From a virus, in the IMG/VR virus record IMGVR_UViG_3300035670_000035, positions 62,001-126,000 of that record: a DNA stretch of 64,000 bases, one strand, 5' to 3'. Shown in pieces: positions 1 through 64,000 of the stretch (within the stretch, counting starts at the first letter, position 1; every line of letters begins with the position of its first letter). The translations under genes were made by a program, and so were the position numbers. The notes under the pieces were generated by a model. The model was not told where the DNA came from. It saw only the letters and a list, made by a program, of their open reading frames with translations, and did no database searches.

Positions 1-259
1 TGGGATAGAGGGTCATTGGATTTATACAAATGATGGCAGACCAGAAGACGAAGGTTTTTATTTAAAAGATGATAAAGGACAATACAAACTTTTAGTTAAA
101 ATTAATCCAAAATTTTATCGTCCAGCCGAAGTAGAATTATTATTGGGTAACTCTAATAAAGCAAGAGAAGAGCTTGGATGGAAACCAAAAATTTCATTTG
201 ACAATCTAGTAGAAAAAATGGTAAAATGGGATGTAGAAAAAAATGATATTATTTTTTAA
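1..259 (+). CDS. gmd: GDP-mannose 4,6-dehydratase, C-terminal end (partial)
   Basis: Open reading frame entering from the left edge and ending with TAA at 257-259; only about 85 C-terminal residues are present. They contain the hallmark end of the SDR-family GDP-mannose 4,6-dehydratase: an RPAEVELLLG segment followed by KAREELGWKPKISF and a closing amphipathic helix. The family converts GDP-D-mannose to GDP-4-keto-6-deoxy-D-mannose, the precursor of GDP-fucose, GDP-rhamnose and related 6-deoxy sugars. Catalytic and NAD(P)-binding parts lie outside the window. It overlaps the next gene by 17 bases, so the two are probably translated together as the start of a sugar-modification unit. A related NDP-sugar epimerase/dehydratase is possible but less likely given the RPAEV motif. 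Confidence 0.8.
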   Translation, partial: GIEGHWIYTNDGRPEDEGFYLKDDKGQYKLLVKINPKFYRPAEVELLLGNSNKAREELGWKPKISFDNLVEKMVKWDVEKNDIIF

Positions 260-1346
260 TGTATTCATAACAAATAAAAGAATAAGTGGCCCAAATTCCT
301 GTGATAGATTAGATTTATTTAAATACTGTTTATCAAGTTATTCATGCATAGATGATATAAAAGATGTTGTTATATATTGCGAATTAGATTCAAATTATAA
401 AAGCAGGGAAATTGAATTAAAAGATTACATATATACCATTTTTAATGGTAAAAATATACAATATTATAATTATAGTCCATGCAATCAAAAACAATGGCAA
501 ATAGCTTTACAAGATTCAAATATATTAAATTCATCGGAACCAATATTGTATTCTGGTAACGATGATCATATATTTATTGATTATGATTTAATATCAATTC
601 GTGAAGGAATAAAACTATTAAAAAATGAATCAAATGAACAAATTAATAGTTTTGCAATAAGTCATTGGCCAGAATCTATTTCTTATGCATACCATTATCC
701 TTTTGTAGATAGAGGAATATTTTGGGAAAGTGAAATTTTAGCGACCACATCGATAGTCATGGTAAATAATACATTTTTTAAACATTTATTTTTTAATTTA
801 GAAATGGGAGAAATATTTATAAGAAGAACAGATCCAATTTTAACAAATGTTTATCCATATACTGGAAATTTTGCTTTTCCTTCTAAAAAAACACATCCAA
901 AAGTAAAAACATTTATTCCATTAAAAGGAGAGATAATTAGACATTTTGATTCATATCCTTACTTTGTTCAAATGCCACTTTCAATTTGTCCTCAATTAAA
1001 AATACCAAATGGATTTTTTGAAAATAATATAAAAATAAATTATTGTGGAAAAGTAAAAAGAGACTTTTACAATGTCAATCCATTGGCTGAAAAATATCTT
1101 TTTGAAGATTATACAAATGGAGTAGATGATAAAAAATTATTAGAAGATTTACCGCTATTTTGGAGAAATAAAATTTCAGAGATAGAAGATCATAGCAATG
1201 AATATTCTCGTCAAGATTTAATTGACGCTAGAAATATCAATCATAAAAATTTAATGACAGTGCCGCATAATAGAATTCACGAAGGAGTTCATTATCATGG
1301 ACCCCTTAATTTAGAAGAAAAATATATTAAATTAGGTTATAGATAA
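243..1346 (+). CDS. Glycosyltransferase-like protein of the sugar module
   Basis: A 367-residue protein with no signal peptide or membrane segment. I do not recognise an exact family. Around residues 102-110 it has a hydrophobic strand ending in SGNDDHIF, the pattern of a metal- and nucleotide-sugar-binding acidic motif in GT-A glycosyltransferases. The N-terminal part (FNVFITNKR, then a DVVIYCEL strand) fits a Rossmann-like nucleotide-binding half. The C-terminal third has several His and Asp residues (ending in VHYHGPLNLEEKY) and no motif I can name. It starts inside the end of the dehydratase gene and is followed 14 bases later by a nucleotidyltransferase, so context supports sugar transfer. 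Whether the target is host envelope glycan or a phage component cannot be told. Confidence 0.5.
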   Translation: MILFFNVFITNKRISGPNSCDRLDLFKYCLSSYSCIDDIKDVVIYCELDSNYKSREIELKDYIYTIFNGKNIQYYNYSPCNQKQWQIALQDSNILNSSEPILYSGNDDHIFIDYDLISIREGIKLLKNESNEQINSFAISHWPESISYAYHYPFVDRGIFWESEILATTSIVMVNNTFFKHLFFNLEMGEIFIRRTDPILTNVYPYTGNFAFPSKKTHPKVKTFIPLKGEIIRHFDSYPYFVQMPLSICPQLKIPNGFFENNIKINYCGKVKRDFYNVNPLAEKYLFEDYTNGVDDKKLLEDLPLFWRNKISEIEDHSNEYSRQDLIDARNINHKNLMTVPHNRIHEGVHYHGPLNLEEKYIKLGYR

Positions 1347-1360
1347 TTTTAAATTATTAT

Positions 1361-2086
1361 ATGAATATATTAATCCCTATGGCAGGATTAGGAGAAAGAT
1401 TTTCTAAATCTCATCCAAATAAAATTAAACCACTAATAAATGTTTATAATGAACCAATGATACAAAAAGTTCTAAAAAATCTAAATCAACAAGAAGATAT
1501 TAATTTTATTATAATAACATTAAAGATAATATCTGAAAATCAAGAATTTATAAAAATTTTAAAAAATTTAAATATTAAATATACGTTAATAAGTATTGAT
1601 GAAAAAACCGATGGGCCAGCTTGCACATGCTTATTAGCAAAAGAATATATTAAAAACGAACCACTAATTATAATTAATTGCGATCAAATAATTTTAGATT
1701 TTAATTTAAAAAACTTACTTGATTTTAGCAAGTTAAATAATGCGGATGGGGTTATTGGAGTTTTCCATTCAAATTCTAGAAAAAATAGTTATATAAAACT
1801 AGGTGAAGATTTGACCATACAAGAAGTAAAAGAAAAAATCGTTATTAGCAATATAGCTACAAATGGATTACATTTTTGGAAGAACGGAAATGACTTTATA
1901 AGATCAGTAGAAGAGATGATTTCTAAAGATGATAGATATTCAAATGAATTTTATGTTGCGCCAAGTTACAATTATATGATAAAGAATGGCAAAAAGATAC
2001 TACCATATTATTATAATTTACATTATCCTATTGGTATACCAGAGGATCTAATGTATTTTGAAAAATATATATATGAAAATATATAA
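1361..2086 (+). CDS. Sugar-phosphate nucleotidyltransferase
   Basis: A 241-residue GT-A-fold nucleotidyltransferase. The N-terminal signature PMAGLGERF followed by KIKPLINV is the family's NTP-binding G-x-G-x-R-(x)n-K-P motif, and the NCDQ segment near residue 107 supplies the Asp that binds metal and the activated sugar. Family members join a sugar-1-phosphate, or a polyol or choline phosphate, to an NTP, releasing pyrophosphate. The protein is short and lacks the C-terminal beta-helix of glucose-1-phosphate pyrophosphorylases, so it resembles the compact enzymes found in capsule loci. It lies between a glycosyltransferase-like gene and a cupin/RuBisCO-like pair, which suggests it activates the sugar phosphate made by this module. 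The exact substrate is not visible. Confidence 0.75.
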   Translation: MNILIPMAGLGERFSKSHPNKIKPLINVYNEPMIQKVLKNLNQQEDINFIIITLKIISENQEFIKILKNLNIKYTLISIDEKTDGPACTCLLAKEYIKNEPLIIINCDQIILDFNLKNLLDFSKLNNADGVIGVFHSNSRKNSYIKLGEDLTIQEVKEKIVISNIATNGLHFWKNGNDFIRSVEEMISKDDRYSNEFYVAPSYNYMIKNGKKILPYYYNLHYPIGIPEDLMYFEKYIYENI

Positions 2087-2399
2087 AATCAAAAACTTTA
2101 AAGACGGTTGGTTTATAGGAAATTTTAAACCAACAATATTTAAAACTAAAGATTTTGAAATATGTTATAAAAAGCATAAGAAAAATGAAAAATGGCCTAT
2201 CCATTATCACAAAATTGCGACAGAGTATAATTATTTAATCAGCGGAAAAATGAAAATACAAAATAAAACTTTAAAAAAAGGTGATATATTCGTATTATAT
2301 CCTAGTGAGGTTGCGAATCCAATATTCCTAGAAGATTGTGAATTAATCGTAGTGAAAACACCTTCGATAAAAGGAGATAAATACCATGTTAAATTATAA
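2073..2399 (+). CDS. Small cupin-fold protein
   Basis: About 108 residues with a single cupin core: HYHKIATEYNYLISGKM forms the first cupin motif (two His and a Glu spaced as metal ligands), and LKKGDIFVLYP forms the second G-D-x-x-x-x-P turn. Small cupins next to nucleotide-sugar genes are often sugar epimerases, isomerases or metal-binding regulators. I chose ATG at 2073 and not the in-frame TTG at 2058, because the TTG has no better ribosome site and the product is intact either way. The gene overlaps the end of the nucleotidyltransferase and the first 14 bases of the RuBisCO-like gene, so it is translationally linked to both. Its activity is unknown. Confidence 0.65.
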   Translation: MKIYKIKNFKDGWFIGNFKPTIFKTKDFEICYKKHKKNEKWPIHYHKIATEYNYLISGKMKIQNKTLKKGDIFVLYPSEVANPIFLEDCELIVVKTPSIKGDKYHVKL

Positions 2400-3600
2400 C
2401 ATATTTAAAACTGAAGATCAGTTAGATAAAAATTTTTACGAAAGATATTTTATTGTCTCTTATGATTTAGAATCAAAAACTAATCTTAGAGATGCTGCAT
2501 GGAATCTTGCAATAGGCCAATCTATAGGTAATCCAAGCGCAAGATCCGAATTTGAAACTCAAGATATGATAGACAATCATTGCGTATTAATATTGGCCGA
2601 TGAGAAAGAGCTTTTGCAAAAGAATAAAGGAAATGTAAAATTCGCCTTCCCAGAAACAAATATAAATTTTGAAACAGATGGAATAAGTCAGCTTTTAGTT
2701 CAGATCATGGGCGGACAATGCGACATAGACATTATATATCGCTGTTTTGTAACAGACCTACAATTAACAGAAAACATGAAAAAAATTCTAAAAGGTCCAA
2801 AAATAGGTTTAAAAGAAATAAAACAATATTGTAATATAAGTAATGACAAACCAATATTTGGCGGTATTGTTAAACCAAAAATAGGATTATCTCCAGAAAA
2901 AAATCTTGATCTTGTAAAACAGATGATTGACGGAGGATGTAATTTTATTAAAGAAGACGAAATTCTTTCTGATCCGCAACATTGCCCAATTCATAAAAGA
3001 GTTCCATTAGTTATGAACTATTTAAGGAATAGTGGTTTAAAAGTTTTTTATGCTGTATCTATACATGCAGATCCTTCACAAATTCTAAAAAGAGTTAAGC
3101 AAGTTTATGAATTAGGTGGAAATGGCGTTCATATTAATTTTCACTGTGGATTAGGAGCATATAAAAGCGTAAGAGAATTAAATCTTCCTATCCTAGTTCA
3201 TTTTCAAAAAAGTGGAGATAAGATTTTAAATTGTATAGATCATAGATATGGTATAGATCAAAATGTTATATTTAAGCTGGTCGCTCAAAGTGGTTGCTCC
3301 ACTCTGCATGCAGGAATGATTGGTGGATATATGGATAATGAGACAATAGAAGTTAAAAAGACAATAAAAATCTTAAATGATGAAAATGCTGTTCCTGCAC
3401 TTAGTTGTGGCATGCATCCAGGATTAATTGATTACATTATGAATGAAGTAGGTCATGGAAATTGGATGGCCAATGTAGGAGGAGCGCTTTCTTCTCATCC
3501 AATGGGTACTCTAGCTGGTACAAAAGCTATGCGTCAATCTATAGATAAAAATTATGGTATAGAATATCAAAAAGCTATAGATAAATGGGGTAAAAAATAA
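2386..3600 (+). CDS. RuBisCO-like protein (form IV type)
   Basis: A 404-residue protein spanning the RuBisCO large-subunit fold. Seen: KPKIGLS at 163-169 (Lys175/177 region), IKEDE at 188-192 carrying the carbamylatable Lys (K189) and metal ligands D191/E192, H272 (near His294), LHAG with H308 (His327), S340 and G342 (379-381 loop), and GGALSSHP at 365 (403/404 phosphate loop). The loop-6 Lys334 position reads Gly-Gly-Tyr, and Glu60 and Asn123 equivalents are also replaced. True RuBisCO needs these residues, so carboxylase activity is not expected. Known RLPs enolise, isomerise or decarboxylate sugar phosphates (for example MtnW in methionine salvage). A strong AAGGAG lies 9 bases before the ATG. 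The neighbours suggest a role in making an unusual activated sugar. Confidence 0.88.
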   Translation: MLNYNIFKTEDQLDKNFYERYFIVSYDLESKTNLRDAAWNLAIGQSIGNPSARSEFETQDMIDNHCVLILADEKELLQKNKGNVKFAFPETNINFETDGISQLLVQIMGGQCDIDIIYRCFVTDLQLTENMKKILKGPKIGLKEIKQYCNISNDKPIFGGIVKPKIGLSPEKNLDLVKQMIDGGCNFIKEDEILSDPQHCPIHKRVPLVMNYLRNSGLKVFYAVSIHADPSQILKRVKQVYELGGNGVHINFHCGLGAYKSVRELNLPILVHFQKSGDKILNCIDHRYGIDQNVIFKLVAQSGCSTLHAGMIGGYMDNETIEVKKTIKILNDENAVPALSCGMHPGLIDYIMNEVGHGNWMANVGGALSSHPMGTLAGTKAMRQSIDKNYGIEYQKAIDKWGKK

Positions 3601-3668
3601 TGAGTATAGAAATAAATAAATGCAACAATAATGATTATGGCATAGATTTTACATATAAAATTATATGA
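3600..3668 (+). CDS. 22-codon micro-ORF coupled to both neighbours
   Basis: An ATG at 3600 shares its A with the stop codon of the RuBisCO-like gene (TAATG), and its TGA at 3666-3668 overlaps the ATG of the phosphodiesterase gene (ATGA). The encoded peptide begins MSIEINKCNNNDYGID and has no recognisable domain. The double start/stop overlap is what translational coupling looks like, and may serve only to carry ribosomes across the gap. It could also be the remnant of a decayed gene. No expression evidence is available from sequence. Confidence 0.3.
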   Translation: MSIEINKCNNNDYGIDFTYKII

Positions 3669-4099
3669 GAGTCATCTCTCATAGAGGCAACCTTTTAGGA
3701 ATACAAAAGAAAACAGAAAATAATCCAGATCAAGTAGACAAAGTATTGTCAATGGGTTTTGATTGCGAGATAGATGTGTGGTATAAAAATAATAATTGGT
3801 ATTTAGGTCATGACAAGCCAATTTATAAAATAAATGAAATTTTTTTAGAAAATAAAAAATTATGGTGTCATGCAAAAAACTTAAATGCTTTAAGTCTTAT
3901 GTTAAAGAATAGAAATATTCATTGCTTCTGGCATCAAAAAGATGATTTTACAATAACCTCTAAAGGTTATATTTGGACATATCCAAACAAAAATACAACA
4001 GACAATTCTGTAATAGTTTTAAAAAATAAAAAAAGTAAATTGCCTAAAAATCTTTTTGGAATATGTACAGATTTTGTACTTTTATACAAAAATACTTGA
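3665..4099 (+). CDS. Short GDPD/PI-PLC-like phosphodiesterase
   Basis: A 144-residue protein with the catalytic layout of the glycerophosphodiester phosphodiesterase TIM-barrel superfamily: SHRG at residues 5-8 (general acid/base His and Arg), CEIDVW at 34-39 (acidic metal ligands) and LGHDKP at 47-52 (second catalytic His). It stops at about 60 percent of the usual GDPD length, so it is either a minimal version or a barrel lacking its C-terminal half. In sugar loci such proteins cleave or form phosphodiesters on glycans. It ends in TGA at 4097-4099, which lies inside the -35 box of the next promoter. It is the last gene of the sugar module; substrate unknown. Confidence 0.6.
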   Translation: MRVISHRGNLLGIQKKTENNPDQVDKVLSMGFDCEIDVWYKNNNWYLGHDKPIYKINEIFLENKKLWCHAKNLNALSLMLKNRNIHCFWHQKDDFTITSKGYIWTYPNKNTTDNSVIVLKNKKSKLPKNLFGICTDFVLLYKNT

Positions 4100-4124
4100 C
4101 CAAATTATATTATTAATATAATAT
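4096..4124 (+). promoter_or_regulatory. Sigma-70-like promoter overlapping the upstream stop codon
   Basis: TTGACC at 4096-4101, then 17 bases, then TAATAT at 4119-4124; a perfect TATAAT also occurs at 4117-4122 with a 15-base spacer. The TGA stop of the phosphodiesterase gene is inside the -35 box. A start about seven bases after the -10 box would fall at the TTG start codon at 4131, giving a leaderless message. Confidence 0.55.
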
Positions 4125-4130
4125 AAATTA

Positions 4131-4475
4131 TTGAAAAATATAAATCATAAACTTTGTCAATTAATAATTATAAAATATATTAAAAAAAATATAAATTGGC
4201 CACGAGAAATAAAAATAGCTAAAAGATTAGTTAAAAAATTTAATTCATTTGAATTTTGGAATAAATTAAAAGAATTAAAAAGTTCACCACCTTCATTAGC
4301 TTGGTTTTTAAAGCCTGAAGGAAAAGCTTTTCTTTTGAAAGAATATGAAATATTTAATTTAAAATTAAATAAAAATCATATTCAATTAGAAAAAAATAAA
4401 TTAGGAGAAGATAAAAAAGTTTGCCAAAAACCTAAAACCTTGCTAGAATTTATAAGATATGGGAAGAAAACCTAA
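4131..4475 (+). CDS. Unknown small basic protein upstream of the recombinase
   Basis: A 114-residue, lysine-rich protein of no family I recognise. It is predicted alpha-helical and contains SPPSLAWFLKPEGKAFLL in its centre. The only start that keeps the whole frame is TTG at 4131, which coincides with the expected transcription start of the promoter just upstream. The 3' end overlaps the RecA-like gene by 17 bases, so it probably works with recombination or replication; a loader or mediator protein is one guess, made from position alone. A shorter product from an internal start is possible. Confidence 0.5.
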   Translation: MKNINHKLCQLIIIKYIKKNINWPREIKIAKRLVKKFNSFEFWNKLKELKSSPPSLAWFLKPEGKAFLLKEYEIFNLKLNKNHIQLEKNKLGEDKKVCQKPKTLLEFIRYGKKT

Positions 4476-5601
4476 AGAAGAAGTAGCTGAATCTACTGGT
4501 CCATCCGCATCAGATAGATTATTATCATTTTTAAAAGACAACAAAGAAGACCATTATAACTTTGAAGAAGAAATCTATTACAAGGTTTCAACTGGTAGTC
4601 TTAATTTAGATATCGCCACAAGCGGTGGTTTGTGTCCAGGATTGCATAGATTTATTGGTATGAATGAAGGAGGAAAAACCTCAGAAGCACTAGAAGTAGC
4701 CAAGAACTTTCTTAAAACAGTACAGAATTCTAGAGCTTTACTTTTTAAAGCTGAAGGTCGCCTAAGCAAAGAAATTAAAGAAAGATCAGGAATCAAATTT
4801 GTTGCTGATCCAAAAGAATGGGTTGATGGAACGTGTTTTGTATTTGAATGTAATATTTTTGAAACAGTATCTGAATTGATGAAAGATTTAATTCAATCCA
4901 ATGACGAAGATAAAAGATACATGTTTATTCTTGATTCAGTAGACGGTCTAATTACTAAAGGTGATAAAGAAAAAACTTTAAGTGAAGCTACAAAAGTTGC
5001 TGGAGGAGCTGTAATATCTTCAATGCTTATGAAGAAGATTTCTTTGGCTTTATCAAAGCGAGGCCATATGGCAATCTTCATTAGCCAAGTTCGATCAGAT
5101 ATTAAGCTCGATCCATATGCAGCAAACAAAGAAATAAGACAAACTACTGCAACTGGCGGTAATGCGTTGTTGCATTTTGCTAATTGGATTCTTGAATTTG
5201 AACCTCGTTACAATAAAGATCTTATCCTAGAAAAACCAAATGAAAAATATGATCCAGTTAAAAATAAGATCATTGGACATAATGTAAAAATTGGTATTAA
5301 AAAATCTACAAATGAATCAACAAATTCTAAAGTGCAATATCCAATCAAATATGGACGAAAAGAAGGATCTTCTGTTTGGAAAGAATACGAAGTAATTGAC
5401 CAAATATTGTCTTGGGAATTTGCTACTGCTAAAGGAGCATGGGTTACTTTTTCTGATGAGATTATAGAGGAACTTAAAAAATCTAATATTGAGCTTAAAA
5501 AGCAACATCAAGGCATTGATAACCTAAGACTTTATCTAGAAGAGAATAAGCCAATTACTGAATACTTTTATAATAAATTTATTAGCACACTAGCATCATG
5601 A
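4459..5601 (+). CDS. uvsX: RecA/UvsX-like recombinase
   Basis: A 380-residue RecA-family ATPase. Walker A is GMNEGGKTS at residues 67-75; Walker B is the hydrophobic strand MFILDSVDG near 155. The TATGGNALLHFANW segment near 230 fits the DNA-binding L2 loop, and an ISQVRSD segment precedes it. It should form filaments on single-stranded DNA and catalyse strand exchange in recombination-dependent replication and repair. Phage members include T4 UvsX, and cellular RecA has the same core. The C-terminal 100 residues are charged and helical. It overlaps the next gene, a nuclease, by ATGA, fitting a recombination operon. The gene symbol is by analogy; the assignment to the RecA fold is secure. Confidence 0.85.
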   Translation: MGRKPKEEVAESTGPSASDRLLSFLKDNKEDHYNFEEEIYYKVSTGSLNLDIATSGGLCPGLHRFIGMNEGGKTSEALEVAKNFLKTVQNSRALLFKAEGRLSKEIKERSGIKFVADPKEWVDGTCFVFECNIFETVSELMKDLIQSNDEDKRYMFILDSVDGLITKGDKEKTLSEATKVAGGAVISSMLMKKISLALSKRGHMAIFISQVRSDIKLDPYAANKEIRQTTATGGNALLHFANWILEFEPRYNKDLILEKPNEKYDPVKNKIIGHNVKIGIKKSTNESTNSKVQYPIKYGRKEGSSVWKEYEVIDQILSWEFATAKGAWVTFSDEIIEELKKSNIELKKQHQGIDNLRLYLEENKPITEYFYNKFISTLAS

Positions 5602-6017
5602 GATTATTAAATATTAACGGCAAGCTCGTTAATAAAAATGTAAGAAGAAATCTAATAAATTGGGAAGGTAAAAGTCGTAGTAAATTACAATTTAAATTTA
5701 AGCAATTTTTCTATCCCTACTGGAAAAATCATATTGTTTATGAAGAGTTTCCAGTCTATGGCTCTATGCTTAAAGTTGATATATTAAATGCAACAAAAAA
5801 GATAGCGGTTGAGATACAAGGCAACCAACATGAGTCCTTTAATAAATTCTTTCACGATGATTCTAGATTAAAATATCTTCAAAGTATAAAAAGAGATGTA
5901 AAAAAAGAAAAATGGTTAGAAATGAATGAATTTAAATTCTTAGAATTATATGAATCTGATTTAAAGGTTTTATCACCACAATATATAGAAAAAAAATTTG
6001 ACATTTTAATTATATAA
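5598..6017 (+). CDS. PD-(D/E)XK-type nuclease, resolvase-like
   Basis: A 139-residue protein with a compact restriction-endonuclease-like core: an early Glu in YEEFPVYG, then an Asp in LKVDIL, then VEIQGNQH, which supplies the Glu-x-Gln variant of the catalytic E-x-K. The layout resembles Vsr/DUF559-type single-domain nucleases, which nick or resolve branched DNA. It begins in an ATGA overlap with the recombinase gene, so a role as Holliday-junction or repair nuclease is the natural reading. The N-terminal 40 residues are very basic, consistent with DNA binding. The catalytic Lys is replaced by Gln, as seen in some family members, so activity cannot be taken for granted. Confidence 0.6.
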   Translation: MRLLNINGKLVNKNVRRNLINWEGKSRSKLQFKFKQFFYPYWKNHIVYEEFPVYGSMLKVDILNATKKIAVEIQGNQHESFNKFFHDDSRLKYLQSIKRDVKKEKWLEMNEFKFLELYESDLKVLSPQYIEKKFDILII

Positions 6018-6026
6018 GATTATAAT
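5998..6026 (+). promoter_or_regulatory. Perfect-consensus sigma-70 promoter
   Basis: TTGACA at 5998-6003, a 17-base spacer and TATAAT at 6021-6026, all perfect matches to the housekeeping consensus. The -35 box lies in the last codons of the nuclease gene. The predicted start near 6033 leaves a leader of about 15 bases before the methyltransferase ATG at 6048. Confidence 0.75.
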
Positions 6027-6047
6027 ATTTTAAATAAAGAAAAATAC

Positions 6048-6695
6048 ATGATATTAAATATAAATTCTGCAGAAGTTCGTATTCAAGAAAATGAATCTAA
6101 TATAAAAGGTCTTAAATTTATACCTCAAATAACAAATTTTGGTCCAAAAGGAAATGATGAAGATCAATTACCATTTAGCACAGGTTTTGCAATAGAAGTA
6201 TCTCCATCAAATTTTTTTCTTACTGAGGAACTTACTAAAAAATATGCAAAACATCATATAGTTGAAATTGGAGTTCATAGAAATGGACAAAATTCTTTTA
6301 CTCGCGCAATGCTTAATCATAAACCAAAAAATTCAAAATATTTAGGTATAGATTTAGAGAGTAAAACCTTCTTAAATAATCAAGAAAATAATATTTACAC
6401 AATACAAGCCAACTCTTTTGAGCAAGAAAGAGTAAGGGCTTACATGCATGAAATAGGTATAGACAAAATATCAATATTTTTTATTGATGGCTGGCATTCT
6501 GTAAATACAATTATAAATGATTGGAAATATACAGATTTACTAGCTGATGATGGAATAGTGATTTTTCACGATACGAATTATCATCCAGGGCCACCTATTT
6601 TATTGGAAGCCATTGATAAAAATTTATATGACATTAAAAAATATTTTGAAAATGATAGAGCAGATTGTGGGATGGCGGTTGCTTTCAAAAAATAA
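6048..6695 (+). CDS. SAM-dependent methyltransferase, CmcI/Methyltransf_24 type
   Basis: A 215-residue class I methyltransferase-like protein. HIVEIGVHRNGQNSF at about residues 66-80 is the glycine-containing SAM-binding motif I, KYLGIDLE is motif II with its acidic ribose-binding Asp, and ISIFFIDGWHS near 143 followed by LLADDGIVIFHD is the pattern of the cephalosporin-hydroxylase/Methyltransf_24 group, where the Asp-Gly-x-His motif sits in the active site. Family members methylate sugars and small metabolites in glycan and antibiotic loci. It has its own perfect promoter and does not overlap its neighbours. Substrate unknown; a sugar or nucleotide-sugar acceptor fits the glycan genes elsewhere in the window. 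Confidence 0.65.
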   Translation: MILNINSAEVRIQENESNIKGLKFIPQITNFGPKGNDEDQLPFSTGFAIEVSPSNFFLTEELTKKYAKHHIVEIGVHRNGQNSFTRAMLNHKPKNSKYLGIDLESKTFLNNQENNIYTIQANSFEQERVRAYMHEIGIDKISIFFIDGWHSVNTIINDWKYTDLLADDGIVIFHDTNYHPGPPILLEAIDKNLYDIKKYFENDRADCGMAVAFKK

Positions 6696-6722
6696 AATAA
6701 ATAAAATAAAATTTCAATTTTT

Positions 6723-6732
6723 AGTGTAAAAT
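6723..6732 (+). promoter_or_regulatory. AGTGTAAAAT motif, late-signal-like
   Basis: The sequence AGTGTAAAAT resembles the GTGTAAT motif found before many minus-strand virion genes and has no TTGACA upstream. It ends six bases before the GTG start of the acidic protein at 6738, so a leaderless start is possible. It is the only such site I found on the plus strand. Confidence 0.3.
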
Positions 6733-6737
6733 ATTCG

Positions 6738-7046
6738 GTGACGAATAAAAAGAAATTTAATTTTCCTAATAATTTGCTAAAGCAACTCGATGAATGTAGT
6801 TTTGGTGGATATATTCTATTTAATTTTAATTCTAAAGGCGATCCACAAGTATTTACAAAATTTGATAATCAAATGAACGCAATGGCTCTTTTATATTATT
6901 TGGGTTCTTGGAGCAGTACTGTAGATCAAATGAATATGGATGCAACAGCAGACGCTATTTTAGAACAAGGTAATAAAAATAATAAAAACCAAGACGATTT
7001 TGATGATGATTTTGACGATGATGGTTTCGATGATAAAAAAGACTAA
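6738..7046 (+). CDS. Small protein with highly acidic C-terminal tail
   Basis: A 102-residue protein starting with GTG. Residues 1-75 form a compact, mixed domain (GGYILFNFNSKGDPQVFTKF, then MNAMALLYYLGSW) of no family I recognise. The last 20 residues are almost all Asp, Phe, Gly and Lys. Acidic Asp/Phe tails are typical of single-stranded DNA-binding proteins and other replisome hubs, where they recruit partners, and also of DNA mimics. It lies directly before the helicase gene. It carries a late-type motif and not a TTGACA box, unlike its neighbours, so it may be made at a different time. A role as transcription co-factor or inhibitor of a host DNA-binding protein is equally open. Confidence 0.6.
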   Translation: MTNKKKFNFPNNLLKQLDECSFGGYILFNFNSKGDPQVFTKFDNQMNAMALLYYLGSWSSTVDQMNMDATADAILEQGNKNNKNQDDFDDDFDDDGFDDKKD

Positions 7047-7061
7047 TAATTAATACTTTAC

Positions 7062-7090
7062 TTGACTTTTAATTCTTATTGTAGTATCAT
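7062..7090 (+). promoter_or_regulatory. Sigma-70-like promoter of the helicase unit
   Basis: TTGACT at 7062-7067, 17 bases, TATCAT at 7085-7090. The predicted start at about 7097 coincides with the ATG at 7098. An AAGG lies directly against the ATG, too close to act as a Shine-Dalgarno site, so the message looks leaderless. Confidence 0.65.
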
Positions 7091-7097
7091 ATAAAGG

Positions 7098-8582
7098 ATG
7101 ATTTATTCGGTCCAAATTGAGCGCCACGTTTTAAGTGGTCTTATTAAATATCAGAACTTATTTGCGGATGTAGATGTTTTTATATCTGAAAATGACTTTT
7201 ACAATGATGTACATTCTACTATTTATGCCGTATATAAGAATATGCGACACAAAGGCGAGAATATAGATAAAGTATTACTTGCAGAAAAGATTAAAAATCT
7301 TGGAATATCTTTTAAAGATGATATTAATATTTACGATTATATAGATAATTTAAGCTTCTCTCAAATAACAGAGAAAGCCACGATGGAGGCTTGTCAAGAG
7401 CTTCTTAAATTAAGAATAAGAAGAGAGATAGTAGAAACAGCAGACAAGATTAAGACTTTTGTTTCTAAAAATAGTGAACTAACAGTAGATCAACTTTTAG
7501 CTGATGCAGATGCTATGTATAATGGAAAAATTTCAGCATATTCAACAAATGATATACCAATTAATCTTTTTAAAGACGCAGAAGATATTATTGAAGAAAT
7601 AGGTAATAGCCCTAGAGAAGAAATAGGTTTGGTAACCCCATATCCAGAATTTAATAGAATGTATGGCGGTTTAAAAAATGGAAATATTTACGCAATCGTA
7701 AGTAGGCCAGGTCAAGGAAAATCAACATGGATTAATGATATGTGTTTTAAGACATCAATAAATCCAAAGAATAAAACAAAAGCTTTGATCTTGGATACAG
7801 AAATGCAAGCTTTAGATATTAGATTTAGAATGATATCTTCACTTACTGGAGTTCCAGTATGGTATTTAGAAACTGGAAATTGGAGAAAAAATCAAGAAAT
7901 GGTAGTGAAGGTTAGAAATGCTTGGTCAACAATCAAGAACTATGAATATGACCACTATCATGTAGGATCAAAAAATATTGATCAGATTTGTTCGATCATT
8001 CGTAGATGGCATCTTTCTCAAGTAGGAAGAGGTAATCAAGCAATTATCGCTTATGATTATATAAAATTAACTGGCGAAAAAGTTGGTCAAAATTGGGCAG
8101 AGCATCAAGCTATTGGAGATAAGATTGACAAATTAAAAAGAATTTCAGAAGAGCTACAAACCCCAATAGTAACAGCGATGCAATTAAATAGAAGCGGCGA
8201 ATCTTTTAATAAAAAAGGTTCTGATATTGTTGATGATGCTTCAGCGATATCATTGTCAGATAGACTTCAATGGTTCGCTTCTTTCGTAGCTATCTTTCGT
8301 AGAAAAACAGTAGATGAATTAGCTTTAGATGGACAACAATTTGGCACTCACAAACTTATACCAACTAAAACTAGATTCCAAGGTAAAGATTCTGCTGGAC
8401 ACCAAGATATTGTCAGAAGGCTTGACGCTTCTGGAAAAGAAACATGGGCACAAAATTATCTAAACTATAGAGTAGAAAACTTCAATATAACAGAACACGG
8501 ATCATTGGTTGATGTTGCTCAAAGACAAAGAGAGCAATATGAATTAAATGATCGAAACCAAAACGATGGAGAACTATTATGA
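7098..8582 (+). CDS. dnaB: Replicative DNA helicase, DnaB family
   Basis: A 494-residue DnaB-type hexameric helicase. The N-terminal helical domain (about 1-140) starts with the family's typical pattern of a peptide cleaving early into IERHVLSGLIK. The RecA-like motor follows, with Walker A SRPGQGKST at 202-210, LILDTEMQ (motif H1a with catalytic Glu) near 230, and IIAYDYIKL as Walker B. MQLNRSGE near 360 is the conserved H3-type Gln motif. It should unwind the fork 5'-3' and partner with the phage primase downstream. The gene ends in an ATGA overlap with thyX. The linker helix region is present, so it is full length. No primase domain is fused, unlike T7 gp4. Confidence 0.88.
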   Translation: MIYSVQIERHVLSGLIKYQNLFADVDVFISENDFYNDVHSTIYAVYKNMRHKGENIDKVLLAEKIKNLGISFKDDINIYDYIDNLSFSQITEKATMEACQELLKLRIRREIVETADKIKTFVSKNSELTVDQLLADADAMYNGKISAYSTNDIPINLFKDAEDIIEEIGNSPREEIGLVTPYPEFNRMYGGLKNGNIYAIVSRPGQGKSTWINDMCFKTSINPKNKTKALILDTEMQALDIRFRMISSLTGVPVWYLETGNWRKNQEMVVKVRNAWSTIKNYEYDHYHVGSKNIDQICSIIRRWHLSQVGRGNQAIIAYDYIKLTGEKVGQNWAEHQAIGDKIDKLKRISEELQTPIVTAMQLNRSGESFNKKGSDIVDDASAISLSDRLQWFASFVAIFRRKTVDELALDGQQFGTHKLIPTKTRFQGKDSAGHQDIVRRLDASGKETWAQNYLNYRVENFNITEHGSLVDVAQRQREQYELNDRNQNDGELL

Positions 8583-9238
8583 ACGTAGAATTAGTATCAA
8601 TTACAAAACCAGAAATTAAAGGAATTAAAAACGCAGAAGACCTTGTTGCGTTTTGTGCAAGAGTCAGTAATCCATCTAATCAGATGAATACAGAAACTGC
8701 TCCAAAACTTTTGAAATTCTTGATAAAATACAAACATTGGAGTCCGTTTGAATTAGTTGATATGTGTGTTGAAATTAAAACTAGTCGTGGTATTGCAGCG
8801 CAAATCCTTAGACATAGATCATTTAGCTTTCAAGAATTTAGTCAAAGATATAGTATCGCAAATGAGTTTGAGGATATTGAACTCCGTTTGCAAGGAGATA
8901 AAAATAGGCAAGTTGGCGAAAAGTTAATGCCAATAGACACAGATGCTTATGATAAAGTTAGCGAACTATTAGTAGAATCACTTTCAATCTCACAACATTG
9001 TTACGAGACAATGATTGAGAATGGGGTAGCTAAAGAAGTAGCTAGGATGATACTTCCTTTAACCACTCAAACAACGATGTATATGAAGGGATCTCTTCGT
9101 AGTTGGATTCATTATATAGAACTAAGAACAGAACAGAATACTCAGAAAGAACATAGATTAATAGCTGAACGTTGTAAGAAAATTTTTATTAAAGAATTCC
9201 CAGTAATTAGCGAGGCATTAGAATGGAAAGCGGAGTAA
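8579..9238 (+). CDS. thyX: FAD-dependent thymidylate synthase
   Basis: A 219-residue ThyX. The family signature RHRSFSFQEFSQRY occupies residues 78-91, matching the RHRxxSxxExSxRY motif that contacts FAD and dUMP. The C-terminal RSWIHYIELRTEQNTQKEHR matches the second conserved block that binds the nucleotide. The enzyme makes dTMP from dUMP using FAD, NADPH and methylene-tetrahydrofolate. In phages it raises the dTTP supply, which fits such an AT-rich genome. It overlaps dnaB by ATGA and the primase by 16 bases, so it is embedded in the replication operon. Gln replaces the more common Asn before the conserved Glu in the signature. Confidence 0.93.
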   Translation: MNVELVSITKPEIKGIKNAEDLVAFCARVSNPSNQMNTETAPKLLKFLIKYKHWSPFELVDMCVEIKTSRGIAAQILRHRSFSFQEFSQRYSIANEFEDIELRLQGDKNRQVGEKLMPIDTDAYDKVSELLVESLSISQHCYETMIENGVAKEVARMILPLTTQTTMYMKGSLRSWIHYIELRTEQNTQKEHRLIAERCKKIFIKEFPVISEALEWKAE

Positions 9239-10134
9239 ATATTCACGAAATCTTAACTAGCATAGGCTATACTCTAAAAGATTTTGGCAAAGAGTATAGA
9301 GCTAAACCTATTTATCGTGATAGCGATAATGATACTGTCTTAAGGATTTATAAAGACACTGGTTTTTGGGTTGATTTTAAAGAGAATATAAGTGGAGATT
9401 TTAATTCTTTAGTTAAGCTTAGTCTAAAGTTACAAACCGAAGATGAAGCCAAAACTTGGCTTAAAAATAAAAACTTTCAATACTTTGTTGCTCCTACTGA
9501 AAAACCTAAAGTAAAAGACAAAAAGATCTTTGACAAAGATTTATTATTAAAATTATCTAAAGATCACACCTATTGGATAAATCGAGGAATTGAAGAGAAT
9601 ACAGTTCAGTTATTTAATGGTGGAATAGCATCTGCTGGCAAAATGAAAGATAGATATGTATTTCCAATTTTTAATAGTAAAAATGAAATAGTAGGATTCT
9701 CTGGTAGAGACATAACTAATAAAAGTAAAATTAAATGGAAGCATTTAGGAGATAAAAGCTCTTGGTGTTATCCAACATTCTTAAATCTAGAATCAATACA
9801 GAAAACAAGAGAAGTATTTCTTATTGAAAGTATAGGTGATTGTCTATCTTTATATCAAGCTGATATTAAAAATACTATCGTAACTTTTGGTTTAGAAATA
9901 AGCGTCTCAATTTTAAATTTCTTATTAAAAATCGATCCAATTAAAATCTATATATCATTTAATAATGATGAAGCTAAAAATAGCGCAGGTAATGAAGCAT
10001 CAAAAAAAGCATATAATAAACTACTAAGATATTTTGACCCAAAACAATTAGTAGTAAAGCTTCCAACTAAAAAAGATTTTGGCGAGATGACTATAGAAGA
10101 AATACAATTATGGCAAAAGAATCTAAACAATTAA
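9223..10134 (+). CDS. Toprim-domain DNA primase with degenerate zinc ribbon
   Basis: A 303-residue DnaG-like protein. The N-terminal 75 residues align with the primase zinc-binding region (KPIYRDSDNDTVLRIYK, then GFWVDFKENISGDF), but the zinc-binding Cys/His set is missing. A middle domain with RYVFPIFNSKNEIVGFSGR is the usual RNA-polymerase lobe start, and the Toprim core follows: FLIESIGDCLSL provides the catalytic Glu and IYISFNNDEAKN sits at the Asp-x-Asp motif, where the first Asp is Asn. It should prime DNA synthesis with the DnaB helicase upstream. Lack of a DnaB-binding C-terminal domain and the loss of these residues leave activity uncertain. It overlaps both neighbours. Confidence 0.75.
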   Translation: MESGVNIHEILTSIGYTLKDFGKEYRAKPIYRDSDNDTVLRIYKDTGFWVDFKENISGDFNSLVKLSLKLQTEDEAKTWLKNKNFQYFVAPTEKPKVKDKKIFDKDLLLKLSKDHTYWINRGIEENTVQLFNGGIASAGKMKDRYVFPIFNSKNEIVGFSGRDITNKSKIKWKHLGDKSSWCYPTFLNLESIQKTREVFLIESIGDCLSLYQADIKNTIVTFGLEISVSILNFLLKIDPIKIYISFNNDEAKNSAGNEASKKAYNKLLRYFDPKQLVVKLPTKKDFGEMTIEEIQLWQKNLNN

Positions 10135-11069
10135 AAGTTTTATCCGCTTCAAGAATTAAAACTCTAGAAACTTGTTCTTGGGTTTACTGGAATAACTATC
10201 ACGCTAAAGTACCACAAACTCAAAACGATGGAGCGCTTAGAGGAACGATTTGTCACACTATTTTTGAACTTCTTTTAAATCCAAAACACAAGAATCATTA
10301 TAGCAAAATCATAAAAAAGAATTCTATCAAAGGTAGTAAAGCTATAACTAGACTCGTCAAGAAATTAAAAGCGAAAGTTGGATTAAATGAATCTAATTTT
10401 GAAATTCTTGACCAGATGATTATGGTTGGACTAAAACATGATTTCTTTGGTGAAAAAGATGGAAAGATTGTATCTCCAGAATATGCCTTTGAAATTAAGA
10501 ATGATGAACCAAAATACCATATCAAGGGCTTTATTGATAAGCCTATTAAATCGAAGAATAAAATGGTTATAATTGACTATAAAAGCTCTAAGGCTAAATT
10601 CAGAGGAGATGACTTAGAGGCTAATATTCAAGCTATGATGTATAGTCTTGCTAGTAAAAAACTCTGGCCTAAGTTAAAGCCTATTGTGAGATTTCTATTT
10701 CTTAGGTTTCCAAAACAACCAATACAAGAACTAGAGTTTACAGATGAACAAATTAAAGGATTTGAATACTATCTAGAACACATTAATGATTATATTAATA
10801 AATTTGACGAAAATGCTGCCAAAGCTAATTTTGCAGTAGATAATGATAAGAGTAAATGGATGTGTGGAATTGGAAACTGGAGATGCCCATATAGAGATTC
10901 CTATGAATATTATGTAAAATTAAATGATAAAGGTGATGTTATTGAGACTAGTCTAGATGGTAAATTTAAAGATATGAAAGGATTTAATATAGAGAAAAGA
11001 AAATATGATGGATGTCCAAAATTTAATAATAAAATTGAAATAAATAATACAGACGATTTTCTAGATTGA
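10110..11069 (+). CDS. RecB/Cas4-like PD-(D/E)XK exonuclease
   Basis: A 319-residue nuclease of the RecB/AddB/Cas4 group. Motifs in order: LSASRIKTLETCSWVYW at the N-terminus, ICHTIFELL (the His motif), GFIDKP with the catalytic Asp, VIIDYKSSKAK (D-x-K) and ANIQAMMYSL (Gln-Tyr motif). Four cysteines are placed as in iron-sulfur Cas4/AddB proteins: one near residue 17, then Cys-x6-Cys near 251-258 and one close to the end (GCPKF), so an Fe-S cluster is likely. It would act as a 5'-3' or bidirectional exonuclease making ends for recombination. There is no CRISPR context. Its TGA is inside the -35 box of the next promoter. Confidence 0.75.
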   Translation: MAKESKQLKVLSASRIKTLETCSWVYWNNYHAKVPQTQNDGALRGTICHTIFELLLNPKHKNHYSKIIKKNSIKGSKAITRLVKKLKAKVGLNESNFEILDQMIMVGLKHDFFGEKDGKIVSPEYAFEIKNDEPKYHIKGFIDKPIKSKNKMVIIDYKSSKAKFRGDDLEANIQAMMYSLASKKLWPKLKPIVRFLFLRFPKQPIQELEFTDEQIKGFEYYLEHINDYINKFDENAAKANFAVDNDKSKWMCGIGNWRCPYRDSYEYYVKLNDKGDVIETSLDGKFKDMKGFNIEKRKYDGCPKFNNKIEINNTDDFLD

Positions 11070-11094
11070 CAATTAAAAATATATATTTTATAAT
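11066..11094 (+). promoter_or_regulatory. Perfect-consensus promoter with embedded stop codon
   Basis: TTGACA at 11066-11071, 17 bases, TATAAT at 11089-11094. The TGA that ends the RecB-like nuclease gene is inside the TTGACA. The predicted start at about 11101 is within two bases of the ATG at 11103, so the transcript is expected to be leaderless. Confidence 0.75.
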
Positions 11095-11102
11095 AATCAA
11101 AA

Positions 11103-11852
11103 ATGCAAGCTATACCTTTATTCAAATCTCATTTTAGTATAGGTAGATCAATTCTTACTCTTGAAGACGAAGAAATCGGTGAGAATGACCCAGATTCTAT
11201 TATAGATATAGCAAGAAAAAATGATATTAAAAATCTTTATTTAGTAGAAGATAATATGTCCTCTTTTCTTCAAGCATATACAAATACTAAAAAGTATAAC
11301 ATAAATTTAAGATATGGCTTGAGATTATCAATTAATGATAATATTGAAGACAAGACAGAAGAATCAAGATCAAAAACCTCAAAAGTTGTTATATTTTTCA
11401 AGACAAATAAAGGTTATAAAAATCTAATAAATATTTTTTCATTAGCCGCAAAAGAGGGATTTTATTATGAACCAAGAATAGATTATAAAAGTCTTAAAAA
11501 GCATTGGTCAGAAGAGGATTTGATTTTATGCGTACCATTTTATGATTCTTTTATATTTAATAACACATTAAAGAATTTTATATGTGTGCCAGATTTTAAT
11601 TTTACAAAACCAGTAGTGTTCTTGGAAAAAAATCATTTACCATTTGATGGTATCATAACTAATAGAATACAAAAATACGCAGACGTAAACAAATTAGAAG
11701 TTTTTAACACGAAAAGCATTTACTATAAAACAAAGAAAGATTTTAAATCTTATTTGACTTTTAGATGCATTAACAATAGAACTACATTAAACAAACCAGA
11801 ATTAATACATATGAGTAGTAGCGAATTCTGCTTTGAATCTTTAAAAGGATAA
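11103..11852 (+). CDS. DnaE PHP domain as a separate protein
   Basis: A 249-residue protein matching the N-terminal PHP domain of DNA polymerase III alpha subunits: a start like IPLFKSHFSIGRSIL, YLVEDN at the second strand, then NINLRYGLRLSI, KGYKNLINIFSLAA and a C-terminal FRCINN...ELIHMSSSEFCF that corresponds to the link into the palm domain. The metal-binding His residues of active PHP domains (HxH near the start and the Asp-His of the second motif) are mostly missing, so it is probably structural, as in E. coli DnaE. The rest of the polymerase is encoded 1.3 kb downstream, with an exonuclease gene in between. It has a perfect promoter and probably associates in trans with the downstream part. 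Confidence 0.7.
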   Translation: MQAIPLFKSHFSIGRSILTLEDEEIGENDPDSIIDIARKNDIKNLYLVEDNMSSFLQAYTNTKKYNINLRYGLRLSINDNIEDKTEESRSKTSKVVIFFKTNKGYKNLINIFSLAAKEGFYYEPRIDYKSLKKHWSEEDLILCVPFYDSFIFNNTLKNFICVPDFNFTKPVVFLEKNHLPFDGIITNRIQKYADVNKLEVFNTKSIYYKTKKDFKSYLTFRCINNRTTLNKPELIHMSSSEFCFESLKG

Positions 11853-11857
11853 AAATT

Positions 11858-12331
11858 ATGATAATAAAAAAACTAACAATTAATGGAACAAAAGCCATTC
11901 AAAGAGATGATAGAGAAGACAGGTTAAGAGATTATAAAAAATGGATTTATGATCAGCCTAAATTATACGCTTCCGATATTGACCAAGTTGAATGGGGGTA
12001 CAAAAATGGAGAAGAAGATCCAGTAGCAGTATTAGAATTAACGAGAATTGATAAACAATATAGACCCCCAGTTGGTTATTTTGATGCGATTATACATAGA
12101 TTTGAGATAAGAGATACTCAAGCTAGAAGAATAAGAAAGATTGCTAAGAGACTAGGAGTTGACGCGCATATAGTCGCATTTCTTCAAGATCTTTCTGAGT
12201 TTTCAATGTATAATCTATCAAATCCAAATGGATGGAACCATTTATCTCCTCAAGAATATATAAATTGGCACTATAAAATAAGAGGTCTAGATCATATGAT
12301 GAAACCTATCGAAGATCCATTCTTGGGATAA
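11858..12331 (+). CDS. Unknown protein inside the split polymerase locus
   Basis: A 157-residue protein I do not recognise. It is mixed alpha/beta with a charged N-terminus (KAIQRDDREDRLRDYKKW), a central strand-turn region and a helical RDTQARRIRKIAKRLGVD that could bind nucleic acid. Near the end it carries WNHLSPQEYINWHYKI. It follows the PHP gene by five bases with an AAAGG-type ribosome site and is followed by the exonuclease gene three bases after its stop. Position suggests a replisome accessory role, such as bridging the two polymerase parts or the exonuclease, but nothing in the sequence proves this. Confidence 0.55.
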   Translation: MIIKKLTINGTKAIQRDDREDRLRDYKKWIYDQPKLYASDIDQVEWGYKNGEEDPVAVLELTRIDKQYRPPVGYFDAIIHRFEIRDTQARRIRKIAKRLGVDAHIVAFLQDLSEFSMYNLSNPNGWNHLSPQEYINWHYKIRGLDHMMKPIEDPFLG

Positions 12332-12334
12332 TTT

Positions 12335-12973
12335 ATGGACGAACATTTATTAAGATATAATAAAGATAAAACATTTGTTTTCATAGATCTGGAAACATTT
12401 AATCTTTGTCTTAATTTTTGTCATAATTTACCTTGGCAAGTAGGAATGATAAAAGCTAAAGGAGATTTTAAAACTGATAGCAAGAATTTTTATATTCATT
12501 GGGATACCGATTTAAAAATCAGTCAAGATGCAGCAAGAATAACAAGATATGATCATAAAAAAGTAGAACGAGAAGGTTTAAAAATTAAAGACGCTTTTCC
12601 AACCATTAAAGACTGGTTAGACCATGCAGATTATATTGTTGGGCATAATATTTTAGGATTTGATCTTTATCTTATAAAAGAATTATACGAACATATGGGA
12701 TGTCATTGGGATCATCTTTTAAATAAAATTATTGATACAAATTGTATTGCAAGAGGAGCAAAGTACGGCACACCATACAAATGTGATGAAAACTTATTAG
12801 AATATCAATATAAGATTTATCATACTAAAAGAAAAGATGTGAAAAGTAGTTTAACTGCTTTAGGTAAAGAAAATGGGATAGAACATGATTACGATAAATT
12901 GCATGACGCAATTAATGATCTTGACTTAAATTTAAAAGTATGGAATAAATTAAAATGGCAAGTGGAGATTTAA
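12335..12973 (+). CDS. DnaQ-like DEDDh 3'-5' exonuclease
   Basis: A 212-residue exonuclease. FVFIDLETFN (D18, E20) is motif I; DYIVGHNILGFDLYLIKEL near residue 105 is motif II with its Asp; DKLHDAINDLDLN near the end is motif III with His five residues before the final Asp (DEDDh type). It should provide proofreading for the DnaE-type polymerase, as DnaQ does for the E. coli enzyme, and it lies exactly between the two pieces of that polymerase. A role in RNA processing is unlikely given the location. It overlaps no gene; the next gene starts two bases after its stop. Confidence 0.8.
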   Translation: MDEHLLRYNKDKTFVFIDLETFNLCLNFCHNLPWQVGMIKAKGDFKTDSKNFYIHWDTDLKISQDAARITRYDHKKVEREGLKIKDAFPTIKDWLDHADYIVGHNILGFDLYLIKELYEHMGCHWDHLLNKIIDTNCIARGAKYGTPYKCDENLLEYQYKIYHTKRKDVKSSLTALGKENGIEHDYDKLHDAINDLDLNLKVWNKLKWQVEI

Positions 12974-12974
12974 T

Positions 12975-13190
12975 ATGGCATCATTAGACGATATTTATGA
13001 TATGATTCAAAAATTAGAGGATTCTGATATAGAATATCTTTTGATAACTATACAGAAGGGCAAAAAGACTGGTAAGGCTGATGTTTTTTATTCGTTAAAA
13101 GATAAAAATTCATTTAGAATTTTAGCCCAAGGCTTAGATTCTTTTAATAGAGAAATTGATAAATTAGATGGAGAAATTGGAAATGATTAA
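12975..13190 (+). CDS. Small unknown protein before the polymerase body
   Basis: A 71-residue protein with an alpha/beta pattern: a helix (SLDDIYDMIQKLED), two strands with basic residues between them (YLLITIQKGKKTGKADVFYSL) and a terminal helix. I recognise no family. A GGAG site lies about nine bases before its ATG. Its end overlaps the start of the polymerase gene by eight bases from the preferred polymerase start. It is probably a small replisome or clamp-related partner, judged by position only. Confidence 0.5.
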   Translation: MASLDDIYDMIQKLEDSDIEYLLITIQKGKKTGKADVFYSLKDKNSFRILAQGLDSFNREIDKLDGEIGND

Positions 13191-15747
13191 AGAATTTGAA
13201 TCTAGATTTAAAGACTTAGACTTACCTCTTCATGGAGTTAGACTTCCAGAATTTAAAATCGAAAATAAGTATAAACATGAAGTAGGCATTAGTGAAGATT
13301 CTAGTAATTATGACTTCCTAAGAGCTTTATCTTTAAAAGGTTTTAAAGACTTAAATATTAACAAAGATTCACAAGAATATAAAAAATACATCGAAAGAGC
13401 AAAATACGAACTTGAAACATTAAAAGAACTAGGATTTATTGACTACATTCTTCTTGTATGGGATGTTATTAATTTTTGCAAAGAGAATAATATACCAGTT
13501 GGTCTAGGTAGAGGTTCTGCTGCTGGTTCACTTATATTATATTTAATTGGAGTCACAAGGATTGATCCTGTTAAATATGACCTTTATTTTGAAAGATTTA
13601 TATCCAAGATTCGAGCTAAAAAGCAGGTTGTTGATGGAGTAACCTATTTGGATGGTTCTTTAATGTGTGACGTTGATCTTGATATTTGTTATTATAATAG
13701 AAGCAAAGTATTAAATTATCTAGAAACCAAATTCTTGGGCAAAACAAGTAAAATATTAACTTTAAATACTTTAAGTGGAAAACTTTTAATGAAAGAGTGT
13801 GGCAAAATTATTGGAGAAAAAACAGATCAAGAAATGACTGAAGTTTCAACATTAATTCCTAAAATATTCGGTCAAGTAAAAGATATTTCTACAGCATATG
13901 AAGAAGTTAATAAATTTAAAGAATGGTGCGAAGAAAATAAACAAATTTATCAGATTGCATTGAAATTAAGGAATCTTATTAAGAATAAAGGAGTTCATCC
14001 ATCTGGAGTTCTTTTGTCTCATGATAATTTAAATAATTCTTGCCCAACAGAGTTATCAAGCGATAAAGAATCTGTTTCTAGTTTTGACATGAGTTGGGTG
14101 AGCTTATTTAATATTAAACTTGATATTTTAGGTTTAAGAAGCGTTTCTGTAGTAGATGACGTATGCAAAAGTATTGGTATAAAAATTACAGATATTGATT
14201 TGGACCATGAATCTATTTATAGAAATCTTCAAGATTTAAGATGTCCTCATGGATTATTTCAAATCGAAGCAGATACCAACTTTAAAGTATGCCAAAAAGT
14301 AAAACCCAAGAATCTAGAAGAACTTAGTGGAGTATTGGCTCTTGCTAGACCTGGAGCCTTACAATTCGTAGATAAATACGCAGCTCATACAAATTATCAA
14401 CAATCAGAAAGTATCCATCCATTCTTTGATGATATTCTAAAAGAAACTGGTGGAGTAGCTTTATATCAAGAACAACTAATGAAAATGGCTCACAAGATTG
14501 GCTTTACATTAGACGAAGCAGAAATCTTAAGAAGAATTGTAGGTAAGAAGAAAGTAGAAGAGATTAAAGATTGGCAAAAGAAAATTGAAAAGAAATGTAA
14601 AGAAAATAAAATACCAAAACAAGTAGGCGAAATTCTCTGGAAAATTTTAGAGGATTCTGCAAATTATTCATTTAATAAATCTCATTCTCTAGCCTATGCA
14701 GCTTTGGCTGCTTGTACAATTTACTTAAAGTTTAATTATCCACAACAATTTTTCTTGTCCTTATTAAAGATGACAAGACATGAGCCAGATCCTATTGGTG
14801 AAATTTCAAAAATACAAAAAGAGATGGCACATTTTAATATTAAATTATTAAAGCCTCACATTATCAAATCTGATATGGACTTTTCAATTGAGGATAATGA
14901 TATTAGATTTGGTCTACTTTCTGTAAAAGGCATCTCAGATAAATCTATTGAGAAGCTCAATAGTTTTAGAAATAAATATTCTAATAAATTTGAAATTTTT
15001 CAAGCAGCAGAAGAAGCCGATTTAAATATCGGAGTATTATGCTCCTTAATTCAAGCGGGTGCTTTAAGTGGTTTTAAACAAAGCAGAAGTAAAATTGTTT
15101 TAGAAGCTCAACTCTGGAATATTTTAACAACCAAAGAAAAGAGATACGTTATTTCTTTTGCTGATAAATTTGATCATGATTTAATCAGAATTATTAAACA
15201 TTTAAATAAATTTACCGATGAGAAGAATAAGGTTATTATTAAAGATGGTCGAATGGAGACTATTAAATCGAAATATGAACCATATTTAAAAATATATAAT
15301 CAAAATAGTAAAAGTGAAAGTTTCGCTAATTGGTATTATGAAAAAAGATTATTAGGCTATACATACGAAAAAACGCTTAAAGATATCTTTTTAGATAAGA
15401 AAGACGACTTAATATCATTAATTGATATTAATGATATGCCAATAAATGCTAAAGTTTCATTTGTTGCACAAGTTGAGGAAGTTTATTCTGGAGTTTCAAA
15501 AAGCGAAAAGAAAACCAAATATGTAAGATTAAAAGTCTCAGACGAAACAAGTAATTCAACGGTATTATTCTTTAATGATAAAATAGATACAAATAAAATA
15601 TTAAACAAAAGCAAGAACTTTGAAGAAGGTAATATTGTCATATTTAAAGGCATAAAAAGAGATGATTGTGTTTTTGGAGATTTAGGTGCAATCCAAGATC
15701 ATGATATTTATATGAAACTTAGTGAAGTTAAGAATATAAAAACTTGA
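13183..15747 (+). CDS. dnaE: DnaE-type DNA polymerase III alpha subunit, catalytic body
   Basis: About 854 residues covering palm, thumb, fingers, HhH and OB domains, lacking the PHP domain. PVGLGRGSAAGSL is the palm glycine motif; MCDVDLDIC carries two catalytic Asp residues; KGVHPSGVLLS and FNIKLDILGLRSV (third Asp) follow. The fingers block ends in NKSHSLAYAALA, and the C-terminal VSFVAQVEEVYSG starts an OB fold. It begins at the LPLHGVRLPEF segment that in intact DnaE directly follows the PHP domain. I chose ATG at 13183, which has GGAG nine bases upstream; ATG at 13168 is an alternative. The gene's TGA lies in the -35 box of the next promoter. C-terminal tau- and clamp-binding parts seem reduced. 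Confidence 0.9.
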   Translation: MIKEFESRFKDLDLPLHGVRLPEFKIENKYKHEVGISEDSSNYDFLRALSLKGFKDLNINKDSQEYKKYIERAKYELETLKELGFIDYILLVWDVINFCKENNIPVGLGRGSAAGSLILYLIGVTRIDPVKYDLYFERFISKIRAKKQVVDGVTYLDGSLMCDVDLDICYYNRSKVLNYLETKFLGKTSKILTLNTLSGKLLMKECGKIIGEKTDQEMTEVSTLIPKIFGQVKDISTAYEEVNKFKEWCEENKQIYQIALKLRNLIKNKGVHPSGVLLSHDNLNNSCPTELSSDKESVSSFDMSWVSLFNIKLDILGLRSVSVVDDVCKSIGIKITDIDLDHESIYRNLQDLRCPHGLFQIEADTNFKVCQKVKPKNLEELSGVLALARPGALQFVDKYAAHTNYQQSESIHPFFDDILKETGGVALYQEQLMKMAHKIGFTLDEAEILRRIVGKKKVEEIKDWQKKIEKKCKENKIPKQVGEILWKILEDSANYSFNKSHSLAYAALAACTIYLKFNYPQQFFLSLLKMTRHEPDPIGEISKIQKEMAHFNIKLLKPHIIKSDMDFSIEDNDIRFGLLSVKGISDKSIEKLNSFRNKYSNKFEIFQAAEEADLNIGVLCSLIQAGALSGFKQSRSKIVLEAQLWNILTTKEKRYVISFADKFDHDLIRIIKHLNKFTDEKNKVIIKDGRMETIKSKYEPYLKIYNQNSKSESFANWYYEKRLLGYTYEKTLKDIFLDKKDDLISLIDINDMPINAKVSFVAQVEEVYSGVSKSEKKTKYVRLKVSDETSNSTVLFFNDKIDTNKILNKSKNFEEGNIVIFKGIKRDDCVFGDLGAIQDHDIYMKLSEVKNIKT

Positions 15748-15772
15748 CATTCTAATAAAAGTACATTATTAT
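15744..15772 (+). promoter_or_regulatory. Consensus promoter with embedded stop codon
   Basis: TTGACA at 15744-15749, 17 bases, TATTAT at 15767-15772. The stop of dnaE (TGA, 15745-15747) lies inside the -35 box. The start predicted at 15779-15780 is the A of the ATG at 15780, a leaderless arrangement. Confidence 0.72.
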
Positions 15773-15779
15773 TCTTAAT

Positions 15780-16325
15780 ATGATATCATTCTATAAACCA
15801 AATAGTAAGAACACAGGAACTGCCTGTAGTTTCAGCGTAAACGAAAAAGACTCCTCAATTTGGAGCTCTCTAATTAAACAAGCGTCTTGGAACGATGCTA
15901 AAAAGGTAGGATCTTTTTCTCAAAATCAAAATAACCCAGCAAAAAGCGTAAAGATTAAATTCTCTTTAACTGAAGCAGCTGGTATTCTAGACGCTATTGA
16001 GAGAGGAACAGAATTCTCTGCATATCATACTTCAGAGAAGCAAACTACACAAATTAAGTTTAGCCCATATATTAAAGACGAAAAACATGTAGGTTTTTCT
16101 TATATGGTATCTAAAACAGATAAACAAAATAGTGAAAATAAACAATCCTATGTAATAGGATTTTATTTTAATGAAGCTAGACTTTTAAAACAATTTTTAG
16201 GTTACGCTTTAGATTCAGTTTTTGATTCATTAAAAATTGAAATGATTAAAAAACTAAAAAATGCTAAAAAAGAAAATCAAGATAAAGTAGTTACTGATAA
16301 TCAAGAAGATAGCGAACTTTGGTAG
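15780..16325 (+). CDS. Putative single-stranded DNA-binding protein
   Basis: A 181-residue protein with a beta-rich body (SVKIKFSLTEAAGILDAIERG, KQTTQIKFSPYI, HVGFSYMV) and a helix, then a charged tail ending in DNQEDSELW. The mix of strands and the helix near residue 145 resembles PC4/whirly-type single-stranded DNA-binding proteins, and the acidic terminus ending in an aromatic residue fits the partner-binding tails of SSB proteins. It directly follows the polymerase gene and has its own consensus promoter, which suits an abundant replication protein. I do not see an OB-fold signature, so this is a functional guess based on fold pattern, tail and context. Confidence 0.5.
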   Translation: MISFYKPNSKNTGTACSFSVNEKDSSIWSSLIKQASWNDAKKVGSFSQNQNNPAKSVKIKFSLTEAAGILDAIERGTEFSAYHTSEKQTTQIKFSPYIKDEKHVGFSYMVSKTDKQNSENKQSYVIGFYFNEARLLKQFLGYALDSVFDSLKIEMIKKLKNAKKENQDKVVTDNQEDSELW

Positions 16326-16329
16326 TTTA

Positions 16330-18246
16330 ATGAGGAAAAAGAAACTAGTATATCAATCTGATTTTAGTTTAGCAAAAACTGGCTTTGGAAGAGCTGCCAA
16401 AGCCTTATTGTCTTATTTGTATAAAACTGGGAAATATGATATAACACATTATTCTTGTGGATTAACTTATAATCATCCAGAATTTGAAAGAACCCCTTGG
16501 AAAACAGTTGGTTCCTTACCAAATAACCCTCAAGAGATACAAGAGTTAAATAAAGATCCTAATGTTGCTAGATTAGCGAGCTACGGAGCTCATTATCTAG
16601 ATAAGGTAATACAAGAAGAAAAACCAGACGTATATATTGCAGTTCAAGATATATGGGGCATTGATTTCGCAATCGATAAAAAATGGTTTGATAAAATTAC
16701 ATCTGTACTATGGACCACATTAGATTCTTTACCGATTTTACCAACCGCAGTAGAAAAAGCTCCAAAGATTAAAAATTATTGGATATGGAGTGATTTCGCT
16801 ACAAAAGCACTGCATGATCTTGGACATAAACATGTTGAAACTGTACACGGACCTATTGAAGTTAAAAATTTCTATAGATTAGAAAACTCTAAAAGAGAAG
16901 AGCTTAGAAAAAGAAATAATATTCCATTAGATGCTTTTATTGTTGGATTTGTTTTTAGAAATCAACTTAGAAAAAGCGTTCCTAACTTATTAGAAGGATA
17001 TGCTTTATGGAAAAGATCTAATCCACAAATCAAAAATACATATCTATTATTCCATACACATTGGTCAGAGGGATGGAATATACATAGACTTGCAAAAGAA
17101 TATGGAATTGATTTGAAGGAAATATTAACAACTTATGTTTGTAAAACATGTGGAAATTATGAAGTAAAACCTTTTTATGGTCAAGATATTGATTGTAGAT
17201 TCTGTGGCACTAAAAAATCTCAAACCACAACAAATGTTGGATTAGGGGTTACAGAAGAACAACTAAATGAAGTATACAATATCATGGATGTTTATTGTCA
17301 TCCATTTACTAGTGGTGGACAAGAAATACCAATACAAGAAGCGAAACTAACAGAATTAATTACTCTAGTTACTAACTATAGTTGTGGTGAAGAAATGTGC
17401 CAAGATGAGGCGGCTACATTACCATTAGAATGGTCAGAATATCGCGAGCATGGTACGGAATTTATTAAAGCTTCAACAAAACCAAATTCAATTGCTAAAC
17501 AATTAAATAAAGTATATAATCTGCCAGTTCAAAAAAGAAGAGAAATGGGTAAGAAAGCCAGAGAATGGACTATCAATAATTTTTCTGTTGAAGTTGTAGG
17601 TAAATATATAGAGAATTTTATAGATAATGCACCATTTACAGATTTTGATTTCTCTACAAAGGAAGAGGAAAGAGAGCCTTTTCATAAAATTCCAGAAATA
17701 AAAGATGACGCAGAATGGATAACGTATATGTATCATAATATACTTAAAATGCGTCATGTGGATAATAATGATGATGGTCATAAATATTGGATGAACGAAA
17801 TATCAAAAGGAGTAAAACGACAAGATATTGAAAAATATTTTAGACAAGTTGCTACTCAAGAAAATCAAAAAAATAAAAAAATTACTTTTGAGGAATTGTT
17901 AGGCGAAGGTAATCCAAAAGATAGAATTCTATATGTAATGCCAGAATCTATAGGTGATATTTATATGTCCACAAGTTTATTTGCTTCTATAAAGAAGCAA
18001 TATCCAGATAAAAAATTATACGTCGCAACGAATCCTCAATATTTTACAATATTGGAGGGTAACCCTTTTGTAGATAAAGTCATACAATATACCCCTCAAA
18101 TGGATCAACTATTATGGTTGGAAGGAGTTGGAGATCATAAAGGTTTTTTTGAAATTGCATTTTTACCGCACATAGGCACGCAAAGGATGTTTAATTATCA
18201 ACATAATGGGAAAACTAAAATAGCCTTTGATTTAAAAGATGAATGA
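16330..18246 (+). CDS. GT4 glycosyltransferase fused to GT9 N-terminal half
   Basis: A 638-residue protein in two parts. Residues 1-410 form a GT-B glycosyltransferase of the GT4 type: an N-terminal DFSLAKTGFGRAAKAL, the domain-2 start VGFVFRNQLRKSV near 206, and HPFTSGGQEIPIQEAKL near 324, with the E-x7-E-like donor-binding motif. A zinc-ribbon insert (C271, C274, C289, C292) lies in the second domain. From about residue 530, RILYVMPESIGDIYMSTSL and PDKKLYVATNPQYF look like the N-terminal half of a GT9 heptosyltransferase, which stops abruptly at the gene end. The matching C-terminal half begins at 18884. It overlaps the next gene by eight bases. Acceptor unknown. Confidence 0.72.
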   Translation: MRKKKLVYQSDFSLAKTGFGRAAKALLSYLYKTGKYDITHYSCGLTYNHPEFERTPWKTVGSLPNNPQEIQELNKDPNVARLASYGAHYLDKVIQEEKPDVYIAVQDIWGIDFAIDKKWFDKITSVLWTTLDSLPILPTAVEKAPKIKNYWIWSDFATKALHDLGHKHVETVHGPIEVKNFYRLENSKREELRKRNNIPLDAFIVGFVFRNQLRKSVPNLLEGYALWKRSNPQIKNTYLLFHTHWSEGWNIHRLAKEYGIDLKEILTTYVCKTCGNYEVKPFYGQDIDCRFCGTKKSQTTTNVGLGVTEEQLNEVYNIMDVYCHPFTSGGQEIPIQEAKLTELITLVTNYSCGEEMCQDEAATLPLEWSEYREHGTEFIKASTKPNSIAKQLNKVYNLPVQKRREMGKKAREWTINNFSVEVVGKYIENFIDNAPFTDFDFSTKEEEREPFHKIPEIKDDAEWITYMYHNILKMRHVDNNDDGHKYWMNEISKGVKRQDIEKYFRQVATQENQKNKKITFEELLGEGNPKDRILYVMPESIGDIYMSTSLFASIKKQYPDKKLYVATNPQYFTILEGNPFVDKVIQYTPQMDQLLWLEGVGDHKGFFEIAFLPHIGTQRMFNYQHNGKTKIAFDLKDE

Positions 18247-18880
18247 AGTTAAAGTACTTGTTCCACAATTAATATCTCCAAAAGGAGCTTGGTTTTTTTG
18301 GAAACAAAATGCGGATAATATATTTAATAATTTAACATTTAAAAATAAATATAGAGCCATATACGATGGTTATATCGAAGGTAATGAACATAGATATGCT
18401 AAATTAGTAAAGTTAAGAAATAAAATTATAGAAGATAACTTAAAAGACGAATATACTCATATTTTTTGGATGGATGTAGATATAGTAGAATACCCTTTTG
18501 ATATTATAGAAAAATTACTATCAATTTCCACAACAGAAGTAGTCGCACCATATGTTTATATAGAAGATAATGATTGGTGGCCTTGGAAAAGATTCTATGA
18601 TATTGATGGTTTTATTGATTGTCAAGGAGTCAAATTTGATTTTAAACCACCATATAATAGATCTAATGGAGATATTAAAACAGAAGTTAATTCTGTAGGA
18701 ACTTGTTTTATTATTCCAGCTCATTTACATAAAAAGATAAAATATGATATTAATGATAAAAGATTAGATCATGTAGCTTTTTTTGAGAAAGTTCGCGGTC
18801 TTGGACGTAGAATAATAGTAGAACCAAGTATAGAAATAAGACATGCATTTTTACCTAAATATGGAGAAAATTTTCATTAA
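18239..18880 (+). CDS. GT-A glycosyltransferase with DVD motif
   Basis: A 213-residue GT-A-fold glycosyltransferase. HIFWMDVDIVEYP at about residues 74-86 carries the D-x-D motif for metal and nucleotide-sugar binding; the surrounding pattern (dVDiveyP) resembles the Anp1/GT62-like group. The helix HRYAKLVKLRNKIIED precedes it and the TEVNSVGTCFIIP strand is typical of the acceptor side. It starts within the last codons of the GT4-GT9 gene, and the next gene starts three bases after its stop. That places it between the two halves of a GT9 domain, so it may have been inserted there. Target probably a glycan of the host envelope or of the virion. Confidence 0.7.
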   Translation: MNEVKVLVPQLISPKGAWFFWKQNADNIFNNLTFKNKYRAIYDGYIEGNEHRYAKLVKLRNKIIEDNLKDEYTHIFWMDVDIVEYPFDIIEKLLSISTTEVVAPYVYIEDNDWWPWKRFYDIDGFIDCQGVKFDFKPPYNRSNGDIKTEVNSVGTCFIIPAHLHKKIKYDINDKRLDHVAFFEKVRGLGRRIIVEPSIEIRHAFLPKYGENFH

Positions 18881-18883
18881 TTT

Positions 18884-20068
18884 ATGCACCTAATAGAATC
18901 ATATGCAACATCTTCTGGTCTAAAAATAGGAAAACCATTTATTCTAGAATCCTATTTTCCTTTGCCTTTTGAAAAGTATATATCTTTTCAGCCTTTTAGC
19001 AAATATCCAGCTAAGGATTATGATTATTGGCAGGAAGTGATTAATTTAATATTACCACATTTAAAAGCATACAATATCGAAATTGTTCAAATTGGTGGCG
19101 AAAAAGAAAAAATTTTAGAAAATACATATAATACAGTTGGTCAAACTAATATAAGGCAAGCTGCATATATTATTAAAAATAGTATCATTCATGTTGGTAC
19201 AGATAGTTTTGGAGCGCATATTGCTTCTGGTTTTGGTAAAAAAATAGTAGCTTTATATAGTAATAATAATATTAATAATGTTAAACCATATTGGACAAAA
19301 GAAGAAGATATGGTTTTACTTTCACCAGAACTTGAATGTAAACCTAGTTATGCTGCCCAAGAAAACCCTAAAAGTATTAATAATATAAAACCAGAAAAAA
19401 TTGCACAAGCCATTTTAAAACTTCTAAAAATTAAAAATAATTTAAATACATTAGAAACGATTTATGTTGGTAAAGTTTTTAATAATAAACTTTTTCATAT
19501 TGTTCCAGATCATATAGTTCAGAGATCTAGTCTAATAGACCATTGCGTTTCTAGAATGGATATATTATTCAATGAAAATAATTTAAGAAATCAATTAAAA
19601 ATAATGCCATGTATTATCGCCACGAATAGACCAATAGATATAAATATATTACTAGAAAATAGGACTCATGTAATAGGCATAAATTGTTTTATAGAAGATG
19701 AAACTAATCTTGAATTCATTAAACAATTAAAAAATGCTAATATTAAATATCAATTATACTCTTATCTTTCAGAAGAAGACTTAAATAAATATAAATTAGA
19801 TTATTTAGATTATGGTATAATTGCTAAGATTAATCTTCAACATCCAAAAGTAGAGGAAATTATTAACAAATATAAATCTAATAATTTATATTATAAATCA
19901 AATAACCTAATTCTTAGTAAAGGTAATGTATTTCTAAGCGAAAAAGCTTTTTTTGATAATAAACCAGTTAATTCAATTAATGAAAATATGCAGGAATTTT
20001 ATGATATTAAAATAATAAATGAGAATCCTGAAAAGTTTTATATCTTTAATATGAACTTGACACAATAA
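18884..20068 (+). CDS. GT9 C-terminal half plus unknown domain
   Basis: A 394-residue protein. Residues 1-185 match the C-terminal half of ADP-heptose-type GT9 glycosyltransferases: YISFQPFSKYPAKDYDYW, IVQIGGEKEK, then IRQAAYIIKNSIIHVGTDSFGAHIASGFGKK, the conserved sequence that binds the nucleotide donor, followed by IVALYS. The first residues, HLIESYATSSGLKIG, take up where the upstream GT4-GT9 protein stops. Residues 186-394 are an unrecognised alpha/beta domain with strands such as MPCIIATNRPIDI and THVIGINCFI. The N-terminal half is therefore probably supplied in trans by the 16330-18246 protein. No membrane segment. Confidence 0.6.
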   Translation: MHLIESYATSSGLKIGKPFILESYFPLPFEKYISFQPFSKYPAKDYDYWQEVINLILPHLKAYNIEIVQIGGEKEKILENTYNTVGQTNIRQAAYIIKNSIIHVGTDSFGAHIASGFGKKIVALYSNNNINNVKPYWTKEEDMVLLSPELECKPSYAAQENPKSINNIKPEKIAQAILKLLKIKNNLNTLETIYVGKVFNNKLFHIVPDHIVQRSSLIDHCVSRMDILFNENNLRNQLKIMPCIIATNRPIDINILLENRTHVIGINCFIEDETNLEFIKQLKNANIKYQLYSYLSEEDLNKYKLDYLDYGIIAKINLQHPKVEEIINKYKSNNLYYKSNNLILSKGNVFLSEKAFFDNKPVNSINENMQEFYDIKIINENPEKFYIFNMNLTQ

Positions 20069-20085
20069 ATAAAGTATATTATACT
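20057..20085 (+). promoter_or_regulatory. Near-perfect sigma-70 promoter
   Basis: TTGACA at 20057-20062, 17 bases, TATACT at 20080-20085; the -35 box lies in the last codons of the GT9 half gene. The predicted start at about 20092 is only three bases before the ATG at 20095, so the message is near-leaderless. Confidence 0.72.
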
Positions 20086-20094
20086 ATACTTAAT

Positions 20095-20874
20095 ATGGAA
20101 AATACAGAATCTACCATCATCCAACCAAATATTAAATTTATTGAAGAAGTTCTAGAGCCAGAACCGCTAAATAAGCCACCAAAAGTATCTACAAGAAATA
20201 AATATGGTCTTATTGAAGATGAAGGCGTAAAGTACATCTACAATGATGATGGAACCATAAATTGGCGTAAAATGGTCAAAACAGAATACCTTGTTCCAAA
20301 TAGACAAAAAACTCAAGAGACGGATGTTTCAAAACTCGAAGATAAAGACCTGTTGATTCTTCTTGGTGGTATTAAAGAGCTTGCTCAAATTCGTGGTTAT
20401 ACTAGTGTCGAATATAAAGTCGTGGCCGCTTCGGAAGGATATTTTGCTACATCATGTAAGATAAAATGGATTCCCAACTATGAAACTAATGGTAGAGTTA
20501 TTGAATTTGAAGCTCTTGCTGATGCTACAGTAAATAATACAAAATCATTTGCTAGATTTTTCTTAGCAGCAATTGCAGAAAATAGAGCTTTTGTAAGATG
20601 TGTTCGTAACTTTTTAAAAATAAATATTGTATCTCAAGAAGAATTAGGCGATGCAAAACTTTTAGACGAAGGTACTGTTATTCAAGATAACCCAACTTCT
20701 CCACATGTTCTTTTAGAAAAAGTTATGAAAGATAAAAATATATCTTTTGATATATTAAAAAATAAACTAATAAAAGAAAAATTTGATAATGCAGAAAATT
20801 TAAATAATATTAATGATATTCCCAAGGCAAAAATTTTTGAGCTTATTGATAGGCTTAAAAAATTTAACAAGTAG
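20095..20874 (+). CDS. Putative DNA annealing or binding protein
   Basis: A 259-residue protein. The core (about 75-190) has strands YKVVAASEGYFATSCKIKW and VIEFEALADATVNN followed by a helix SFARFFLAAIAENRAFVRCVRNFL. Basic-residue helices of this kind after a beta-sheet recall phage single-strand annealing proteins such as Rad52/Sak, where a conserved Ala-Arg-Ala helix contacts DNA. I cannot confirm the family. The N-terminal 70 residues look flexible and the C-terminal 50 residues are a helical segment (FDILKNKLIKEKF) that may be a small SAP-like DNA- or partner-binding motif. It has its own strong promoter and its stop overlaps the converging virion gene by 11 bases. Confidence 0.45.
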   Translation: MENTESTIIQPNIKFIEEVLEPEPLNKPPKVSTRNKYGLIEDEGVKYIYNDDGTINWRKMVKTEYLVPNRQKTQETDVSKLEDKDLLILLGGIKELAQIRGYTSVEYKVVAASEGYFATSCKIKWIPNYETNGRVIEFEALADATVNNTKSFARFFLAAIAENRAFVRCVRNFLKINIVSQEELGDAKLLDEGTVIQDNPTSPHVLLEKVMKDKNISFDILKNKLIKEKFDNAENLNNINDIPKAKIFELIDRLKKFNK

Positions 20875-22222
20875 AAGCAGCTTGTGTGGAATTAGCCTTG
20901 GATTTCGTAGAGCCAATATCTCCAGCACCTAAATTAAAAGCCGAATCTTTACCTAAAAGTTTACATCCGCCAAATAGCTGTGGTAATATATTATACGAAG
21001 CCATTCTTAATATTAACTCCATTGAAGATAAGTCATTAGGAAGAGCTATATTATAAGCTGTTGTTGGTACGCCAAAAAGATCTAAAGCTCCTGTATATGG
21101 AACTCCATTAGATTTAATACCTAGGGTACTCATAACCGTATCTTGAATTATAATTTTAGGATAATATAAAAAAGCTTTTTTTGATCTACAAATATAAGGT
21201 CCAAATATTGATTTTTCTTTCTGTGGATTTGGATATCCCTTTTGACGCGTACCAGATACAATTGTTTTATAATCAGAAAAGTCAATATGTACAGAAATTG
21301 GTCTAAGAATACTATTTATTTGAACTTTTAATTTATCTAATATCGCTTTTTCTCTCTCTTGGGATCTTAAAATAAAAGCTTTATCAGAATATTTTGATGA
21401 AAGTTTATTTAATTGATCATATTTTATAGTACTATTTGCTTTTAAAGTTTCTATAAACATTTCTATATTTTCTTTTTCAATATTCTTAAATATGCTTGAT
21501 GTAAATCCACCTCCACCATTAAACTGATATTTACTTAAAATTGTATCATAACTGGAAGTACCTGTAACTTTTTTAAAACCAGATTCACTAGAAAGATTTA
21601 TTAATTGATCTTTTTGTATTTTTGCTTCGATCTTATCTTCTTTTTGTTCAGTAGGAACGAAAGGATGTTTTCTTTTTACTATTTCTGATAAAATTGTCCT
21701 TTCTTTATTTGCTAAATCTTTCTTTTCATATGTATAATAATCTGTATAACCCATTTTAGGTATTTGAGCTTTGATAACAGAACTAAAAAGCTGATCTACA
21801 ACAACTTGTAATGTAAGCGATATAGATATTGCCGCTAAAAGGGCAAGCAACCCAGTATATCCACCAGTTATTAACATAATCATAAAAGGATCAACTGTAT
21901 ATGGTCTAGAAACAATATCTATATCTAAGCCAAAAGAATTATAATACAAATCACTCATCTGAGTTTCTGTAAAAGCAGCTGGCCTAGCAGTGCCTTCGCC
22001 ATGATCATTTTTATTTCTATCTATTCTTTCTTTTTCTAATGCAGCTTTAACTTCTGGCAGAATATTTTTATCATTTTGCATCATTGAAGTTGCTCCATTT
22101 TTAAAAAATAAATAATGTTGATTTATAGGTAAGGAGCCAAAATTAGTAACCTTATTTAAGACATTTTTTGGATTGTCCATGCCATATTGAAAATTCCAAT
22201 TTGCTGAAGCTAATTCACTCAT
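20864..22222 (-). CDS. Virion-region protein with one hydrophobic segment
   Basis: About 452 residues, last gene of the minus-strand virion operon. Around residues 112-155 a long hydrophobic stretch (PFMIMLITGGYTGLLALLAA, then ISLTLQVVVDQLF) could be a membrane span or a buried beta-helix core. The C-terminal part contains GPYICRSKKAFLYYPKIIIQD and then a Gly-rich region ending in AASTC. I do not recognise it; a baseplate or tail-tip protein, or a membrane-puncturing component, are possibilities. The in-frame GTG at 22237 lies inside the previous gene, so the ATG at 22222, four bases after that gene's stop, is preferred. The stop overlaps the plus-strand gene by 11 bases. Confidence 0.55.
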   Translation of the reverse strand: MSELASANWNFQYGMDNPKNVLNKVTNFGSLPINQHYLFFKNGATSMMQNDKNILPEVKAALEKERIDRNKNDHGEGTARPAAFTETQMSDLYYNSFGLDIDIVSRPYTVDPFMIMLITGGYTGLLALLAAISISLTLQVVVDQLFSSVIKAQIPKMGYTDYYTYEKKDLANKERTILSEIVKRKHPFVPTEQKEDKIEAKIQKDQLINLSSESGFKKVTGTSSYDTILSKYQFNGGGGFTSSIFKNIEKENIEMFIETLKANSTIKYDQLNKLSSKYSDKAFILRSQEREKAILDKLKVQINSILRPISVHIDFSDYKTIVSGTRQKGYPNPQKEKSIFGPYICRSKKAFLYYPKIIIQDTVMSTLGIKSNGVPYTGALDLFGVPTTAYNIALPNDLSSMELILRMASYNILPQLFGGCKLLGKDSAFNLGAGDIGSTKSKANSTQAASTC

Positions 22223-22226
22223 GTTA

Positions 22227-22907
22227 TTAAGCAGCACCGCTAGGATTATACCAAAAGAATGGATTCATAAAAGGAATTCCGTAAGCAACTGGATTTCCAT
22301 CATAATTAAAAGTAGTCATCATTATATTATAGTCTATAGTTTGAACTAATTGATAAAGTTTAGCTTGTTTATTATCTGCACCACCACCAATTAAAACCGT
22401 AGTACCAACCTGTGAATCATCTTTTGTTAGATATGCAAGGGGAAATATAGCTGCCGTTTGTCTTCTATAAACTATATTACTTTTTAAGTTTCCTTGTTCA
22501 TCAAATTCTATTGGTGGATTGTATTCGAATGGCTCTGGATATCCACTCCAAGGATTAGATATATCTGATACTATAATGTCCGCACTATTAGCATATAAAT
22601 TTGGTCCGATTCCAACTTTTAAATAAATAATATGACTATCTTTATCTTCTGAAAGTTCTAGTTCTGTACCTAAATTATTAATAATATGCCCACTAATATT
22701 TCCTCCTTCAAAACTTTCTATTGTAGATTTTGTATTATCATCTAAAAAGCCACTCCATATCATCATATCTTTTAAATTAAAAGATCTATATATTACAGAT
22801 CTTGGCTCTACAATTGCATAAGTTTTATTATCTTTTTTTACTATTGTTACTTCAAATGGCCTAAAATTATTAGAAGTTGTAGTTGTTATAGATTTAAATA
22901 TTTGCAT
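22227..22907 (-). CDS. Virion-region protein, unknown
   Basis: A 226-residue, beta-rich protein. It starts MQIFKSITTTTSNNFRPF and contains strands such as AIVEPRSVIYRSFNLKD and several Gly-Asn turns; toward the end PVAYGIPFMNPFFWYNPSG has many aromatics. No signal peptide or membrane segment. I recognise no family. It begins with a TAATG overlap with the preceding tail gene, so it is expressed with the tail fibre genes, and is likely a tail-tip or fibre-associated protein. Confidence 0.5.
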   Translation of the reverse strand: MQIFKSITTTTSNNFRPFEVTIVKKDNKTYAIVEPRSVIYRSFNLKDMMIWSGFLDDNTKSTIESFEGGNISGHIINNLGTELELSEDKDSHIIYLKVGIGPNLYANSADIIVSDISNPWSGYPEPFEYNPPIEFDEQGNLKSNIVYRRQTAAIFPLAYLTKDDSQVGTTVLIGGGADNKQAKLYQLVQTIDYNIMMTTFNYDGNPVAYGIPFMNPFFWYNPSGAA

Positions 22908-24547
22908 TAGGCTACTCCAGTAAATCTTATGTTTATATTTTCTGCATCATTTAATGATATTTTTAATTCAGCTATATCATCAAAAATTCTATTATTAGGA
23001 TTAGAATATTCGACTTGAATATTATATAGATTAATAATAGGATCATCTATAAAATTACTTATATATTTAATTCCAGTTGTAGAAGTATATTCGGGAAATG
23101 CATTTGCTATAATGTAAGATATATTATTATCCGAAACATAAAGCCTCCAGACATCTTCGAATTTCTTCAATCCTAAAACGCCAGTTAAATTTCCTGTAAC
23201 AAAATTTGAATATCCAGTTGTCATTAATCCAGTAGCTAATACAATTGAATAAACATTACCACTAAATATACCAGTTGGCGTTAATGGTGCATAATAAGTT
23301 ATTCCGCTTTGTAAAAAGTCTGGGGCATCAAAAAATGGTCTTGTTGGACTTCCAAATGATTCTACAGATATTAAATTACCACTTTCTCCAGAAGTTGCAG
23401 AAACAATTTTTAATTTTCCACCAGCAATTTCTGAAGTTATTCCATATGATGTGGTTCCAGAATTAATAATATTATTTAAAGTATTTAAAGAATCAAAATA
23501 TAGAGGAGGCCTAAATAATGGACCCGTACTAAAAGTAAACGTACTTAAAACATCTAAATTTGGATTTGTTATATTTATAAAATCAAATTCTTCTGGATCA
23601 TTTAGATTTAAGAAGTTAAATGAATTAGTAAATCCAGTACCAAATCCTTGATTTGCAGATAGTACGTTTCCAGTGACTATTTGATTAAAGATATAAATTC
23701 CACTATTAATCTCTAAAACTTGCCCAGTTAATCTTCCTGTTAATTGTGAATAACCAATTAGATTTCTTCTTGATAATTCTGCTCCAATTATATTACCGCT
23801 TACAATTACATTTTGAGTAGATGAAGCGAATCCACTACCTTCACTCATAACTTTATTTAATATAAATATGCCTGGGGGCTCATTAATATTATTTACATTA
23901 TTTTGAATATTTGTAGCAGAGACAACATTAAAACCAGTAAACCAAAAACTTTTTGAATTTTCACCCGTAGTTGTATCTCCGCTCACAGTATAATTAAAAT
24001 TTTTATAGAATGTTACTATGGACGTATCTGGATCATAGAAGTTATCTTTTAGAAGTATTGAGCCAGTATAAACTCCAGTATATCTATTGTCTCTATAAGT
24101 AATTGGAGAGTTTACATAACCAGTAGTCGCTCCATCACTAGACACGATTTCTAAATTTTCATTTATTGGATAAACTTGTCTATTTTTTTGATCATAAAAA
24201 ATTTGTCCACCAGAGAAAAATCCTGTATGATAACCTTGTGCAACATATATTCCAGAAGAATTAGTTGGACCTTCATCAACAAATTCTGCTATTCCTGTAA
24301 TTTTTGGATATAAATCTCCAGAATAAAATGAATCATACATAGTATCTACGCCACTTAAAATAATATTATTCGGATCATATTTACCATAAACGTCATAATC
24401 AGAAAAAAGAGTAATATTATAAATCTTTATAGTATTTAAAGGAACAGATTTAAAACTAATTTTTTTATTACTTAATTCTTTTAAAACTTCTGGCTCCATT
24501 GGAGCTGTCCTAAATCCAGTCATAAATATTCTTGCGTATTTAGCCAT
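22907..24547 (-). CDS. Putative tail fibre or adhesin protein with Ser/Thr-Gly repeats
   Basis: A 546-residue beta-rich protein full of short T-G and S-G turns (GTGFTNSF, VTGNLTGVLG, NGIYI-type steps), a pattern shared by most fibre genes of this cluster. The N-terminal 50 residues (ARIFMTGFRTAP, KSVPLNTIKIYN) probably attach to the virion. Pairs such as NSGIYIFNQIVTGN and NPPGIFILNKVMSEG suggest an internal duplication. It starts with ATG at 24547, preceded by the tandem leader TTTAAAGGTATAAGG and a GTGTAAT motif. The repeats suggest a trimeric beta-structure but no exact family is recognised. The last codons overlap the next gene by one base. Confidence 0.55.
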   Translation of the reverse strand: MAKYARIFMTGFRTAPMEPEVLKELSNKKISFKSVPLNTIKIYNITLFSDYDVYGKYDPNNIILSGVDTMYDSFYSGDLYPKITGIAEFVDEGPTNSSGIYVAQGYHTGFFSGGQIFYDQKNRQVYPINENLEIVSSDGATTGYVNSPITYRDNRYTGVYTGSILLKDNFYDPDTSIVTFYKNFNYTVSGDTTTGENSKSFWFTGFNVVSATNIQNNVNNINEPPGIFILNKVMSEGSGFASSTQNVIVSGNIIGAELSRRNLIGYSQLTGRLTGQVLEINSGIYIFNQIVTGNVLSANQGFGTGFTNSFNFLNLNDPEEFDFINITNPNLDVLSTFTFSTGPLFRPPLYFDSLNTLNNIINSGTTSYGITSEIAGGKLKIVSATSGESGNLISVESFGSPTRPFFDAPDFLQSGITYYAPLTPTGIFSGNVYSIVLATGLMTTGYSNFVTGNLTGVLGLKKFEDVWRLYVSDNNISYIIANAFPEYTSTTGIKYISNFIDDPIINLYNIQVEYSNPNNRIFDDIAELKISLNDAENINIRFTGVA

Positions 24548-24550
24548 TTT

Positions 24551-24575
24551 CCTTATACCTTTAAATATATTACAC
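24551..24575 (-). promoter_or_regulatory. GTGTAAT motif with tandem AAAGG leader
   Basis: On the minus strand: GTGTAAT (24575-24569), then TTTAAAGGTATAAGG close to the ATG at 24547. No -35 box is visible upstream. The stop codon of the upstream gene is inside the motif (GTG TAA). One of several matching sites before virion genes; see the findings. Confidence 0.5.
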
Positions 24576-25430
24576 TGTTAATTTAATTAAATTTTTATAT
24601 ATATTAGGATATTTAATATTTATAACATTTAGAATTTTATCTAAATATTTATCTCTGTGTTCTTTAGAGCTTAAATGAGCAAAAGTCATTATTTTACTAT
24701 CTTTTTCTTTTTCGGTTTCATATATACTATAAGTTTTTAAATTATGATATTTTGCATAAAATGATAAGAATAATTGCTCTGGTATCGTGGGTAAATAAAT
24801 ACTATTATACAAATAAGAAATATTTTTATAAAATTTATTAAAAAATTCAAATAATAATAAAGACTTTTCGGCGTAATCTTTTGCGTACTTTGAGTTTTTA
24901 AAACCTATAATAGAACAATTATATGCTTTAAAAGAATATGCTTCATTCTCATTTTTAAGATTTAAATTTTTATCATAAAAACTATCAACTAAATAATCCC
25001 ATTCTAAAATTAAGTTCTTGGGAACACTTTGAGCAAAAATTTTTAAAAGCTCACCACAATACCATTTTCTTTCTTCTATAATTTCGTCATGCGTATAGAT
25101 TAAATCATTTTGATCTAAAAGATTCGATAAATCTTTAAAGAGAAAAACATCATGATCAATAATTATTTCATCATTCATTTTCTCAAATGTTTTCATTTTA
25201 GAAGAGCTCCAATAATTTCTGTACTTATCGTCGTGATTAATTTCTATAAAATTATCATAATTTAAACCTAAATTTTTACATTTATTAATATGTTCTAAAT
25301 TTGAATATAGATTTATTTTTAATTTTTTTTCTTTTATCAAAAGAAAAGAAAATATCTGGTAAACAAAAAAAATAATATCTGCTCTATTATATTTTAAATT
25401 ATTTGGCAAAAAAGAATGAGCATAAATCAT
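24570..25430 (-). CDS. Glycosyltransferase-like protein within the fibre genes
   Basis: A 286-residue alpha/beta protein, soluble, of GT-A type by appearance. IIFFVYQIFSFLLI and KINLYSNLEHINKC start the nucleotide-binding half; EIIIDHDVFLFKDL near residue 88 carries the D-x-D-like motif (DHD) at the end of a hydrophobic strand, as in capsule and fungal GT families. Residues 195-220 are aromatic and helical (FFNKFYKNISYLYNSIY). No signal or membrane segment. It lies between two large fibre/adhesin genes and ends inside the late motif of the next gene, so it is transcribed with them; a role in decorating the fibres with sugar is suggestive but unproven. Its exact family is not recognised. Confidence 0.55.
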   Translation of the reverse strand: MIYAHSFLPNNLKYNRADIIFFVYQIFSFLLIKEKKLKINLYSNLEHINKCKNLGLNYDNFIEINHDDKYRNYWSSSKMKTFEKMNDEIIIDHDVFLFKDLSNLLDQNDLIYTHDEIIEERKWYCGELLKIFAQSVPKNLILEWDYLVDSFYDKNLNLKNENEAYSFKAYNCSIIGFKNSKYAKDYAEKSLLLFEFFNKFYKNISYLYNSIYLPTIPEQLFLSFYAKYHNLKTYSIYETEKEKDSKIMTFAHLSSKEHRDKYLDKILNVINIKYPNIYKNLIKLTV

Positions 25431-25432
25431 AT

Positions 25433-28381
25433 TTATTTTTTAGATTTTAATATATCCAAAAAGTTCTGTATTTCTTCTTCATTTATATTTTCATCACTAA
25501 AAAAGTCTACGTTAATATCAGGATTTTCAATTTGAAAATCTAATAATTTTTCTAAATTTTGTAAGGTTTGAGGTTTATAATTACAATCACTAGAGCAGTA
25601 CTCAATTAAACAATTAATTCGCAGTTCTATGCAATTTGAATTTGAAAATGACAGAATTTCTCTTTTACAATAGTCACAAGGTGCAAAACAAGGGCATGGT
25701 CGTAAATAATCGTATAGGGATTGAGGAATGAAATCACGACAACTGCATGATCTTAGTTCTTTACATCTTTCACATGTATATGTTTCATTTGGACAAGCGC
25801 TTCCTGGGCCATCGCCTGGAACAGCATAACTTTCACAACGATATCGCTTTGGAGGTGGACCACATAGATTTGGCCAACACCCAAATTGTTTAAAAGTACC
25901 AGAACCACTACATTTTTGACATGGGCCTGGACCACTTGTAGGGCCTGGACCACTTGAGGCTGGTGAACCGGATCCTGGAAGTACTCCACCAGGTTTCCAA
26001 GGTGGAGGTGGTGGTGGTTGTGGAGGAGGTGGAGGAGCTGGTGGTGGAGGTGGTGGTGGAGGTGGTGGTGGAGGTGGTGGTGGAGGTGGTGGTGGAGGTG
26101 GTGGTGGAGGTGGTGGTATAGGTGGTGGAGGTGGTGGTGGTATAGGTGGTGGAGGTGGTGGAGGAGCAGGTGGTGGTGGAGGAGATGATGGGCCAGTTGG
26201 ATTTGTAAAAACAGGTGCGTCACCAACAACAATAACATCACTTTGAGCAGAGCCATTATTATTTATTATTGTTATTGGACCAGATGTTGCTCCAATTGGA
26301 ACAGTAAAAGTGATTCCTGTATTTGAACAACTTATAATTTCTGTAGCCAGAATACCATTAAAATAAACTTGAGATCCACACCCAAGATTTTCGCCAATTA
26401 CAGTAATTCTATCACCAATATTTACTCTATCAGGCCAAACATCATATATTATTGGTTCAGTACTAACAATTGTGACTCTAAAACTAAGAGCACTTTCTAC
26501 TGGAGAATATCCAGCAACTGTTACAGAGATTTTTCCAGTAGTAGTTCCAGCCGCAACTGTAGCTGTAATTAAAGTTCTAGCGCTATTTACAGAAACGCTT
26601 GTGGCATTTACTCCATTAAATTTAACAGTAGGATTAGATCCAAAATTTCTACCAATTATTGTTACAATTGTTCCGATTGGTCCCCATTTTGGAGTAAAAT
26701 TATTTATAACGGGAAATGGACTGATACTATCGCAAGTAGAGCAAAGAGATCCATTTGTATACAATTCTCTTGCTAAGTTATTATTTGGGCAAACAATTTG
26801 ATTACTAGAAAATAGACCAAAATCTTCACAAGTTGATGATTCATCCCAACGAAAAGATGGAGACTTTCCACTACATGCATAACAATATAAATCATATACC
26901 CTAATTGGAGTTACAACACTAGTATTAAAATCGCAAGGTAAATCATAATCAGAAGAATATTTATAATTTTCGCAAGTTAAAACTCTGTCATTGCCATATA
27001 AATATATGCCAACATTTGCCACAGAAGTTCTACCCTCTTTATCAGAAAAATAAATATTTTGATAATACCATTTTCCTGTTTCATCATTTATATACCCAGT
27101 AATATAATTTAATTTATTTAAACCCAAAGTAGAATGACTAAAAATACATGATGGATTATTTTCATAATAACCAAAATGTTCTACAGGATAATTAATATAA
27201 GTATTTAAATCTGCAGTAAAACGATGTTCTCTTGTAAATAAAACGTCATCTAAACTTTTTATTGAAGGTATTTGGGAAAAATCTATTTTAAAATCTTCAT
27301 TTGTAAATATAAAAAATTTTCCACTATTTTCAAAAGAACTAATAATTAAAATCTTATCATCGTTACTAATAAAAATATTTTGTCCAAAAAAATTAGAATC
27401 TGTAGGATTTAAAACTTGATCTGTTATTTGTTGATTAAAATTCCAGTCATTATTATCATTTTCATATATTACAATTTTTCCAATATTATATGGACCACCA
27501 ATAAAAATTCTATTTCCAGAAGAATTAAATGTTAAACTTGCTCCAAGTGTTCTTTCTGAATCTCCAGTAAATGTTTTTTCTAAAGTCCAGTTTGAAGTAT
27601 TATTTTTATAAATAAACGTTTTGCCATTATTATTTTCTGAAAATGGAGCGGAAATACTAATATAATCGCCTTTTTTATCTATAGCTGTACTAAATCCAAA
27701 AAAATTGTTACTTGCTTCACTACCCGTTATTCTTTCATTTAATTGCCAATCTATTCCATCTCCAGTAAATACATAAAATGCCCCACTGTTCTCATTCTCA
27801 CCAATGGCACTAACAACTAATTTATTACCACTTTCATCTATACTTATAGACGAACCAAAAGCTCCACTAGTAGTTAAATCTCCAGTAATTATTTTATGAT
27901 AATTAAAATCATATCCTGTGCCAGTAAAAATATAAACTGCCCCTGCGTTAATAACATCATGTGAAGAATCGTATGGTGCAGAAACAAAACCTATATTTCC
28001 ACTACTATTGAGCAAAGTTTTAACACCAAATAAATCTGAAGCATTTGGATAGCCCGTAATTCTTTTTATTAAGTTCCAATTATTATTATATTTATTAAAT
28101 AAATATGCCCCATTTGCACCAGGAGCACCTATTAAAGCAGTATCTCCAGTTTTATTTAAACTTATGTAAAATCCAAAAGAATCATAATTACCACTTATTT
28201 TTTCTTTAAATTTAAATTTATTATCAATATTCTCATAAATATGAACATACCCTCTTAAATCATCTCCAGGATGTCCTATAAATAGATATTTATTATCATT
28301 ATCCATCGATAATCCTTCACCAAAAATTGGATAATTATTATTTGGATTATCTATTTGTTGGATTAATGAATAATATTTCAT
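25433..28381 (-). CDS. FG-GAP/TIG adhesin with polyproline rod
   Basis: A 982-residue multidomain adhesin. Residues 1-345 contain about seven FG-GAP (integrin-alpha-like) repeats, each of the type G-x-x-(A/S)xxFGxSI...IGAPG...VYIY, consistent with a seven-bladed propeller. Residues 555-720 hold two TIG/IPT immunoglobulin-like domains (INNFTPKWGPIGTIVTIIG, and YDVWPDRVNIGDRITVIG). A run of about 63 residues of almost pure proline follows (about 733-795) and then a Cys-rich tail with many Cys-x2-Cys pairs (SCSCRDF, CPCFAPCDYC), possibly disulfide- or zinc-bound. It is likely a host-surface binding fibre on a rigid stalk. The proline-coding DNA is GC-rich in an otherwise AT-rich genome. Confidence 0.72.
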   Translation of the reverse strand: MKYYSLIQQIDNPNNNYPIFGEGLSMDNDNKYLFIGHPGDDLRGYVHIYENIDNKFKFKEKISGNYDSFGFYISLNKTGDTALIGAPGANGAYLFNKYNNNWNLIKRITGYPNASDLFGVKTLLNSSGNIGFVSAPYDSSHDVINAGAVYIFTGTGYDFNYHKIITGDLTTSGAFGSSISIDESGNKLVVSAIGENENSGAFYVFTGDGIDWQLNERITGSEASNNFFGFSTAIDKKGDYISISAPFSENNNGKTFIYKNNTSNWTLEKTFTGDSERTLGASLTFNSSGNRIFIGGPYNIGKIVIYENDNNDWNFNQQITDQVLNPTDSNFFGQNIFISNDDKILIISSFENSGKFFIFTNEDFKIDFSQIPSIKSLDDVLFTREHRFTADLNTYINYPVEHFGYYENNPSCIFSHSTLGLNKLNYITGYINDETGKWYYQNIYFSDKEGRTSVANVGIYLYGNDRVLTCENYKYSSDYDLPCDFNTSVVTPIRVYDLYCYACSGKSPSFRWDESSTCEDFGLFSSNQIVCPNNNLARELYTNGSLCSTCDSISPFPVINNFTPKWGPIGTIVTIIGRNFGSNPTVKFNGVNATSVSVNSARTLITATVAAGTTTGKISVTVAGYSPVESALSFRVTIVSTEPIIYDVWPDRVNIGDRITVIGENLGCGSQVYFNGILATEIISCSNTGITFTVPIGATSGPITIINNNGSAQSDVIVVGDAPVFTNPTGPSSPPPPPAPPPPPPPIPPPPPPPIPPPPPPPPPPPPPPPPPPPPPPPPPPAPPPPPQPPPPPPWKPGGVLPGSGSPASSGPGPTSGPGPCQKCSGSGTFKQFGCWPNLCGPPPKRYRCESYAVPGDGPGSACPNETYTCERCKELRSCSCRDFIPQSLYDYLRPCPCFAPCDYCKREILSFSNSNCIELRINCLIEYCSSDCNYKPQTLQNLEKLLDFQIENPDINVDFFSDENINEEEIQNFLDILKSKK
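26001..26184 (-). repeat. GC-rich imperfect repeat encoding the polyproline rod
   Basis: On the plus strand the sequence is a run of GGTGGTGGAGGT units with a rough 12-base period, interrupted by two GGTATA units and a few GGAGCT or GGAGCA units. On the coding strand it gives Pro-rich codons with Ile, Ala and Gln breaks. Repeat length could vary by replication slippage. The plus strand is G-rich enough to form quadruplexes. Confidence 0.85.
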
Positions 28382-28389
28382 TATTGTAA

Positions 28390-28396
28390 ATTACAC
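28390..28396 (-). promoter_or_regulatory. GTGTAAT motif close to a start codon
   Basis: GTGTAAT on the minus strand at 28396-28390, eight bases before the ATG at 28381, with no AAAGG site between. If it acts as a -10-like element the start is essentially at the ATG, giving a leaderless message. No -35 box is visible. Confidence 0.4.
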
Positions 28397-28399
28397 CTT

Positions 28400-31045
28400 T
28401 TAATTTTCCGAAAGATAGTCATAATAGCTTATTCTAAACCTATTTATTTCCTGTGTTATAGTCTTACTATCCTCTCCTTTTGAAGAATCTAATTGTTGAG
28501 GCTCTTTCTCTATTAATCCATCTTTTCCAGAGCCCAATGCTTCTAAATCTTCTTCACTAAATTCTTTTGTTTTACATTGAAAAGAGAATAAACTTCCTAA
28601 TTCAAAATCTTTATATCCACTTCCGCAAATTTTTCCACTACTTCCTGGGCTAAAAATACATATTGTTTCTCCAGAAACAATATTACCAGATTCAAATTGA
28701 CTCGCTAAAGCTTCTAAATCCTCCTCTTCCTCCTCTTTATTATTAATTAATTCTGTTTCAGATGAGATTGGTACAGTTACTGTAAGTGGATATTTTGTAT
28801 TCTCGATCTCTTCATATGGAATTTCATTTGTAACTAATGCGTTAGGATTTTTAATATATAAATTTACTGGTAATCTATTTTCTGAAGTAGCAACTCCAGT
28901 CCAATTGATATAATCATCTGAAATTTCTAATCTCATGATTTTTGGTACAAGGTAATTATATATTTCTAATCTTGGTTGAAGATCTAATTCAATTTTATGA
29001 CTTCCAAATTTACCACTTCTTAATGAGACTATATTAATAATTGAATTACCACTTGCGTCTACACCTCCATCAATTCCAGTAAGTAATGGACCATATTCAT
29101 ATTGAGGGGTTGGATAGTATTTTAAAGGTTTCCAACTAAATAGACCAGAAGAAGCTAATTTATAATTAATCTTATTTATTAAATCTTGTTTTCCAGAAAA
29201 ATAATTATTTCCAATTGAAGAATTAGAGAAGATAAATTCTGTTGTGTATTCTTTTATTATAGGTTTATATCCATATAGATCTTGAAATGTTTCATCATAT
29301 TTAAATGGATATTGCTTGAATTTTATCTTATCTCCCTCATAAAAATTATTAAATGCAATTTGACCAGAATGATAATTCAAATTATATTTAATATTAATTA
29401 GAGCAGCATTTAAATCATCTATAAAAAATATTCCAGAATCTATTGTTGTACCACTCGTTGATATACCGCTTGCAGCCAAATTTTGATTTCTAGTTTTAGT
29501 AACAACTTTTTGTTTTACATCGGAACAACCAACTTCTCTACAGGCGCAACATTCAGCTAATAATGATTGATCAATTGCTATTCTATAGGTTGATGGACTT
29601 GGATCAGGATCATAATATGTTAATAGATTTCCATATGTGCGTATTGGTATATATTGTTTAGGAACATCGATAAATCTTTCTCCTTGATTATACAATTTTG
29701 TTGCTTGGTCACAGATTAAGCAAAATGAAGTCGAACATCCTTTGCCAAGTCCAACAGAGACAATAATTGGAGTACATAAATCTCTGTATACTCCAGAATA
29801 TTCTCTATAGAATAAAAATGGACTTTCAAGTTGTCCACTTATATTTCTTTCAAAGTCAATAGTGAACGCTACGGGATCTTGAGCGTTTAACGCATTAAAT
29901 CCAGAACCAGGCATTAGTTCTGTGGAACCCAAAAAGTATGTAGCCCAAATTTTATCTTGATTTTCAATATAAATATCTTGTAATTTCTCATCAGACACGA
30001 AATTAACATCCATAGAAATTAAATGAGTATTTTGATTTTTGCCACTCAAACTATTTTCGTTATATAAAAAGTCTATCTCATTACCAGAAATTATCGTGGT
30101 ATAAGTTCCAGGGCTTAAGAAATATAAAAATCCAGTATTAGTTCCTGTTATATAATATCCACTTTGTAAACTTTCTGAAGAATCATAAATAAAGAATCCG
30201 TATTCTCCAACATCATAATTTAAATTATTCGTGGAAGATTTATGTCTAAATAAACATGGTAATGCTATATTTTTATTATATGATGCTGCGGGCGGACTAA
30301 TTACAATTTCATTTTTAATAAATCTATACTTTTCATTAGGCGAAGTAAGATTCGATAAATAAGAATTATCATAACTAATTTGACTATTAGTTTCAAAATT
30401 TTGTAATATTCTTTTTTGATTAATGTAATCTTGAACATTATCTGTTATGCCAATTGGCTCTTTTAAGTCTATAATTTCTAAATTAAGTATAGAAGGATTT
30501 TTAGGTATATTATGAAAAAAACCCGTTTTGATAATTGTGGCATTTAATTCTATATCACAATCTTCTATTTTATCTTCTTCAAAACCATAAAGATTTAAAT
30601 CTAATATTAGAACATGTGATTCCCCACTTTCTGGTAAAAATGCTTGATAATAAGGATCTACTGGATTATATCTATAACTTTTGGCTTTGTAATCTATGTA
30701 ACTATTTTCTCCTAGTATAACGTCTCCAGTAATTTTAGGTAATCCATGCATTCCAACTTCGTATTCAATTGGTTCTTTGCCAGAATATAATCCAGTATAA
30801 ATATGACCCAAATAACTTTGTAAAGGTATAAATGAAATATCATTTAGTATATTGTAGCCATTTAATTTTGAATATGTTGCGCCAGATGCTGCGTTTAATA
30901 TATATTTTCTTAAATCTGATGAATTTAAATTAATTTGACCAGATTTGTAATCATAAATGCCTTCATCAAAAAATGGACGAATTCTCTTGTTTGTTATTTG
31001 GTTTTTTAATAAGTATAATCCAGATCCACTTGTAAAAATGTTCAT
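28400..31045 (-). CDS. Large tail fibre/baseplate-type protein, Cys clusters
   Basis: An 881-residue beta-rich protein with repeated S-G and T-G turns. The N-terminal 35 residues (IFTSGSGLYLLKNQI) and a head-proximal block look like a virion-attachment part; the middle has two cysteine clusters, CSTSFCLICDQ near residue 440 and CCACREVGC near 500, suggesting metal binding or disulfides. The C-terminal 120 residues are acidic (NNKEEEEEDLEAL, EEDLEALGSGKDG) with a repeated EEDLEAL element. I recognise no family. It overlaps the next gene by one base (TAATG), so they are translationally coupled. Likely a structural fibre or tail-tip protein. Confidence 0.5.
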   Translation of the reverse strand: MNIFTSGSGLYLLKNQITNKRIRPFFDEGIYDYKSGQINLNSSDLRKYILNAASGATYSKLNGYNILNDISFIPLQSYLGHIYTGLYSGKEPIEYEVGMHGLPKITGDVILGENSYIDYKAKSYRYNPVDPYYQAFLPESGESHVLILDLNLYGFEEDKIEDCDIELNATIIKTGFFHNIPKNPSILNLEIIDLKEPIGITDNVQDYINQKRILQNFETNSQISYDNSYLSNLTSPNEKYRFIKNEIVISPPAASYNKNIALPCLFRHKSSTNNLNYDVGEYGFFIYDSSESLQSGYYITGTNTGFLYFLSPGTYTTIISGNEIDFLYNENSLSGKNQNTHLISMDVNFVSDEKLQDIYIENQDKIWATYFLGSTELMPGSGFNALNAQDPVAFTIDFERNISGQLESPFLFYREYSGVYRDLCTPIIVSVGLGKGCSTSFCLICDQATKLYNQGERFIDVPKQYIPIRTYGNLLTYYDPDPSPSTYRIAIDQSLLAECCACREVGCSDVKQKVVTKTRNQNLAASGISTSGTTIDSGIFFIDDLNAALINIKYNLNYHSGQIAFNNFYEGDKIKFKQYPFKYDETFQDLYGYKPIIKEYTTEFIFSNSSIGNNYFSGKQDLINKINYKLASSGLFSWKPLKYYPTPQYEYGPLLTGIDGGVDASGNSIINIVSLRSGKFGSHKIELDLQPRLEIYNYLVPKIMRLEISDDYINWTGVATSENRLPVNLYIKNPNALVTNEIPYEEIENTKYPLTVTVPISSETELINNKEEEEEDLEALASQFESGNIVSGETICIFSPGSSGKICGSGYKDFELGSLFSFQCKTKEFSEEDLEALGSGKDGLIEKEPQQLDSSKGEDSKTITQEINRFRISYYDYLSEN

Positions 31046-32103
31046 TATATTTTCCTTGGTATACTGTAACTAGTATCATTATAAAAACTTTTACTGTATT
31101 TAATTAATCCAATATCATCAAAAGTTATAAAATCTTGTGTATTTATATTACCGCTATTTGTATTTAGAAATAAATTTGCACTATAATCTTTAGTCAATTG
31201 TATTGGATTATAATATATTTCAAAAGTTCCGCTATATGCATTATTTTTACCAGTAGTTAATATTATTTTATTAATACAACCTTCGCAACTAGAGAGTTGA
31301 TATCCATACTGTTTATATTCTTTTTTATTAAGACTAAAAATATCTATATTTCCAGAATCAGCAAAGCTTTTATCATTTAATAACCAATATAGATCCGAAA
31401 GATTTGACCATTCATTTTCACCAGTTGCGTTACTCTTTTTATAATATAAAGTGTTACCGAAATAATTTATATTAAAATTTTTATTAAATATTCCACCATA
31501 TTGCGTTGATAAAGAAACACTTAAAGTATCTTTTCTAGTGAATAAAGTAGACGAAGACATATTATCATTTTCTGGAGTAGAAATAAAACCTAAAATTCCA
31601 GAAGTTAAAGCAAAATAATTATCTTCTCCATTATAATTTATAAATTTTTGATCAAGAAGTCTATCTGGTATAATATATTTTGTTCCGTCATGTTTTACAT
31701 CAAGACAGATCAATTTGATATTGTGTTTTAAATAATAATCTGTTGAAATTAATTTAATTGGCGCACCGAAAAATTTTCCACTTTCATTACCATAGTAAAG
31801 CGTATTTGTCTCTTTATAAGATTTTGGTATAGAAACAGTAACATATCTATCCAACCCAGCTGCGCCACTAATTGATACATATTTTTCTAATTTTTTATTA
31901 CCATATTCGTCAAGGTAAATATTTAGTGGATTACCGCTATTTGAGGCTCCTGTTTGAACGAATTGATAAGTTTTACCTTTTTCAAAAAATAAGCCAGAAG
32001 CTTCTACATTATTTAGATAATAACATTCTGGAGATCCTATACCAGAATATATATTATATGTATTTTTAATTCCTGTGCTTACATTATAACTTTTGTCTGC
32101 CAT
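31045..32103 (-). CDS. Tail-associated protein of the adhesin cluster, unknown
   Basis: A 352-residue beta-rich protein with an N-terminal YNVSTGIKNTYNIYSGIG and repeated G-x-x-(S/T)-G turns. It includes two Cys residues close together (SCEGC near 270) that may bind metal or form a disulfide. No membrane segments. It starts after a TTAAAGGCAAAAGG leader and GTGTAAT motif and overlaps the next gene by one base. Function unknown; a short fibre or fibre adaptor is the likely role. Confidence 0.5.
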   Translation of the reverse strand: MADKSYNVSTGIKNTYNIYSGIGSPECYYLNNVEASGLFFEKGKTYQFVQTGASNSGNPLNIYLDEYGNKKLEKYVSISGAAGLDRYVTVSIPKSYKETNTLYYGNESGKFFGAPIKLISTDYYLKHNIKLICLDVKHDGTKYIIPDRLLDQKFINYNGEDNYFALTSGILGFISTPENDNMSSSTLFTRKDTLSVSLSTQYGGIFNKNFNINYFGNTLYYKKSNATGENEWSNLSDLYWLLNDKSFADSGNIDIFSLNKKEYKQYGYQLSSCEGCINKIILTTGKNNAYSGTFEIYYNPIQLTKDYSANLFLNTNSGNINTQDFITFDDIGLIKYSKSFYNDTSYSIPRKI

Positions 32104-32108
32104 TTTTT

Positions 32109-32133
32109 CCTTTTGCCTTTAATTAAATTACAC
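32109..32133 (-). promoter_or_regulatory. GTGTAAT motif with tandem AAAGG leader
   Basis: On the minus strand: TAGTGTAAT, whose TAG is the stop codon of the upstream gene, then TTAAAGGCAAAAGG directly before the ATG at 32103. No -35 box. It matches the proposed late signal seen before other virion genes. Confidence 0.5.
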
Positions 32134-32552
32134 TATTCTAAACCTAATCTTTGTGGCGCATTATATTTTATAAAACCTATATTAATAGGATAATTTACTT
32201 TATATAAGTATTTTACGCCAGTATTTATAACATTTAATACTATTGTTTTTTCGCATAATATACCTGATTCTAGAATATGAGCTTTAATATGATAGGTTCC
32301 ATAGTCTTGCAAATATCCTTGAATATATTTTGAGCCAGTATTATAATAAACATTATTTGGTAAATTTGATAAATTTAGAAGATTAGGATTCCTAGTAATG
32401 TCTTGATTTTTATAAAACCCACTAACAATAGAATTTAAATTAACAAAAATACTATTTGCCACACCAGTTGGCAATTGATATGTTAGTCCAGTAATAAAAG
32501 AGGGTAAATCATGACAAGATTGATCATTAAACTCAAAATATTGATTTGCCAT
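32133..32552 (-). CDS. Small beta-rich virion-region protein
   Basis: A 139-residue protein starting MANQYFEFNDQSCHD. It contains strands and turns such as FITGLTYQLPTGVANSIFVNLNS and ends in NAPQRLGLE*. The middle resembles an immunoglobulin-like or tail-tip sandwich domain (SGILCEKTIVLNVINTG), as in small Ig-like phage domains, but the match is not certain. It follows a long leader with TAAAGGACAAAGG and its stop codon is inside the next late motif. Possibly a fibre accessory or cement-type protein. Confidence 0.5.
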   Translation of the reverse strand: MANQYFEFNDQSCHDLPSFITGLTYQLPTGVANSIFVNLNSIVSGFYKNQDITRNPNLLNLSNLPNNVYYNTGSKYIQGYLQDYGTYHIKAHILESGILCEKTIVLNVINTGVKYLYKVNYPINIGFIKYNAPQRLGLE

Positions 32553-32559
32553 ATTTCAT

Positions 32560-32600
32560 CCTTTGTCCTTTATAAAGCCATAGCCTTATAAAAATTACAC
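32560..32600 (-). promoter_or_regulatory. GTGTAAT motif with tandem AAAGG leader
   Basis: On the minus strand: TATAGTGTAAT at 32604-32594, then a 21-base gap, TAAAGGACAAAGG (32572-32560) and the ATG at 32552. No -35 box. This is the longest leader of the set. Confidence 0.5.
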
Positions 32601-32613
32601 TATAATATAGCAA

Positions 32614-33033
32614 TTATAGGAAGAAAATAAGCCAAGAATTCTGGTCTTCAATAACTGAAAATTGTCTAAATTCAAATTTATTCTCTTCAGTATGTTTAAA
32701 AAATTGATAAAAAGAATCATCATTTTTATGTATTCTAAAAATACGCCCTTGGACATTTGTTCTTTTATTCTTTTCGCGCATTTCATCTAAATTTATTTTA
32801 ATTTGAGGATTTTCTTCTAAAAAATATGTTACAAAATTTGTAACAATAGTTACGTTTTCAAGTACATAATCTGCTACAGTTCTTCTACAAGAACAATCTG
32901 CGTTTTTAGATAAGCTTTCTATTTTATCTTGAATTGATGGAGCAAAATCTTTGAATCTTTTAACAAATACTACATCTTGAGATATAAGTTCAAATACTAC
33001 ATTAATTAAAATATCTTCTGTGATTTTTTGCAT
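32614..33033 (-). CDS. Small unknown protein within the virion genes
   Basis: A 139-residue helical protein. The N-terminal MQKITEDILINVVFELISQDV is followed by KRFKDFAPSIQDKI, CSCRRTVADYV (Cys pair near residue 50) and a terminal domain FYQFFKHTEENKFEFRQF. Its composition (charged, helical) is unlike the beta-rich fibre genes around it, so it may be a chaperone for fibre assembly or a small regulatory protein. There is no tandem AAAGG leader; upstream lies a run of ATT repeats only. No family recognised. Confidence 0.45.
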   Translation of the reverse strand: MQKITEDILINVVFELISQDVVFVKRFKDFAPSIQDKIESLSKNADCSCRRTVADYVLENVTIVTNFVTYFLEENPQIKINLDEMREKNKRTNVQGRIFRIHKNDDSFYQFFKHTEENKFEFRQFSVIEDQNSWLIFFL

Positions 33034-33074
33034 ATTTATTATTATTATATTATATTATTATTATATATATTATT
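33034..33074 (-). repeat. AT-only low-complexity spacer
   Basis: A 41-base spacer made almost only of TTA/ATT/TAT units, between the stop of the RCC1/FG-GAP gene and the start of the small helical gene. No Shine-Dalgarno-like sequence and no late motif. It might hold a very AT-rich promoter, but nothing specific can be supported. Confidence 0.6.
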
Positions 33075-35549
33075 CTAATAATTATTTATATTTAAACCTG
33101 TATAGAATTTATACTCTTTTCCAAGGTTATATATCTTCCATTCAAGATTTATTAAATTATTTATAGGTTTAATATTTTTTATTGAAATGTTTTTAGTATA
33201 TCTTGATGAGTAGCCATCTAATTTATAGATATCTGTATATAGTGGCGAGGAATAATTATAAAATTTATATATATCATATGTAGGAGAACAATTAAGATTT
33301 TTTATTGACAAAGAAAGTTCTAAATTTAAATTATTTAAATTATTAATATATCCAGTAGTTATAGATAAAGATTGCTGTATTCCGCAACAATCTCTACAAT
33401 TTAGTCCAGTATCACAAATACAATAATTAGTAATATTTGATGTAGATATTCCAAAATAATCTATATAATTATCCCATGGAGCTGATAATAAATATGCAGA
33501 ACCTTTTGTAGGATTACCAACTATCATGGTATTTCCATCTCTATTTAAAGCTATACTTTCACCAAAAAAATCTCCAGAAATTTGATTTTCATCATTTATT
33601 TTTAAATATTTTTGCCATCCTGGATAAATAGATGGGCATGTAGGAGGATTTATTGGCCAATATCCATAAAAAATACCTCCACTATATCCAAAGCCTGTTA
33701 CTGTTCCATCTTTAAGAACTACCATAGAATAACCGCATCCAGCAGATATTCCCGTAATTTTTCCAGAAATGCCAGTTGGGAAATTTAATTGTCCATAAGT
33801 ATTATCTCCATAACCAGTTACAGATCCATCATTTAAAAGAAAAAGAGTATTAACACAACCCAAACTCATTTTAACTATTTTACCAGAAATACCAGTTGAT
33901 ATATTAAATTGGTTAGAAGAATCGTATCCTATTCCAGTAGCCCATCCACCGCTAATAAGAAAAAGAGAGCTCCTCTCTGTCGCATCAATCCCAGTAACAT
34001 ATCCTTGAATTGATTGTGGAATAGATATTCGATCAAATTGATTACTTCCCCAACCAGAAACTGTTCCATTTTTAAGAAGTGCAAGTGCACTATATCCACC
34101 AAATGCTATTCCAGTTACATTTCCTTGAACATTAGCTGGAATTTTTGTTAAATCAAAAGTATCGCGCCAATCGTCACCCCATCCAGTAACTCTTCCGTCT
34201 TTTAAAAGAACCATATTGGTATCTATAGCAGAGATTATATCAACTACATTATTTCTAACAAAACCAGTAACGCCAGTTGAAATACTAGCTTTAGAAAATT
34301 GGCTACTTTGACCAAGACCCCATATATTTCCATCTTTTGTTAAAATAAATGAATGGTCATCTGCGATTGTTACTTTTTTAACATTTCCTTGAATTATATC
34401 TTCATCTATATATTCGCCTGTAATTTTTCCATCTGGTTCATTAAGATTTCCAAAAGCAACAATACTATCATCTTTTCTCAGCGCAAATGTAAGAACTTTA
34501 TTTGAGCTAGTATCTTTTAGGGGAAAAACATCTTTATAACATTTTTGTTTATCTTCTTGGACAAGTGAATTTAACTCTAAATATCCATGTATTGTTCCAG
34601 TTCGATCTGAAGAAGAAGCAAAAAATAAATTACCACTATTATTGATAGCCACAGACGTACCAAAATTAGTTGTATTTCCAGTAAATCTAATAAAAGGAAA
34701 GCTATATTTTTTATCTCTAAACCAAAAATTAGAATCTTTATCGTATTCAAATAAATAAACTCTACCAGAATATATATCATTAGAAGAATATCCATATTTA
34801 TTTGCTCCTATTAGGATACTTTGTGCATCATCTGTAACGCTAATACTTTTTCCAAATCCTTGATCTTCATTTTCAAAGTCGAATTTGTTATTGTCTGGAT
34901 TTTTAATCCTTCCTAATAAATTCCAATTTCCAGTTTCTGAGTATACAAAGATTTCTCCATTTCCATTATAATTTGGTGCAGCAATAAATACATAATTTCC
35001 ACTATTTATAGATACTTTTGTTCCATATTCCATACCCTCACTTGTACCTGAAAAAGTTTTATGTTTAACCCAAGTATCTCCTGCTTTTATGTAAAGATTA
35101 GCAAAACCACTTCCAAGTACTCCTTGATATGAACCAACAATTAATTTATTACCAGAATTGTTTAATTTTAAATCCCATCCAAGATAATCTTCTGCATTGT
35201 CTCCAATAATTTTTTGTACTTGATACCAGTTTTCATCTTTTCCAGTATAAATATATACTGCGCCCCTAGCATTTTCTTCAAGTGGAGCGGACACAGCTAA
35301 AATATCTCCTTTATTATTTATATCAATAGAATAACCAAAATTAACAATTGAATCTGATTCTAGTTCAATTTGTTGAATTTTTTTCCAAGAATTCCATTCT
35401 CCTTCATATTGTTTATATACATAAACCTTACCTTTAAGACTTTCTTGTGGGGCAGATATAGCAAAGATATCTCCACTATTTATAGCTACAGATTTTCCAT
35501 AATAAGAATAAGCAGATAGGTAAGTTTCATTTATATTTAAAAATTTCAT
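33075..35549 (-). CDS. FG-GAP and RCC1-like double-propeller adhesin
   Basis: About 824 residues. The N-terminal 345 residues contain FG-GAP-type repeats (e.g. NNKGDILAVSAPLEEN, NNSGNKLIVGSYQG). From about 345 to 625 they give way to six or seven RCC1-like blades of the type V-T-G-I-x-A-G...ALLKNGTVSGWGSN, VTGYGDNTYGQLN. FG-GAP repeats then resume (SIALNRDGNTMIVGNP). The C-terminal 150 residues carry Cys pairs (CICDTGLNCRDCCG). The RCC1 propeller thus appears inserted between FG-GAP blades. The frame can begin with GTG at 35570, but the ATG at 35549 has AAGGAG seven bases upstream and gives the ATGA overlap with the previous gene, so I prefer it. Confidence 0.72.
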   Translation of the reverse strand: MKFLNINETYLSAYSYYGKSVAINSGDIFAISAPQESLKGKVYVYKQYEGEWNSWKKIQQIELESDSIVNFGYSIDINNKGDILAVSAPLEENARGAVYIYTGKDENWYQVQKIIGDNAEDYLGWDLKLNNSGNKLIVGSYQGVLGSGFANLYIKAGDTWVKHKTFSGTSEGMEYGTKVSINSGNYVFIAAPNYNGNGEIFVYSETGNWNLLGRIKNPDNNKFDFENEDQGFGKSISVTDDAQSILIGANKYGYSSNDIYSGRVYLFEYDKDSNFWFRDKKYSFPFIRFTGNTTNFGTSVAINNSGNLFFASSSDRTGTIHGYLELNSLVQEDKQKCYKDVFPLKDTSSNKVLTFALRKDDSIVAFGNLNEPDGKITGEYIDEDIIQGNVKKVTIADDHSFILTKDGNIWGLGQSSQFSKASISTGVTGFVRNNVVDIISAIDTNMVLLKDGRVTGWGDDWRDTFDLTKIPANVQGNVTGIAFGGYSALALLKNGTVSGWGSNQFDRISIPQSIQGYVTGIDATERSSLFLISGGWATGIGYDSSNQFNISTGISGKIVKMSLGCVNTLFLLNDGSVTGYGDNTYGQLNFPTGISGKITGISAGCGYSMVVLKDGTVTGFGYSGGIFYGYWPINPPTCPSIYPGWQKYLKINDENQISGDFFGESIALNRDGNTMIVGNPTKGSAYLLSAPWDNYIDYFGISTSNITNYCICDTGLNCRDCCGIQQSLSITTGYINNLNNLNLELSLSIKNLNCSPTYDIYKFYNYSSPLYTDIYKLDGYSSRYTKNISIKNIKPINNLINLEWKIYNLGKEYKFYTGLNINNY
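33759..33797 (-). repeat. 39-base exact repeat, copy 1 (RCC1 blade)
   Basis: A 39-base stretch encoding part of an RCC1 blade (QLNFPTGISGK) is identical to 37289-37327 in the adjacent adhesin gene. Exact DNA identity, in blades whose neighbouring codons differ, points to a recent duplication or gene conversion between the two genes. Confidence 0.8.
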
Positions 35550-38056
35550 AAGGAATCTCCTTGTTGACACACACCAGAATCTCCACTAATAAAGCTTCTT
35601 GTGTAAAAATTGACTCCAGAAACAAATCCATTTATTGATGCAAACCATTTTGTTCCAGTTGTTGATGTATTACAATTCGGAACAACAAGAATACCTAAAG
35701 GAAACATTCCACTTTTAAATACTAAATTATTGGTTGCTTTAAATAAATTCCCAAATTTTTCCCAGTTATATGGAATTGAATTAGGAGGGTTATCTCCATT
35801 TGTTCCTATGCATGTAGTATCAAATAGCGTTAAACCGCTACCATTTAAATTATTTACAAAATTATCTATCGAATTAGATGAATTAATAGAAGCGCAATCA
35901 AATCTATTATTACAACCAGATGACCAAACTATTAATCTATCTTTTAGATTATGACTTACAAAATACGTTTCTAAATTAATATTATCATTATTATTTAAAT
36001 TAGTTGGATTTTCACCACAAGTTAAATTATTGTTTTGGGGAGTACTAGAGCAAACGTAATTTGGACAAAATCCACAATTTTCTACATATTTAATATAATC
36101 AATTATTAAAGTCTCTCCATTATTACAAGTTGGTGCCGCTGGACAACAATGAATAGGTACTGAAATAGATGGACTTGAAGATAATGCAACAGATGGACAA
36201 AATGGTATTTTAGAAAGTTTATAAGAAGCATTTAAAGCGCTATTTCCAACAATAGAAATATCATTATCTCCAAAAAATCCATTTCCAATTTGAGCTGCTT
36301 TTGCATAAAAAGTTTTAAGATCTTTTTCGTTATATAAAAATTTAGATTTATCAATAGAGTAATTTAACTCTTTATCTAAGTAAACGAAATTAAATGTTAA
36401 ATTTTCAGAACTTCTATAAGAAGCGATTTTATTTAAAAATGTTGAATATTTTATTTCAATTGGCGGGGCATATAAAGGGTCAATTTCAGCACAAGGTTCG
36501 GCATCAGATTCAATATATGGAAAATTATTTGTTATTATGTTTACAATTTTAGTTTTACTTGCGTTCCAAGATAGATTTTGTATTGCATAATCTAGAGCAT
36601 CATTTATTGCGATACCTTCTTTTATTTTTTGATATGGTTCTAAAGTTTTTATACCACTAAAGAAAATCCCAGTATTATTTGTAAAATCATGTCCTGTTAT
36701 AGTATAAATATCATCACTAAAATAAATAGTTGCTATTTGATTTAATCCAGAATTGGATCTTATTAATGTATCTAAAAGAATTCTGCTATTGCTTTTAAAT
36801 AAAGCTAATCCAGATTTATTACTATAAGAAATATCAATTAAATTAGCAACTTGAACTCCAGCATTACAATAGTATGGCATTGTGGAATTATCATTATAAA
36901 TTGTTCGAATTTTAGTTTTATAATTACCTGTATCAAAAATTCCTGTATACGTTGATATTATTCCAGCAGAGTAAGGAGCATAATTAACTTCAAATATTGG
37001 CAAATAACCAACACCTAAACCGCTCTTATAAATTAAAAGTTTATGTTTACTATTATATAATGGAGTAAATCCATCTTCTCCTTTTAAATTAAATTGAAAA
37101 TTACTTAGATTTTGGTCGCACCCATCTGTTGGTGCATCACCATAAACTACGAAAACACTACTACTACTAGTAGTAGTAGTAGGAACCATGCCGTATACTG
37201 CGCCTAAACTATTATCTCCATAAGCTACAATAGATCCATCTGTAAGAAGAATTAAATTATGAGTATAACCAGCAGAAATTTTTGCAACTTTTCCAGAAAT
37301 GCCAGTTGGGAAATTTAATTGTCCATAGCTATTGTCTCCCCAGCCAGTTACCCAATTTCCATTTCCAGAAAGCATAGCAAGATTGTGGTATTGTCCCGCG
37401 GATATATCTATAACTTTTCCAGAAATACTAGCTGGTACATTTAATTGTCCAACATTATTACGTCCCCAACCAGTTACCCAATTTCCATTATTTCCACTAA
37501 CAAGAGCAATGCTATGATCTCCACCTGCGGATATGCCTATAACTTTTCCATTAATAGCAGATGGTACATTTAATTGTCCGTAAGTATTAGATCCAAAACC
37601 ACTAGCTACTCCGCCACTATTAAGAGTTAAACCATGATTATAACTAGCTGAAACTTTTTTGAATCCAGTAACTCCACTGAAAGATATTTTTTGAAAATCA
37701 AAAAAGGAGCCCCAACCAGTAATAATTCCGCTCGTTTTTAAAACAACATAACTATTTGATGCAGAATTAGAAAAATCTTCTACATTATATTGTATAGAAT
37801 TTGGTATGTTTGATTGACCATACCAATTTCTTCCCCAGCCCGTAATTCTTCCATCTTTAAATAAAGCAAGAGTATGAAAAGGACCAGCATCTACACCAGA
37901 TATATTCCCAGAAGTAGAAAGTGGTATATTAATTTGCCCATCCTCATTATATCCCCAACCAGTTAATCTACCATTTTTTAATAATGCTAAACTAAATCCG
38001 GAACCAGCATATATTCCAGTAACATTTCCAGATGTAGCGATAATAGCGTTAATCAT
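35546..38056 (-). CDS. Seven-bladed RCC1 propeller adhesin with vWA-like domain
   Basis: An 836-residue adhesin. Residues 10-290 contain seven RCC1-like blades with cores GWGYNEDGQ, GWGRNWYGQ, GWGSFFDFQ, GFGSNTYGQ, GWGRNNVGQ, GWGDNSYGQ and AYGDNSLGA, a full propeller by count. A Thr4-Ser4 linker at about 293-300 leads to a middle domain. Residues 403-520 look like a von Willebrand factor A domain: the MIDAS-type D408-x-S410-x-S412 (NLIDISYSN), an IYFSDD strand, GIAINDALDYAI helix and IVNIITNN strand. Metal-dependent ligand binding is possible. The C-terminal 200 residues are Cys-rich (NCGFCPNYVC). It starts after a TAAAGGTAAAAGG leader. The stop overlaps the next gene by ATGA. Confidence 0.72.
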   Translation of the reverse strand: MINAIIATSGNVTGIYAGSGFSLALLKNGRLTGWGYNEDGQINIPLSTSGNISGVDAGPFHTLALFKDGRITGWGRNWYGQSNIPNSIQYNVEDFSNSASNSYVVLKTSGIITGWGSFFDFQKISFSGVTGFKKVSASYNHGLTLNSGGVASGFGSNTYGQLNVPSAINGKVIGISAGGDHSIALVSGNNGNWVTGWGRNNVGQLNVPASISGKVIDISAGQYHNLAMLSGNGNWVTGWGDNSYGQLNFPTGISGKVAKISAGYTHNLILLTDGSIVAYGDNSLGAVYGMVPTTTTSSSSVFVVYGDAPTDGCDQNLSNFQFNLKGEDGFTPLYNSKHKLLIYKSGLGVGYLPIFEVNYAPYSAGIISTYTGIFDTGNYKTKIRTIYNDNSTMPYYCNAGVQVANLIDISYSNKSGLALFKSNSRILLDTLIRSNSGLNQIATIYFSDDIYTITGHDFTNNTGIFFSGIKTLEPYQKIKEGIAINDALDYAIQNLSWNASKTKIVNIITNNFPYIESDAEPCAEIDPLYAPPIEIKYSTFLNKIASYRSSENLTFNFVYLDKELNYSIDKSKFLYNEKDLKTFYAKAAQIGNGFFGDNDISIVGNSALNASYKLSKIPFCPSVALSSSPSISVPIHCCPAAPTCNNGETLIIDYIKYVENCGFCPNYVCSSTPQNNNLTCGENPTNLNNNDNINLETYFVSHNLKDRLIVWSSGCNNRFDCASINSSNSIDNFVNNLNGSGLTLFDTTCIGTNGDNPPNSIPYNWEKFGNLFKATNNLVFKSGMFPLGILVVPNCNTSTTGTKWFASINGFVSGVNFYTRSFISGDSGVCQQGDSL
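35550..35562 (-). promoter_or_regulatory. Shine-Dalgarno inside a short self-complementary element
   Basis: Minus strand AAGGAGATTCCTT immediately before the ATG at 35549; AAGGA pairs with TCCTT across a three-base loop. The strong AAGGAG could be masked in the mRNA and opened by ribosomes finishing the upstream gene, a coupling device. Confidence 0.4.
37157..37180. repeat. 24-base perfect palindrome encoding Thr4-Ser4
   Basis: ACT/AGT triplets on either side of a central CTAG make a perfect 24-base inverted repeat. On the coding strand it gives four Thr then four Ser, the linker between the RCC1 propeller and the next domain. Such palindromes are prone to slippage and cruciform formation. 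Confidence 0.8.
37289..37327 (-). repeat. 39-base exact repeat, copy 2 (RCC1 blade)
   Basis: Second copy of the identical 39-base segment found at 33759-33797 in the downstream adhesin gene; it falls in the last full blade (QLNFPTGISGK) of this propeller. Confidence 0.8.
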
Positions 38057-38064
38057 TAATAAAT

Positions 38065-38089
38065 CCTTTTACCTTTATGTATTTTACAC
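38065..38089 (-). promoter_or_regulatory. GTGTAAA motif with tandem AAAGG leader
   Basis: On the minus strand: CAGTGTAAA at 38091-38083, then TAAAGGTAAAAGG (38077-38065) and the ATG at 38056. No -35 box. One-base variant of the GTGTAAT motif. Confidence 0.45.
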
Positions 38090-38097
38090 TGTATTAA

Positions 38098-40200
38098 TCA
38101 TAGTATATTAAACTTAATATAATTAAAATTATCTGTAATATTATCTTCAAAAGATATTATTTGAATAGAATTAGAAGATATATAATTATTTGTATAATAA
38201 TTAGTGGTATTTGATGTATAATCAATAAAATTATGCTCCCAAATTCCAGCATCTGCACAACCTGCTTCTGAAAATATACCACTAAAATAACCACTTCCGC
38301 TTATAGTATTTCCAATATGAGATATTCTTGTTCTTATTCCTGTGCCATGAATATTTCCTGTTAAATATTCTATGTTTTCTAAATGCGTAAGACTTGATTC
38401 AACTTCTCCAGTAACTCCAATTATAATAAATTTAGGAATATCTTCTTCCTCATTAATCGTTTTATCTTCGCCAGATTCATATAGTTGATAACCTCGTGTT
38501 GGTTTACCAGTAACCACAAAATCAAAAAGTATAGGATCATCATCGCAATAATCTAAGAATTCGCTATATCTATTTATTCCAGATACTAATCCTACTCCTA
38601 AATATTTAAATTTTTTTAAATCTGAATTGCAGCGCAACAAGCCTGATAGACCCGTTATTATTAATCCTTCATCTGATAAACTAAAAAATCCAGAAACCCC
38701 TGTTGTTAATTTAGTAAAAAAGTAATTTCCTCCTTCAAAAAATCTAAAAAAATCTGGATCAACAATACCAGTTTTATTAATTCCCGTACCATATCCTGTA
38801 GCCAATTGATAGTATGGTTGTCCTGTGATAATTAATCCTGCCATTGATTCTAAATGCGAGCCACTAAAAGTTTTTAAAAAATATTGACTATTAGTTAAAT
38901 ATACGCCAGAAATATCTCCAGTATAAAGGACTGTGAGATAATTCGTTACAGTATTTGAAAATCCCGTAATTTCTACAGGATTATTATCCATATCAACACT
39001 ATATCCAGTTGATAAAAATCCTCCTGTAGTATAAAAAAGCTGTCCCCCACCTAAATATGGTACATAACCAGAAACAGAAACTGTAATTGCGCCACTAGAG
39101 GGAACGTCTAAATATACATATCCAGTACCTAATCCTGTTCCTGTTATAGTATAATCTAAATAAACATTACCAGTTGCATAAACAAATTCTCTTATTGTTA
39201 CTCCAGTAACTCCTATAGAATCATTAACTTCGCCATATGGATTATATCCAGTTAAAACAACAGAAGTATCTAATGTTTTTTCGATATAACCAGAACCAGT
39301 TATTATACCAGAAATTGTATCTGTTACATAACCTGTTCCAAAAATATTACCAGTAAAAAATCCTGTAGTTCCACTAATATAGTTTAGTTGAATATTTAAA
39401 TATGAACCACTACTACTACCATAGTTTACAAAAAATTTTGAAATTTGATTATTAAATATATTAACATTTTCAGTTGGATCAATTGTGAGACTAGAAAATT
39501 GTAATGGAATATATTGATTTTTAAAATTAAAATCAAAAGATATTGGACCATAATTTGTATTAAAAGTAATTGGTAAGATTAAAGAACTATTATAAAATTG
39601 TGTTGCCCCAGAATCTGTAATAATATAAAAGTATCCTGTATCATAAAATGACAATGGTAAACCCGAAAGAGTGAATTCAGGATTATTAGATATGTAGCCA
39701 TCAAATATTTTGACATTTAGTTCGGGTTTATTATTAATAATTCTTCCGGTAACATAATTTATTATTTCATTTGTATTATCGTTTTTAACTCTATTATTTA
39801 ATCCAGATATTTGTAAAGTAGTCGCCTCGCCTCTAATAAAAAAATTAAAATCTACAATTAATCCAGAAGGATCAACGAAAAAATAATTATAATTATGTGT
39901 ACCAAAAAAATTACTTGTTTTAAAAAAGAATTTTGGATTATTATTATAATATAAAGTATCTTTAGAGTTTATTATTTCATTTTTTATTGTAAATGGATTA
40001 TTAATAGCATAAGAACCTAATAAATTATTATAAGGATCATAAAGTTCTCCGCTTTTTATTGTATACGCATATATATTCCCGTTTCCACTAATTCCGAATT
40101 TACCAGAACCAATTATGTTATTGATTGATATAACCCAATCGGTATTAAAATCTCCAGTTTGATTTAGAAAATTTCTATAAGTTAAATTTTCCGCGATCAT
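38098..40200 (-). CDS. Tail fibre-type protein with S/T-G repeats
   Basis: A 700-residue beta-rich protein with dozens of T-G and S-G turns, for example FFTGNIFGTGYVTD, ISGIITGSGYIEK, GYVYLDVPSSG. These short glycine-turn repeats recur in the neighbouring fibre genes. The N-terminal 45 residues may attach to the tail. It has a DYCDDDP acidic patch near residue 545 and no membrane segment. A repeat-rich shaft or fibre knob is the likely role; no named family recognised. Its ATG is two bases after the previous gene, preceded by a single AAAAGG site, and the gene is followed by a late motif. Confidence 0.5.
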   Translation of the reverse strand: MIAENLTYRNFLNQTGDFNTDWVISINNIIGSGKFGISGNGNIYAYTIKSGELYDPYNNLLGSYAINNPFTIKNEIINSKDTLYYNNNPKFFFKTSNFFGTHNYNYFFVDPSGLIVDFNFFIRGEATTLQISGLNNRVKNDNTNEIINYVTGRIINNKPELNVKIFDGYISNNPEFTLSGLPLSFYDTGYFYIITDSGATQFYNSSLILPITFNTNYGPISFDFNFKNQYIPLQFSSLTIDPTENVNIFNNQISKFFVNYGSSSGSYLNIQLNYISGTTGFFTGNIFGTGYVTDTISGIITGSGYIEKTLDTSVVLTGYNPYGEVNDSIGVTGVTIREFVYATGNVYLDYTITGTGLGTGYVYLDVPSSGAITVSVSGYVPYLGGGQLFYTTGGFLSTGYSVDMDNNPVEITGFSNTVTNYLTVLYTGDISGVYLTNSQYFLKTFSGSHLESMAGLIITGQPYYQLATGYGTGINKTGIVDPDFFRFFEGGNYFFTKLTTGVSGFFSLSDEGLIITGLSGLLRCNSDLKKFKYLGVGLVSGINRYSEFLDYCDDDPILFDFVVTGKPTRGYQLYESGEDKTINEEEDIPKFIIIGVTGEVESSLTHLENIEYLTGNIHGTGIRTRISHIGNTISGSGYFSGIFSEAGCADAGIWEHNFIDYTSNTTNYYTNNYISSNSIQIISFEDNITDNFNYIKFNIL

Positions 40201-40201
40201 T

Positions 40202-43200
40202 TTATATTCCTTTTACATTTCTGTCAAAACGTCTTGAATTTTGAAATTTTAAAAGGTCAGAAGATATTCCTTTAACTATTTTTGTTCCATATTGGAGATT
40301 TGTGCTAATTCCTTGTTCTGTAATTTCAATACTAAGGCTTTCTAATCCTCTTAGGATTTCTGTTGAATAATCTTTGATATCTGGTAATCCTTTAATTTCT
40401 AAACTTAAACTATCATCTGGATCAGTATTTGAAAATACGTTTCCAGTATAAGCATTGTTTATGCTTGATAAATAATTTAGATTTGGAATACATCCGTATC
40501 CTTTTGAACCCGTAAATGATTTAAAATCATCATCTGTCAGTTTAGTATACACAACATCAAAATTTCTTATATTATCCCCACAAGTCATATTACTATAAAC
40601 TCCTGTTTGTATTTTGGGTAAAGTGACAGGTTGATCAAAGGCTTGAGATACATAAACTCTATAAGCTGGCACTCTAAAAGTCTCAGTCTTTAAAGCGCTA
40701 TCGCATGGCCTAGCTTTATCTCCTTTATTCGCGGTAGATTTTAATGTATTTTCTTCAATTAACGCTTTTGTATTTTTTGGTACTAATGTATGAGGAGGAG
40801 TATATATTCTTGGAAGAGCTAATCCAGTTGAAATTATTTCAATTTCGTGACATTTATTATTTATTAAGCCAATCGGTGTTTGCGATGAATATTTTCCACC
40901 AACTCTTTTTAATAATTTTTTAGTTACAGCAGCAGTTTTATCTGTTGGATGATTTTTAGTCGTCGCAAAATCCTCATTAAGTGATGGAGTTACCTTAAAA
41001 TCTCCTTTATATACAATAAAGATTTTTATTTTAGCAGATTTACCATCTCCTATAAATCCAGTTCTTCCTCCATAAGCAGAAGTCATCCAGGTTGCATTTG
41101 GAGGTACTCCATTATTTCCGAATAATTTCCATTCTAAATTTCCTAATTTATCTGAGATAAGTTCATTATAATTTTCTTGGAACTGTTGAACTTCTGGAAT
41201 CCATTTTGCTTCTCGATCAAGAATAATTGCAGTTTGTTCGAATCTTGGAATTATTTCATTAGATTTTTTAAGAGAAAACATTGATCCTGCCGCACCTGCG
41301 CTATCAGTATAACTATTTGGGGTATCCATTAATGAAACAACATCTTGATTGTTAACTTTAGAAGTTTGAAGATCAAAACCTTGAGTAGAAGTTGGGGCTG
41401 ATGTTGCATCTGGTTTAGCAGGATCAAAATTTGATAAGTTTTCAGGACCAACTATACATCCAAGATAACCACTTTTATAATATTTATATCTACTTAATGG
41501 ATGACTACCAATGCCATCTTTTTTGGAATATATTTGAGCACTACCATCTGCAGATTCAATATTTGTATTATTTTTTATAAATTCTTCATTTCCTGTCATT
41601 CCGCATAATCTAAAAAGGCTTTCTCTAACATAGAATCTTCCTAAGAAATCATAAAGTTCATCTTCCATCTCATATCTTTTCTCAAGAGCAAATTCGTCAA
41701 TATATGCTACTACAAAAAACCCACTATTTATTAAAAGCTTCTCTCGATCCATCGAATTCATTTGTCTTTTTAGAGTATGATAATTCATATTAGCAAGTTT
41801 TTGAAATTCTGTTATTTCTCTATCTTCTTGTGATAGATTACAATCTACTACTGCTAAAATTCGCATATCACCATATTCTGGAATAACTTTTGTATCAGGT
41901 ACAACATATTGTTCGCCTGTTCTTTGTGCGTTACGATTAGATCCTGAAAAAAATAAGTTAAAATCTGTAATATATTGTATCATATCTTTAGAAGATTTCA
42001 TATCATATATATTTCTTAACCAAAATAAATCTCTTAATAAAGGATTATATGCTCTTAAAATTGCTCCAACAACATCTGTATTAGAATTTATATCTTTACC
42101 ATTAAGCGCGGTTCTTGTTCTATTTCCTAAATAGTCTGCTCCATATAGAGCAGAAAGAACAACTGTGGTAGCCTTAGAACAATTAGCGCTCTTTCTTTCT
42201 CCTCCTCTTTCGTACCAAGATATTGCGCCTCTCTGAGATGTTCTCTCTGATGTTACTTCGTGTTCATAAGAAATTAAAGTACTTTTCCTTTTGTATTCAT
42301 TTACAATATTTCCCACGGGGACTTGTATTTCTTGGGCTGATAAATCAATAAATTTAATTTTTTTATCTTTTAAATCATAAAACCAATTTAGTCCAAATTC
42401 ATTTGCCCAAGATGTTAAAACTTCTCTTAATGGTCCAAAATGATCTCTATAAAATTTTTGATATTTATTTATATCACTTTCTATTGCTTTTGGTATTTCT
42501 ATATCGATTTCTGTTGATCCTTGTCTTGGTTTATATGTTTTAAATGCATCAACAAAATCTTTAAACGAGTATCCAATTTCAAATATAGTAGTATAAGAAA
42601 GTTCTTTGCAACGATTTTCATATTTATCTTCTGGACAACTTGGACATGGATCACATGGATCAACATTGAATGCTTCATCAAAAGATATCATATTATCTTT
42701 ATTTTCGTCACAAGGATGAAATTGTCTACCAATAATCCAAAAATTATCTGTTATTTTTTGACTTATATTCGGTGAAATTGCGGATGAGCTTGAAGAAGAA
42801 GAAGAAGAAGAACCTAAAGATTCAATAAATGTATTTTTATTTCTTTCTTCAATTTCTTTACCAAAACCATTCGTCCACGCGTGTTTTCCATTTAAACCAA
42901 TAAATATTTTGTCTAACATAAAACTTGGATCAATAAAGGATATCTCTAATATATTTCCTTGAGAAGAATATCTATTTTTATATTTATAAGGATACATATC
43001 TCCTAAATCTAAATCTCCAATCTTCACTTTTACTGTAGTTTTAAAATTTATGGTAGGTGTTTGATATTGACCATTTGCACTAATTACATTAATCTGAACT
43101 TCGCTAGGTCTTTCGCTAAAATTTGGCGAAAAATTACAATGATATATCCTTCCGCCCGCATAATTTACATCATTATCTAAAGTTATAGATTGTACTTTAA

Positions 43201-43222
43201 TTTTACTAGGAGTGCTACTCAT
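40202..43222 (-). CDS. Large tail hub/baseplate-like protein with an EF-hand loop
   Basis: A 1,006-residue protein. The N-terminal 125 residues (VQSITLDNDVNYAGGRIYHCNF, VKVKIGDLDLGD, ILEISFIDPSFMLDK) look like a tail hub or baseplate domain of the kind that sits on the tube. A run of nine or ten Ser at 138-147 separates it from a calcium-type EF-hand loop, DENKDNMISFDE at 171-182, within a cysteine cluster (C170, C189, C192, C195, C204). The middle contains QEREITEFQKLANMNYHTLKRQM and helical segments. It lies between the fibre gene and the LamG/RCC1 gene and overlaps the latter by eight bases. Tail-tip hub is the best guess; a lytic domain is not obvious. Confidence 0.55.
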   Translation of the reverse strand: MSSTPSKIKVQSITLDNDVNYAGGRIYHCNFSPNFSERPSEVQINVISANGQYQTPTINFKTTVKVKIGDLDLGDMYPYKYKNRYSSQGNILEISFIDPSFMLDKIFIGLNGKHAWTNGFGKEIEERNKNTFIESLGSSSSSSSSSSAISPNISQKITDNFWIIGRQFHPCDENKDNMISFDEAFNVDPCDPCPSCPEDKYENRCKELSYTTIFEIGYSFKDFVDAFKTYKPRQGSTEIDIEIPKAIESDINKYQKFYRDHFGPLREVLTSWANEFGLNWFYDLKDKKIKFIDLSAQEIQVPVGNIVNEYKRKSTLISYEHEVTSERTSQRGAISWYERGGERKSANCSKATTVVLSALYGADYLGNRTRTALNGKDINSNTDVVGAILRAYNPLLRDLFWLRNIYDMKSSKDMIQYITDFNLFFSGSNRNAQRTGEQYVVPDTKVIPEYGDMRILAVVDCNLSQEDREITEFQKLANMNYHTLKRQMNSMDREKLLINSGFFVVAYIDEFALEKRYEMEDELYDFLGRFYVRESLFRLCGMTGNEEFIKNNTNIESADGSAQIYSKKDGIGSHPLSRYKYYKSGYLGCIVGPENLSNFDPAKPDATSAPTSTQGFDLQTSKVNNQDVVSLMDTPNSYTDSAGAAGSMFSLKKSNEIIPRFEQTAIILDREAKWIPEVQQFQENYNELISDKLGNLEWKLFGNNGVPPNATWMTSAYGGRTGFIGDGKSAKIKIFIVYKGDFKVTPSLNEDFATTKNHPTDKTAAVTKKLLKRVGGKYSSQTPIGLINNKCHEIEIISTGLALPRIYTPPHTLVPKNTKALIEENTLKSTANKGDKARPCDSALKTETFRVPAYRVYVSQAFDQPVTLPKIQTGVYSNMTCGDNIRNFDVVYTKLTDDDFKSFTGSKGYGCIPNLNYLSSINNAYTGNVFSNTDPDDSLSLEIKGLPDIKDYSTEILRGLESLSIEITEQGISTNLQYGTKIVKGISSDLLKFQNSRRFDRNVKGI

Positions 43223-46200
43223 TGAAATAATTGTCCGTATTATTATATATAATTACATCTGTTTTGTCATAAAAATTTGGATTATAAAATTGATCATTTT
43301 CAGATATTTCATAATAACTATCAGATCTTAATTTAATACCATTTAGCCAAATTAATTGGCTATTTTTACTAAATCTAGGTAAGTCAAAGCTATACATAGA
43401 ACCTGTATATCTATCATATTCTAGTAATAAATTAAAAGCATGAATTATTCCTGTAACAGGTATATTTCCTGTAATATATTCAATATTTGGAGCATTAAAG
43501 TTGTAGTGATATCCACTTATTAATTTTTGTCCATTTAAATATAAAAAGTCTTTATTATTTAAAGATAAGCCAGTCTCTCCAGTATAATTAAATATTGCTT
43601 CACCAGTTTTTATAAAATCAGCTTCAATATTATCAAAAAAATCATATAAACTGATAGGCGAGCCTAATGTATCATTTAATAAATAGTTTAAACCACTAAT
43701 TTGAGCAACGCCATTTAAATTTACTGAATAATTTGCTCCAGTATTTCTAAATCTAAAACTATTAGAAGCCTTGCTCATTAATAGCGAATTATTTAAACTA
43801 ATATCTAATCCACTATTTATTTTAAATAAATATATTTCAAGAATATCATCATTATCAATTAATTGATTAATTAGCAATAGATCTATTCCTAAAGAATTTA
43901 AATAATCTAAATTTTTATTTAATGTATAATTTTTAGTATAATTTAAAATTGTAGTTTTATTTGCTATGTATCCGTTTTGTTTATTAAATATATTTTTAGA
44001 TTCTGAACTATGATACCCTGAATCTAAATAGATAGTATCAACCATATTTACACGAGAGCCATCATTAACATATACAAATTCATAAATATAATTTCCAGTT
44101 TTTGATGCGTCATAGATTCCAGAAGAGAATCCAGTTTGATAAGTTCCATTACTAATTAATTTTTGAGATGTAAATGATGAAGTTGTTATATCTATTCCAG
44201 TTAATACATCGCCAGTAATAACTCCTATGATTCCAGAGACAAGATGCATCGGAAATCCTGTTCCACAAAACTGAGGAATATCTTTATACCAACCAGTATT
44301 GTATCCAGTTATTCCAGAGAATAATACTTGATTTTCAAAACCAGAGATTTGACTTACGATAACAGTAGTTGTTTCTGTTATTGTTATTGGTCTTTCGACT
44401 TCTATATTATATATAAAATGCGCATTACCAGAGGCTAGATTTTTTACTTCCTGACCAGTTATATATTCTGCATAAGTTCCATATTCTGAAGTATTATATT
44501 TTTTAATATCATTTAAAGAATCTCCATATCCCGCGTTGCCATAATAAGTTAGATCTTCATTTTCAAAAAGTATTGAAGAAGAATAATATCCAGCATCTAT
44601 TTGAATTGCACCAGTTAAGCCAATTGGATCTGTGGCTTGTCCGCCACCATCTTCACCCCATCCTGTTATTGAATTATCTGTATTTAATATAGCTATTGTA
44701 TGTAAGTTACCCGCTGCTATATCTAATACTCCAGTTAGGTTATTTCCGTTTCTTGGATATGCTCCTACTCCTTCGCCACCCCAACCAGTAATTGTATTAT
44801 CTATTCTTAAAGCAATATTATGATAATCTCCAACAGAAATTTTTGATACCCCTGTAAGTTCTGATATAAGAGTCTCTTCAAATGCTCCAGTAAATCTTCC
44901 GTCAGTATCACTATTATAAATATAATCTAATTGAACATATTTTGGTTTTACATTAATTTCACCATAATAACCATTATCTTCTACTCCACTCCAATTAGTT
45001 AATGGTAATAATGAAGAAGTTCCATTACCATTTCTGTATCCAGTTATTCCAGAATAAACAATCCAATTAATTCCACTTCTAAATATTCTCCATTTGTTTA
45101 TATCGTTAATATATCCAGAAGTAGAGTTATAGCTATATAAAAGATTTATTCCTGTATCTATACTATTTTCAACTACTATTTGATATGGAAGATTTAAGTC
45201 GTTTGATAATGGTGGAGGAGTAACGTTTCCTGTTAAATTAATAGTATCAGATGCTCCACTATAATTTAAAATCCATCCAGTAGTATTGTTATATAATGAA
45301 AGATTAAAATTTTCAAAATCATTGATATATTTATACGCTGGTTTACTATTGTAATCTCCAGTATAATCCAATATTAATCCTAATAAATATGTATAATTTT
45401 CATATATTCCTGTAATTCTTAATTTTAATGGATAAGATAAATTATCTCTATCATTAATAGAAGCCACTTGATTATAACTATTATCTCCCCAACTTAATAA
45501 TGTTCCATCTGTTTTTAAAAACAACGCATGATTGAGACCTAATTCAATAGCGGAAATATTTGATAATTGACCCAGAGGAGAAGTGCTGTAATTTCCAGTA
45601 AAGTAACCAGAAGAATTATCATAATCTATTGTGCCAAATATTTTTCCAAAACTATTTTTACCCCATCCAGTAACAGTATTATCATCTTTAAGAGCTAAAC
45701 AAGCGCTTCCTTTACATGATATGTCTATTATGTTTGTTAATTTTCCAACTGGAGATCCAGTCCAATGCCCCGCGTATCCTGTAGCTCCATAAAGAGTTCC
45801 TTCATCATTATTTCCCCAACCAGTAATTGTATTATCTTTTAATAAAGCTAATACTGTTAAATCATTTAAAGTAGTTGTGTCTCTGAATATTTCTAATTTT
45901 TCAATTTGCCCAGTTAGAAGTAAAAGATTTTGTGGATTAGGTAAGTTATAACCAGTTACCCCAGTAAGATCAAGGCTATAATTACTTCCAGTTATGCTTC
46001 CAGAGATAACTCCAGCTTGATCTAAGAATTGATTACTAAAACATCCAGTTATATCAGAATAGCTATCAAAAATATGAGTAATATTACTTGGATAGTTTAT
46101 ATAACCATAGAATTGATTGTTTAAAGAAAATGTATAATATGAATTTAAGTTATAAACAAATTGATCTATTACATTATTTAATTGAAAATCAGTAATATTT

Positions 46201-46850
46201 TTATTTATTAATATAAAGTCTTTTAAATAACCACTATAGTTAGGAAAATTAGAAAATTTACCACTACTTAAAATTATAGATCCTGTTACATTTGGTGTTA
46301 AATTATTATCTATTTGAAAAGCTTCTGTATAAAAATCATCATATCCAGCATTATAATAACTTATAAATATATTGCCTCCATATCCTCTAACAGATAATAT
46401 GCCTTTTGTATCTAAATTATAATTTGTAGTTAAATATTTTAATTCATTATTAGTATCATAGTATTCTATAAGAATATTATTATAATTACTTACGCAAATA
46501 TTAAATCCATAATATTTGCCATTAGATCCAGTATTTAAATTAGAAAATAAAACACAAGGACTATTATTTGTCTTTTCATAGGAATATATAAAAGTAAATT
46601 GTTCTGTGCTGAAATTAGATAAATTTATATCTATTCTGCTATCTCCAGTAAAATATAAATAACCAGTTTGGGCATTTAAATTATCAACTAGATTTGATCC
46701 GCTATAGAAACCAGTATATTGCACATATGGACTATTATTGTATGTATAATAATTTCCACTAAAGTTAAGAGGATCAAAAAAGTAATGTATAATATAATTA
46801 TTAGTTTCTACGCTCAGTGGATTTAAGAAATATTTTGTATCGTTTTTCAT
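43215..46850 (-). CDS. LamG-like and RCC1-like adhesin, propeller with insert
   Basis: A 1,211-residue adhesin. Residues 60-235 match a concanavalin/LamG-like lectin sandwich (FSTEQFTFIYSYEKT, YGFNICVSNYNNILIEYYD, FSNFPNYSGYLKDFILI). Residues 325-475 contain three RCC1-like blades (ITGWGNNDEG, VTGWGKNSFG, LLSWGDNSYN), and a further three occur at about 670-775 (ITGWGGEGVG, ITGWGEDGGG). The roughly 190 residues between them form a separate domain inserted into the propeller. The C-terminal 400 residues are beta-rich with T-G turns, ending in a possible capping domain. Host-surface or self-glycan binding is likely. It overlaps its neighbours by ATGA and eight bases. Confidence 0.7.
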   Translation of the reverse strand: MKNDTKYFLNPLSVETNNYIIHYFFDPLNFSGNYYTYNNSPYVQYTGFYSGSNLVDNLNAQTGYLYFTGDSRIDINLSNFSTEQFTFIYSYEKTNNSPCVLFSNLNTGSNGKYYGFNICVSNYNNILIEYYDTNNELKYLTTNYNLDTKGILSVRGYGGNIFISYYNAGYDDFYTEAFQIDNNLTPNVTGSIILSSGKFSNFPNYSGYLKDFILINKNITDFQLNNVIDQFVYNLNSYYTFSLNNQFYGYINYPSNITHIFDSYSDITGCFSNQFLDQAGVISGSITGSNYSLDLTGVTGYNLPNPQNLLLLTGQIEKLEIFRDTTTLNDLTVLALLKDNTITGWGNNDEGTLYGATGYAGHWTGSPVGKLTNIIDISCKGSACLALKDDNTVTGWGKNSFGKIFGTIDYDNSSGYFTGNYSTSPLGQLSNISAIELGLNHALFLKTDGTLLSWGDNSYNQVASINDRDNLSYPLKLRITGIYENYTYLLGLILDYTGDYNSKPAYKYINDFENFNLSLYNNTTGWILNYSGASDTINLTGNVTPPPLSNDLNLPYQIVVENSIDTGINLLYSYNSTSGYINDINKWRIFRSGINWIVYSGITGYRNGNGTSSLLPLTNWSGVEDNGYYGEINVKPKYVQLDYIYNSDTDGRFTGAFEETLISELTGVSKISVGDYHNIALRIDNTITGWGGEGVGAYPRNGNNLTGVLDIAAGNLHTIAILNTDNSITGWGEDGGGQATDPIGLTGAIQIDAGYYSSSILFENEDLTYYGNAGYGDSLNDIKKYNTSEYGTYAEYITGQEVKNLASGNAHFIYNIEVERPITITETTTVIVSQISGFENQVLFSGITGYNTGWYKDIPQFCGTGFPMHLVSGIIGVITGDVLTGIDITTSSFTSQKLISNGTYQTGFSSGIYDASKTGNYIYEFVYVNDGSRVNMVDTIYLDSGYHSSESKNIFNKQNGYIANKTTILNYTKNYTLNKNLDYLNSLGIDLLLINQLIDNDDILEIYLFKINSGLDISLNNSLLMSKASNSFRFRNTGANYSVNLNGVAQISGLNYLLNDTLGSPISLYDFFDNIEADFIKTGEAIFNYTGETGLSLNNKDFLYLNGQKLISGYHYNFNAPNIEYITGNIPVTGIIHAFNLLLEYDRYTGSMYSFDLPRFSKNSQLIWLNGIKLRSDSYYEISENDQFYNPNFYDKTDVIIYNNTDNYFNE

Positions 46851-48376
46851 ATTATATCCGAGAATGTTTTATCATTTCCTACTTTTTGTTGAGTATAACT
46901 AAATGTTTTATTATTATGATCAATACTTACCTCATCTTTCAATATTAAAATTTTAGATAAACTTACTAAATCTCCGCTTTTTGTTAAAGAATCACGAAAA
47001 CTTTGATCTGGAGGAATATCATCAGCATATTTGCAATTAATAGTTGTATTTAATACTGAATTATTAATATAATCTAAATTTTCTAAATAATAATGTCCTT
47101 GACCACTTAAAAGGGGAGTAAATGTATTCTGTGGAAATCCTGGTTGATAATCTACATCAATAGAAAGATCGTAATATTTTATACCATTCTGATCTCCAAT
47201 TATATTTGGGGAACTAATATAATTTTCGCTATAATTTGATAATTTAGTAACAATACCTGTTCCTTCAGATGAACTTTCTAGTATAAAAGAGCTTGATGTA
47301 GGATCATAAATTTTTAATTTATCTGATATTTTTTTATCAAGATCACTTTTTGTATTTTCTGTATCTTTTACTACAGTTATGGGTTTTACTTCTGAAGTAA
47401 AATTAGCTGTATAGTTTTTATTAAAAAAATCATAGTTAAAACTTAAACTATTTGCTACTTTATTACCATTAGAAGTTATAGTCTTATCATTAGAATAAGT
47501 TGTATTAATTTCTAATGTTTTGCTTACGTCATCAAAACTACTTGTATTAGATATTACTGAAAAACCTTCTGGGATAGAAAAATTATTGGTTTTTGCCAAA
47601 TTTTGTAAATCTTGTTCTGAAGTATTCAAACCTCCAACTATTGTTGATATTTTATTTATGGTTGATAATCCATCAATACTAGATTGGATTTCTATTGAAT
47701 TTTTTATTATGCCCTTTTTTGAAAGATCTTTTTTTAATAAATTGGCTGTAAAATTTTGTTGTATTGAATATGTACCATTAAAAATATCGGCGGTTTCGGA
47801 AGAGCTATTTAATACTATATTTGAAAAATTTTGATTAGTGTTACTTGAAGAAAAGTTTAATTTCCAATCAGTCGTTTTCCCACTAAGTAATTGAGCGTAT
47901 GTTTTAGCATCTAAAACAGGATTTGATCCATTAACTGATACGGCGCCAACGTTTATATTTCTGCTAATTGTAATTGTGCCATCAATATTTTCAGTAACGT
48001 TTATTTCATTGCTGGCGCTAATTGTTTTATTAAGATTATCGTTTACAAACGCATAACATTCACAATCTACAGAATAAGGTACATGACCTATCCAATTTGA
48101 TTCTTGTAAATTAACGTTAGTTAATGTACAATTCTGATTTGTTAAACTTATAAAACTATCTAGAAATGTTTTAATATCAATTGGTGATAATTGGTTTGGA
48201 ATGTTACCTCCAATTCCCTGCGGTAAGTATTCGCCTTCGATACTAAATATTACTTTATTTGCATAATGTTTTGCGCCATCAAAAATAGGCTCTATTCTTT
48301 TTGTGGCGAATGTTGTTATTCCATTATTAGAATTTAAAGATCCTTCTAAGAGATTAAGGGGTAAAGATATACTCAT
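46847..48376 (-). CDS. Tail protein related to the next gene, ATKRIE motif
   Basis: A 509-residue protein. It begins MSISLPLNLLEGSL with GITTFATKRIEPIFDG near residue 25. The next gene upstream has an ATSATKRIEKS segment in the same region and the same alternation of beta-strand modules. The body is repetitive, with several domain-like blocks (SIEGEYLP, TISASNEINVTENIDGTI, YSIQQNF). I recognise no family; a tail-tube, distal-tail or fibre-anchor protein is likely because it lies directly downstream of the tape measure. It shares four-base overlaps with both neighbours. Confidence 0.5.
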   Translation of the reverse strand: MSISLPLNLLEGSLNSNNGITTFATKRIEPIFDGAKHYANKVIFSIEGEYLPQGIGGNIPNQLSPIDIKTFLDSFISLTNQNCTLTNVNLQESNWIGHVPYSVDCECYAFVNDNLNKTISASNEINVTENIDGTITISRNINVGAVSVNGSNPVLDAKTYAQLLSGKTTDWKLNFSSSNTNQNFSNIVLNSSSETADIFNGTYSIQQNFTANLLKKDLSKKGIIKNSIEIQSSIDGLSTINKISTIVGGLNTSEQDLQNLAKTNNFSIPEGFSVISNTSSFDDVSKTLEINTTYSNDKTITSNGNKVANSLSFNYDFFNKNYTANFTSEVKPITVVKDTENTKSDLDKKISDKLKIYDPTSSSFILESSSEGTGIVTKLSNYSENYISSPNIIGDQNGIKYYDLSIDVDYQPGFPQNTFTPLLSGQGHYYLENLDYINNSVLNTTINCKYADDIPPDQSFRDSLTKSGDLVSLSKILILKDEVSIDHNNKTFSYTQQKVGNDKTFSDII

Positions 48377-50055
48377 AGCTTTATCTCCGTTGGATTCTGT
48401 ACTGTACTTGCTGTGTCATTTCTATCCCTATGTCCTCCAAATTCCAACCAAGTTGCTGTTCCTTGAAAATTTCTATTAATTAAATTTGTAGATATATTTA
48501 AGCTTTTTAATATGCCATTGTTATAATTATTTTTAATTAAATCTTTAAATTTTGTTATATAATCTTTTATTTTTCCTGCATCTTTAAATAAAGCTTGAAC
48601 TTGAAGATTTCTCTCTACGGGTTTTGATTGATTACTTTCCTGTATAAGTTCTTCTCCTGGTTCTTGACCTCCAATAATAATAAATTGATTAGCTAAATGA
48701 ACCGCGGATTCGTTTGTTATTTGTGCAGATCCATAAATCATGTCTTGATCTTGAACATTATATTCTGGACGATCTTCGTATGTTATACTAAAATTTATGC
48801 TTCCTTCGCTTATGTTATAAGTTAAATCGCCATTAGTTATATAAGTTTTATAATCTCCTATTTTAGGAGTTATAGATGTAAAACTTTTAGCTTGAGTAAA
48901 TAATTGTTTGTAATTACTGTCAAAATAACTTTTGGCTGCTGCTAATTTTTTATTTGTATTAGGATCAATTTCTTTATCTGGAGGAAGTTTCATTCCAACT
49001 ATTGTGCCTCTAATAGTTTTCTTTTTGGCTTTTTCTTTTTTTAGATCTTCTGTGGTATCAACAATTTCTACTCTTACGCCTTGAATATATTCTGGTTCAT
49101 TAGTAATAGATACATTATATTGAGATGTTCCAGCGGCTTCATCAACGGTAATTTGTCTTGAAGTTTCTTCAAAAGTGCTTCTGTAACCACTTGGTAAAGA
49201 TCCATAAGTTAAACTATAATACGTGGAAATAAATGTTTGACATCTAGCTTTTGCACCATCAGATTCGGATAATGCTTTATCATATAGTTCTTTTATTGTA
49301 AAATCATTGTTTTTATTTATTTTAATTTGTCCGTTTTCTGAAACTACTATTGAACCATTATTTTGTATATTGTAATTTGTTGATCTTAAAACTGAGAATC
49401 CGCCACTAGATCCTCTATATTCATTTTTTGTTTCAATAAAACTATATGTTCCACTAGTTTCATCATATACATTTGATGCTGTTGTTCTTGAAGAGCTAAT
49501 GGATAGAACATTTGTAGCATTTAATATAGCGTTTGCAATATTTTGAGCGCGACTCAAACTATAATTATTAGCATTTTCCCCAAAAGTTATACCAATTGAA
49601 GTTGTTAGAGTTTTTCCTTCTAAATTTTCTTCTCTTGCTTGAGATATTTTAATGTCTGATATATCTTTTAAATCTGATAGATTTACTCCATATGAGGTTA
49701 GTAGAGATGAGTTGACTGCTTCATATATTTCAAAAGTTATAGAGAAATCTTTACTCTGTACGTCTTGATTGCTTGTATTTTCAAAACTAATATCTGTTAT
49801 TTTAACTCCAGAATAGGATAGTAACCCAGCAAAATTAAGAGTACAATTCTTTGCTTCTTTATTATCTTCGATAGCATCAATTTGCGCCCAAATTTCACTA
49901 TATCCGCTTAAATTATTTAATTCTAATAGTTTTCCTTTTACAGTTATTTCTTGAACTATTTTTAAAAGAATATTAGATTGACTTTTTTCTATTCTTTTTG
50001 TGGCACTAGTAACTTCTGGGTAATTTAAAGATATGTTAAATGTTGGATTTGCCAT
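48373..50055 (-). CDS. Tail protein directly after the tape measure
   Basis: A 560-residue protein made of several repeated modules. The N-terminus (FNISLNYPEVTSATKRIEKSQS) is followed by KIVQEITVKGKLLELNNLSGYSE and similar repeated motifs; NIANAILNATNVLSI, FISTYYSLTYGSLPSGY and AKSYFDSNYKQLFTQ recur in related form. The gene follows the tape measure, the position taken by the distal-tail protein in siphoviruses, so a Dit-like role is plausible without a recognised signature. Its paralogue lies immediately downstream. A variant late motif (GCGTAAT) ends five bases before the ATG. Confidence 0.55.
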   Translation of the reverse strand: MANPTFNISLNYPEVTSATKRIEKSQSNILLKIVQEITVKGKLLELNNLSGYSEIWAQIDAIEDNKEAKNCTLNFAGLLSYSGVKITDISFENTSNQDVQSKDFSITFEIYEAVNSSLLTSYGVNLSDLKDISDIKISQAREENLEGKTLTTSIGITFGENANNYSLSRAQNIANAILNATNVLSISSSRTTASNVYDETSGTYSFIETKNEYRGSSGGFSVLRSTNYNIQNNGSIVVSENGQIKINKNNDFTIKELYDKALSESDGAKARCQTFISTYYSLTYGSLPSGYRSTFEETSRQITVDEAAGTSQYNVSITNEPEYIQGVRVEIVDTTEDLKKEKAKKKTIRGTIVGMKLPPDKEIDPNTNKKLAAAKSYFDSNYKQLFTQAKSFTSITPKIGDYKTYITNGDLTYNISEGSINFSITYEDRPEYNVQDQDMIYGSAQITNESAVHLANQFIIIGGQEPGEELIQESNQSKPVERNLQVQALFKDAGKIKDYITKFKDLIKNNYNNGILKSLNISTNLINRNFQGTATWLEFGGHRDRNDTASTVQNPTEIKL

Positions 50056-50060
50056 ATTTT

Positions 50061-50067
50061 ATTACGC
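50061..50067 (-). promoter_or_regulatory. GCGTAAT variant of the late motif
   Basis: Minus-strand GCGTAAT, five bases before the ATG at 50055; its TAA is the stop of the tape measure gene. One-base variant of GTGTAAT with no AAAGG leader, so the assignment is weaker than for the full sites. Confidence 0.25.
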
Positions 50068-53000
50068 TGTTAAATTCAAATTTTGAGGTGGATTAACAAC
50101 GCCCTTTTCCCTTGCTTTAGCCTTTTCATCCGCAATTTTAACAATTGCTTCACCGAATTTTTTAACTTCTGCTTCAATCATTTTTTGTAGTTCTGCTTTA
50201 TCCATTGCAGCTTCTTGCGCTATATTAATGTTTGGAGATACAGAGATGGTATTATTTATTTCAAATGGTTTTTCTTTTTCTGTTGCTTTAGCTTTTTCTG
50301 TTGCTGTTTCTTCTGATTTGGCAAGCATTTCTGCTTTAGAAAACTCTTCTGGTCTTGAAGTATTTTCAAATTGTTGGGCAAATTGCTGTTGAGATTCTTT
50401 TAATGTTGCTAACGCTACTTCAAGCCCTTTTGCTTGAGAAGCTTGCTCTTCTTCGGTAAGAGCACTAGCTCCACCTCCGCCTAAAAATCCAGGTAAATTT
50501 TGAGATAATGATGTAAATAAATCTGGCATTGTATCGTAAAGTTTATCACCTAAAACGCTTGCTACATTTTCTCCTTTATCTCCAACTGGAACTTGACTAA
50601 TTCCATAACCAACAGCTGCTCCACCAGCAAATGCACCAGCACCTAAAGCAGTTGTTCCTGCAACTCCTCCAGGTAATGCTAATGCCCCTCTTACTCCTAT
50701 ATTCATTCCATTTGCTGCAGCTGCTGTATTTAATGCTCCTCTAGCAACTCCAAATCCTCTTCCTATACCTCCAACAACATTTTTTCCTAAATTAGCTGCG
50801 CCTCCAACAACATTTTTTCCTAAATTAGCTGCGCCTCCAACAACATTTTTTCCTAAATTAATTGCACCTTTTCCAGCTGCAGATACTCCTTTTGCACCAA
50901 GTATTCCACCGCCTACCGCCGCTATTGTGCTTCCAATTCCACCACCAGCAAGTAATGTATTTATTATGCTACTTGCATCCATACTTGGAGCAGGAGTAGG
51001 TTTTACTACATCTGGAGTAAAGTCAACCTTAGTTTCTTTAGGAACATCTTCGGCTCTTTTTCTCATAGCTTCTATCTCTGCGGCTTTTTCTTGGGCTTTC
51101 TTTTGATCTTCTGTGAGTTCAGGAGCTTTAGATCCTAAGTCGTTTAACATAACTCTACCTTCTCCTACTTTCTCCTCTAATTCTTTCATTGTCTGTGTAC
51201 CAGCATCACCAAAATCATAACCATTTTTTCCTCCTGCTAAAATATCCTGTGCAGGTTTAAATCCTAAAGCACCCGCTTGTTCCATCTGTTGTCTTTGTAC
51301 ATTAGCTATATATCTTGCTCCTCTTTCTTTATATTCTTCTGGAGCTTCAAGTCCAGCTTGTCGTGCTAATAATACAGCTTGCCCAGCTAATCTATCTAGC
51401 TCTTCTTCTTTTCCTGGTCCTGCCCCCATAGTTTCAACCATTTTTATTCTTGACAATGCCGCGTTAAGCTTATCCATTGGTTGAGCTACAAATTCTTCAT
51501 CAAAAATTCCTTCTCCTTGTACGCTACTTATACCTTTATAACCTGGAGCTTTAGGCTGTACTGCTGCTGCTTTCGCTCTTGCTTCGGCAGCTTTAAGCTC
51601 AGTTTGAGTTAATTTCATGGTTGCTGCTACCATTTTTTGTGCTGCTTCTGGATTTTTAGCTAATTCACTTTTTAACTGAGCAATAGATTCTGTAGATGCA
51701 CCTGCCATTACTGCTCCTGCTTCAAGCACAGCAAAAAATTCGGAAGCAGAACCTGATGATTGAGATAAAGCGTCTGCAACAGTTAGAAAATCATCTGGAT
51801 TAAGAGAGAGAATCGGTGCCATAACAGATTTGGCAGCGGAATCAATTGATTCTTTGCTTTGAAATGTTGTTTTCATTTCTTTATTCATTAAACCTTGGCC
51901 ATAATCTACTAATGGTCCTATTCCTGTACCAGTTAAAATTCTACCAAATTGACCCATAGCACCCATATCAGCTCTAGCTTTTCCTTGTTCGGCTGTAACT
52001 GTTTGTCTTAAAGCAATTTGGCTCTGGGCTACTGATTGTTTACGTTGCTCCTCTGAGATAGAGCCCATTACTCCTTCTGGAGTACTTAAATTTTTCATTA
52101 TTTTATCTCGTAGTTCTGGGCCTAAATCAGCTATGCCATCTAAAATGCTTGTTCTAAATTTTGCAATAGCTTCTGGATCTGGTTCTGCTTTCTCTAATTC
52201 TTCTGCATAAGCATTTAATGTTGGATTTAAATTAGATACTACAGTTTCTAATTTAGAAGTAGCAGCTCTTGAAGATTCCATAGCTTTATTTAAGCTATCC
52301 ATCTGCTTGGTAAGAGGTTTATCTGCATTTGCAGAAAGTCCAGCTACACCTTGAATTGCTAACATTGTTCCTGCCGCAGCAATTCCTTTTTTACCACCAC
52401 CAAAAGTACCAATAGCTGTACTAACAGAACTTAGTGCAGTTAAACTTTGATTTAACCCTTGAATTACTTTACTATTTGTATCCCCAAATTGAAGTATTGT
52501 TCCTTGTAATACAGATATGCCAAGACCAAGTGCTATTAATTTGCTTTGATTATCGTTTACTTTCTTGGATAAATTTTTACTAGAATCAGCAGTTTTACTT
52601 AATCCTCTAGCGGCTTCATCTGCTGCTTTTGCTACGGCAGTAAAATCTCCAGATTTACCTGTACCTACTGACATTTTTCCACCTGGATTTCTAAATGGTA
52701 TTCCTTTTGGCATAGGGGCAAAATTTGGTATAACTCCACTATAACGATTTACTCCTTGCTGTAATCCAGCTGGTTCATCTCGCGTATTATAAACTCCAAG
52801 ACCAAGAGGGTTATCTCTAGACATTAAACTAGAGCTAGTACCAACTCGAATTAAATTAGGATTAACGCCAGCAGCTTGCTCGCGAGCAATAGCGTCTTGT
52901 AATGCGGCAAAATTTGGAATATAACCAAAAGATTTAGTTCTTCTTGCGGAGCTTATCTTTTGTGCTTTTCCTAGCTGTATTCCTTTTTCTGCAGCTTTTC

Positions 53001-55491
53001 TAGCGGCAAGTTCTTTCTCTTTTAATTGTCTCTGTTTTAGTTCTTTTGTATAATTTTCACCTAACATTTCCTTTGTTTTTTGACCTATATACCCTAAATT
53101 TAATATTTTTTGAGCTACACTATCTCTTTGGTCTCCTTTTGCATTTACTTTAGCTTCAAATGTAGCAGCTCTATCCGCCCCCATATTAAATAATTTTCTT
53201 AATTCAGGACTTGGAGCAGCAAAATCTATTGGAGCATTTTGACCTCTTCCTTCATTTAGAGTGCTAGTTGCAAGTCCAACAGCTGTTTCAAATACTGCTC
53301 CAGCAATACTACCAAATGATCCAGCATTAGATAGTTGATTAATACTTGCGATCTTTGGTATTTGTCCACCACCTTGAAATAATTTTTTAGCAAAATCATT
53401 TGTAAATGTTACAATTTTATCTCCAAGTTGTTTTATCAAATCTATGTCTGCTGGTTTCCTTATGTTCGCTGGGTTATATCCAGACATTGGAAATCCTATT
53501 TTAATTTTATAATCTCCATATTTAGCATAACCAAAAGCATCTACAGCTTTATTAGTTTTATATGGAAAAATCATTCCAACTTTATTTTGTCTTCCAGTAT
53601 CAATAATCTTTGTATATTTTTTTCTTTCTTTATCTACAAAATTAGGAACATATCCACGATAAGCATAAGGATCAAATCCTACTTGTTTTCTAAATGCGCT
53701 TCTATAATTTTCTCCAGCAAGACTATTTTGTGGTGGCATAATAGCTGGACCATCTGCACCAGCAAATTGTACAACACTCTCTGCTGTATTATAATACATT
53801 CCTCCTATCTTTTTGACTGCACCAGGAGTATAACCTCCAGCGTATGCACCCATTTTTTCTTGCATAGTTGGCGATACAAAATTTGGTATATAACCACCAG
53901 CTTTTGTTTTTACTGTTGGAGTGGCTATTCTTGCTGCGGCTGGAGCAACTCTAGCTGAAATTGTAGCGCCTATAGCTCTTGCCGTATTTTGCTGCTCAAT
54001 AATCCTTAGTATTTGATTTTCTATTTGTAATAGTGAAGACTCTTTAGAAATAATAGCTTGTATAAGCGAAGGATTTTGTGCTAAGATTGCATTTACTCTT
54101 GCTTGTGCTGATGCAATTTTATCAGCTTGACTACTAATTCCAATTAAACTTTTTAACGCTTCTGCACTAAATTTAGTTAATCCACCAAATATCTTAATAA
54201 ATGCTGCACCAACCACAGCAAGTCCTGGACCACTTAAATAACCACCTATTCCTTTTAAAATACCTGTGGCAATTTTTGTTCCTGTACCTTGAAGCTCTTC
54301 TGGTTTATTGAATTCTTCTAAAATAGAATTTAATCCACCAAGACCAATTTTTAAACTTGGAGCAATAGTTAATTCGCCAATTCTTGCAGCAGCTTCTTGT
54401 AAGTTAACAAAAGTTTTATTCGTTAATGCTGAAAGAGTTTGATTTAAAGCTTGATTTCTTTGAATTGCTTGATCTGCGGCAGTTCTAGATGCATTTAAAG
54501 CTCCACTATAGACACTATATTCTTTACTTAAATCTGATAGTGCTGCTCTTAAAATATTGATCTGGAAAACACCGCCAACAGTTTCTGCAACAGAAGCTCT
54601 TTGAGAATCACTTAATTGATAAAATACATCTGATAAATTTTTTAGAATTTGTATAGCTGGTAAAGTGTTACCTTGTAAATCTCTAACTGCAATTCCTACG
54701 GCTTCTAATTCATCTAACGTATCTGTTCGTTGTAAACGTGTAAAAATCGTCTTAAATGAGTTACCAATTACTGCTCCACCTCTAGCGGTTGTTTGTTGGG
54801 CGGCTGTAACAATAGCTATTAATTGATCAAAATCAACTCCTACGTCTTGAGCTGTACTACCAACTCGACTAATAGCCTCTGCAAGATCCGCTGTGCTTAC
54901 AGCAAAAGCCGCGTCAACTGTTGCAAGTTTATTAATAATCTGACTAGAGGTTAATCCTGCTCTTGCAAATGAGTTTACTGCCGCAGTTAATGTTTCTACG
55001 CTTCTTGCTGCATCTAGACCAGAAAGACGACTTAATATAAGTGCGTCATTTGTTCTTTTTAATGTTTCTTCAATACCAAGACCTTGACGAGCAAATTCAG
55101 TTGCAGCTTTTGCTACTTGATCAAATCCTTGACCAGTATTTTTTGCTATACCAAATAATTCTTTACCAAATTTGCCAAGGTCTTTTGTTGAAGCATTTAA
55201 AACAACATTAATATCTGTAAGGCTTTTTTCTACTTCTAATGTGGCCTTTACTACTTCCCCAAATGCTCTTTGTATTGCGTAAACTGCTCCAGCAGATGCT
55301 CCGAATGCTAAAACACGAGCATTAGATGCTTCTAATGATTTTTCAAATTCAGATACTTTACCAGTAATTCTTCCTAAAGGCTGAGATAAGCTATCCTTTA
55401 GATTTAAATTAACGCTTCTAGACGATATTTTATTTAACTTAGACTCTAACGGTCTCAGATCTCCATCTACCGATAAAATAATATCGCTCAT
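50062..55491 (-). CDS. Tail tape-measure protein with embedded nuclease-like domain
   Basis: An 1,809-residue tape measure. Residues 1-400 are a TP901-type core: long helices such as DQVAKAATEFARQGLGIEET, the SVETLTAAVNSFARAGLTSSQ block and the TARGGAVIGNSFKTIFTRLQ block. Motifs GYIPNF, GYVPNF, GYIPNF and GVIPNF occur at residues 533, 613, 856 and 919. Between the second and third lies a domain with VFETAV (E735), PIDF (D756) and FEAKVNA (E779, K781), arranged like a PD-(D/E)XK nuclease site. The remainder is helical, with tandem Gly-rich NLGKNVVGGA repeats near 1570 and an Ala/Gly-rich hydrophobic segment likely to insert in the membrane. By the usual 0.15 nm per residue the tail would be about 270 nm. 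Confidence 0.85.
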   Translation of the reverse strand: MSDIILSVDGDLRPLESKLNKISSRSVNLNLKDSLSQPLGRITGKVSEFEKSLEASNARVLAFGASAGAVYAIQRAFGEVVKATLEVEKSLTDINVVLNASTKDLGKFGKELFGIAKNTGQGFDQVAKAATEFARQGLGIEETLKRTNDALILSRLSGLDAARSVETLTAAVNSFARAGLTSSQIINKLATVDAAFAVSTADLAEAISRVGSTAQDVGVDFDQLIAIVTAAQQTTARGGAVIGNSFKTIFTRLQRTDTLDELEAVGIAVRDLQGNTLPAIQILKNLSDVFYQLSDSQRASVAETVGGVFQINILRAALSDLSKEYSVYSGALNASRTAADQAIQRNQALNQTLSALTNKTFVNLQEAAARIGELTIAPSLKIGLGGLNSILEEFNKPEELQGTGTKIATGILKGIGGYLSGPGLAVVGAAFIKIFGGLTKFSAEALKSLIGISSQADKIASAQARVNAILAQNPSLIQAIISKESSLLQIENQILRIIEQQNTARAIGATISARVAPAAARIATPTVKTKAGGYIPNFVSPTMQEKMGAYAGGYTPGAVKKIGGMYYNTAESVVQFAGADGPAIMPPQNSLAGENYRSAFRKQVGFDPYAYRGYVPNFVDKERKKYTKIIDTGRQNKVGMIFPYKTNKAVDAFGYAKYGDYKIKIGFPMSGYNPANIRKPADIDLIKQLGDKIVTFTNDFAKKLFQGGGQIPKIASINQLSNAGSFGSIAGAVFETAVGLATSTLNEGRGQNAPIDFAAPSPELRKLFNMGADRAATFEAKVNAKGDQRDSVAQKILNLGYIGQKTKEMLGENYTKELKQRQLKEKELAARKAAEKGIQLGKAQKISSARRTKSFGYIPNFAALQDAIAREQAAGVNPNLIRVGTSSSLMSRDNPLGLGVYNTRDEPAGLQQGVNRYSGVIPNFAPMPKGIPFRNPGGKMSVGTGKSGDFTAVAKAADEAARGLSKTADSSKNLSKKVNDNQSKLIALGLGISVLQGTILQFGDTNSKVIQGLNQSLTALSSVSTAIGTFGGGKKGIAAAGTMLAIQGVAGLSANADKPLTKQMDSLNKAMESSRAATSKLETVVSNLNPTLNAYAEELEKAEPDPEAIAKFRTSILDGIADLGPELRDKIMKNLSTPEGVMGSISEEQRKQSVAQSQIALRQTVTAEQGKARADMGAMGQFGRILTGTGIGPLVDYGQGLMNKEMKTTFQSKESIDSAAKSVMAPILSLNPDDFLTVADALSQSSGSASEFFAVLEAGAVMAGASTESIAQLKSELAKNPEAAQKMVAATMKLTQTELKAAEARAKAAAVQPKAPGYKGISSVQGEGIFDEEFVAQPMDKLNAALSRIKMVETMGAGPGKEEELDRLAGQAVLLARQAGLEAPEEYKERGARYIANVQRQQMEQAGALGFKPAQDILAGGKNGYDFGDAGTQTMKELEEKVGEGRVMLNDLGSKAPELTEDQKKAQEKAAEIEAMRKRAEDVPKETKVDFTPDVVKPTPAPSMDASSIINTLLAGGGIGSTIAAVGGGILGAKGVSAAGKGAINLGKNVVGGAANLGKNVVGGAANLGKNVVGGIGRGFGVARGALNTAAAANGMNIGVRGALALPGGVAGTTALGAGAFAGGAAVGYGISQVPVGDKGENVASVLGDKLYDTMPDLFTSLSQNLPGFLGGGGASALTEEEQASQAKGLEVALATLKESQQQFAQQFENTSRPEEFSKAEMLAKSEETATEKAKATEKEKPFEINNTISVSPNINIAQEAAMDKAELQKMIEAEVKKFGEAIVKIADEKAKAREKGVVNPPQNLNLTA
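50768..50866 (-). repeat. 33-base tandem repeat, three copies
   Basis: Three adjacent 33-base units; the first two are identical and the third differs only at its end. They encode an 11-residue Gly/Ala/Asn/Lys-rich motif (GAANLGKNVVG) in the C-terminal part of the tape measure. Copy-number change by slippage would alter the protein in steps of 11 residues. Confidence 0.85.
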
Positions 55492-55492
55492 T

Positions 55493-55523
55493 CCTTTAAC
55501 CTTTTCCTATGATATTATTACAC
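55493..55523 (-). promoter_or_regulatory. GTGTAAT motif with tandem AAAGG leader, tape measure
   Basis: On the minus strand: AGTGTAAT at 55524-55517, then AGGAAAAGGTTAAAGG (55508-55493) ending one base before the ATG at 55491. The last AAAGG is very close to the start, so the upstream AAAAGG is the better-placed ribosome site. No -35 box. Confidence 0.5.
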
Positions 55524-55531
55524 TTTTAAAG

Positions 55532-56518
55532 TTAAATTTTTGATAATTTTGCTAAATCTGCTATATTTAGAGTGCCTCCTTTAGACTTTGCTATTTCATT
55601 AACATCATTTTTAACGTCTTGTTTTAAATATTCCATGTCTTCTTTATTTGCGCCCATAACAAAATTCATACCTTTGCCACTAGAATTAGGATTTTTACTT
55701 TTAAAATTAACAAAAGCGTTATACCATTCTATTAATTTATCTGGATTTCTTTTTGTTTCTAAATCTAATTTTTTAGCTTCTTGCATACCTAAAACTGTAT
55801 GAAAAAATTTACCATAACTATATATACTTGTTTGATAATAACTCAAATTATAAATTGCTTGATTAAATAAGTGATAACAATTTCCATCTGCTGCATTTAT
55901 CATATTTTGAAAAAATTCAGACAGTGATAATTGTTTGATATTATTGATATTAAATTTTTCCATTACTTTATTGTGCAATATTATATATTTATAGTATAAA
56001 TTTTCATCAATATCATAATTTTCAATATCTAATAATTTAAACTTAAGTTCTTTATCTTTATAAAATGAATTTAAAATATAAATAAAATCAACTTTACTTT
56101 GAGCATAAGATTCAGCATATATGCCCATAAGATCTTTCTTGTCGTTCAAAAGGGTTTTGACTTCTTTTTTTAAATTAACTATTTCTTTTTTTGATTTATC
56201 TATATGGGATTTTAAAAATAAATTACTATGTGATTTCTCTAATTTTTGAAGTTTTTCTTTTTTATATTTTAATTCCTTTTCCTGCTCTTCTGTCCAGTAA
56301 TTTTCAGAGATTAATAGCTTTTCTTTTTCTTCATAATTTGGCAAACCATTCTTTTTTGCTTTATCATAATATTCAAAAAAATGCTCTTCAAATTCACCAG
56401 AGCTAAATTCTCCGTAATGTTTTATGTAAATATATTCATTTTTATCTAAGACTTTAGAATAACGATTACAAATTTCAAAAAATAATAATTTTAATTTGCG
56501 CTCTGTAAGATTTGTCAA
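55532..56518 (-). CDS. Tail-assembly region protein, coiled-coil
   Basis: A 328-residue, Lys/Glu-rich helical protein. A coiled coil covers about residues 75-130 (EEQEKELKYKKEKLQKLEKS, then KKEIVNLKKEVKTLL). It starts with TTG in a TTGA overlap with the preceding gene; an AAGG lies nine bases upstream. The C-terminal half has a FHTVLGMQEAKKLDLETKR segment. Its place directly before the tape measure is typical of tail-assembly chaperones, which load the tape measure. Sequence does not confirm a family, so function is inferred from position. Confidence 0.5.
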   Translation of the reverse strand: MTNLTERKLKLLFFEICNRYSKVLDKNEYIYIKHYGEFSSGEFEEHFFEYYDKAKKNGLPNYEEKEKLLISENYWTEEQEKELKYKKEKLQKLEKSHSNLFLKSHIDKSKKEIVNLKKEVKTLLNDKKDLMGIYAESYAQSKVDFIYILNSFYKDKELKFKLLDIENYDIDENLYYKYIILHNKVMEKFNINNIKQLSLSEFFQNMINAADGNCYHLFNQAIYNLSYYQTSIYSYGKFFHTVLGMQEAKKLDLETKRNPDKLIEWYNAFVNFKSKNPNSSGKGMNFVMGANKEDMEYLKQDVKNDVNEIAKSKGGTLNIADLAKLSKI

Positions 56519-57276
56519 TCTTGATTACCTTGCTCTTTAATATAATTTTCTATTATTTTAAAATCTTCTTGTTTGGTAGCTTTTCCAGCATACCAAAAAC
56601 TTACAAAGTACGCAAATCTTGTTAATATTTTCTTTAAGAATGCATCATCGCCTTCTTCAATTTCATCATACTTTTTAAGTCTTTGTTCATAAGTTCCTTC
56701 TCCAAACAAAGGAACGTAATCTTCTCCACTCTTTTTATATGACATAAAAAGAATCCACCACATCATTGTTTTATTCTTTGCTCTATTCTCTGCTGTTTGC
56801 TCAAAAATATTATTCTTAGCATTTTCTAATTCAACTAATTCTAATCTTAGAGCATTAATTTGATTTTCTAATTCAATTTTCTCTTTATTCTCTTCCTCGG
56901 TAAGTTTTTCTTTTTTCTCCTCTTTTTCAACATAAACTTGATATTTAATTTGAATATTTGTAATTTCTTCTAAAAGGATCTTAATTTTCTCTACTTCTCC
57001 ATCAGTAAAAATACCACCATCTTTGTCGTATTTTTTAACCATTAGAGTTCTTGTCAACATGCCAGCTTTAATTCCTTCTGCTAATTTTACTCCATAAAAA
57101 AGTTCAGCATCATCAAGCATTGCTCTTGTTGGTTTTTTAAGTGCAAATTCGACTGGTTTTTCTTCTTTGACTTTTTTAATAGTCTTTACTAGTTCGTTGT
57201 TATCGTTAGTTGATTCTTCGATTTTTTCTACTTCTTTAACTTCAGATTCTGTAAACGTATATAAATACTTGCTCAT
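56515..57276 (-). CDS. Tail-assembly region protein, acidic and helical
   Basis: A 253-residue charged protein rich in Glu and Lys; helices such as TEEENKEKIELENQINALRL make a coiled coil at about 130-160. It contains WWILFMSYKKSGEDYVPLFGE near residue 175 and a helical C-terminus. It starts at an AGGAG site seven bases before its ATG in the ATGA overlap, so independent initiation, not frameshifting, is expected. Like its neighbour it lies in the slot of tail chaperones ahead of the tape measure. Confidence 0.5.
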   Translation of the reverse strand: MSKYLYTFTESEVKEVEKIEESTNDNNELVKTIKKVKEEKPVEFALKKPTRAMLDDAELFYGVKLAEGIKAGMLTRTLMVKKYDKDGGIFTDGEVEKIKILLEEITNIQIKYQVYVEKEEKKEKLTEEENKEKIELENQINALRLELVELENAKNNIFEQTAENRAKNKTMMWWILFMSYKKSGEDYVPLFGEGTYEQRLKKYDEIEEGDDAFLKKILTRFAYFVSFWYAGKATKQEDFKIIENYIKEQGNQD

Positions 57277-57533
57277 TGTTTTTCTCCTATTTTTTCATCA
57301 AAAAAATATTTAACTTTTTTAAAATTAAGTTTACCAGCTATAGTTTTGACAAAATCTTCTTTTCTTTTTTCATCCCAATTTCTATACATAGAAATAAATT
57401 TATCGCTAACTAACGTCTCTAGCTTTGGACTATATATCTTATATTCCTGAGATAAGCTTCTTTGAACTGTCTGTAAATTCAAATTAGCTTCAATTATAGA
57501 CTGGGCGGGAAAATTAAATATTCTCTTTCTCAT
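57273..57533 (-). CDS. Small tail-assembly region protein
   Basis: An 86-residue basic, helical protein (SIIEANLNLQTVQRSLSQEY, SMYRNWDEKRKEDFVKTIAG). It starts in an ATGA overlap with the preceding gene and ends in another ATGA overlap, so it is tightly coupled. Probably the first of a pair of small tail chaperone-like proteins. No family recognised. Confidence 0.5.
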   Translation of the reverse strand: MRKRIFNFPAQSIIEANLNLQTVQRSLSQEYKIYSPKLETLVSDKFISMYRNWDEKRKEDFVKTIAGKLNFKKVKYFFDEKIGEKQ

Positions 57534-57745
57534 AGATTTATCTTGAATTGCTTAAGATCTTCTTCAAGCTCTCTAATAGTATCATTACCATAATCTAGCA
57601 CTCTTTTACGAAGCTGATTGTATTTCTCTTGAGAGATGGAAGGATTATCTTTTGATAAATCTTCTAGAATAATAAAGAAGTTTTTGAATAAGTTAGTTAC
57701 TTTTCTACGTATCTGAAATGATAGATAATCTCTTTCCTTTGACAT
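57530..57745 (-). CDS. Small helical protein, first of the tail-chaperone group
   Basis: A 71-residue charged helical protein (SKERDYLSFQIRRKVTNLF, ending NDTIRELEEDLKQFKINL). It is the first gene after the major tail protein's hairpin, preceded by the tandem leader TAAAGGTTAAAGG and a sigma-70-like promoter. Probably part of the chaperone/assembly group ahead of the tape measure. No family recognised. Confidence 0.5.
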   Translation of the reverse strand: MSKERDYLSFQIRRKVTNLFKNFFIILEDLSKDNPSISQEKYNQLRKRVLDYGNDTIRELEEDLKQFKINL

Positions 57746-57748
57746 ACA

Positions 57749-57761
57749 CCTTTAACCTTTA
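57749..57761 (-). promoter_or_regulatory. Tandem AAAGG leader
   Basis: Minus strand TAAAGGTTAAAGG, starting 16 bases and ending four bases before the ATG at 57745. It follows the hairpin and promoter described at 57763-57809. Same layout as the tandem leaders before the fibre and tape-measure genes. Confidence 0.6.
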
Positions 57762-57762
57762 A

Positions 57763-57809
57763 AATATTATATGATAAACTAAACGGAAAGTCTAGTTTAT
57801 TATAATATT
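57763..57809 (-). terminator. Long AT-rich hairpin after the major tail protein gene
   Basis: Left arm 57763-57781 and right arm 57793-57809 are complementary over 17 base pairs with a two-base bulge; the loop is 11 bases. On the minus strand the stem is followed by TTTTAAAGG, only a weak T-run. It could reduce read-through or stabilise the mRNA of the very abundant tail protein. The promoter elements TAGACT and TATAAT lie inside the arms and loop. Confidence 0.5.
57766..57794 (-). promoter_or_regulatory. Sigma-70-like promoter inside the hairpin
   Basis: On the minus strand: TAGACT (57794-57789), 17 bases, TATAAT (57771-57766). The -35 matches at four of six positions, the -10 is perfect. 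Its position inside a hairpin is unusual; it would drive the small tail-assembly genes. Confidence 0.4.
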
Positions 57810-57815
57810 GAAACC

Positions 57816-58634
57816 TTAGGCGCCAATTAATATATGATCTTGACTTTTAACACCAGCCTCTAGAGCTATAGAAGCTATTTGAATATCATCCAAAGAAGTA
57901 TTAGAAGTAAAGTTAGATAGTTTTGCGCCAGTAACTCCAAAAGATATAGTTCCCATTGAAATAACTACGTTTTGTGGATCATTTGTTCCAAATTTTGGAT
58001 CTGCATTATTTCTTAAAATAACTTCTGCTTCTACTGTAACTTTTGGAGGTCCGTTCAAAATAGTCGCAATTGAATCGATTTGTCCAAGTTTATTTATGGT
58101 TTGGCGTGGAATATCAAGAGCATAAGAGAATGATCTACATTCATACTCTGTACCATTAAATGTAATTTGAATTTGATCTGGTCTAGCAACATTTATTGCA
58201 TCTATTGTCCCAACTTGGGATGAAGAAGGCTCTCCAGCTGTATAAATTGCATCTACGGCTTGTATACTTACGCTAGCGATTGGTATATTTCCAACTGATC
58301 CTTCAACTGAATAAGAAGTAACAATTCCACTTTTTATATCAAGTGATCCAGCGCCACTAATTTTAAAATCACGTCCAGCTACATCTGCTAAGGTATTTTC
58401 TAAATTATTTAAACCAATTTTTACATGATTATCGCTACCAGTAGCTATAGCATAGCTATAATTTAAAGTTACAGTTGGCGGTTCTACTTGAATATTATCT
58501 ACCGCAAATACATTACCAAATTCAAAAATATCCTGACGACTAATACTGAAATCTACGTCTGCGCTTTGAACAAGATTAATTTCTTCTCCTGTTACTAGTA
58601 ATTTTTGTGCTGGATAGTGTGTTACATTTCCCAT
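57816..58634 (-). CDS. Major tail (tube) protein
   Basis: A 272-residue, Ser/Thr/Val-rich beta protein, MGNVTHYPAQKLLVTGEEINL at the start, with repeated strand motifs (VDFSISRQDIFEFGN, VEPPTVTLNYSYAIATG, QIQITFNGTEYECRSFSYAL, KVTVEAEVILRN). This composition and size, the position upstream of the chaperone genes and tape measure, and the strong hairpin right after it are typical of a major tail tube protein. No Ig-like domain seen. It is preceded by GGAGAAAAAATAT before the ATG and by a variant of the late motif (ATGTAAT). I am confident of a virion role, less of the precise identity. Confidence 0.65.
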   Translation of the reverse strand: MGNVTHYPAQKLLVTGEEINLVQSADVDFSISRQDIFEFGNVFAVDNIQVEPPTVTLNYSYAIATGSDNHVKIGLNNLENTLADVAGRDFKISGAGSLDIKSGIVTSYSVEGSVGNIPIASVSIQAVDAIYTAGEPSSSQVGTIDAINVARPDQIQITFNGTEYECRSFSYALDIPRQTINKLGQIDSIATILNGPPKVTVEAEVILRNNADPKFGTNDPQNVVISMGTISFGVTGAKLSNFTSNTSLDDIQIASIALEAGVKSQDHILIGA

Positions 58635-58669
58635 ATATTTTTTCTCCTATAAATTCATACTAAATTACA

Positions 58670-58703
58670 TTAAATTAAAGTATTTGAGAACTGATTAATT
58701 TAA
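58670..58703 (-). other. Small inverted repeat upstream of the tail protein gene
   Basis: Arms TTAAATTAA (58670-58678) and TTAATTTAA (58695-58703) pair over nine bases with a 16-base loop. It spans the stop of the preceding gene. AT-only arms make it weak, and it is followed on the minus strand by ATGTAAT and a ribosome site. Confidence 0.25.
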
Positions 58704-59545
58704 ATTGTCCTTACCTTTTTAAGGGTAAAATCAACAAAAGCTGGATATAATACGTTTTTAAAATTAGTGCCATTAAATCCTAAATTTGGGACCTTGCTAA
58801 CCCTAACTTCATCAATATATAGCCTATCGGTACTATTTGACTTGCTATTAACTATATTATTATAGTTATAATATCCGCTTGTAAAATTGCCTAGATTATC
58901 CATACCTAGCTCACTTGAATTAATGGTATATACAAAAGTATTGCTAGTATCCCTTAATATTGAGCAAGCCGCATCTAAATTAAATAGATTATCGGCCACA
59001 ACTATAGCTCTTACATTTAATATAGAGTCTTTAACGCCTCCAAAAGCAAAAGGCTCGTTAGTGCCTCCATTGTATTTAACAAATATCGAAGGAATAGTCT
59101 CTGTATCATCAGCTAAACCAGTTAAATTTTGAGTTACTTTTGGTCTTACCTTATATTGGGTCTCAAATAAGATCTCTTCTTCTGGCTTATTAGTTAAATA
59201 TATATTAAAGTCTTTAACAGCATAATTACCACTAACTGTACCCGCTGGATTACCACTAAAATATACTTGGCCGCGGTAATGATTTATTCCTTTTAAATTA
59301 CTGGTATTAATAGTAGTAAATGAACCATTAATGTATACTCCAGACATTATATTGGCTCCGCTAATTGAACTATCGGCTATAATTTGCTTAAATGGTAAAG
59401 CATAGGTATTATAGGAATAATAAGTGCTTGTTATAGGAAATATTTGACCACTATAGTTTGTGTAAGCTTCACCAACTGAACATAATTTATGATCAATAAA
59501 TAGAAGCATGCTAGAGGTGACTATATTATCAAATTGGCTTTTCAC
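58700..59545 (-). CDS. Structural protein between connectors and tail tube
   Basis: A 281-residue beta-rich protein starting with GTG (the GTGA overlap supports it). It contains LFIDHKLCSVGEAYTNYSG, IYLTNKPEEEILFETQYKV and a C-terminal NLGFNGTNFKNVLYPAFVDF. Its position between connector genes and the major tail protein suggests a tail-terminator, neck or tail-completion protein, or a virion protein of the head-tail joint. No recognised family. Confidence 0.45.
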   Translation of the reverse strand: MKSQFDNIVTSSMLLFIDHKLCSVGEAYTNYSGQIFPITSTYYSYNTYALPFKQIIADSSISGANIMSGVYINGSFTTINTSNLKGINHYRGQVYFSGNPAGTVSGNYAVKDFNIYLTNKPEEEILFETQYKVRPKVTQNLTGLADDTETIPSIFVKYNGGTNEPFAFGGVKDSILNVRAIVVADNLFNLDAACSILRDTSNTFVYTINSSELGMDNLGNFTSGYYNYNNIVNSKSNSTDRLYIDEVRVSKVPNLGFNGTNFKNVLYPAFVDFTLKKVRTI

Positions 59546-60132
59546 TTAATATTCTTTACACTTTTTACAAAATTCGTTACTATTTCAGACATATATTTAA
59601 CTGGCTTAAATGTTCCTGTTCTAACTCTATTTTCAGATTGTAAGGCTTCTCCAGATCTTCCCTTCTCGAATCTTTTAGCAATATAACTACCAAATCCAGA
59701 GATGCCTCTTTCGATCCCAATTAGCCAACTATTGCCACTTTCCCAAGGCATTCTTGTTAATCCATCTAGGTCTTTATCTGTAGGATAAGATATTTTATAA
59801 TTAACATTAATTTTATTTCCAACAGTTTTTGATTTTAGTCTATCTAATTTAAAAGCATTTCTAATAAATTCTCTAACTGATCTTATGGGATCTGAGCCTC
59901 TTTCAAAACCTATGTAACTAAAAAGATTGCCAATTCCATTTAGCGTTCCGGAGTTATTTGATGCTGTTGGGCCTTGGCTTATCTCCTCTGTTACAGGATG
60001 ACTCTCAAAATCTTGAATAAAATTATTTTTTAATTCTTCAAAGTTCTTTTTGATTTTTTTATCTATTGTTACTTCAAATTTTGCGGAATTTTTAACTTTA
60101 TTCCTAACCGCAGAGTAATTAATTCTGCTCAT
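59542..60132 (-). CDS. Putative tail-completion/neck protein
   Basis: A 196-residue basic protein, MSRINYSAVRNKVKNSAKFEV, with the helical KKIKKNFEELKNNFIQDFESH. The middle contains GNSWLIGIERGISGFGSYIAKRF. Small basic proteins in this position are often head-tail connectors or HK97-gp10-type completion proteins; the pattern is compatible but not diagnostic. It overlaps the downstream gene by GTGA and follows the next gene by one base. Confidence 0.45.
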   Translation of the reverse strand: MSRINYSAVRNKVKNSAKFEVTIDKKIKKNFEELKNNFIQDFESHPVTEEISQGPTASNNSGTLNGIGNLFSYIGFERGSDPIRSVREFIRNAFKLDRLKSKTVGNKINVNYKISYPTDKDLDGLTRMPWESGNSWLIGIERGISGFGSYIAKRFEKGRSGEALQSENRVRTGTFKPVKYMSEIVTNFVKSVKNIK

Positions 60133-60133
60133 T

Positions 60134-60577
60134 TTATTTTGTTTCTTCTAGATAAAAATAATAATATTGAAGTCCCTGATAGTCTTTTACAATATCCGTA
60201 CTTATTAAATTAAAAGATTTATTATCGAAGGTTATTTTTTCCGTAGAACCTTCTAATATATAATTTTTTGCATCACTTTTTACTTTAATTGAAACTATGG
60301 GATTACTTGTTTTAATTTGTATTTGCTCAATTAGATCTGGAGTAGCATTATTTTCATATTTAATAATTGCATAAAAATTTTGACTAATTGGAGTATATTC
60401 TATTTGTTCTTCAATTGAGTCAGTTTGATATCCAATTATTTGTGGATTTGATGTAGAAATAGTTATTTTTTTAGATGGAGTTTTGTGAACCGTGATTAAT
60501 CTTTTAAATGTATCAAAATGATCATTTATTGCTTGATGAAAATCTGTTATTTCTTGAGCAGATATAAAAGAAGGCAT
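60134..60577 (-). CDS. Small connector-region protein
   Basis: A 147-residue protein that begins MPSFISAQEITDFHQAINDHFDTFKRL and has a beta-rich body (KKITISTSNPQIIGYQ, NFYAIIKYENNATPDL). Its N-terminal helix-rich and C-terminal beta layout recalls head-tail stopper proteins, but no family is certain. It lies between two connector-like genes and is spaced three bases from its upstream neighbour. Confidence 0.45.
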   Translation of the reverse strand: MPSFISAQEITDFHQAINDHFDTFKRLITVHKTPSKKITISTSNPQIIGYQTDSIEEQIEYTPISQNFYAIIKYENNATPDLIEQIQIKTSNPIVSIKVKSDAKNYILEGSTEKITFDNKSFNLISTDIVKDYQGLQYYYFYLEETK

Positions 60578-60580
60578 ATA

Positions 60581-61186
60581 TTATAAATTTTCTATGTTTC
60601 TTAAGTAATTTGTAGAAGTATATGGTCTTGTTGGGTCTTGATAAATATCATCTCCAGCAATTTGTAGTGGACTTACTTCGTTTAAATTATAACTATCTAT
60701 AAGAGATTTTAACTCTAATGCTTCCTGTTTCTTTAATTCAACAAAATTTAAACCAAGTTGACGTATAAATTGTGTATTGGCTTTTATTGTTTCATTGGCG
60801 GTTTTTGTGCTACTTGATTTTTGATAAGTAAAACCATTTTCTGAAATTTGTATACTATCTGCATTATTGACTCCAGTTGTACTTGTATCTGTGCTAATTA
60901 AATTTATATTTCTAGATTTTCCAATAAGATTTACGATTTGTCTATCATAATAACTTATATTATACATTTTTTTAAATATAACTTTTTCTGTGAGAGTAAA
61001 AGTCTCTGGGCTGATAGCGTCAACCTCTAAATCTAAAGAATTTATGCTATATTGTTTATTTATTAATATATTTAATTTACCTAAATTTGTACGCAACCAA
61101 AAAGCTATAGATGCTATGCTAATATCTTCTGGTTCTCCTAATTCACGATAGATTTCGTCTGCAATATCTACAATTTTATTAGTCAT
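60581..61186 (-). CDS. Putative head-tail connector protein
   Basis: A 201-residue protein starting MTNKIVDIADEIYRELGEPEDIS with SIASIAFWLRTNLGKLNILINKQ, a helical N-terminal layout typical of head-tail adaptor proteins, then a loop domain with ISENGFTYQKSSSTK. It is the first gene of the connector run. A GTGTAAT motif ends nine bases before the ATG, so it probably starts the tail-assembly operon. The identification is from position and pattern. Confidence 0.5.
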   Translation of the reverse strand: MTNKIVDIADEIYRELGEPEDISIASIAFWLRTNLGKLNILINKQYSINSLDLEVDAISPETFTLTEKVIFKKMYNISYYDRQIVNLIGKSRNINLISTDTSTTGVNNADSIQISENGFTYQKSSSTKTANETIKANTQFIRQLGLNFVELKKQEALELKSLIDSYNLNEVSPLQIAGDDIYQDPTRPYTSTNYLRNIENL

Positions 61187-61195
61187 ATAATAGAT

Positions 61196-61202
61196 ATTAC
61201 AC
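61196..61202 (-). promoter_or_regulatory. GTGTAAT motif before the connector operon
   Basis: Minus-strand GTGTAAT at 61202-61196, nine bases before the ATG at 61186, with no -35 box and no AAAGG. As a -10-like element it would give a transcript starting at the ATG. Confidence 0.45.
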
Positions 61203-61240
61203 TATATAAAGCAAATATTAATACTAAATAACCTTAAAGA

Positions 61241-61918
61241 TTATCTATTATTTCTGGTGCATTTTAGTATTTTTATAGAATCTCTAAATTCAAATTTTAC
61301 TATAGGATTATGACTATAGGTTATATCAAATCCACTATTCATTAGTTTATCTGTTATTTCATCGATATTTCCAAAATAATTATGAACTTCTATAGCCATT
61401 TGCTTAAACTTTCTTAAAGTTTCTATAGGCGCACTTTTTATAATCTCAAATTCTGCCCCTTCTGCGTCTAACTTTAGACATCCGTCTTCAATGCTATGTT
61501 GATTAACAATGGTTTCTAGGCTAATTTTATTTAATTTTTTATCTGGATTTTCAGCATAGTATACTTTTGTTTCTGCTCGATTTTCAAAATCTGGATCACA
61601 GTTGAAAAACCCATCCTCATTTGAAACTGCCATTCGGTAACTTTTTATATTATTACATCCATTCAATCGTGCGTTAGATAAAATAAACGATTCGCTCTTA
61701 AATGGTTCATATGCAAATACTTCTGATGCTCCCATTCTTGAATAATATATAGCGGTTTCTCCATAAAAAGCGCCAATATCAACAACTTTAGCTCCTTTTA
61801 CGTCCATCTCGTATATTCCACCCATTATTTCATAAAATACATCATTTAGATATACTTTATTTGGATAATAATCTAAACAATCAATCTTAATATCTAGTAT
61901 CTGATTCTCTATCCTCAT
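61241..61918 (-). CDS. FkbM-family methyltransferase
   Basis: A 225-residue SAM-dependent methyltransferase of the FkbM type. GAKVVDIGAFYGETAIYYSR near residue 40 is motif I; EVFAYEPFKSESF near 65 has the acidic Glu after the strand; CLKLDAEGAEFEII near 148 is the conserved (L)D-x-E-G-x-E motif of FkbM enzymes. Members methylate sugar hydroxyls or polyketides, and phage copies often accompany glycan genes. It is coupled to the glycosyltransferase upstream by TAATG. Together they look like a two-enzyme glycan decorating unit lying within the virion genes. Confidence 0.75.
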   Translation of the reverse strand: MRIENQILDIKIDCLDYYPNKVYLNDVFYEIMGGIYEMDVKGAKVVDIGAFYGETAIYYSRMGASEVFAYEPFKSESFILSNARLNGCNNIKSYRMAVSNEDGFFNCDPDFENRAETKVYYAENPDKKLNKISLETIVNQHSIEDGCLKLDAEGAEFEIIKSAPIETLRKFKQMAIEVHNYFGNIDEITDKLMNSGFDITYSHNPIVKFEFRDSIKILKCTRNNR

Positions 61919-62538
61919 TAGATATAGATCTTCTTTTCATGATACAGTCTTAAATCAAGATAGCGAAGTTGTATTTTATTATCTCTAAAGAAATTAATAT
62001 CTTCTGGACGATCATCGTAATGAAATTGGTAATCTAAATTAATTTCTCCATAGTAAAAACCTAAACCAGAAACAGTATCTGGCAGTTCATCAAAAGTTTT
62101 TAATTTAACCAAATCTTCATCAGAGTAAAAAGAATATTGATCATTTTTCTTTCTTTTCATCATAACATTTACCATACCATTTTCTGTTGCAGTATGTTGA
62201 ACTCTATAGTTAGCTATAAGATTCCAATTATTTTGGTCTGCTTTTTTAAAAGCATCAACGACAACTCTTAAATCAAGATTCGTTGGTAGGATTATATCAT
62301 CATCTATTAATAATGCTCTTATTTTCCCACCGTGTTTTACTCCCATTTTATCAAGAGTATTTTTAGCTGTATTAAAAGCTGCAGTTCGTGAAGCAGGAAT
62401 TCCTTTATTGTAAACTGTGATTGGAAAGAGTCTTTTATTTAAAAATACTGGTATAGTAGATAATTTCCAGAGGGTTTCTATATCAGCTTTACCACCACCA
62501 GTAGGAATAATAATAAAGAAAAAATCTTCTTTTACCAT
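61918..62538 (-). CDS. GT-A glycosyltransferase within the virion genes
   Basis: A 206-residue GT-A-like protein. FFFIIIPTGGGKADIETLW starts the nucleotide-binding fold; RALLIDDDIILPTNLDL near residue 70 carries the acidic D-D-D motif for metal and sugar-nucleotide; LRYLDLRLYHEKK ends the protein. It lacks a membrane anchor. It is coupled with the FkbM methyltransferase, so the pair may build and cap a sugar on a virion or host surface. A variant of the late motif (GTATAAT) sits just before the ATG. Confidence 0.65.
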   Translation of the reverse strand: MVKEDFFFIIIPTGGGKADIETLWKLSTIPVFLNKRLFPITVYNKGIPASRTAAFNTAKNTLDKMGVKHGGKIRALLIDDDIILPTNLDLRVVVDAFKKADQNNWNLIANYRVQHTATENGMVNVMMKRKKNDQYSFYSDEDLVKLKTFDELPDTVSGLGFYYGEINLDYQFHYDDRPEDINFFRDNKIQLRYLDLRLYHEKKIYI

Positions 62539-62569
62539 AAAGATATTATACTTTAAAAGTAAATAAAAA

Positions 62570-63442
62570 TCAATATTTTTCTTCTATATACAATTGAACG
62601 TCTCGAACACGGATTACTCTACCAGAAATTCCAATATCAAACCAATATTCAGTTCCAGTATTTAAACCAGTTATTTCTGCAACCCAAGAAGTTCCAACAG
62701 GATTTGGAATACTGGTAGCTGGATTGGTGGTGGGGACATATTTAGTTCCTCCAATTCTAGTTCCTCCTAAGCTTACTAGATTTCCAGAATAAACTGGAGG
62801 AGTTCCTGTGCCATACCAAAATGTAGTAGCCTGTGCTGTATCAGTTGATATTCCGCCTATTTGAGTAAATGAAATAGAAGCGTCTGCTCTTAATGTACCT
62901 ACATATTTTGGAGTAAGAGTGCAATTTGCGCCATAAGCAATGACTGTAGTTGAATTTCCTCCTCCAATTGAATTACCTGAATATATAAATTTTTTATTTT
63001 GCTGAGGAGTTCTAATCATTCCAGAAACATCAAGATTTCCATTAACAAATAATTTAGTCGTTTCAGTATTTGGAAGTCCACCTATTCCTAATGCATTTCC
63101 AGTTAATACAAAATCATTGCTATTATAAGCTCCCATAATAACAGTATTATCATCAAAAGCTTCTATGATAGGAAGACCAGCTATATCGTTAACGCTAAAA
63201 AGAGATCCAGAAAGATTATCTGTTACAGAAAATAGTCTACCATTAGCGCCATCTACGGAAAATCTATCTAATCCAGTAACATTAGATACATAACTAGTTA
63301 AATTTAATCCACCATAATTATCAAAACTCATTCTATTAGCAAAAGCGCCACCAGTGAAATTAGTATTAAATGAACTAGCTCCAGCAGTTCCTGTGGCGAA
63401 TTCTATTATTCCTGAGTTTGGATTGATTAATATGTTGGGCAT
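62570..63442 (-). CDS. Fibre/decoration protein with repeated LFSVnDxxG motif
   Basis: A 290-residue beta-rich protein. It has two tandem copies of a step like GRLFSVTDNLSGSLFSVNDIAGLP at about residues 68-92, typical of phage fibre proteins that carry short repeated turns, then GNLDVSGMIRTPQQNKK and a C-terminal domain GTEYWFDIGISGRVIRVRD. It starts with ATG at 63442, nine bases after a GTGTAAT motif. It could be a head or tail decoration fibre. A recognised superfamily is not certain. Confidence 0.55.
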   Translation of the reverse strand: MPNILINPNSGIIEFATGTAGASSFNTNFTGGAFANRMSFDNYGGLNLTSYVSNVTGLDRFSVDGANGRLFSVTDNLSGSLFSVNDIAGLPIIEAFDDNTVIMGAYNSNDFVLTGNALGIGGLPNTETTKLFVNGNLDVSGMIRTPQQNKKFIYSGNSIGGGNSTTVIAYGANCTLTPKYVGTLRADASISFTQIGGISTDTAQATTFWYGTGTPPVYSGNLVSLGGTRIGGTKYVPTTNPATSIPNPVGTSWVAEITGLNTGTEYWFDIGISGRVIRVRDVQLYIEEKY

Positions 63443-63451
63443 ATAGATAAA

Positions 63452-63458
63452 ATTACAC
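63452..63458 (-). promoter_or_regulatory. GTGTAAT motif before the decoration protein
   Basis: Minus-strand GTGTAAT at 63458-63452, nine bases before the ATG at 63442. It follows the stop codon of the upstream gene directly (TAAGTGTAAT). No -35 box. Confidence 0.45.
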
Positions 63459-64000
63459 TTATGTTAATTGAAATCTTCCTTTTAAAGATTTAAAATTTGT
63501 TAAAATTTCTTGTGGATTTAATGCCCTGTTGTATATCTTTAAACTAGATACATATGTATCAGATTTTCTACCTCCTCCAACGCTATTGTAAGATATAGTA
63601 GAAGATGGCGCCACAAATGTTCCAACGTTTTGATTATCATAAATGCCATTTATATAAGATATACCTTTAGTTCCATCATATGTTACAACATAATTAATTG
63701 GCGTATTAAGGATAACAGAATAATTCGTTATAAGATTTAATGTACCACCACTTTGAGTAGAGAAGAATCCAAGTTTGTTAGTACTTTGCTGCATCCCAGC
63801 TCTAAAACCATTAGTTAAATAGCTTTCACATGAAAGAAAAAAATCAAAAAAATTGTCTCCGTATCTTGTAAAAGAAAACCATATGCTAATTGTAAAATTA
63901 GTAGAAAGATTTAATGAACTCCAAGTTGGTAAACTAGCAGTTTTACCAATGCTTGTACTGCCTGCTTGTCCTTCAAAATATATTCTTCCTAAATATTTAT
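63459..64000 (-). CDS. LamG/concanavalin-like lectin domain protein (partial)
   Basis: The minus-strand frame is open from the right edge, so the true start lies beyond position 64000. The visible part begins with YLGRIYFEGQAGSTSIG and contains the lectin-sandwich pattern: FTISIWFSFTRYGDN, then GYDGTKGISYINGIYD-like strands (VVTYDGTKGISYINGIYD) and VSSLKIYNRALNPQEIL at the end, the classic LamG/ConA closing motif. The internal ATG at 63794 is therefore not the start. It is likely the lectin part of a tail or head fibre that binds host glycans. Confidence 0.65.
   Translation of the reverse strand, partial: KYLGRIYFEGQAGSTSIGKTASLPTWSSLNLSTNFTISIWFSFTRYGDNFFDFFLSCESYLTNGFRAGMQQSTNKLGFFSTQSGGTLNLITNYSVILNTPINYVVTYDGTKGISYINGIYDNQNVGTFVAPSSTISYNSVGGGRKSDTYVSSLKIYNRALNPQEILTNFKSLKGRFQLT

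What the first reader, a model, noticed from the sequence alone, without database searches (positions are those of the whole stretch)
53092..53895. Nuclease-like domain inside the tape measure, flanked by GY(I/V)PNF motifs
Four GYIPNF/GYVPNF/GVIPNF motifs occur at residues 533, 613, 856 and 919. Between the second and third is a segment with E735 (VFETAV), D756 (PIDF) and E779-x-K781 (FEAK), the spacing of a PD-(D/E)XK active site. Tape measures pass through the tail into the host on injection, so an enzymatic cargo delivered with the genome is an attractive reading. The motifs may bracket swappable modules.
Basis: partly seen in the sequence, partly recalled or inferred. Interest (0 to 1): 0.82.

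Follow-up and report, generated by a model that had tools for sequence, protein, structure and literature searches.

The report
Swappable nuclease-like cassette in tape measure
A phage's tail ruler protein, which goes ahead of the viral DNA into the bacterium, carries a module with the invariant metal-site residues of a DNA- or RNA-cutting enzyme, and related phages swap highly divergent versions of it at short GYxPNF borders, which suggests an enzyme delivered with the genome and caught in an arms race.

Summary
The 1809-aa ORF at 50062-55491 (-) is a tape measure protein (TMP); GxxPNF motifs sit at residues 533, 613, 856 and 919, and E735, D756, E779 and K781 are as stated. The motif marks a large, essentially uncultured TMP family. 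Segment 613-836 is a domain found in 43 of 44 near-full-length family members. Over 97 domains (about 18% column identity) the conserved polar positions are E735 (92 E, 5 D), D756 (95/97), D/E779 (97/97), K781 (96/97) and K/Q795 (96/97), plus G731. In 41 held-out domains, E735 and D756 are 41/41, D/E779 and K781 40/40. AlphaFold2 gives a confident alpha/beta model (pLDDT 90.6), but Foldseek and profile searches link it to no known nuclease, so PD-(D/E)XK membership is inferred from the site alone. The swappable-module idea is strongly supported: in 25 pairs of TMPs with >80% DNA identity upstream, identity stops at the motif (25/25 within 28 nt, mostly within 6) and resumes at the next (22/25 within 18 nt), while the domain falls to as low as 20-30% amino-acid identity and keeps its site. 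Other slots hold a staphylococcal nuclease, GNAT and P-loop modules. Delivery and catalysis are untested.

The parts
50062..55491 (-). Tape measure protein gene, 1809 aa
   Evidence: PHROG 4211 8e-54 and Pfam PhageMin_Tail 2.4e-28 on the N-terminal part
54319..55359 (-). TMP N-terminal conserved region, residues 45-391
   Evidence: PHROG match; 82-88% identical in close relatives L125-L129
53878..53895 (-). Motif 1 GYIPNF, residues 533-538
53656..53895 (-). Constant module between motifs 1 and 2, residues 533-612
   Evidence: 70-92% identical between the window TMP and its close relatives, while the next segment varies
53638..53655 (-). Motif 2 GYVPNF, residues 613-618; 5' border of the swapped cassette
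   Evidence: identity ends at the equivalent motif in 25 of 25 locus pairs
52984..53655 (-). Nuclease-like domain as modelled, residues 613-836
   Evidence: AlphaFold2 with 65 homologues: pLDDT 90.6, pTM 0.84; 97 homologous domains
53287..53289 (-). E735, candidate metal-site residue in helix alpha1 (GxxFE)
   Evidence: 92 E + 5 D of 97; 41/41 held out
53224..53226 (-). D756, candidate metal-site residue
   Evidence: 95/97; 41/41 held out
53149..53157 (-). E779-A-K781, the (D/E)xK motif on a beta strand
   Evidence: D/E779 97/97, K781 96/97; held out 40/40 and 40/40
53107..53109 (-). K795, conserved K/Q in the following helix
   Evidence: 76 K + 20 Q of 97; 36 K + 3 Q of 39 held out
52909..52926 (-). 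Motif 3 GYIPNF, residues 856-861; 3' border of the swapped cassette
   Evidence: identity resumes within 18 nt of the equivalent motif in 22 of 25 pairs
52738..52926 (-). Constant module B between motifs 3 and 4, residues 856-918 (NPxGLxVxNTRDEP signature)
   Evidence: signature in 93 of 117 family ORFs, after the domain in 83
52720..52737 (-). Motif 4 GVIPNF, residues 919-924
   Evidence: several pairs lose DNA identity again just after the equivalent motif

Best explanation
The segment between the second and third GxxPNF motifs is an enzyme module with a PD-(D/E)XK-type metal site (E735 on a helix, D756, E779-x-K781 on a strand, K795 on the next helix), most likely a metal-dependent nuclease. 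It is built into the tape measure protein, so it would leave through the tail ahead of the genome and act in or at the membrane of the infected cell, on host, plasmid or rival-phage nucleic acid. GxxPNF motifs are protein-level linkers that separate constant parts of the TMP from exchangeable modules; recombination between related phages replaces the whole cassette from motif to motif, which keeps the site but changes nearly everything else, as in polymorphic toxin cassettes. Shown here: the motifs, the conservation, the confident alpha/beta model, the motif-to-motif exchange, the near-universal presence. Inferred: metal binding and nucleic-acid cleavage, delivery into the host, and selection by host inhibitors, defences or varying targets.
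For: 97 homologous domains, converged with reversed decoys at E >= 0.1 in the final rounds; the most conserved polar positions are exactly E735, D756, (D/E)779, K781 and K/Q795; an independent MAFFT alignment of 65 sequences leaves only G731, D756 and K781 invariant and E735 nearly so. Held-out test: 41 domains under 60% identical to training (median best 39%) keep E735 and D756 41/41, D/E779 and K781 40/40, against a median column maximum of 0.24. Model pLDDT 90.6: E735 in helix 723-741, EAK on a strand at 777-780, K795 in helix 786-799. 43 of 44 near-full-length TMPs carry it. Exchange: L126/L127 have 100% identical residues on either side of motif 1 and 42-62% in the slot, and L125 combines a window-like backbone with an L126-like slot; 25 pairs break at the motifs; L025/L119 are 98% upstream, 26% in the domain, 93% downstream. 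A staphylococcal nuclease homologue (2e-9, above the Pfam cut-off) sits in a motif-bracketed slot of L100 and a GNAT domain in L055. Precedent: Tme of Streptomyces contractile injection systems is a TMP-related effector with a proven C-terminal endonuclease (PMC11126660).
Against: No significant match of the model to any PDB or viral structure; no Pfam, PHROG, NCBIfam, PADLOC or PDB profile match shared by members; hhalign against RecB-like PDDEXK_1 and Mrr_cat alignments not significant. After alpha1 the model has only a one-residue bridge at D756 and one short strand, with a helix between, plus a four-strand meander N-terminal to alpha1, so the classic alpha-beta-beta-beta-alpha-beta order is not seen. 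No coordinates were available to measure whether the residues converge. A folded 24-kDa domain may not fit a tail lumen without unfolding. Nothing here shows delivery or activity.
Confidence: 0.55

Rival explanations
1. The domain is an enzyme with a metal site but not a nuclease of the PD-(D/E)XK superfamily: another fold that arrived at an E, D, (D/E)xK, K set, acting on protein, nucleotide or lipid at the membrane.
For: Foldseek finds no restriction-endonuclease-like match for a confident model, and the strand order is unusual. Other slots in the family hold non-nuclease enzyme-like modules (GNAT, P-loop).
Against: The combination helix-E, D, (D/E)xK on a strand, then K/Q on the next helix is the listed signature of restriction-endonuclease-fold toxins (Tox-REase-1: E, D, ExK, Q; PMC3482391). 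PD-(D/E)XK families are known to escape standard sequence detection (PMC1913061 abstract).
Confidence: 0.25
2. The variable segment is structural, and its diversity reflects escape from defences that recognise the TMP at injection (such as SNIPE) rather than enzyme function.
For: SNIPE associates with TMPs during injection, and TMP mutations give escape (PMC13190303). Only TMP regions are exchanged in the pairs examined; no linked gene changes with them in L126/L127.
Against: A purely structural segment does not explain near-invariance of four or five catalytic-type polar residues at 18% column identity, including held-out sequences. Escape may still drive the swapping of an enzyme.
Confidence: 0.13
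3. The apparent swapping is fast point divergence or assembly chimerism, not recombination.
For: Tail proteins evolve fast; IMG/VR contigs are metagenome assemblies. A published survey could not confirm recent TMP mosaicism and warned about rate variation (PMC10684548).
Against: Breaks coincide with the motif within a few nt in 25 pairs from 20 loci; L125 has a slot 74-81% like L126 with a backbone 90% like the window. Chimeric assembly would not place joints at a protein motif with variable codons in many samples, nor keep one open frame.
Confidence: 0.05

Closest known systems
Tme, tapemeasure-related effector of Streptomyces davawensis contractile injection system (PMC11126660)
   Same: TMP relative that carries a nuclease as delivered cargo
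   Different: Nuclease is EndA-like (DRGH, H-N-N motifs), C-terminal, in a bacterial injection system; no GxxPNF brackets or allelic swapping reported in the passages read
Polyvalent proteins of phages and conjugative elements (PMC5512222)
   Same: Several different enzyme domains in one polypeptide, thought to enter with the DNA
   Different: Described for head, MuF and conjugation contexts; the paper does not contain the words 'tape measure'; here the chassis is the TMP, and one core domain is almost always present
Polymorphic toxin systems, Tox-REase families (PMC3482391)
   Same: Constant carrier with exchangeable toxin cassettes; site E, D, ExK, Q
   Different: C-terminal toxin with a linked immunity gene; here the cassette is internal, bounded on both sides, and no linked co-swapped gene was seen
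TMPs with peptidoglycan hydrolase domains (e.g. SPbeta YomI)
   Same: Enzyme domain inside a TMP
   Different: Acts on the cell wall; not a nuclease-like site, and no GxxPNF array was tested there

Membership tests
Phage tape measure protein | TMP-family N-terminal homology in one of the largest tail-gene ORFs | tested here: met
   PHROG 4211 8e-54, Pfam PhageMin_Tail; longest ORF of the window
PD-(D/E)XK nuclease superfamily | Conserved E (alpha1), D, (D/E)xK and K/Q in the following helix | tested here: met
   97 domains plus 41 held out; secondary structure placement
PD-(D/E)XK nuclease superfamily | Core fold alpha-beta-beta-beta-alpha-beta | tested here: inconclusive
   Confident alpha/beta model, but few strands after alpha1 and no significant Foldseek match; coordinates not available
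PD-(D/E)XK nuclease superfamily | Detectable homology to a known member family | tested here: not met
   No Pfam/NCBIfam/PADLOC/PDB profile match; hhalign to PDDEXK_1 and Mrr_cat not significant
PD-(D/E)XK nuclease superfamily | Metal-dependent nucleic acid cleavage | not testable with these tools
   Needs purified protein
Polyvalent / injected multi-enzyme phage protein | Several unrelated enzyme domains on one phage-delivered chassis | tested here: met
   Across the family: SNase 2e-9, GNAT 6.8e-5, weak AAA P-loop, and 48 clusters of segments without the domain; the window protein itself shows only one such domain
Polyvalent / injected multi-enzyme phage protein | Injected into the host with the DNA | not testable with these tools
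   Inferred from the TMP role
Polymorphic toxin system | Constant carrier, divergent exchangeable cassette | tested here: met
Polymorphic toxin system | Linked, co-varying immunity gene | tested here: not met
   L126/L127 flanks aligned on both sides apart from the slot, a second variable stretch in the TMP C-terminal part and divergent locus ends; no co-swapped neighbouring gene seen in the pairs inspected; small sample

The most novel reading that the evidence does not exclude
A whole uncultured phage lineage uses the tape measure protein as a delivery chassis for an almost obligatory, motif-bracketed nuclease of an undescribed branch of the PD-(D/E)XK type, which is exchanged between phages like a polymorphic toxin cassette and is the first enzyme to enter the host, possibly with added modules (staphylococcal nuclease, acetyltransferase, P-loop kinase-like).
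Probability: 0.4. Interest if true: 0.88.

Novelty: new variant of a known kind. Interest (0 to 1): 0.76.

Why it matters
Tape measure proteins are mostly treated as rulers and channel formers. A near-universal, fast-swapping enzyme module in them would mean that many environmental phages send an enzyme in before their DNA, would give a direct, testable case of recent TMP mosaicism (which a large survey suspected but could not confirm, PMC10684548), and would offer an explanation for TMP diversity besides defence evasion. The GxxPNF motif is a simple handle to find such phages and to list their cargo.

Tried and rejected
Single-domain search and AlphaFold2 with 3 sequences: pLDDT 39.5, no information. 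Domain searches of Pfam, PHROGs, PDB sequences and cultured phages: nothing relevant; the domain is missing from the INPHARED phages at tblastn sensitivity. Foldseek against PDB and BFVD: best E 0.36-0.44, GTPase-like noise, rejected. hhalign against PDDEXK_1 and Mrr_cat: E 0.27 and 0.79, similar to unrelated neighbour-gene controls (0.58-0.60), so not used as support. VRR_NUC gave too few members to build a profile. A domain query in bacterial genomes found nothing; the motif pattern found four multi-motif ORFs, three with the domain. Motif as a DNA-level recombination site: rejected as the main reading because all synonymous codons occur, although short homology at the motif may still help recombination. 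The + strand ORF 53428-53958 opposite the domain starts at TTG and has no support; taken as a shadow ORF.

Full report
What is there. The window is bases 62001-126000 of a 136-kb virus record. The ORF at 50062-55491 on the minus strand encodes 1809 aa; its N-terminal part matches tape measure proteins (PHROG 4211, 8e-54; Pfam PhageMin_Tail, 2.4e-28). The quoted interval 53092-53895 covers residues 533-800; the natural unit is residues 613-836.

The motif is a family mark. In a collection of 84,980 bacterial and archaeal genomes it gave 107 hits, four in multi-motif ORFs. All Gly and Pro codons and both Asn and Phe codons are used at the motif, so it is kept as a peptide. No cultured phage in the collection matched the domain or the motif region; matches to cultured phages are almost all to the generic TMP N-terminal part.

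The domain. With the window sequence and five close relatives as seed, iterated profile searches converged on 97 domains in 92 ORFs, with reversed decoys no better than E = 0.1 from the third round on. In these, G731 is 97/97, E735 is 92 E and 5 D, D756 is 95/97, position 779 is D or E in 97/97, K781 is 96/97, and position 795 is K or Q in 96/97. A MAFFT alignment of 65 diverse sequences, mean column identity 18%, leaves only G731, D756 and K781 invariant, with E735 above 90%. A second scan with GFIPNFA gave new loci: 41 domains under 60% identical to any training domain (median best identity 39%) keep E735 and D756 in 41/41, D/E779 and K781 in 40/40 (one gap), K/Q795 in 39/39, while the median column's commonest residue reaches 24%. 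Detection by profile favours sequences that keep conserved columns, so these figures are slightly flattering, but the gap to the background is very large. 43 of 44 near-full-length TMPs with motifs carry the domain.

Structure. With the 65-sequence alignment AlphaFold2 gives pLDDT 90.6 and pTM 0.84 for residues 613-836. It has a four-strand meander, a helix, the helix with E735, a short bridge at D756, a helix, a short strand with E779-A-K781 and a helix with K795. Foldseek against PDB and viral models returned nothing significant, and profile comparisons with PDDEXK_1 and Mrr_cat alignments were no better than, or close to, controls. I therefore claim a PD-(D/E)XK-type site, not proven membership in the superfamily.

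Swapping. Close relatives L126 and L127 are nearly identical in the 610 residues before motif 2 (96-100% in each bin) and 42-62% identical in the main part of the slot; the DNA falls from about 99% to about 50-60% just after motif 2 and recovers at motif 3. L125 has a backbone about 90% like the window TMP and a slot 74-81% like L126, so the slot has moved between backbones. Across the family, many pairs have over 85% identical upstream and downstream residues but 20-40% in the domain. Among 25 pairs from 20 loci with more than 80% upstream DNA identity and a detectable step, the 5' step falls within 28 nt of the motif's last base in all 25 (21 of 25 within 6 nt) and the 3' step within 18 nt of the next motif's first base in 22. 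These pairs are not all independent. The order motif, domain, motif, module B (NPxGLxVxNTRDEP) recurs. In several pairs identity is lost again just after the motif that follows module B.

Other modules. Segments of at least 92 aa without the domain fall in 48 similarity clusters (two of these are copies that do contain the domain and were missed by de-duplication). Firm hits: a staphylococcal nuclease homologue in L100 (2e-9) and a GNAT domain in L055 (6.8e-5), both above Pfam cut-offs; a P-loop module in 15 loci has only weak AAA scores. Most modules have no database match.

Mechanism. The best reading is an enzyme delivered with or ahead of the genome. TMP exit on infection is established for several siphophages, and TMPs reach the inner membrane (lambda TMP next to ManYZ, PMC13190303). 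What the enzyme acts on is unknown. The cassette's divergence suggests an opponent: a host inhibitor, a defence that senses the TMP, or a varying target such as rival phage or plasmid DNA. I found no linked gene exchanged together with the cassette, unlike the immunity genes of polymorphic toxins. Delivered nuclease on a TMP-like chassis has a tested precedent in Tme (PMC11126660); multi-enzyme injected proteins are known as polyvalent proteins, but that paper does not mention tape measures (PMC5512222). A survey of phage protein mosaicism suspected TMPs but could not confirm recent cases (PMC10684548); the pairs here look like such cases. A full-text search for GYIPNF found no paper.

Verdict. 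Observation confirmed; interpretation partly supported. The swappable, bracketed module is well established by sequence; the catalytic site is strongly supported; the fold class, activity and delivery remain to be tested.

Noticed in passing
window 43215-46850, 35546-38056, 33075-35570 (-): Three large tail-region proteins carry RCC1-type beta-propeller repeats (RCC1_2 down to 3.6e-38), and 25433-28381 has TIG and FG-GAP repeats: unusual eukaryote-like repeats in presumed tail or adhesion proteins.
   Followed up: partly
L100:8760-9362:-: Staphylococcal nuclease homologue (Pfam SNase, 2e-9) between two GxxPNF motifs of another tape measure protein.
   Followed up: partly
L020, L021, L025, L031, L035, L070, L087, L090, L091, L093, L097, L104 and others: A P-loop module (GPAGSGKST, about 165 aa) precedes the nuclease-like domain in 15 loci; only weak AAA/clamp-loader scores.
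   Followed up: partly
L039:2209-2739:-, L117:929-1549:-, L103:678-1352:-, L012:789-1886:+: Other bracketed segments look by eye like HAD (DxDxT), ADP-ribosyltransferase or metallopeptidase modules but have no Pfam match; by-eye readings only.
   Followed up: no
TMP residues about 1400-1700 (window about 50392-51294): A second highly variable stretch in the C-terminal part of the TMP; in several pairs DNA identity stops again just after the motif following module B.
   Followed up: partly
window 16330-18246 (+): Glycosyltransferase-like gene (PHROG 2170, 7.9e-14); could bear on modification of the phage's own DNA or its surface, not examined.
   Followed up: no
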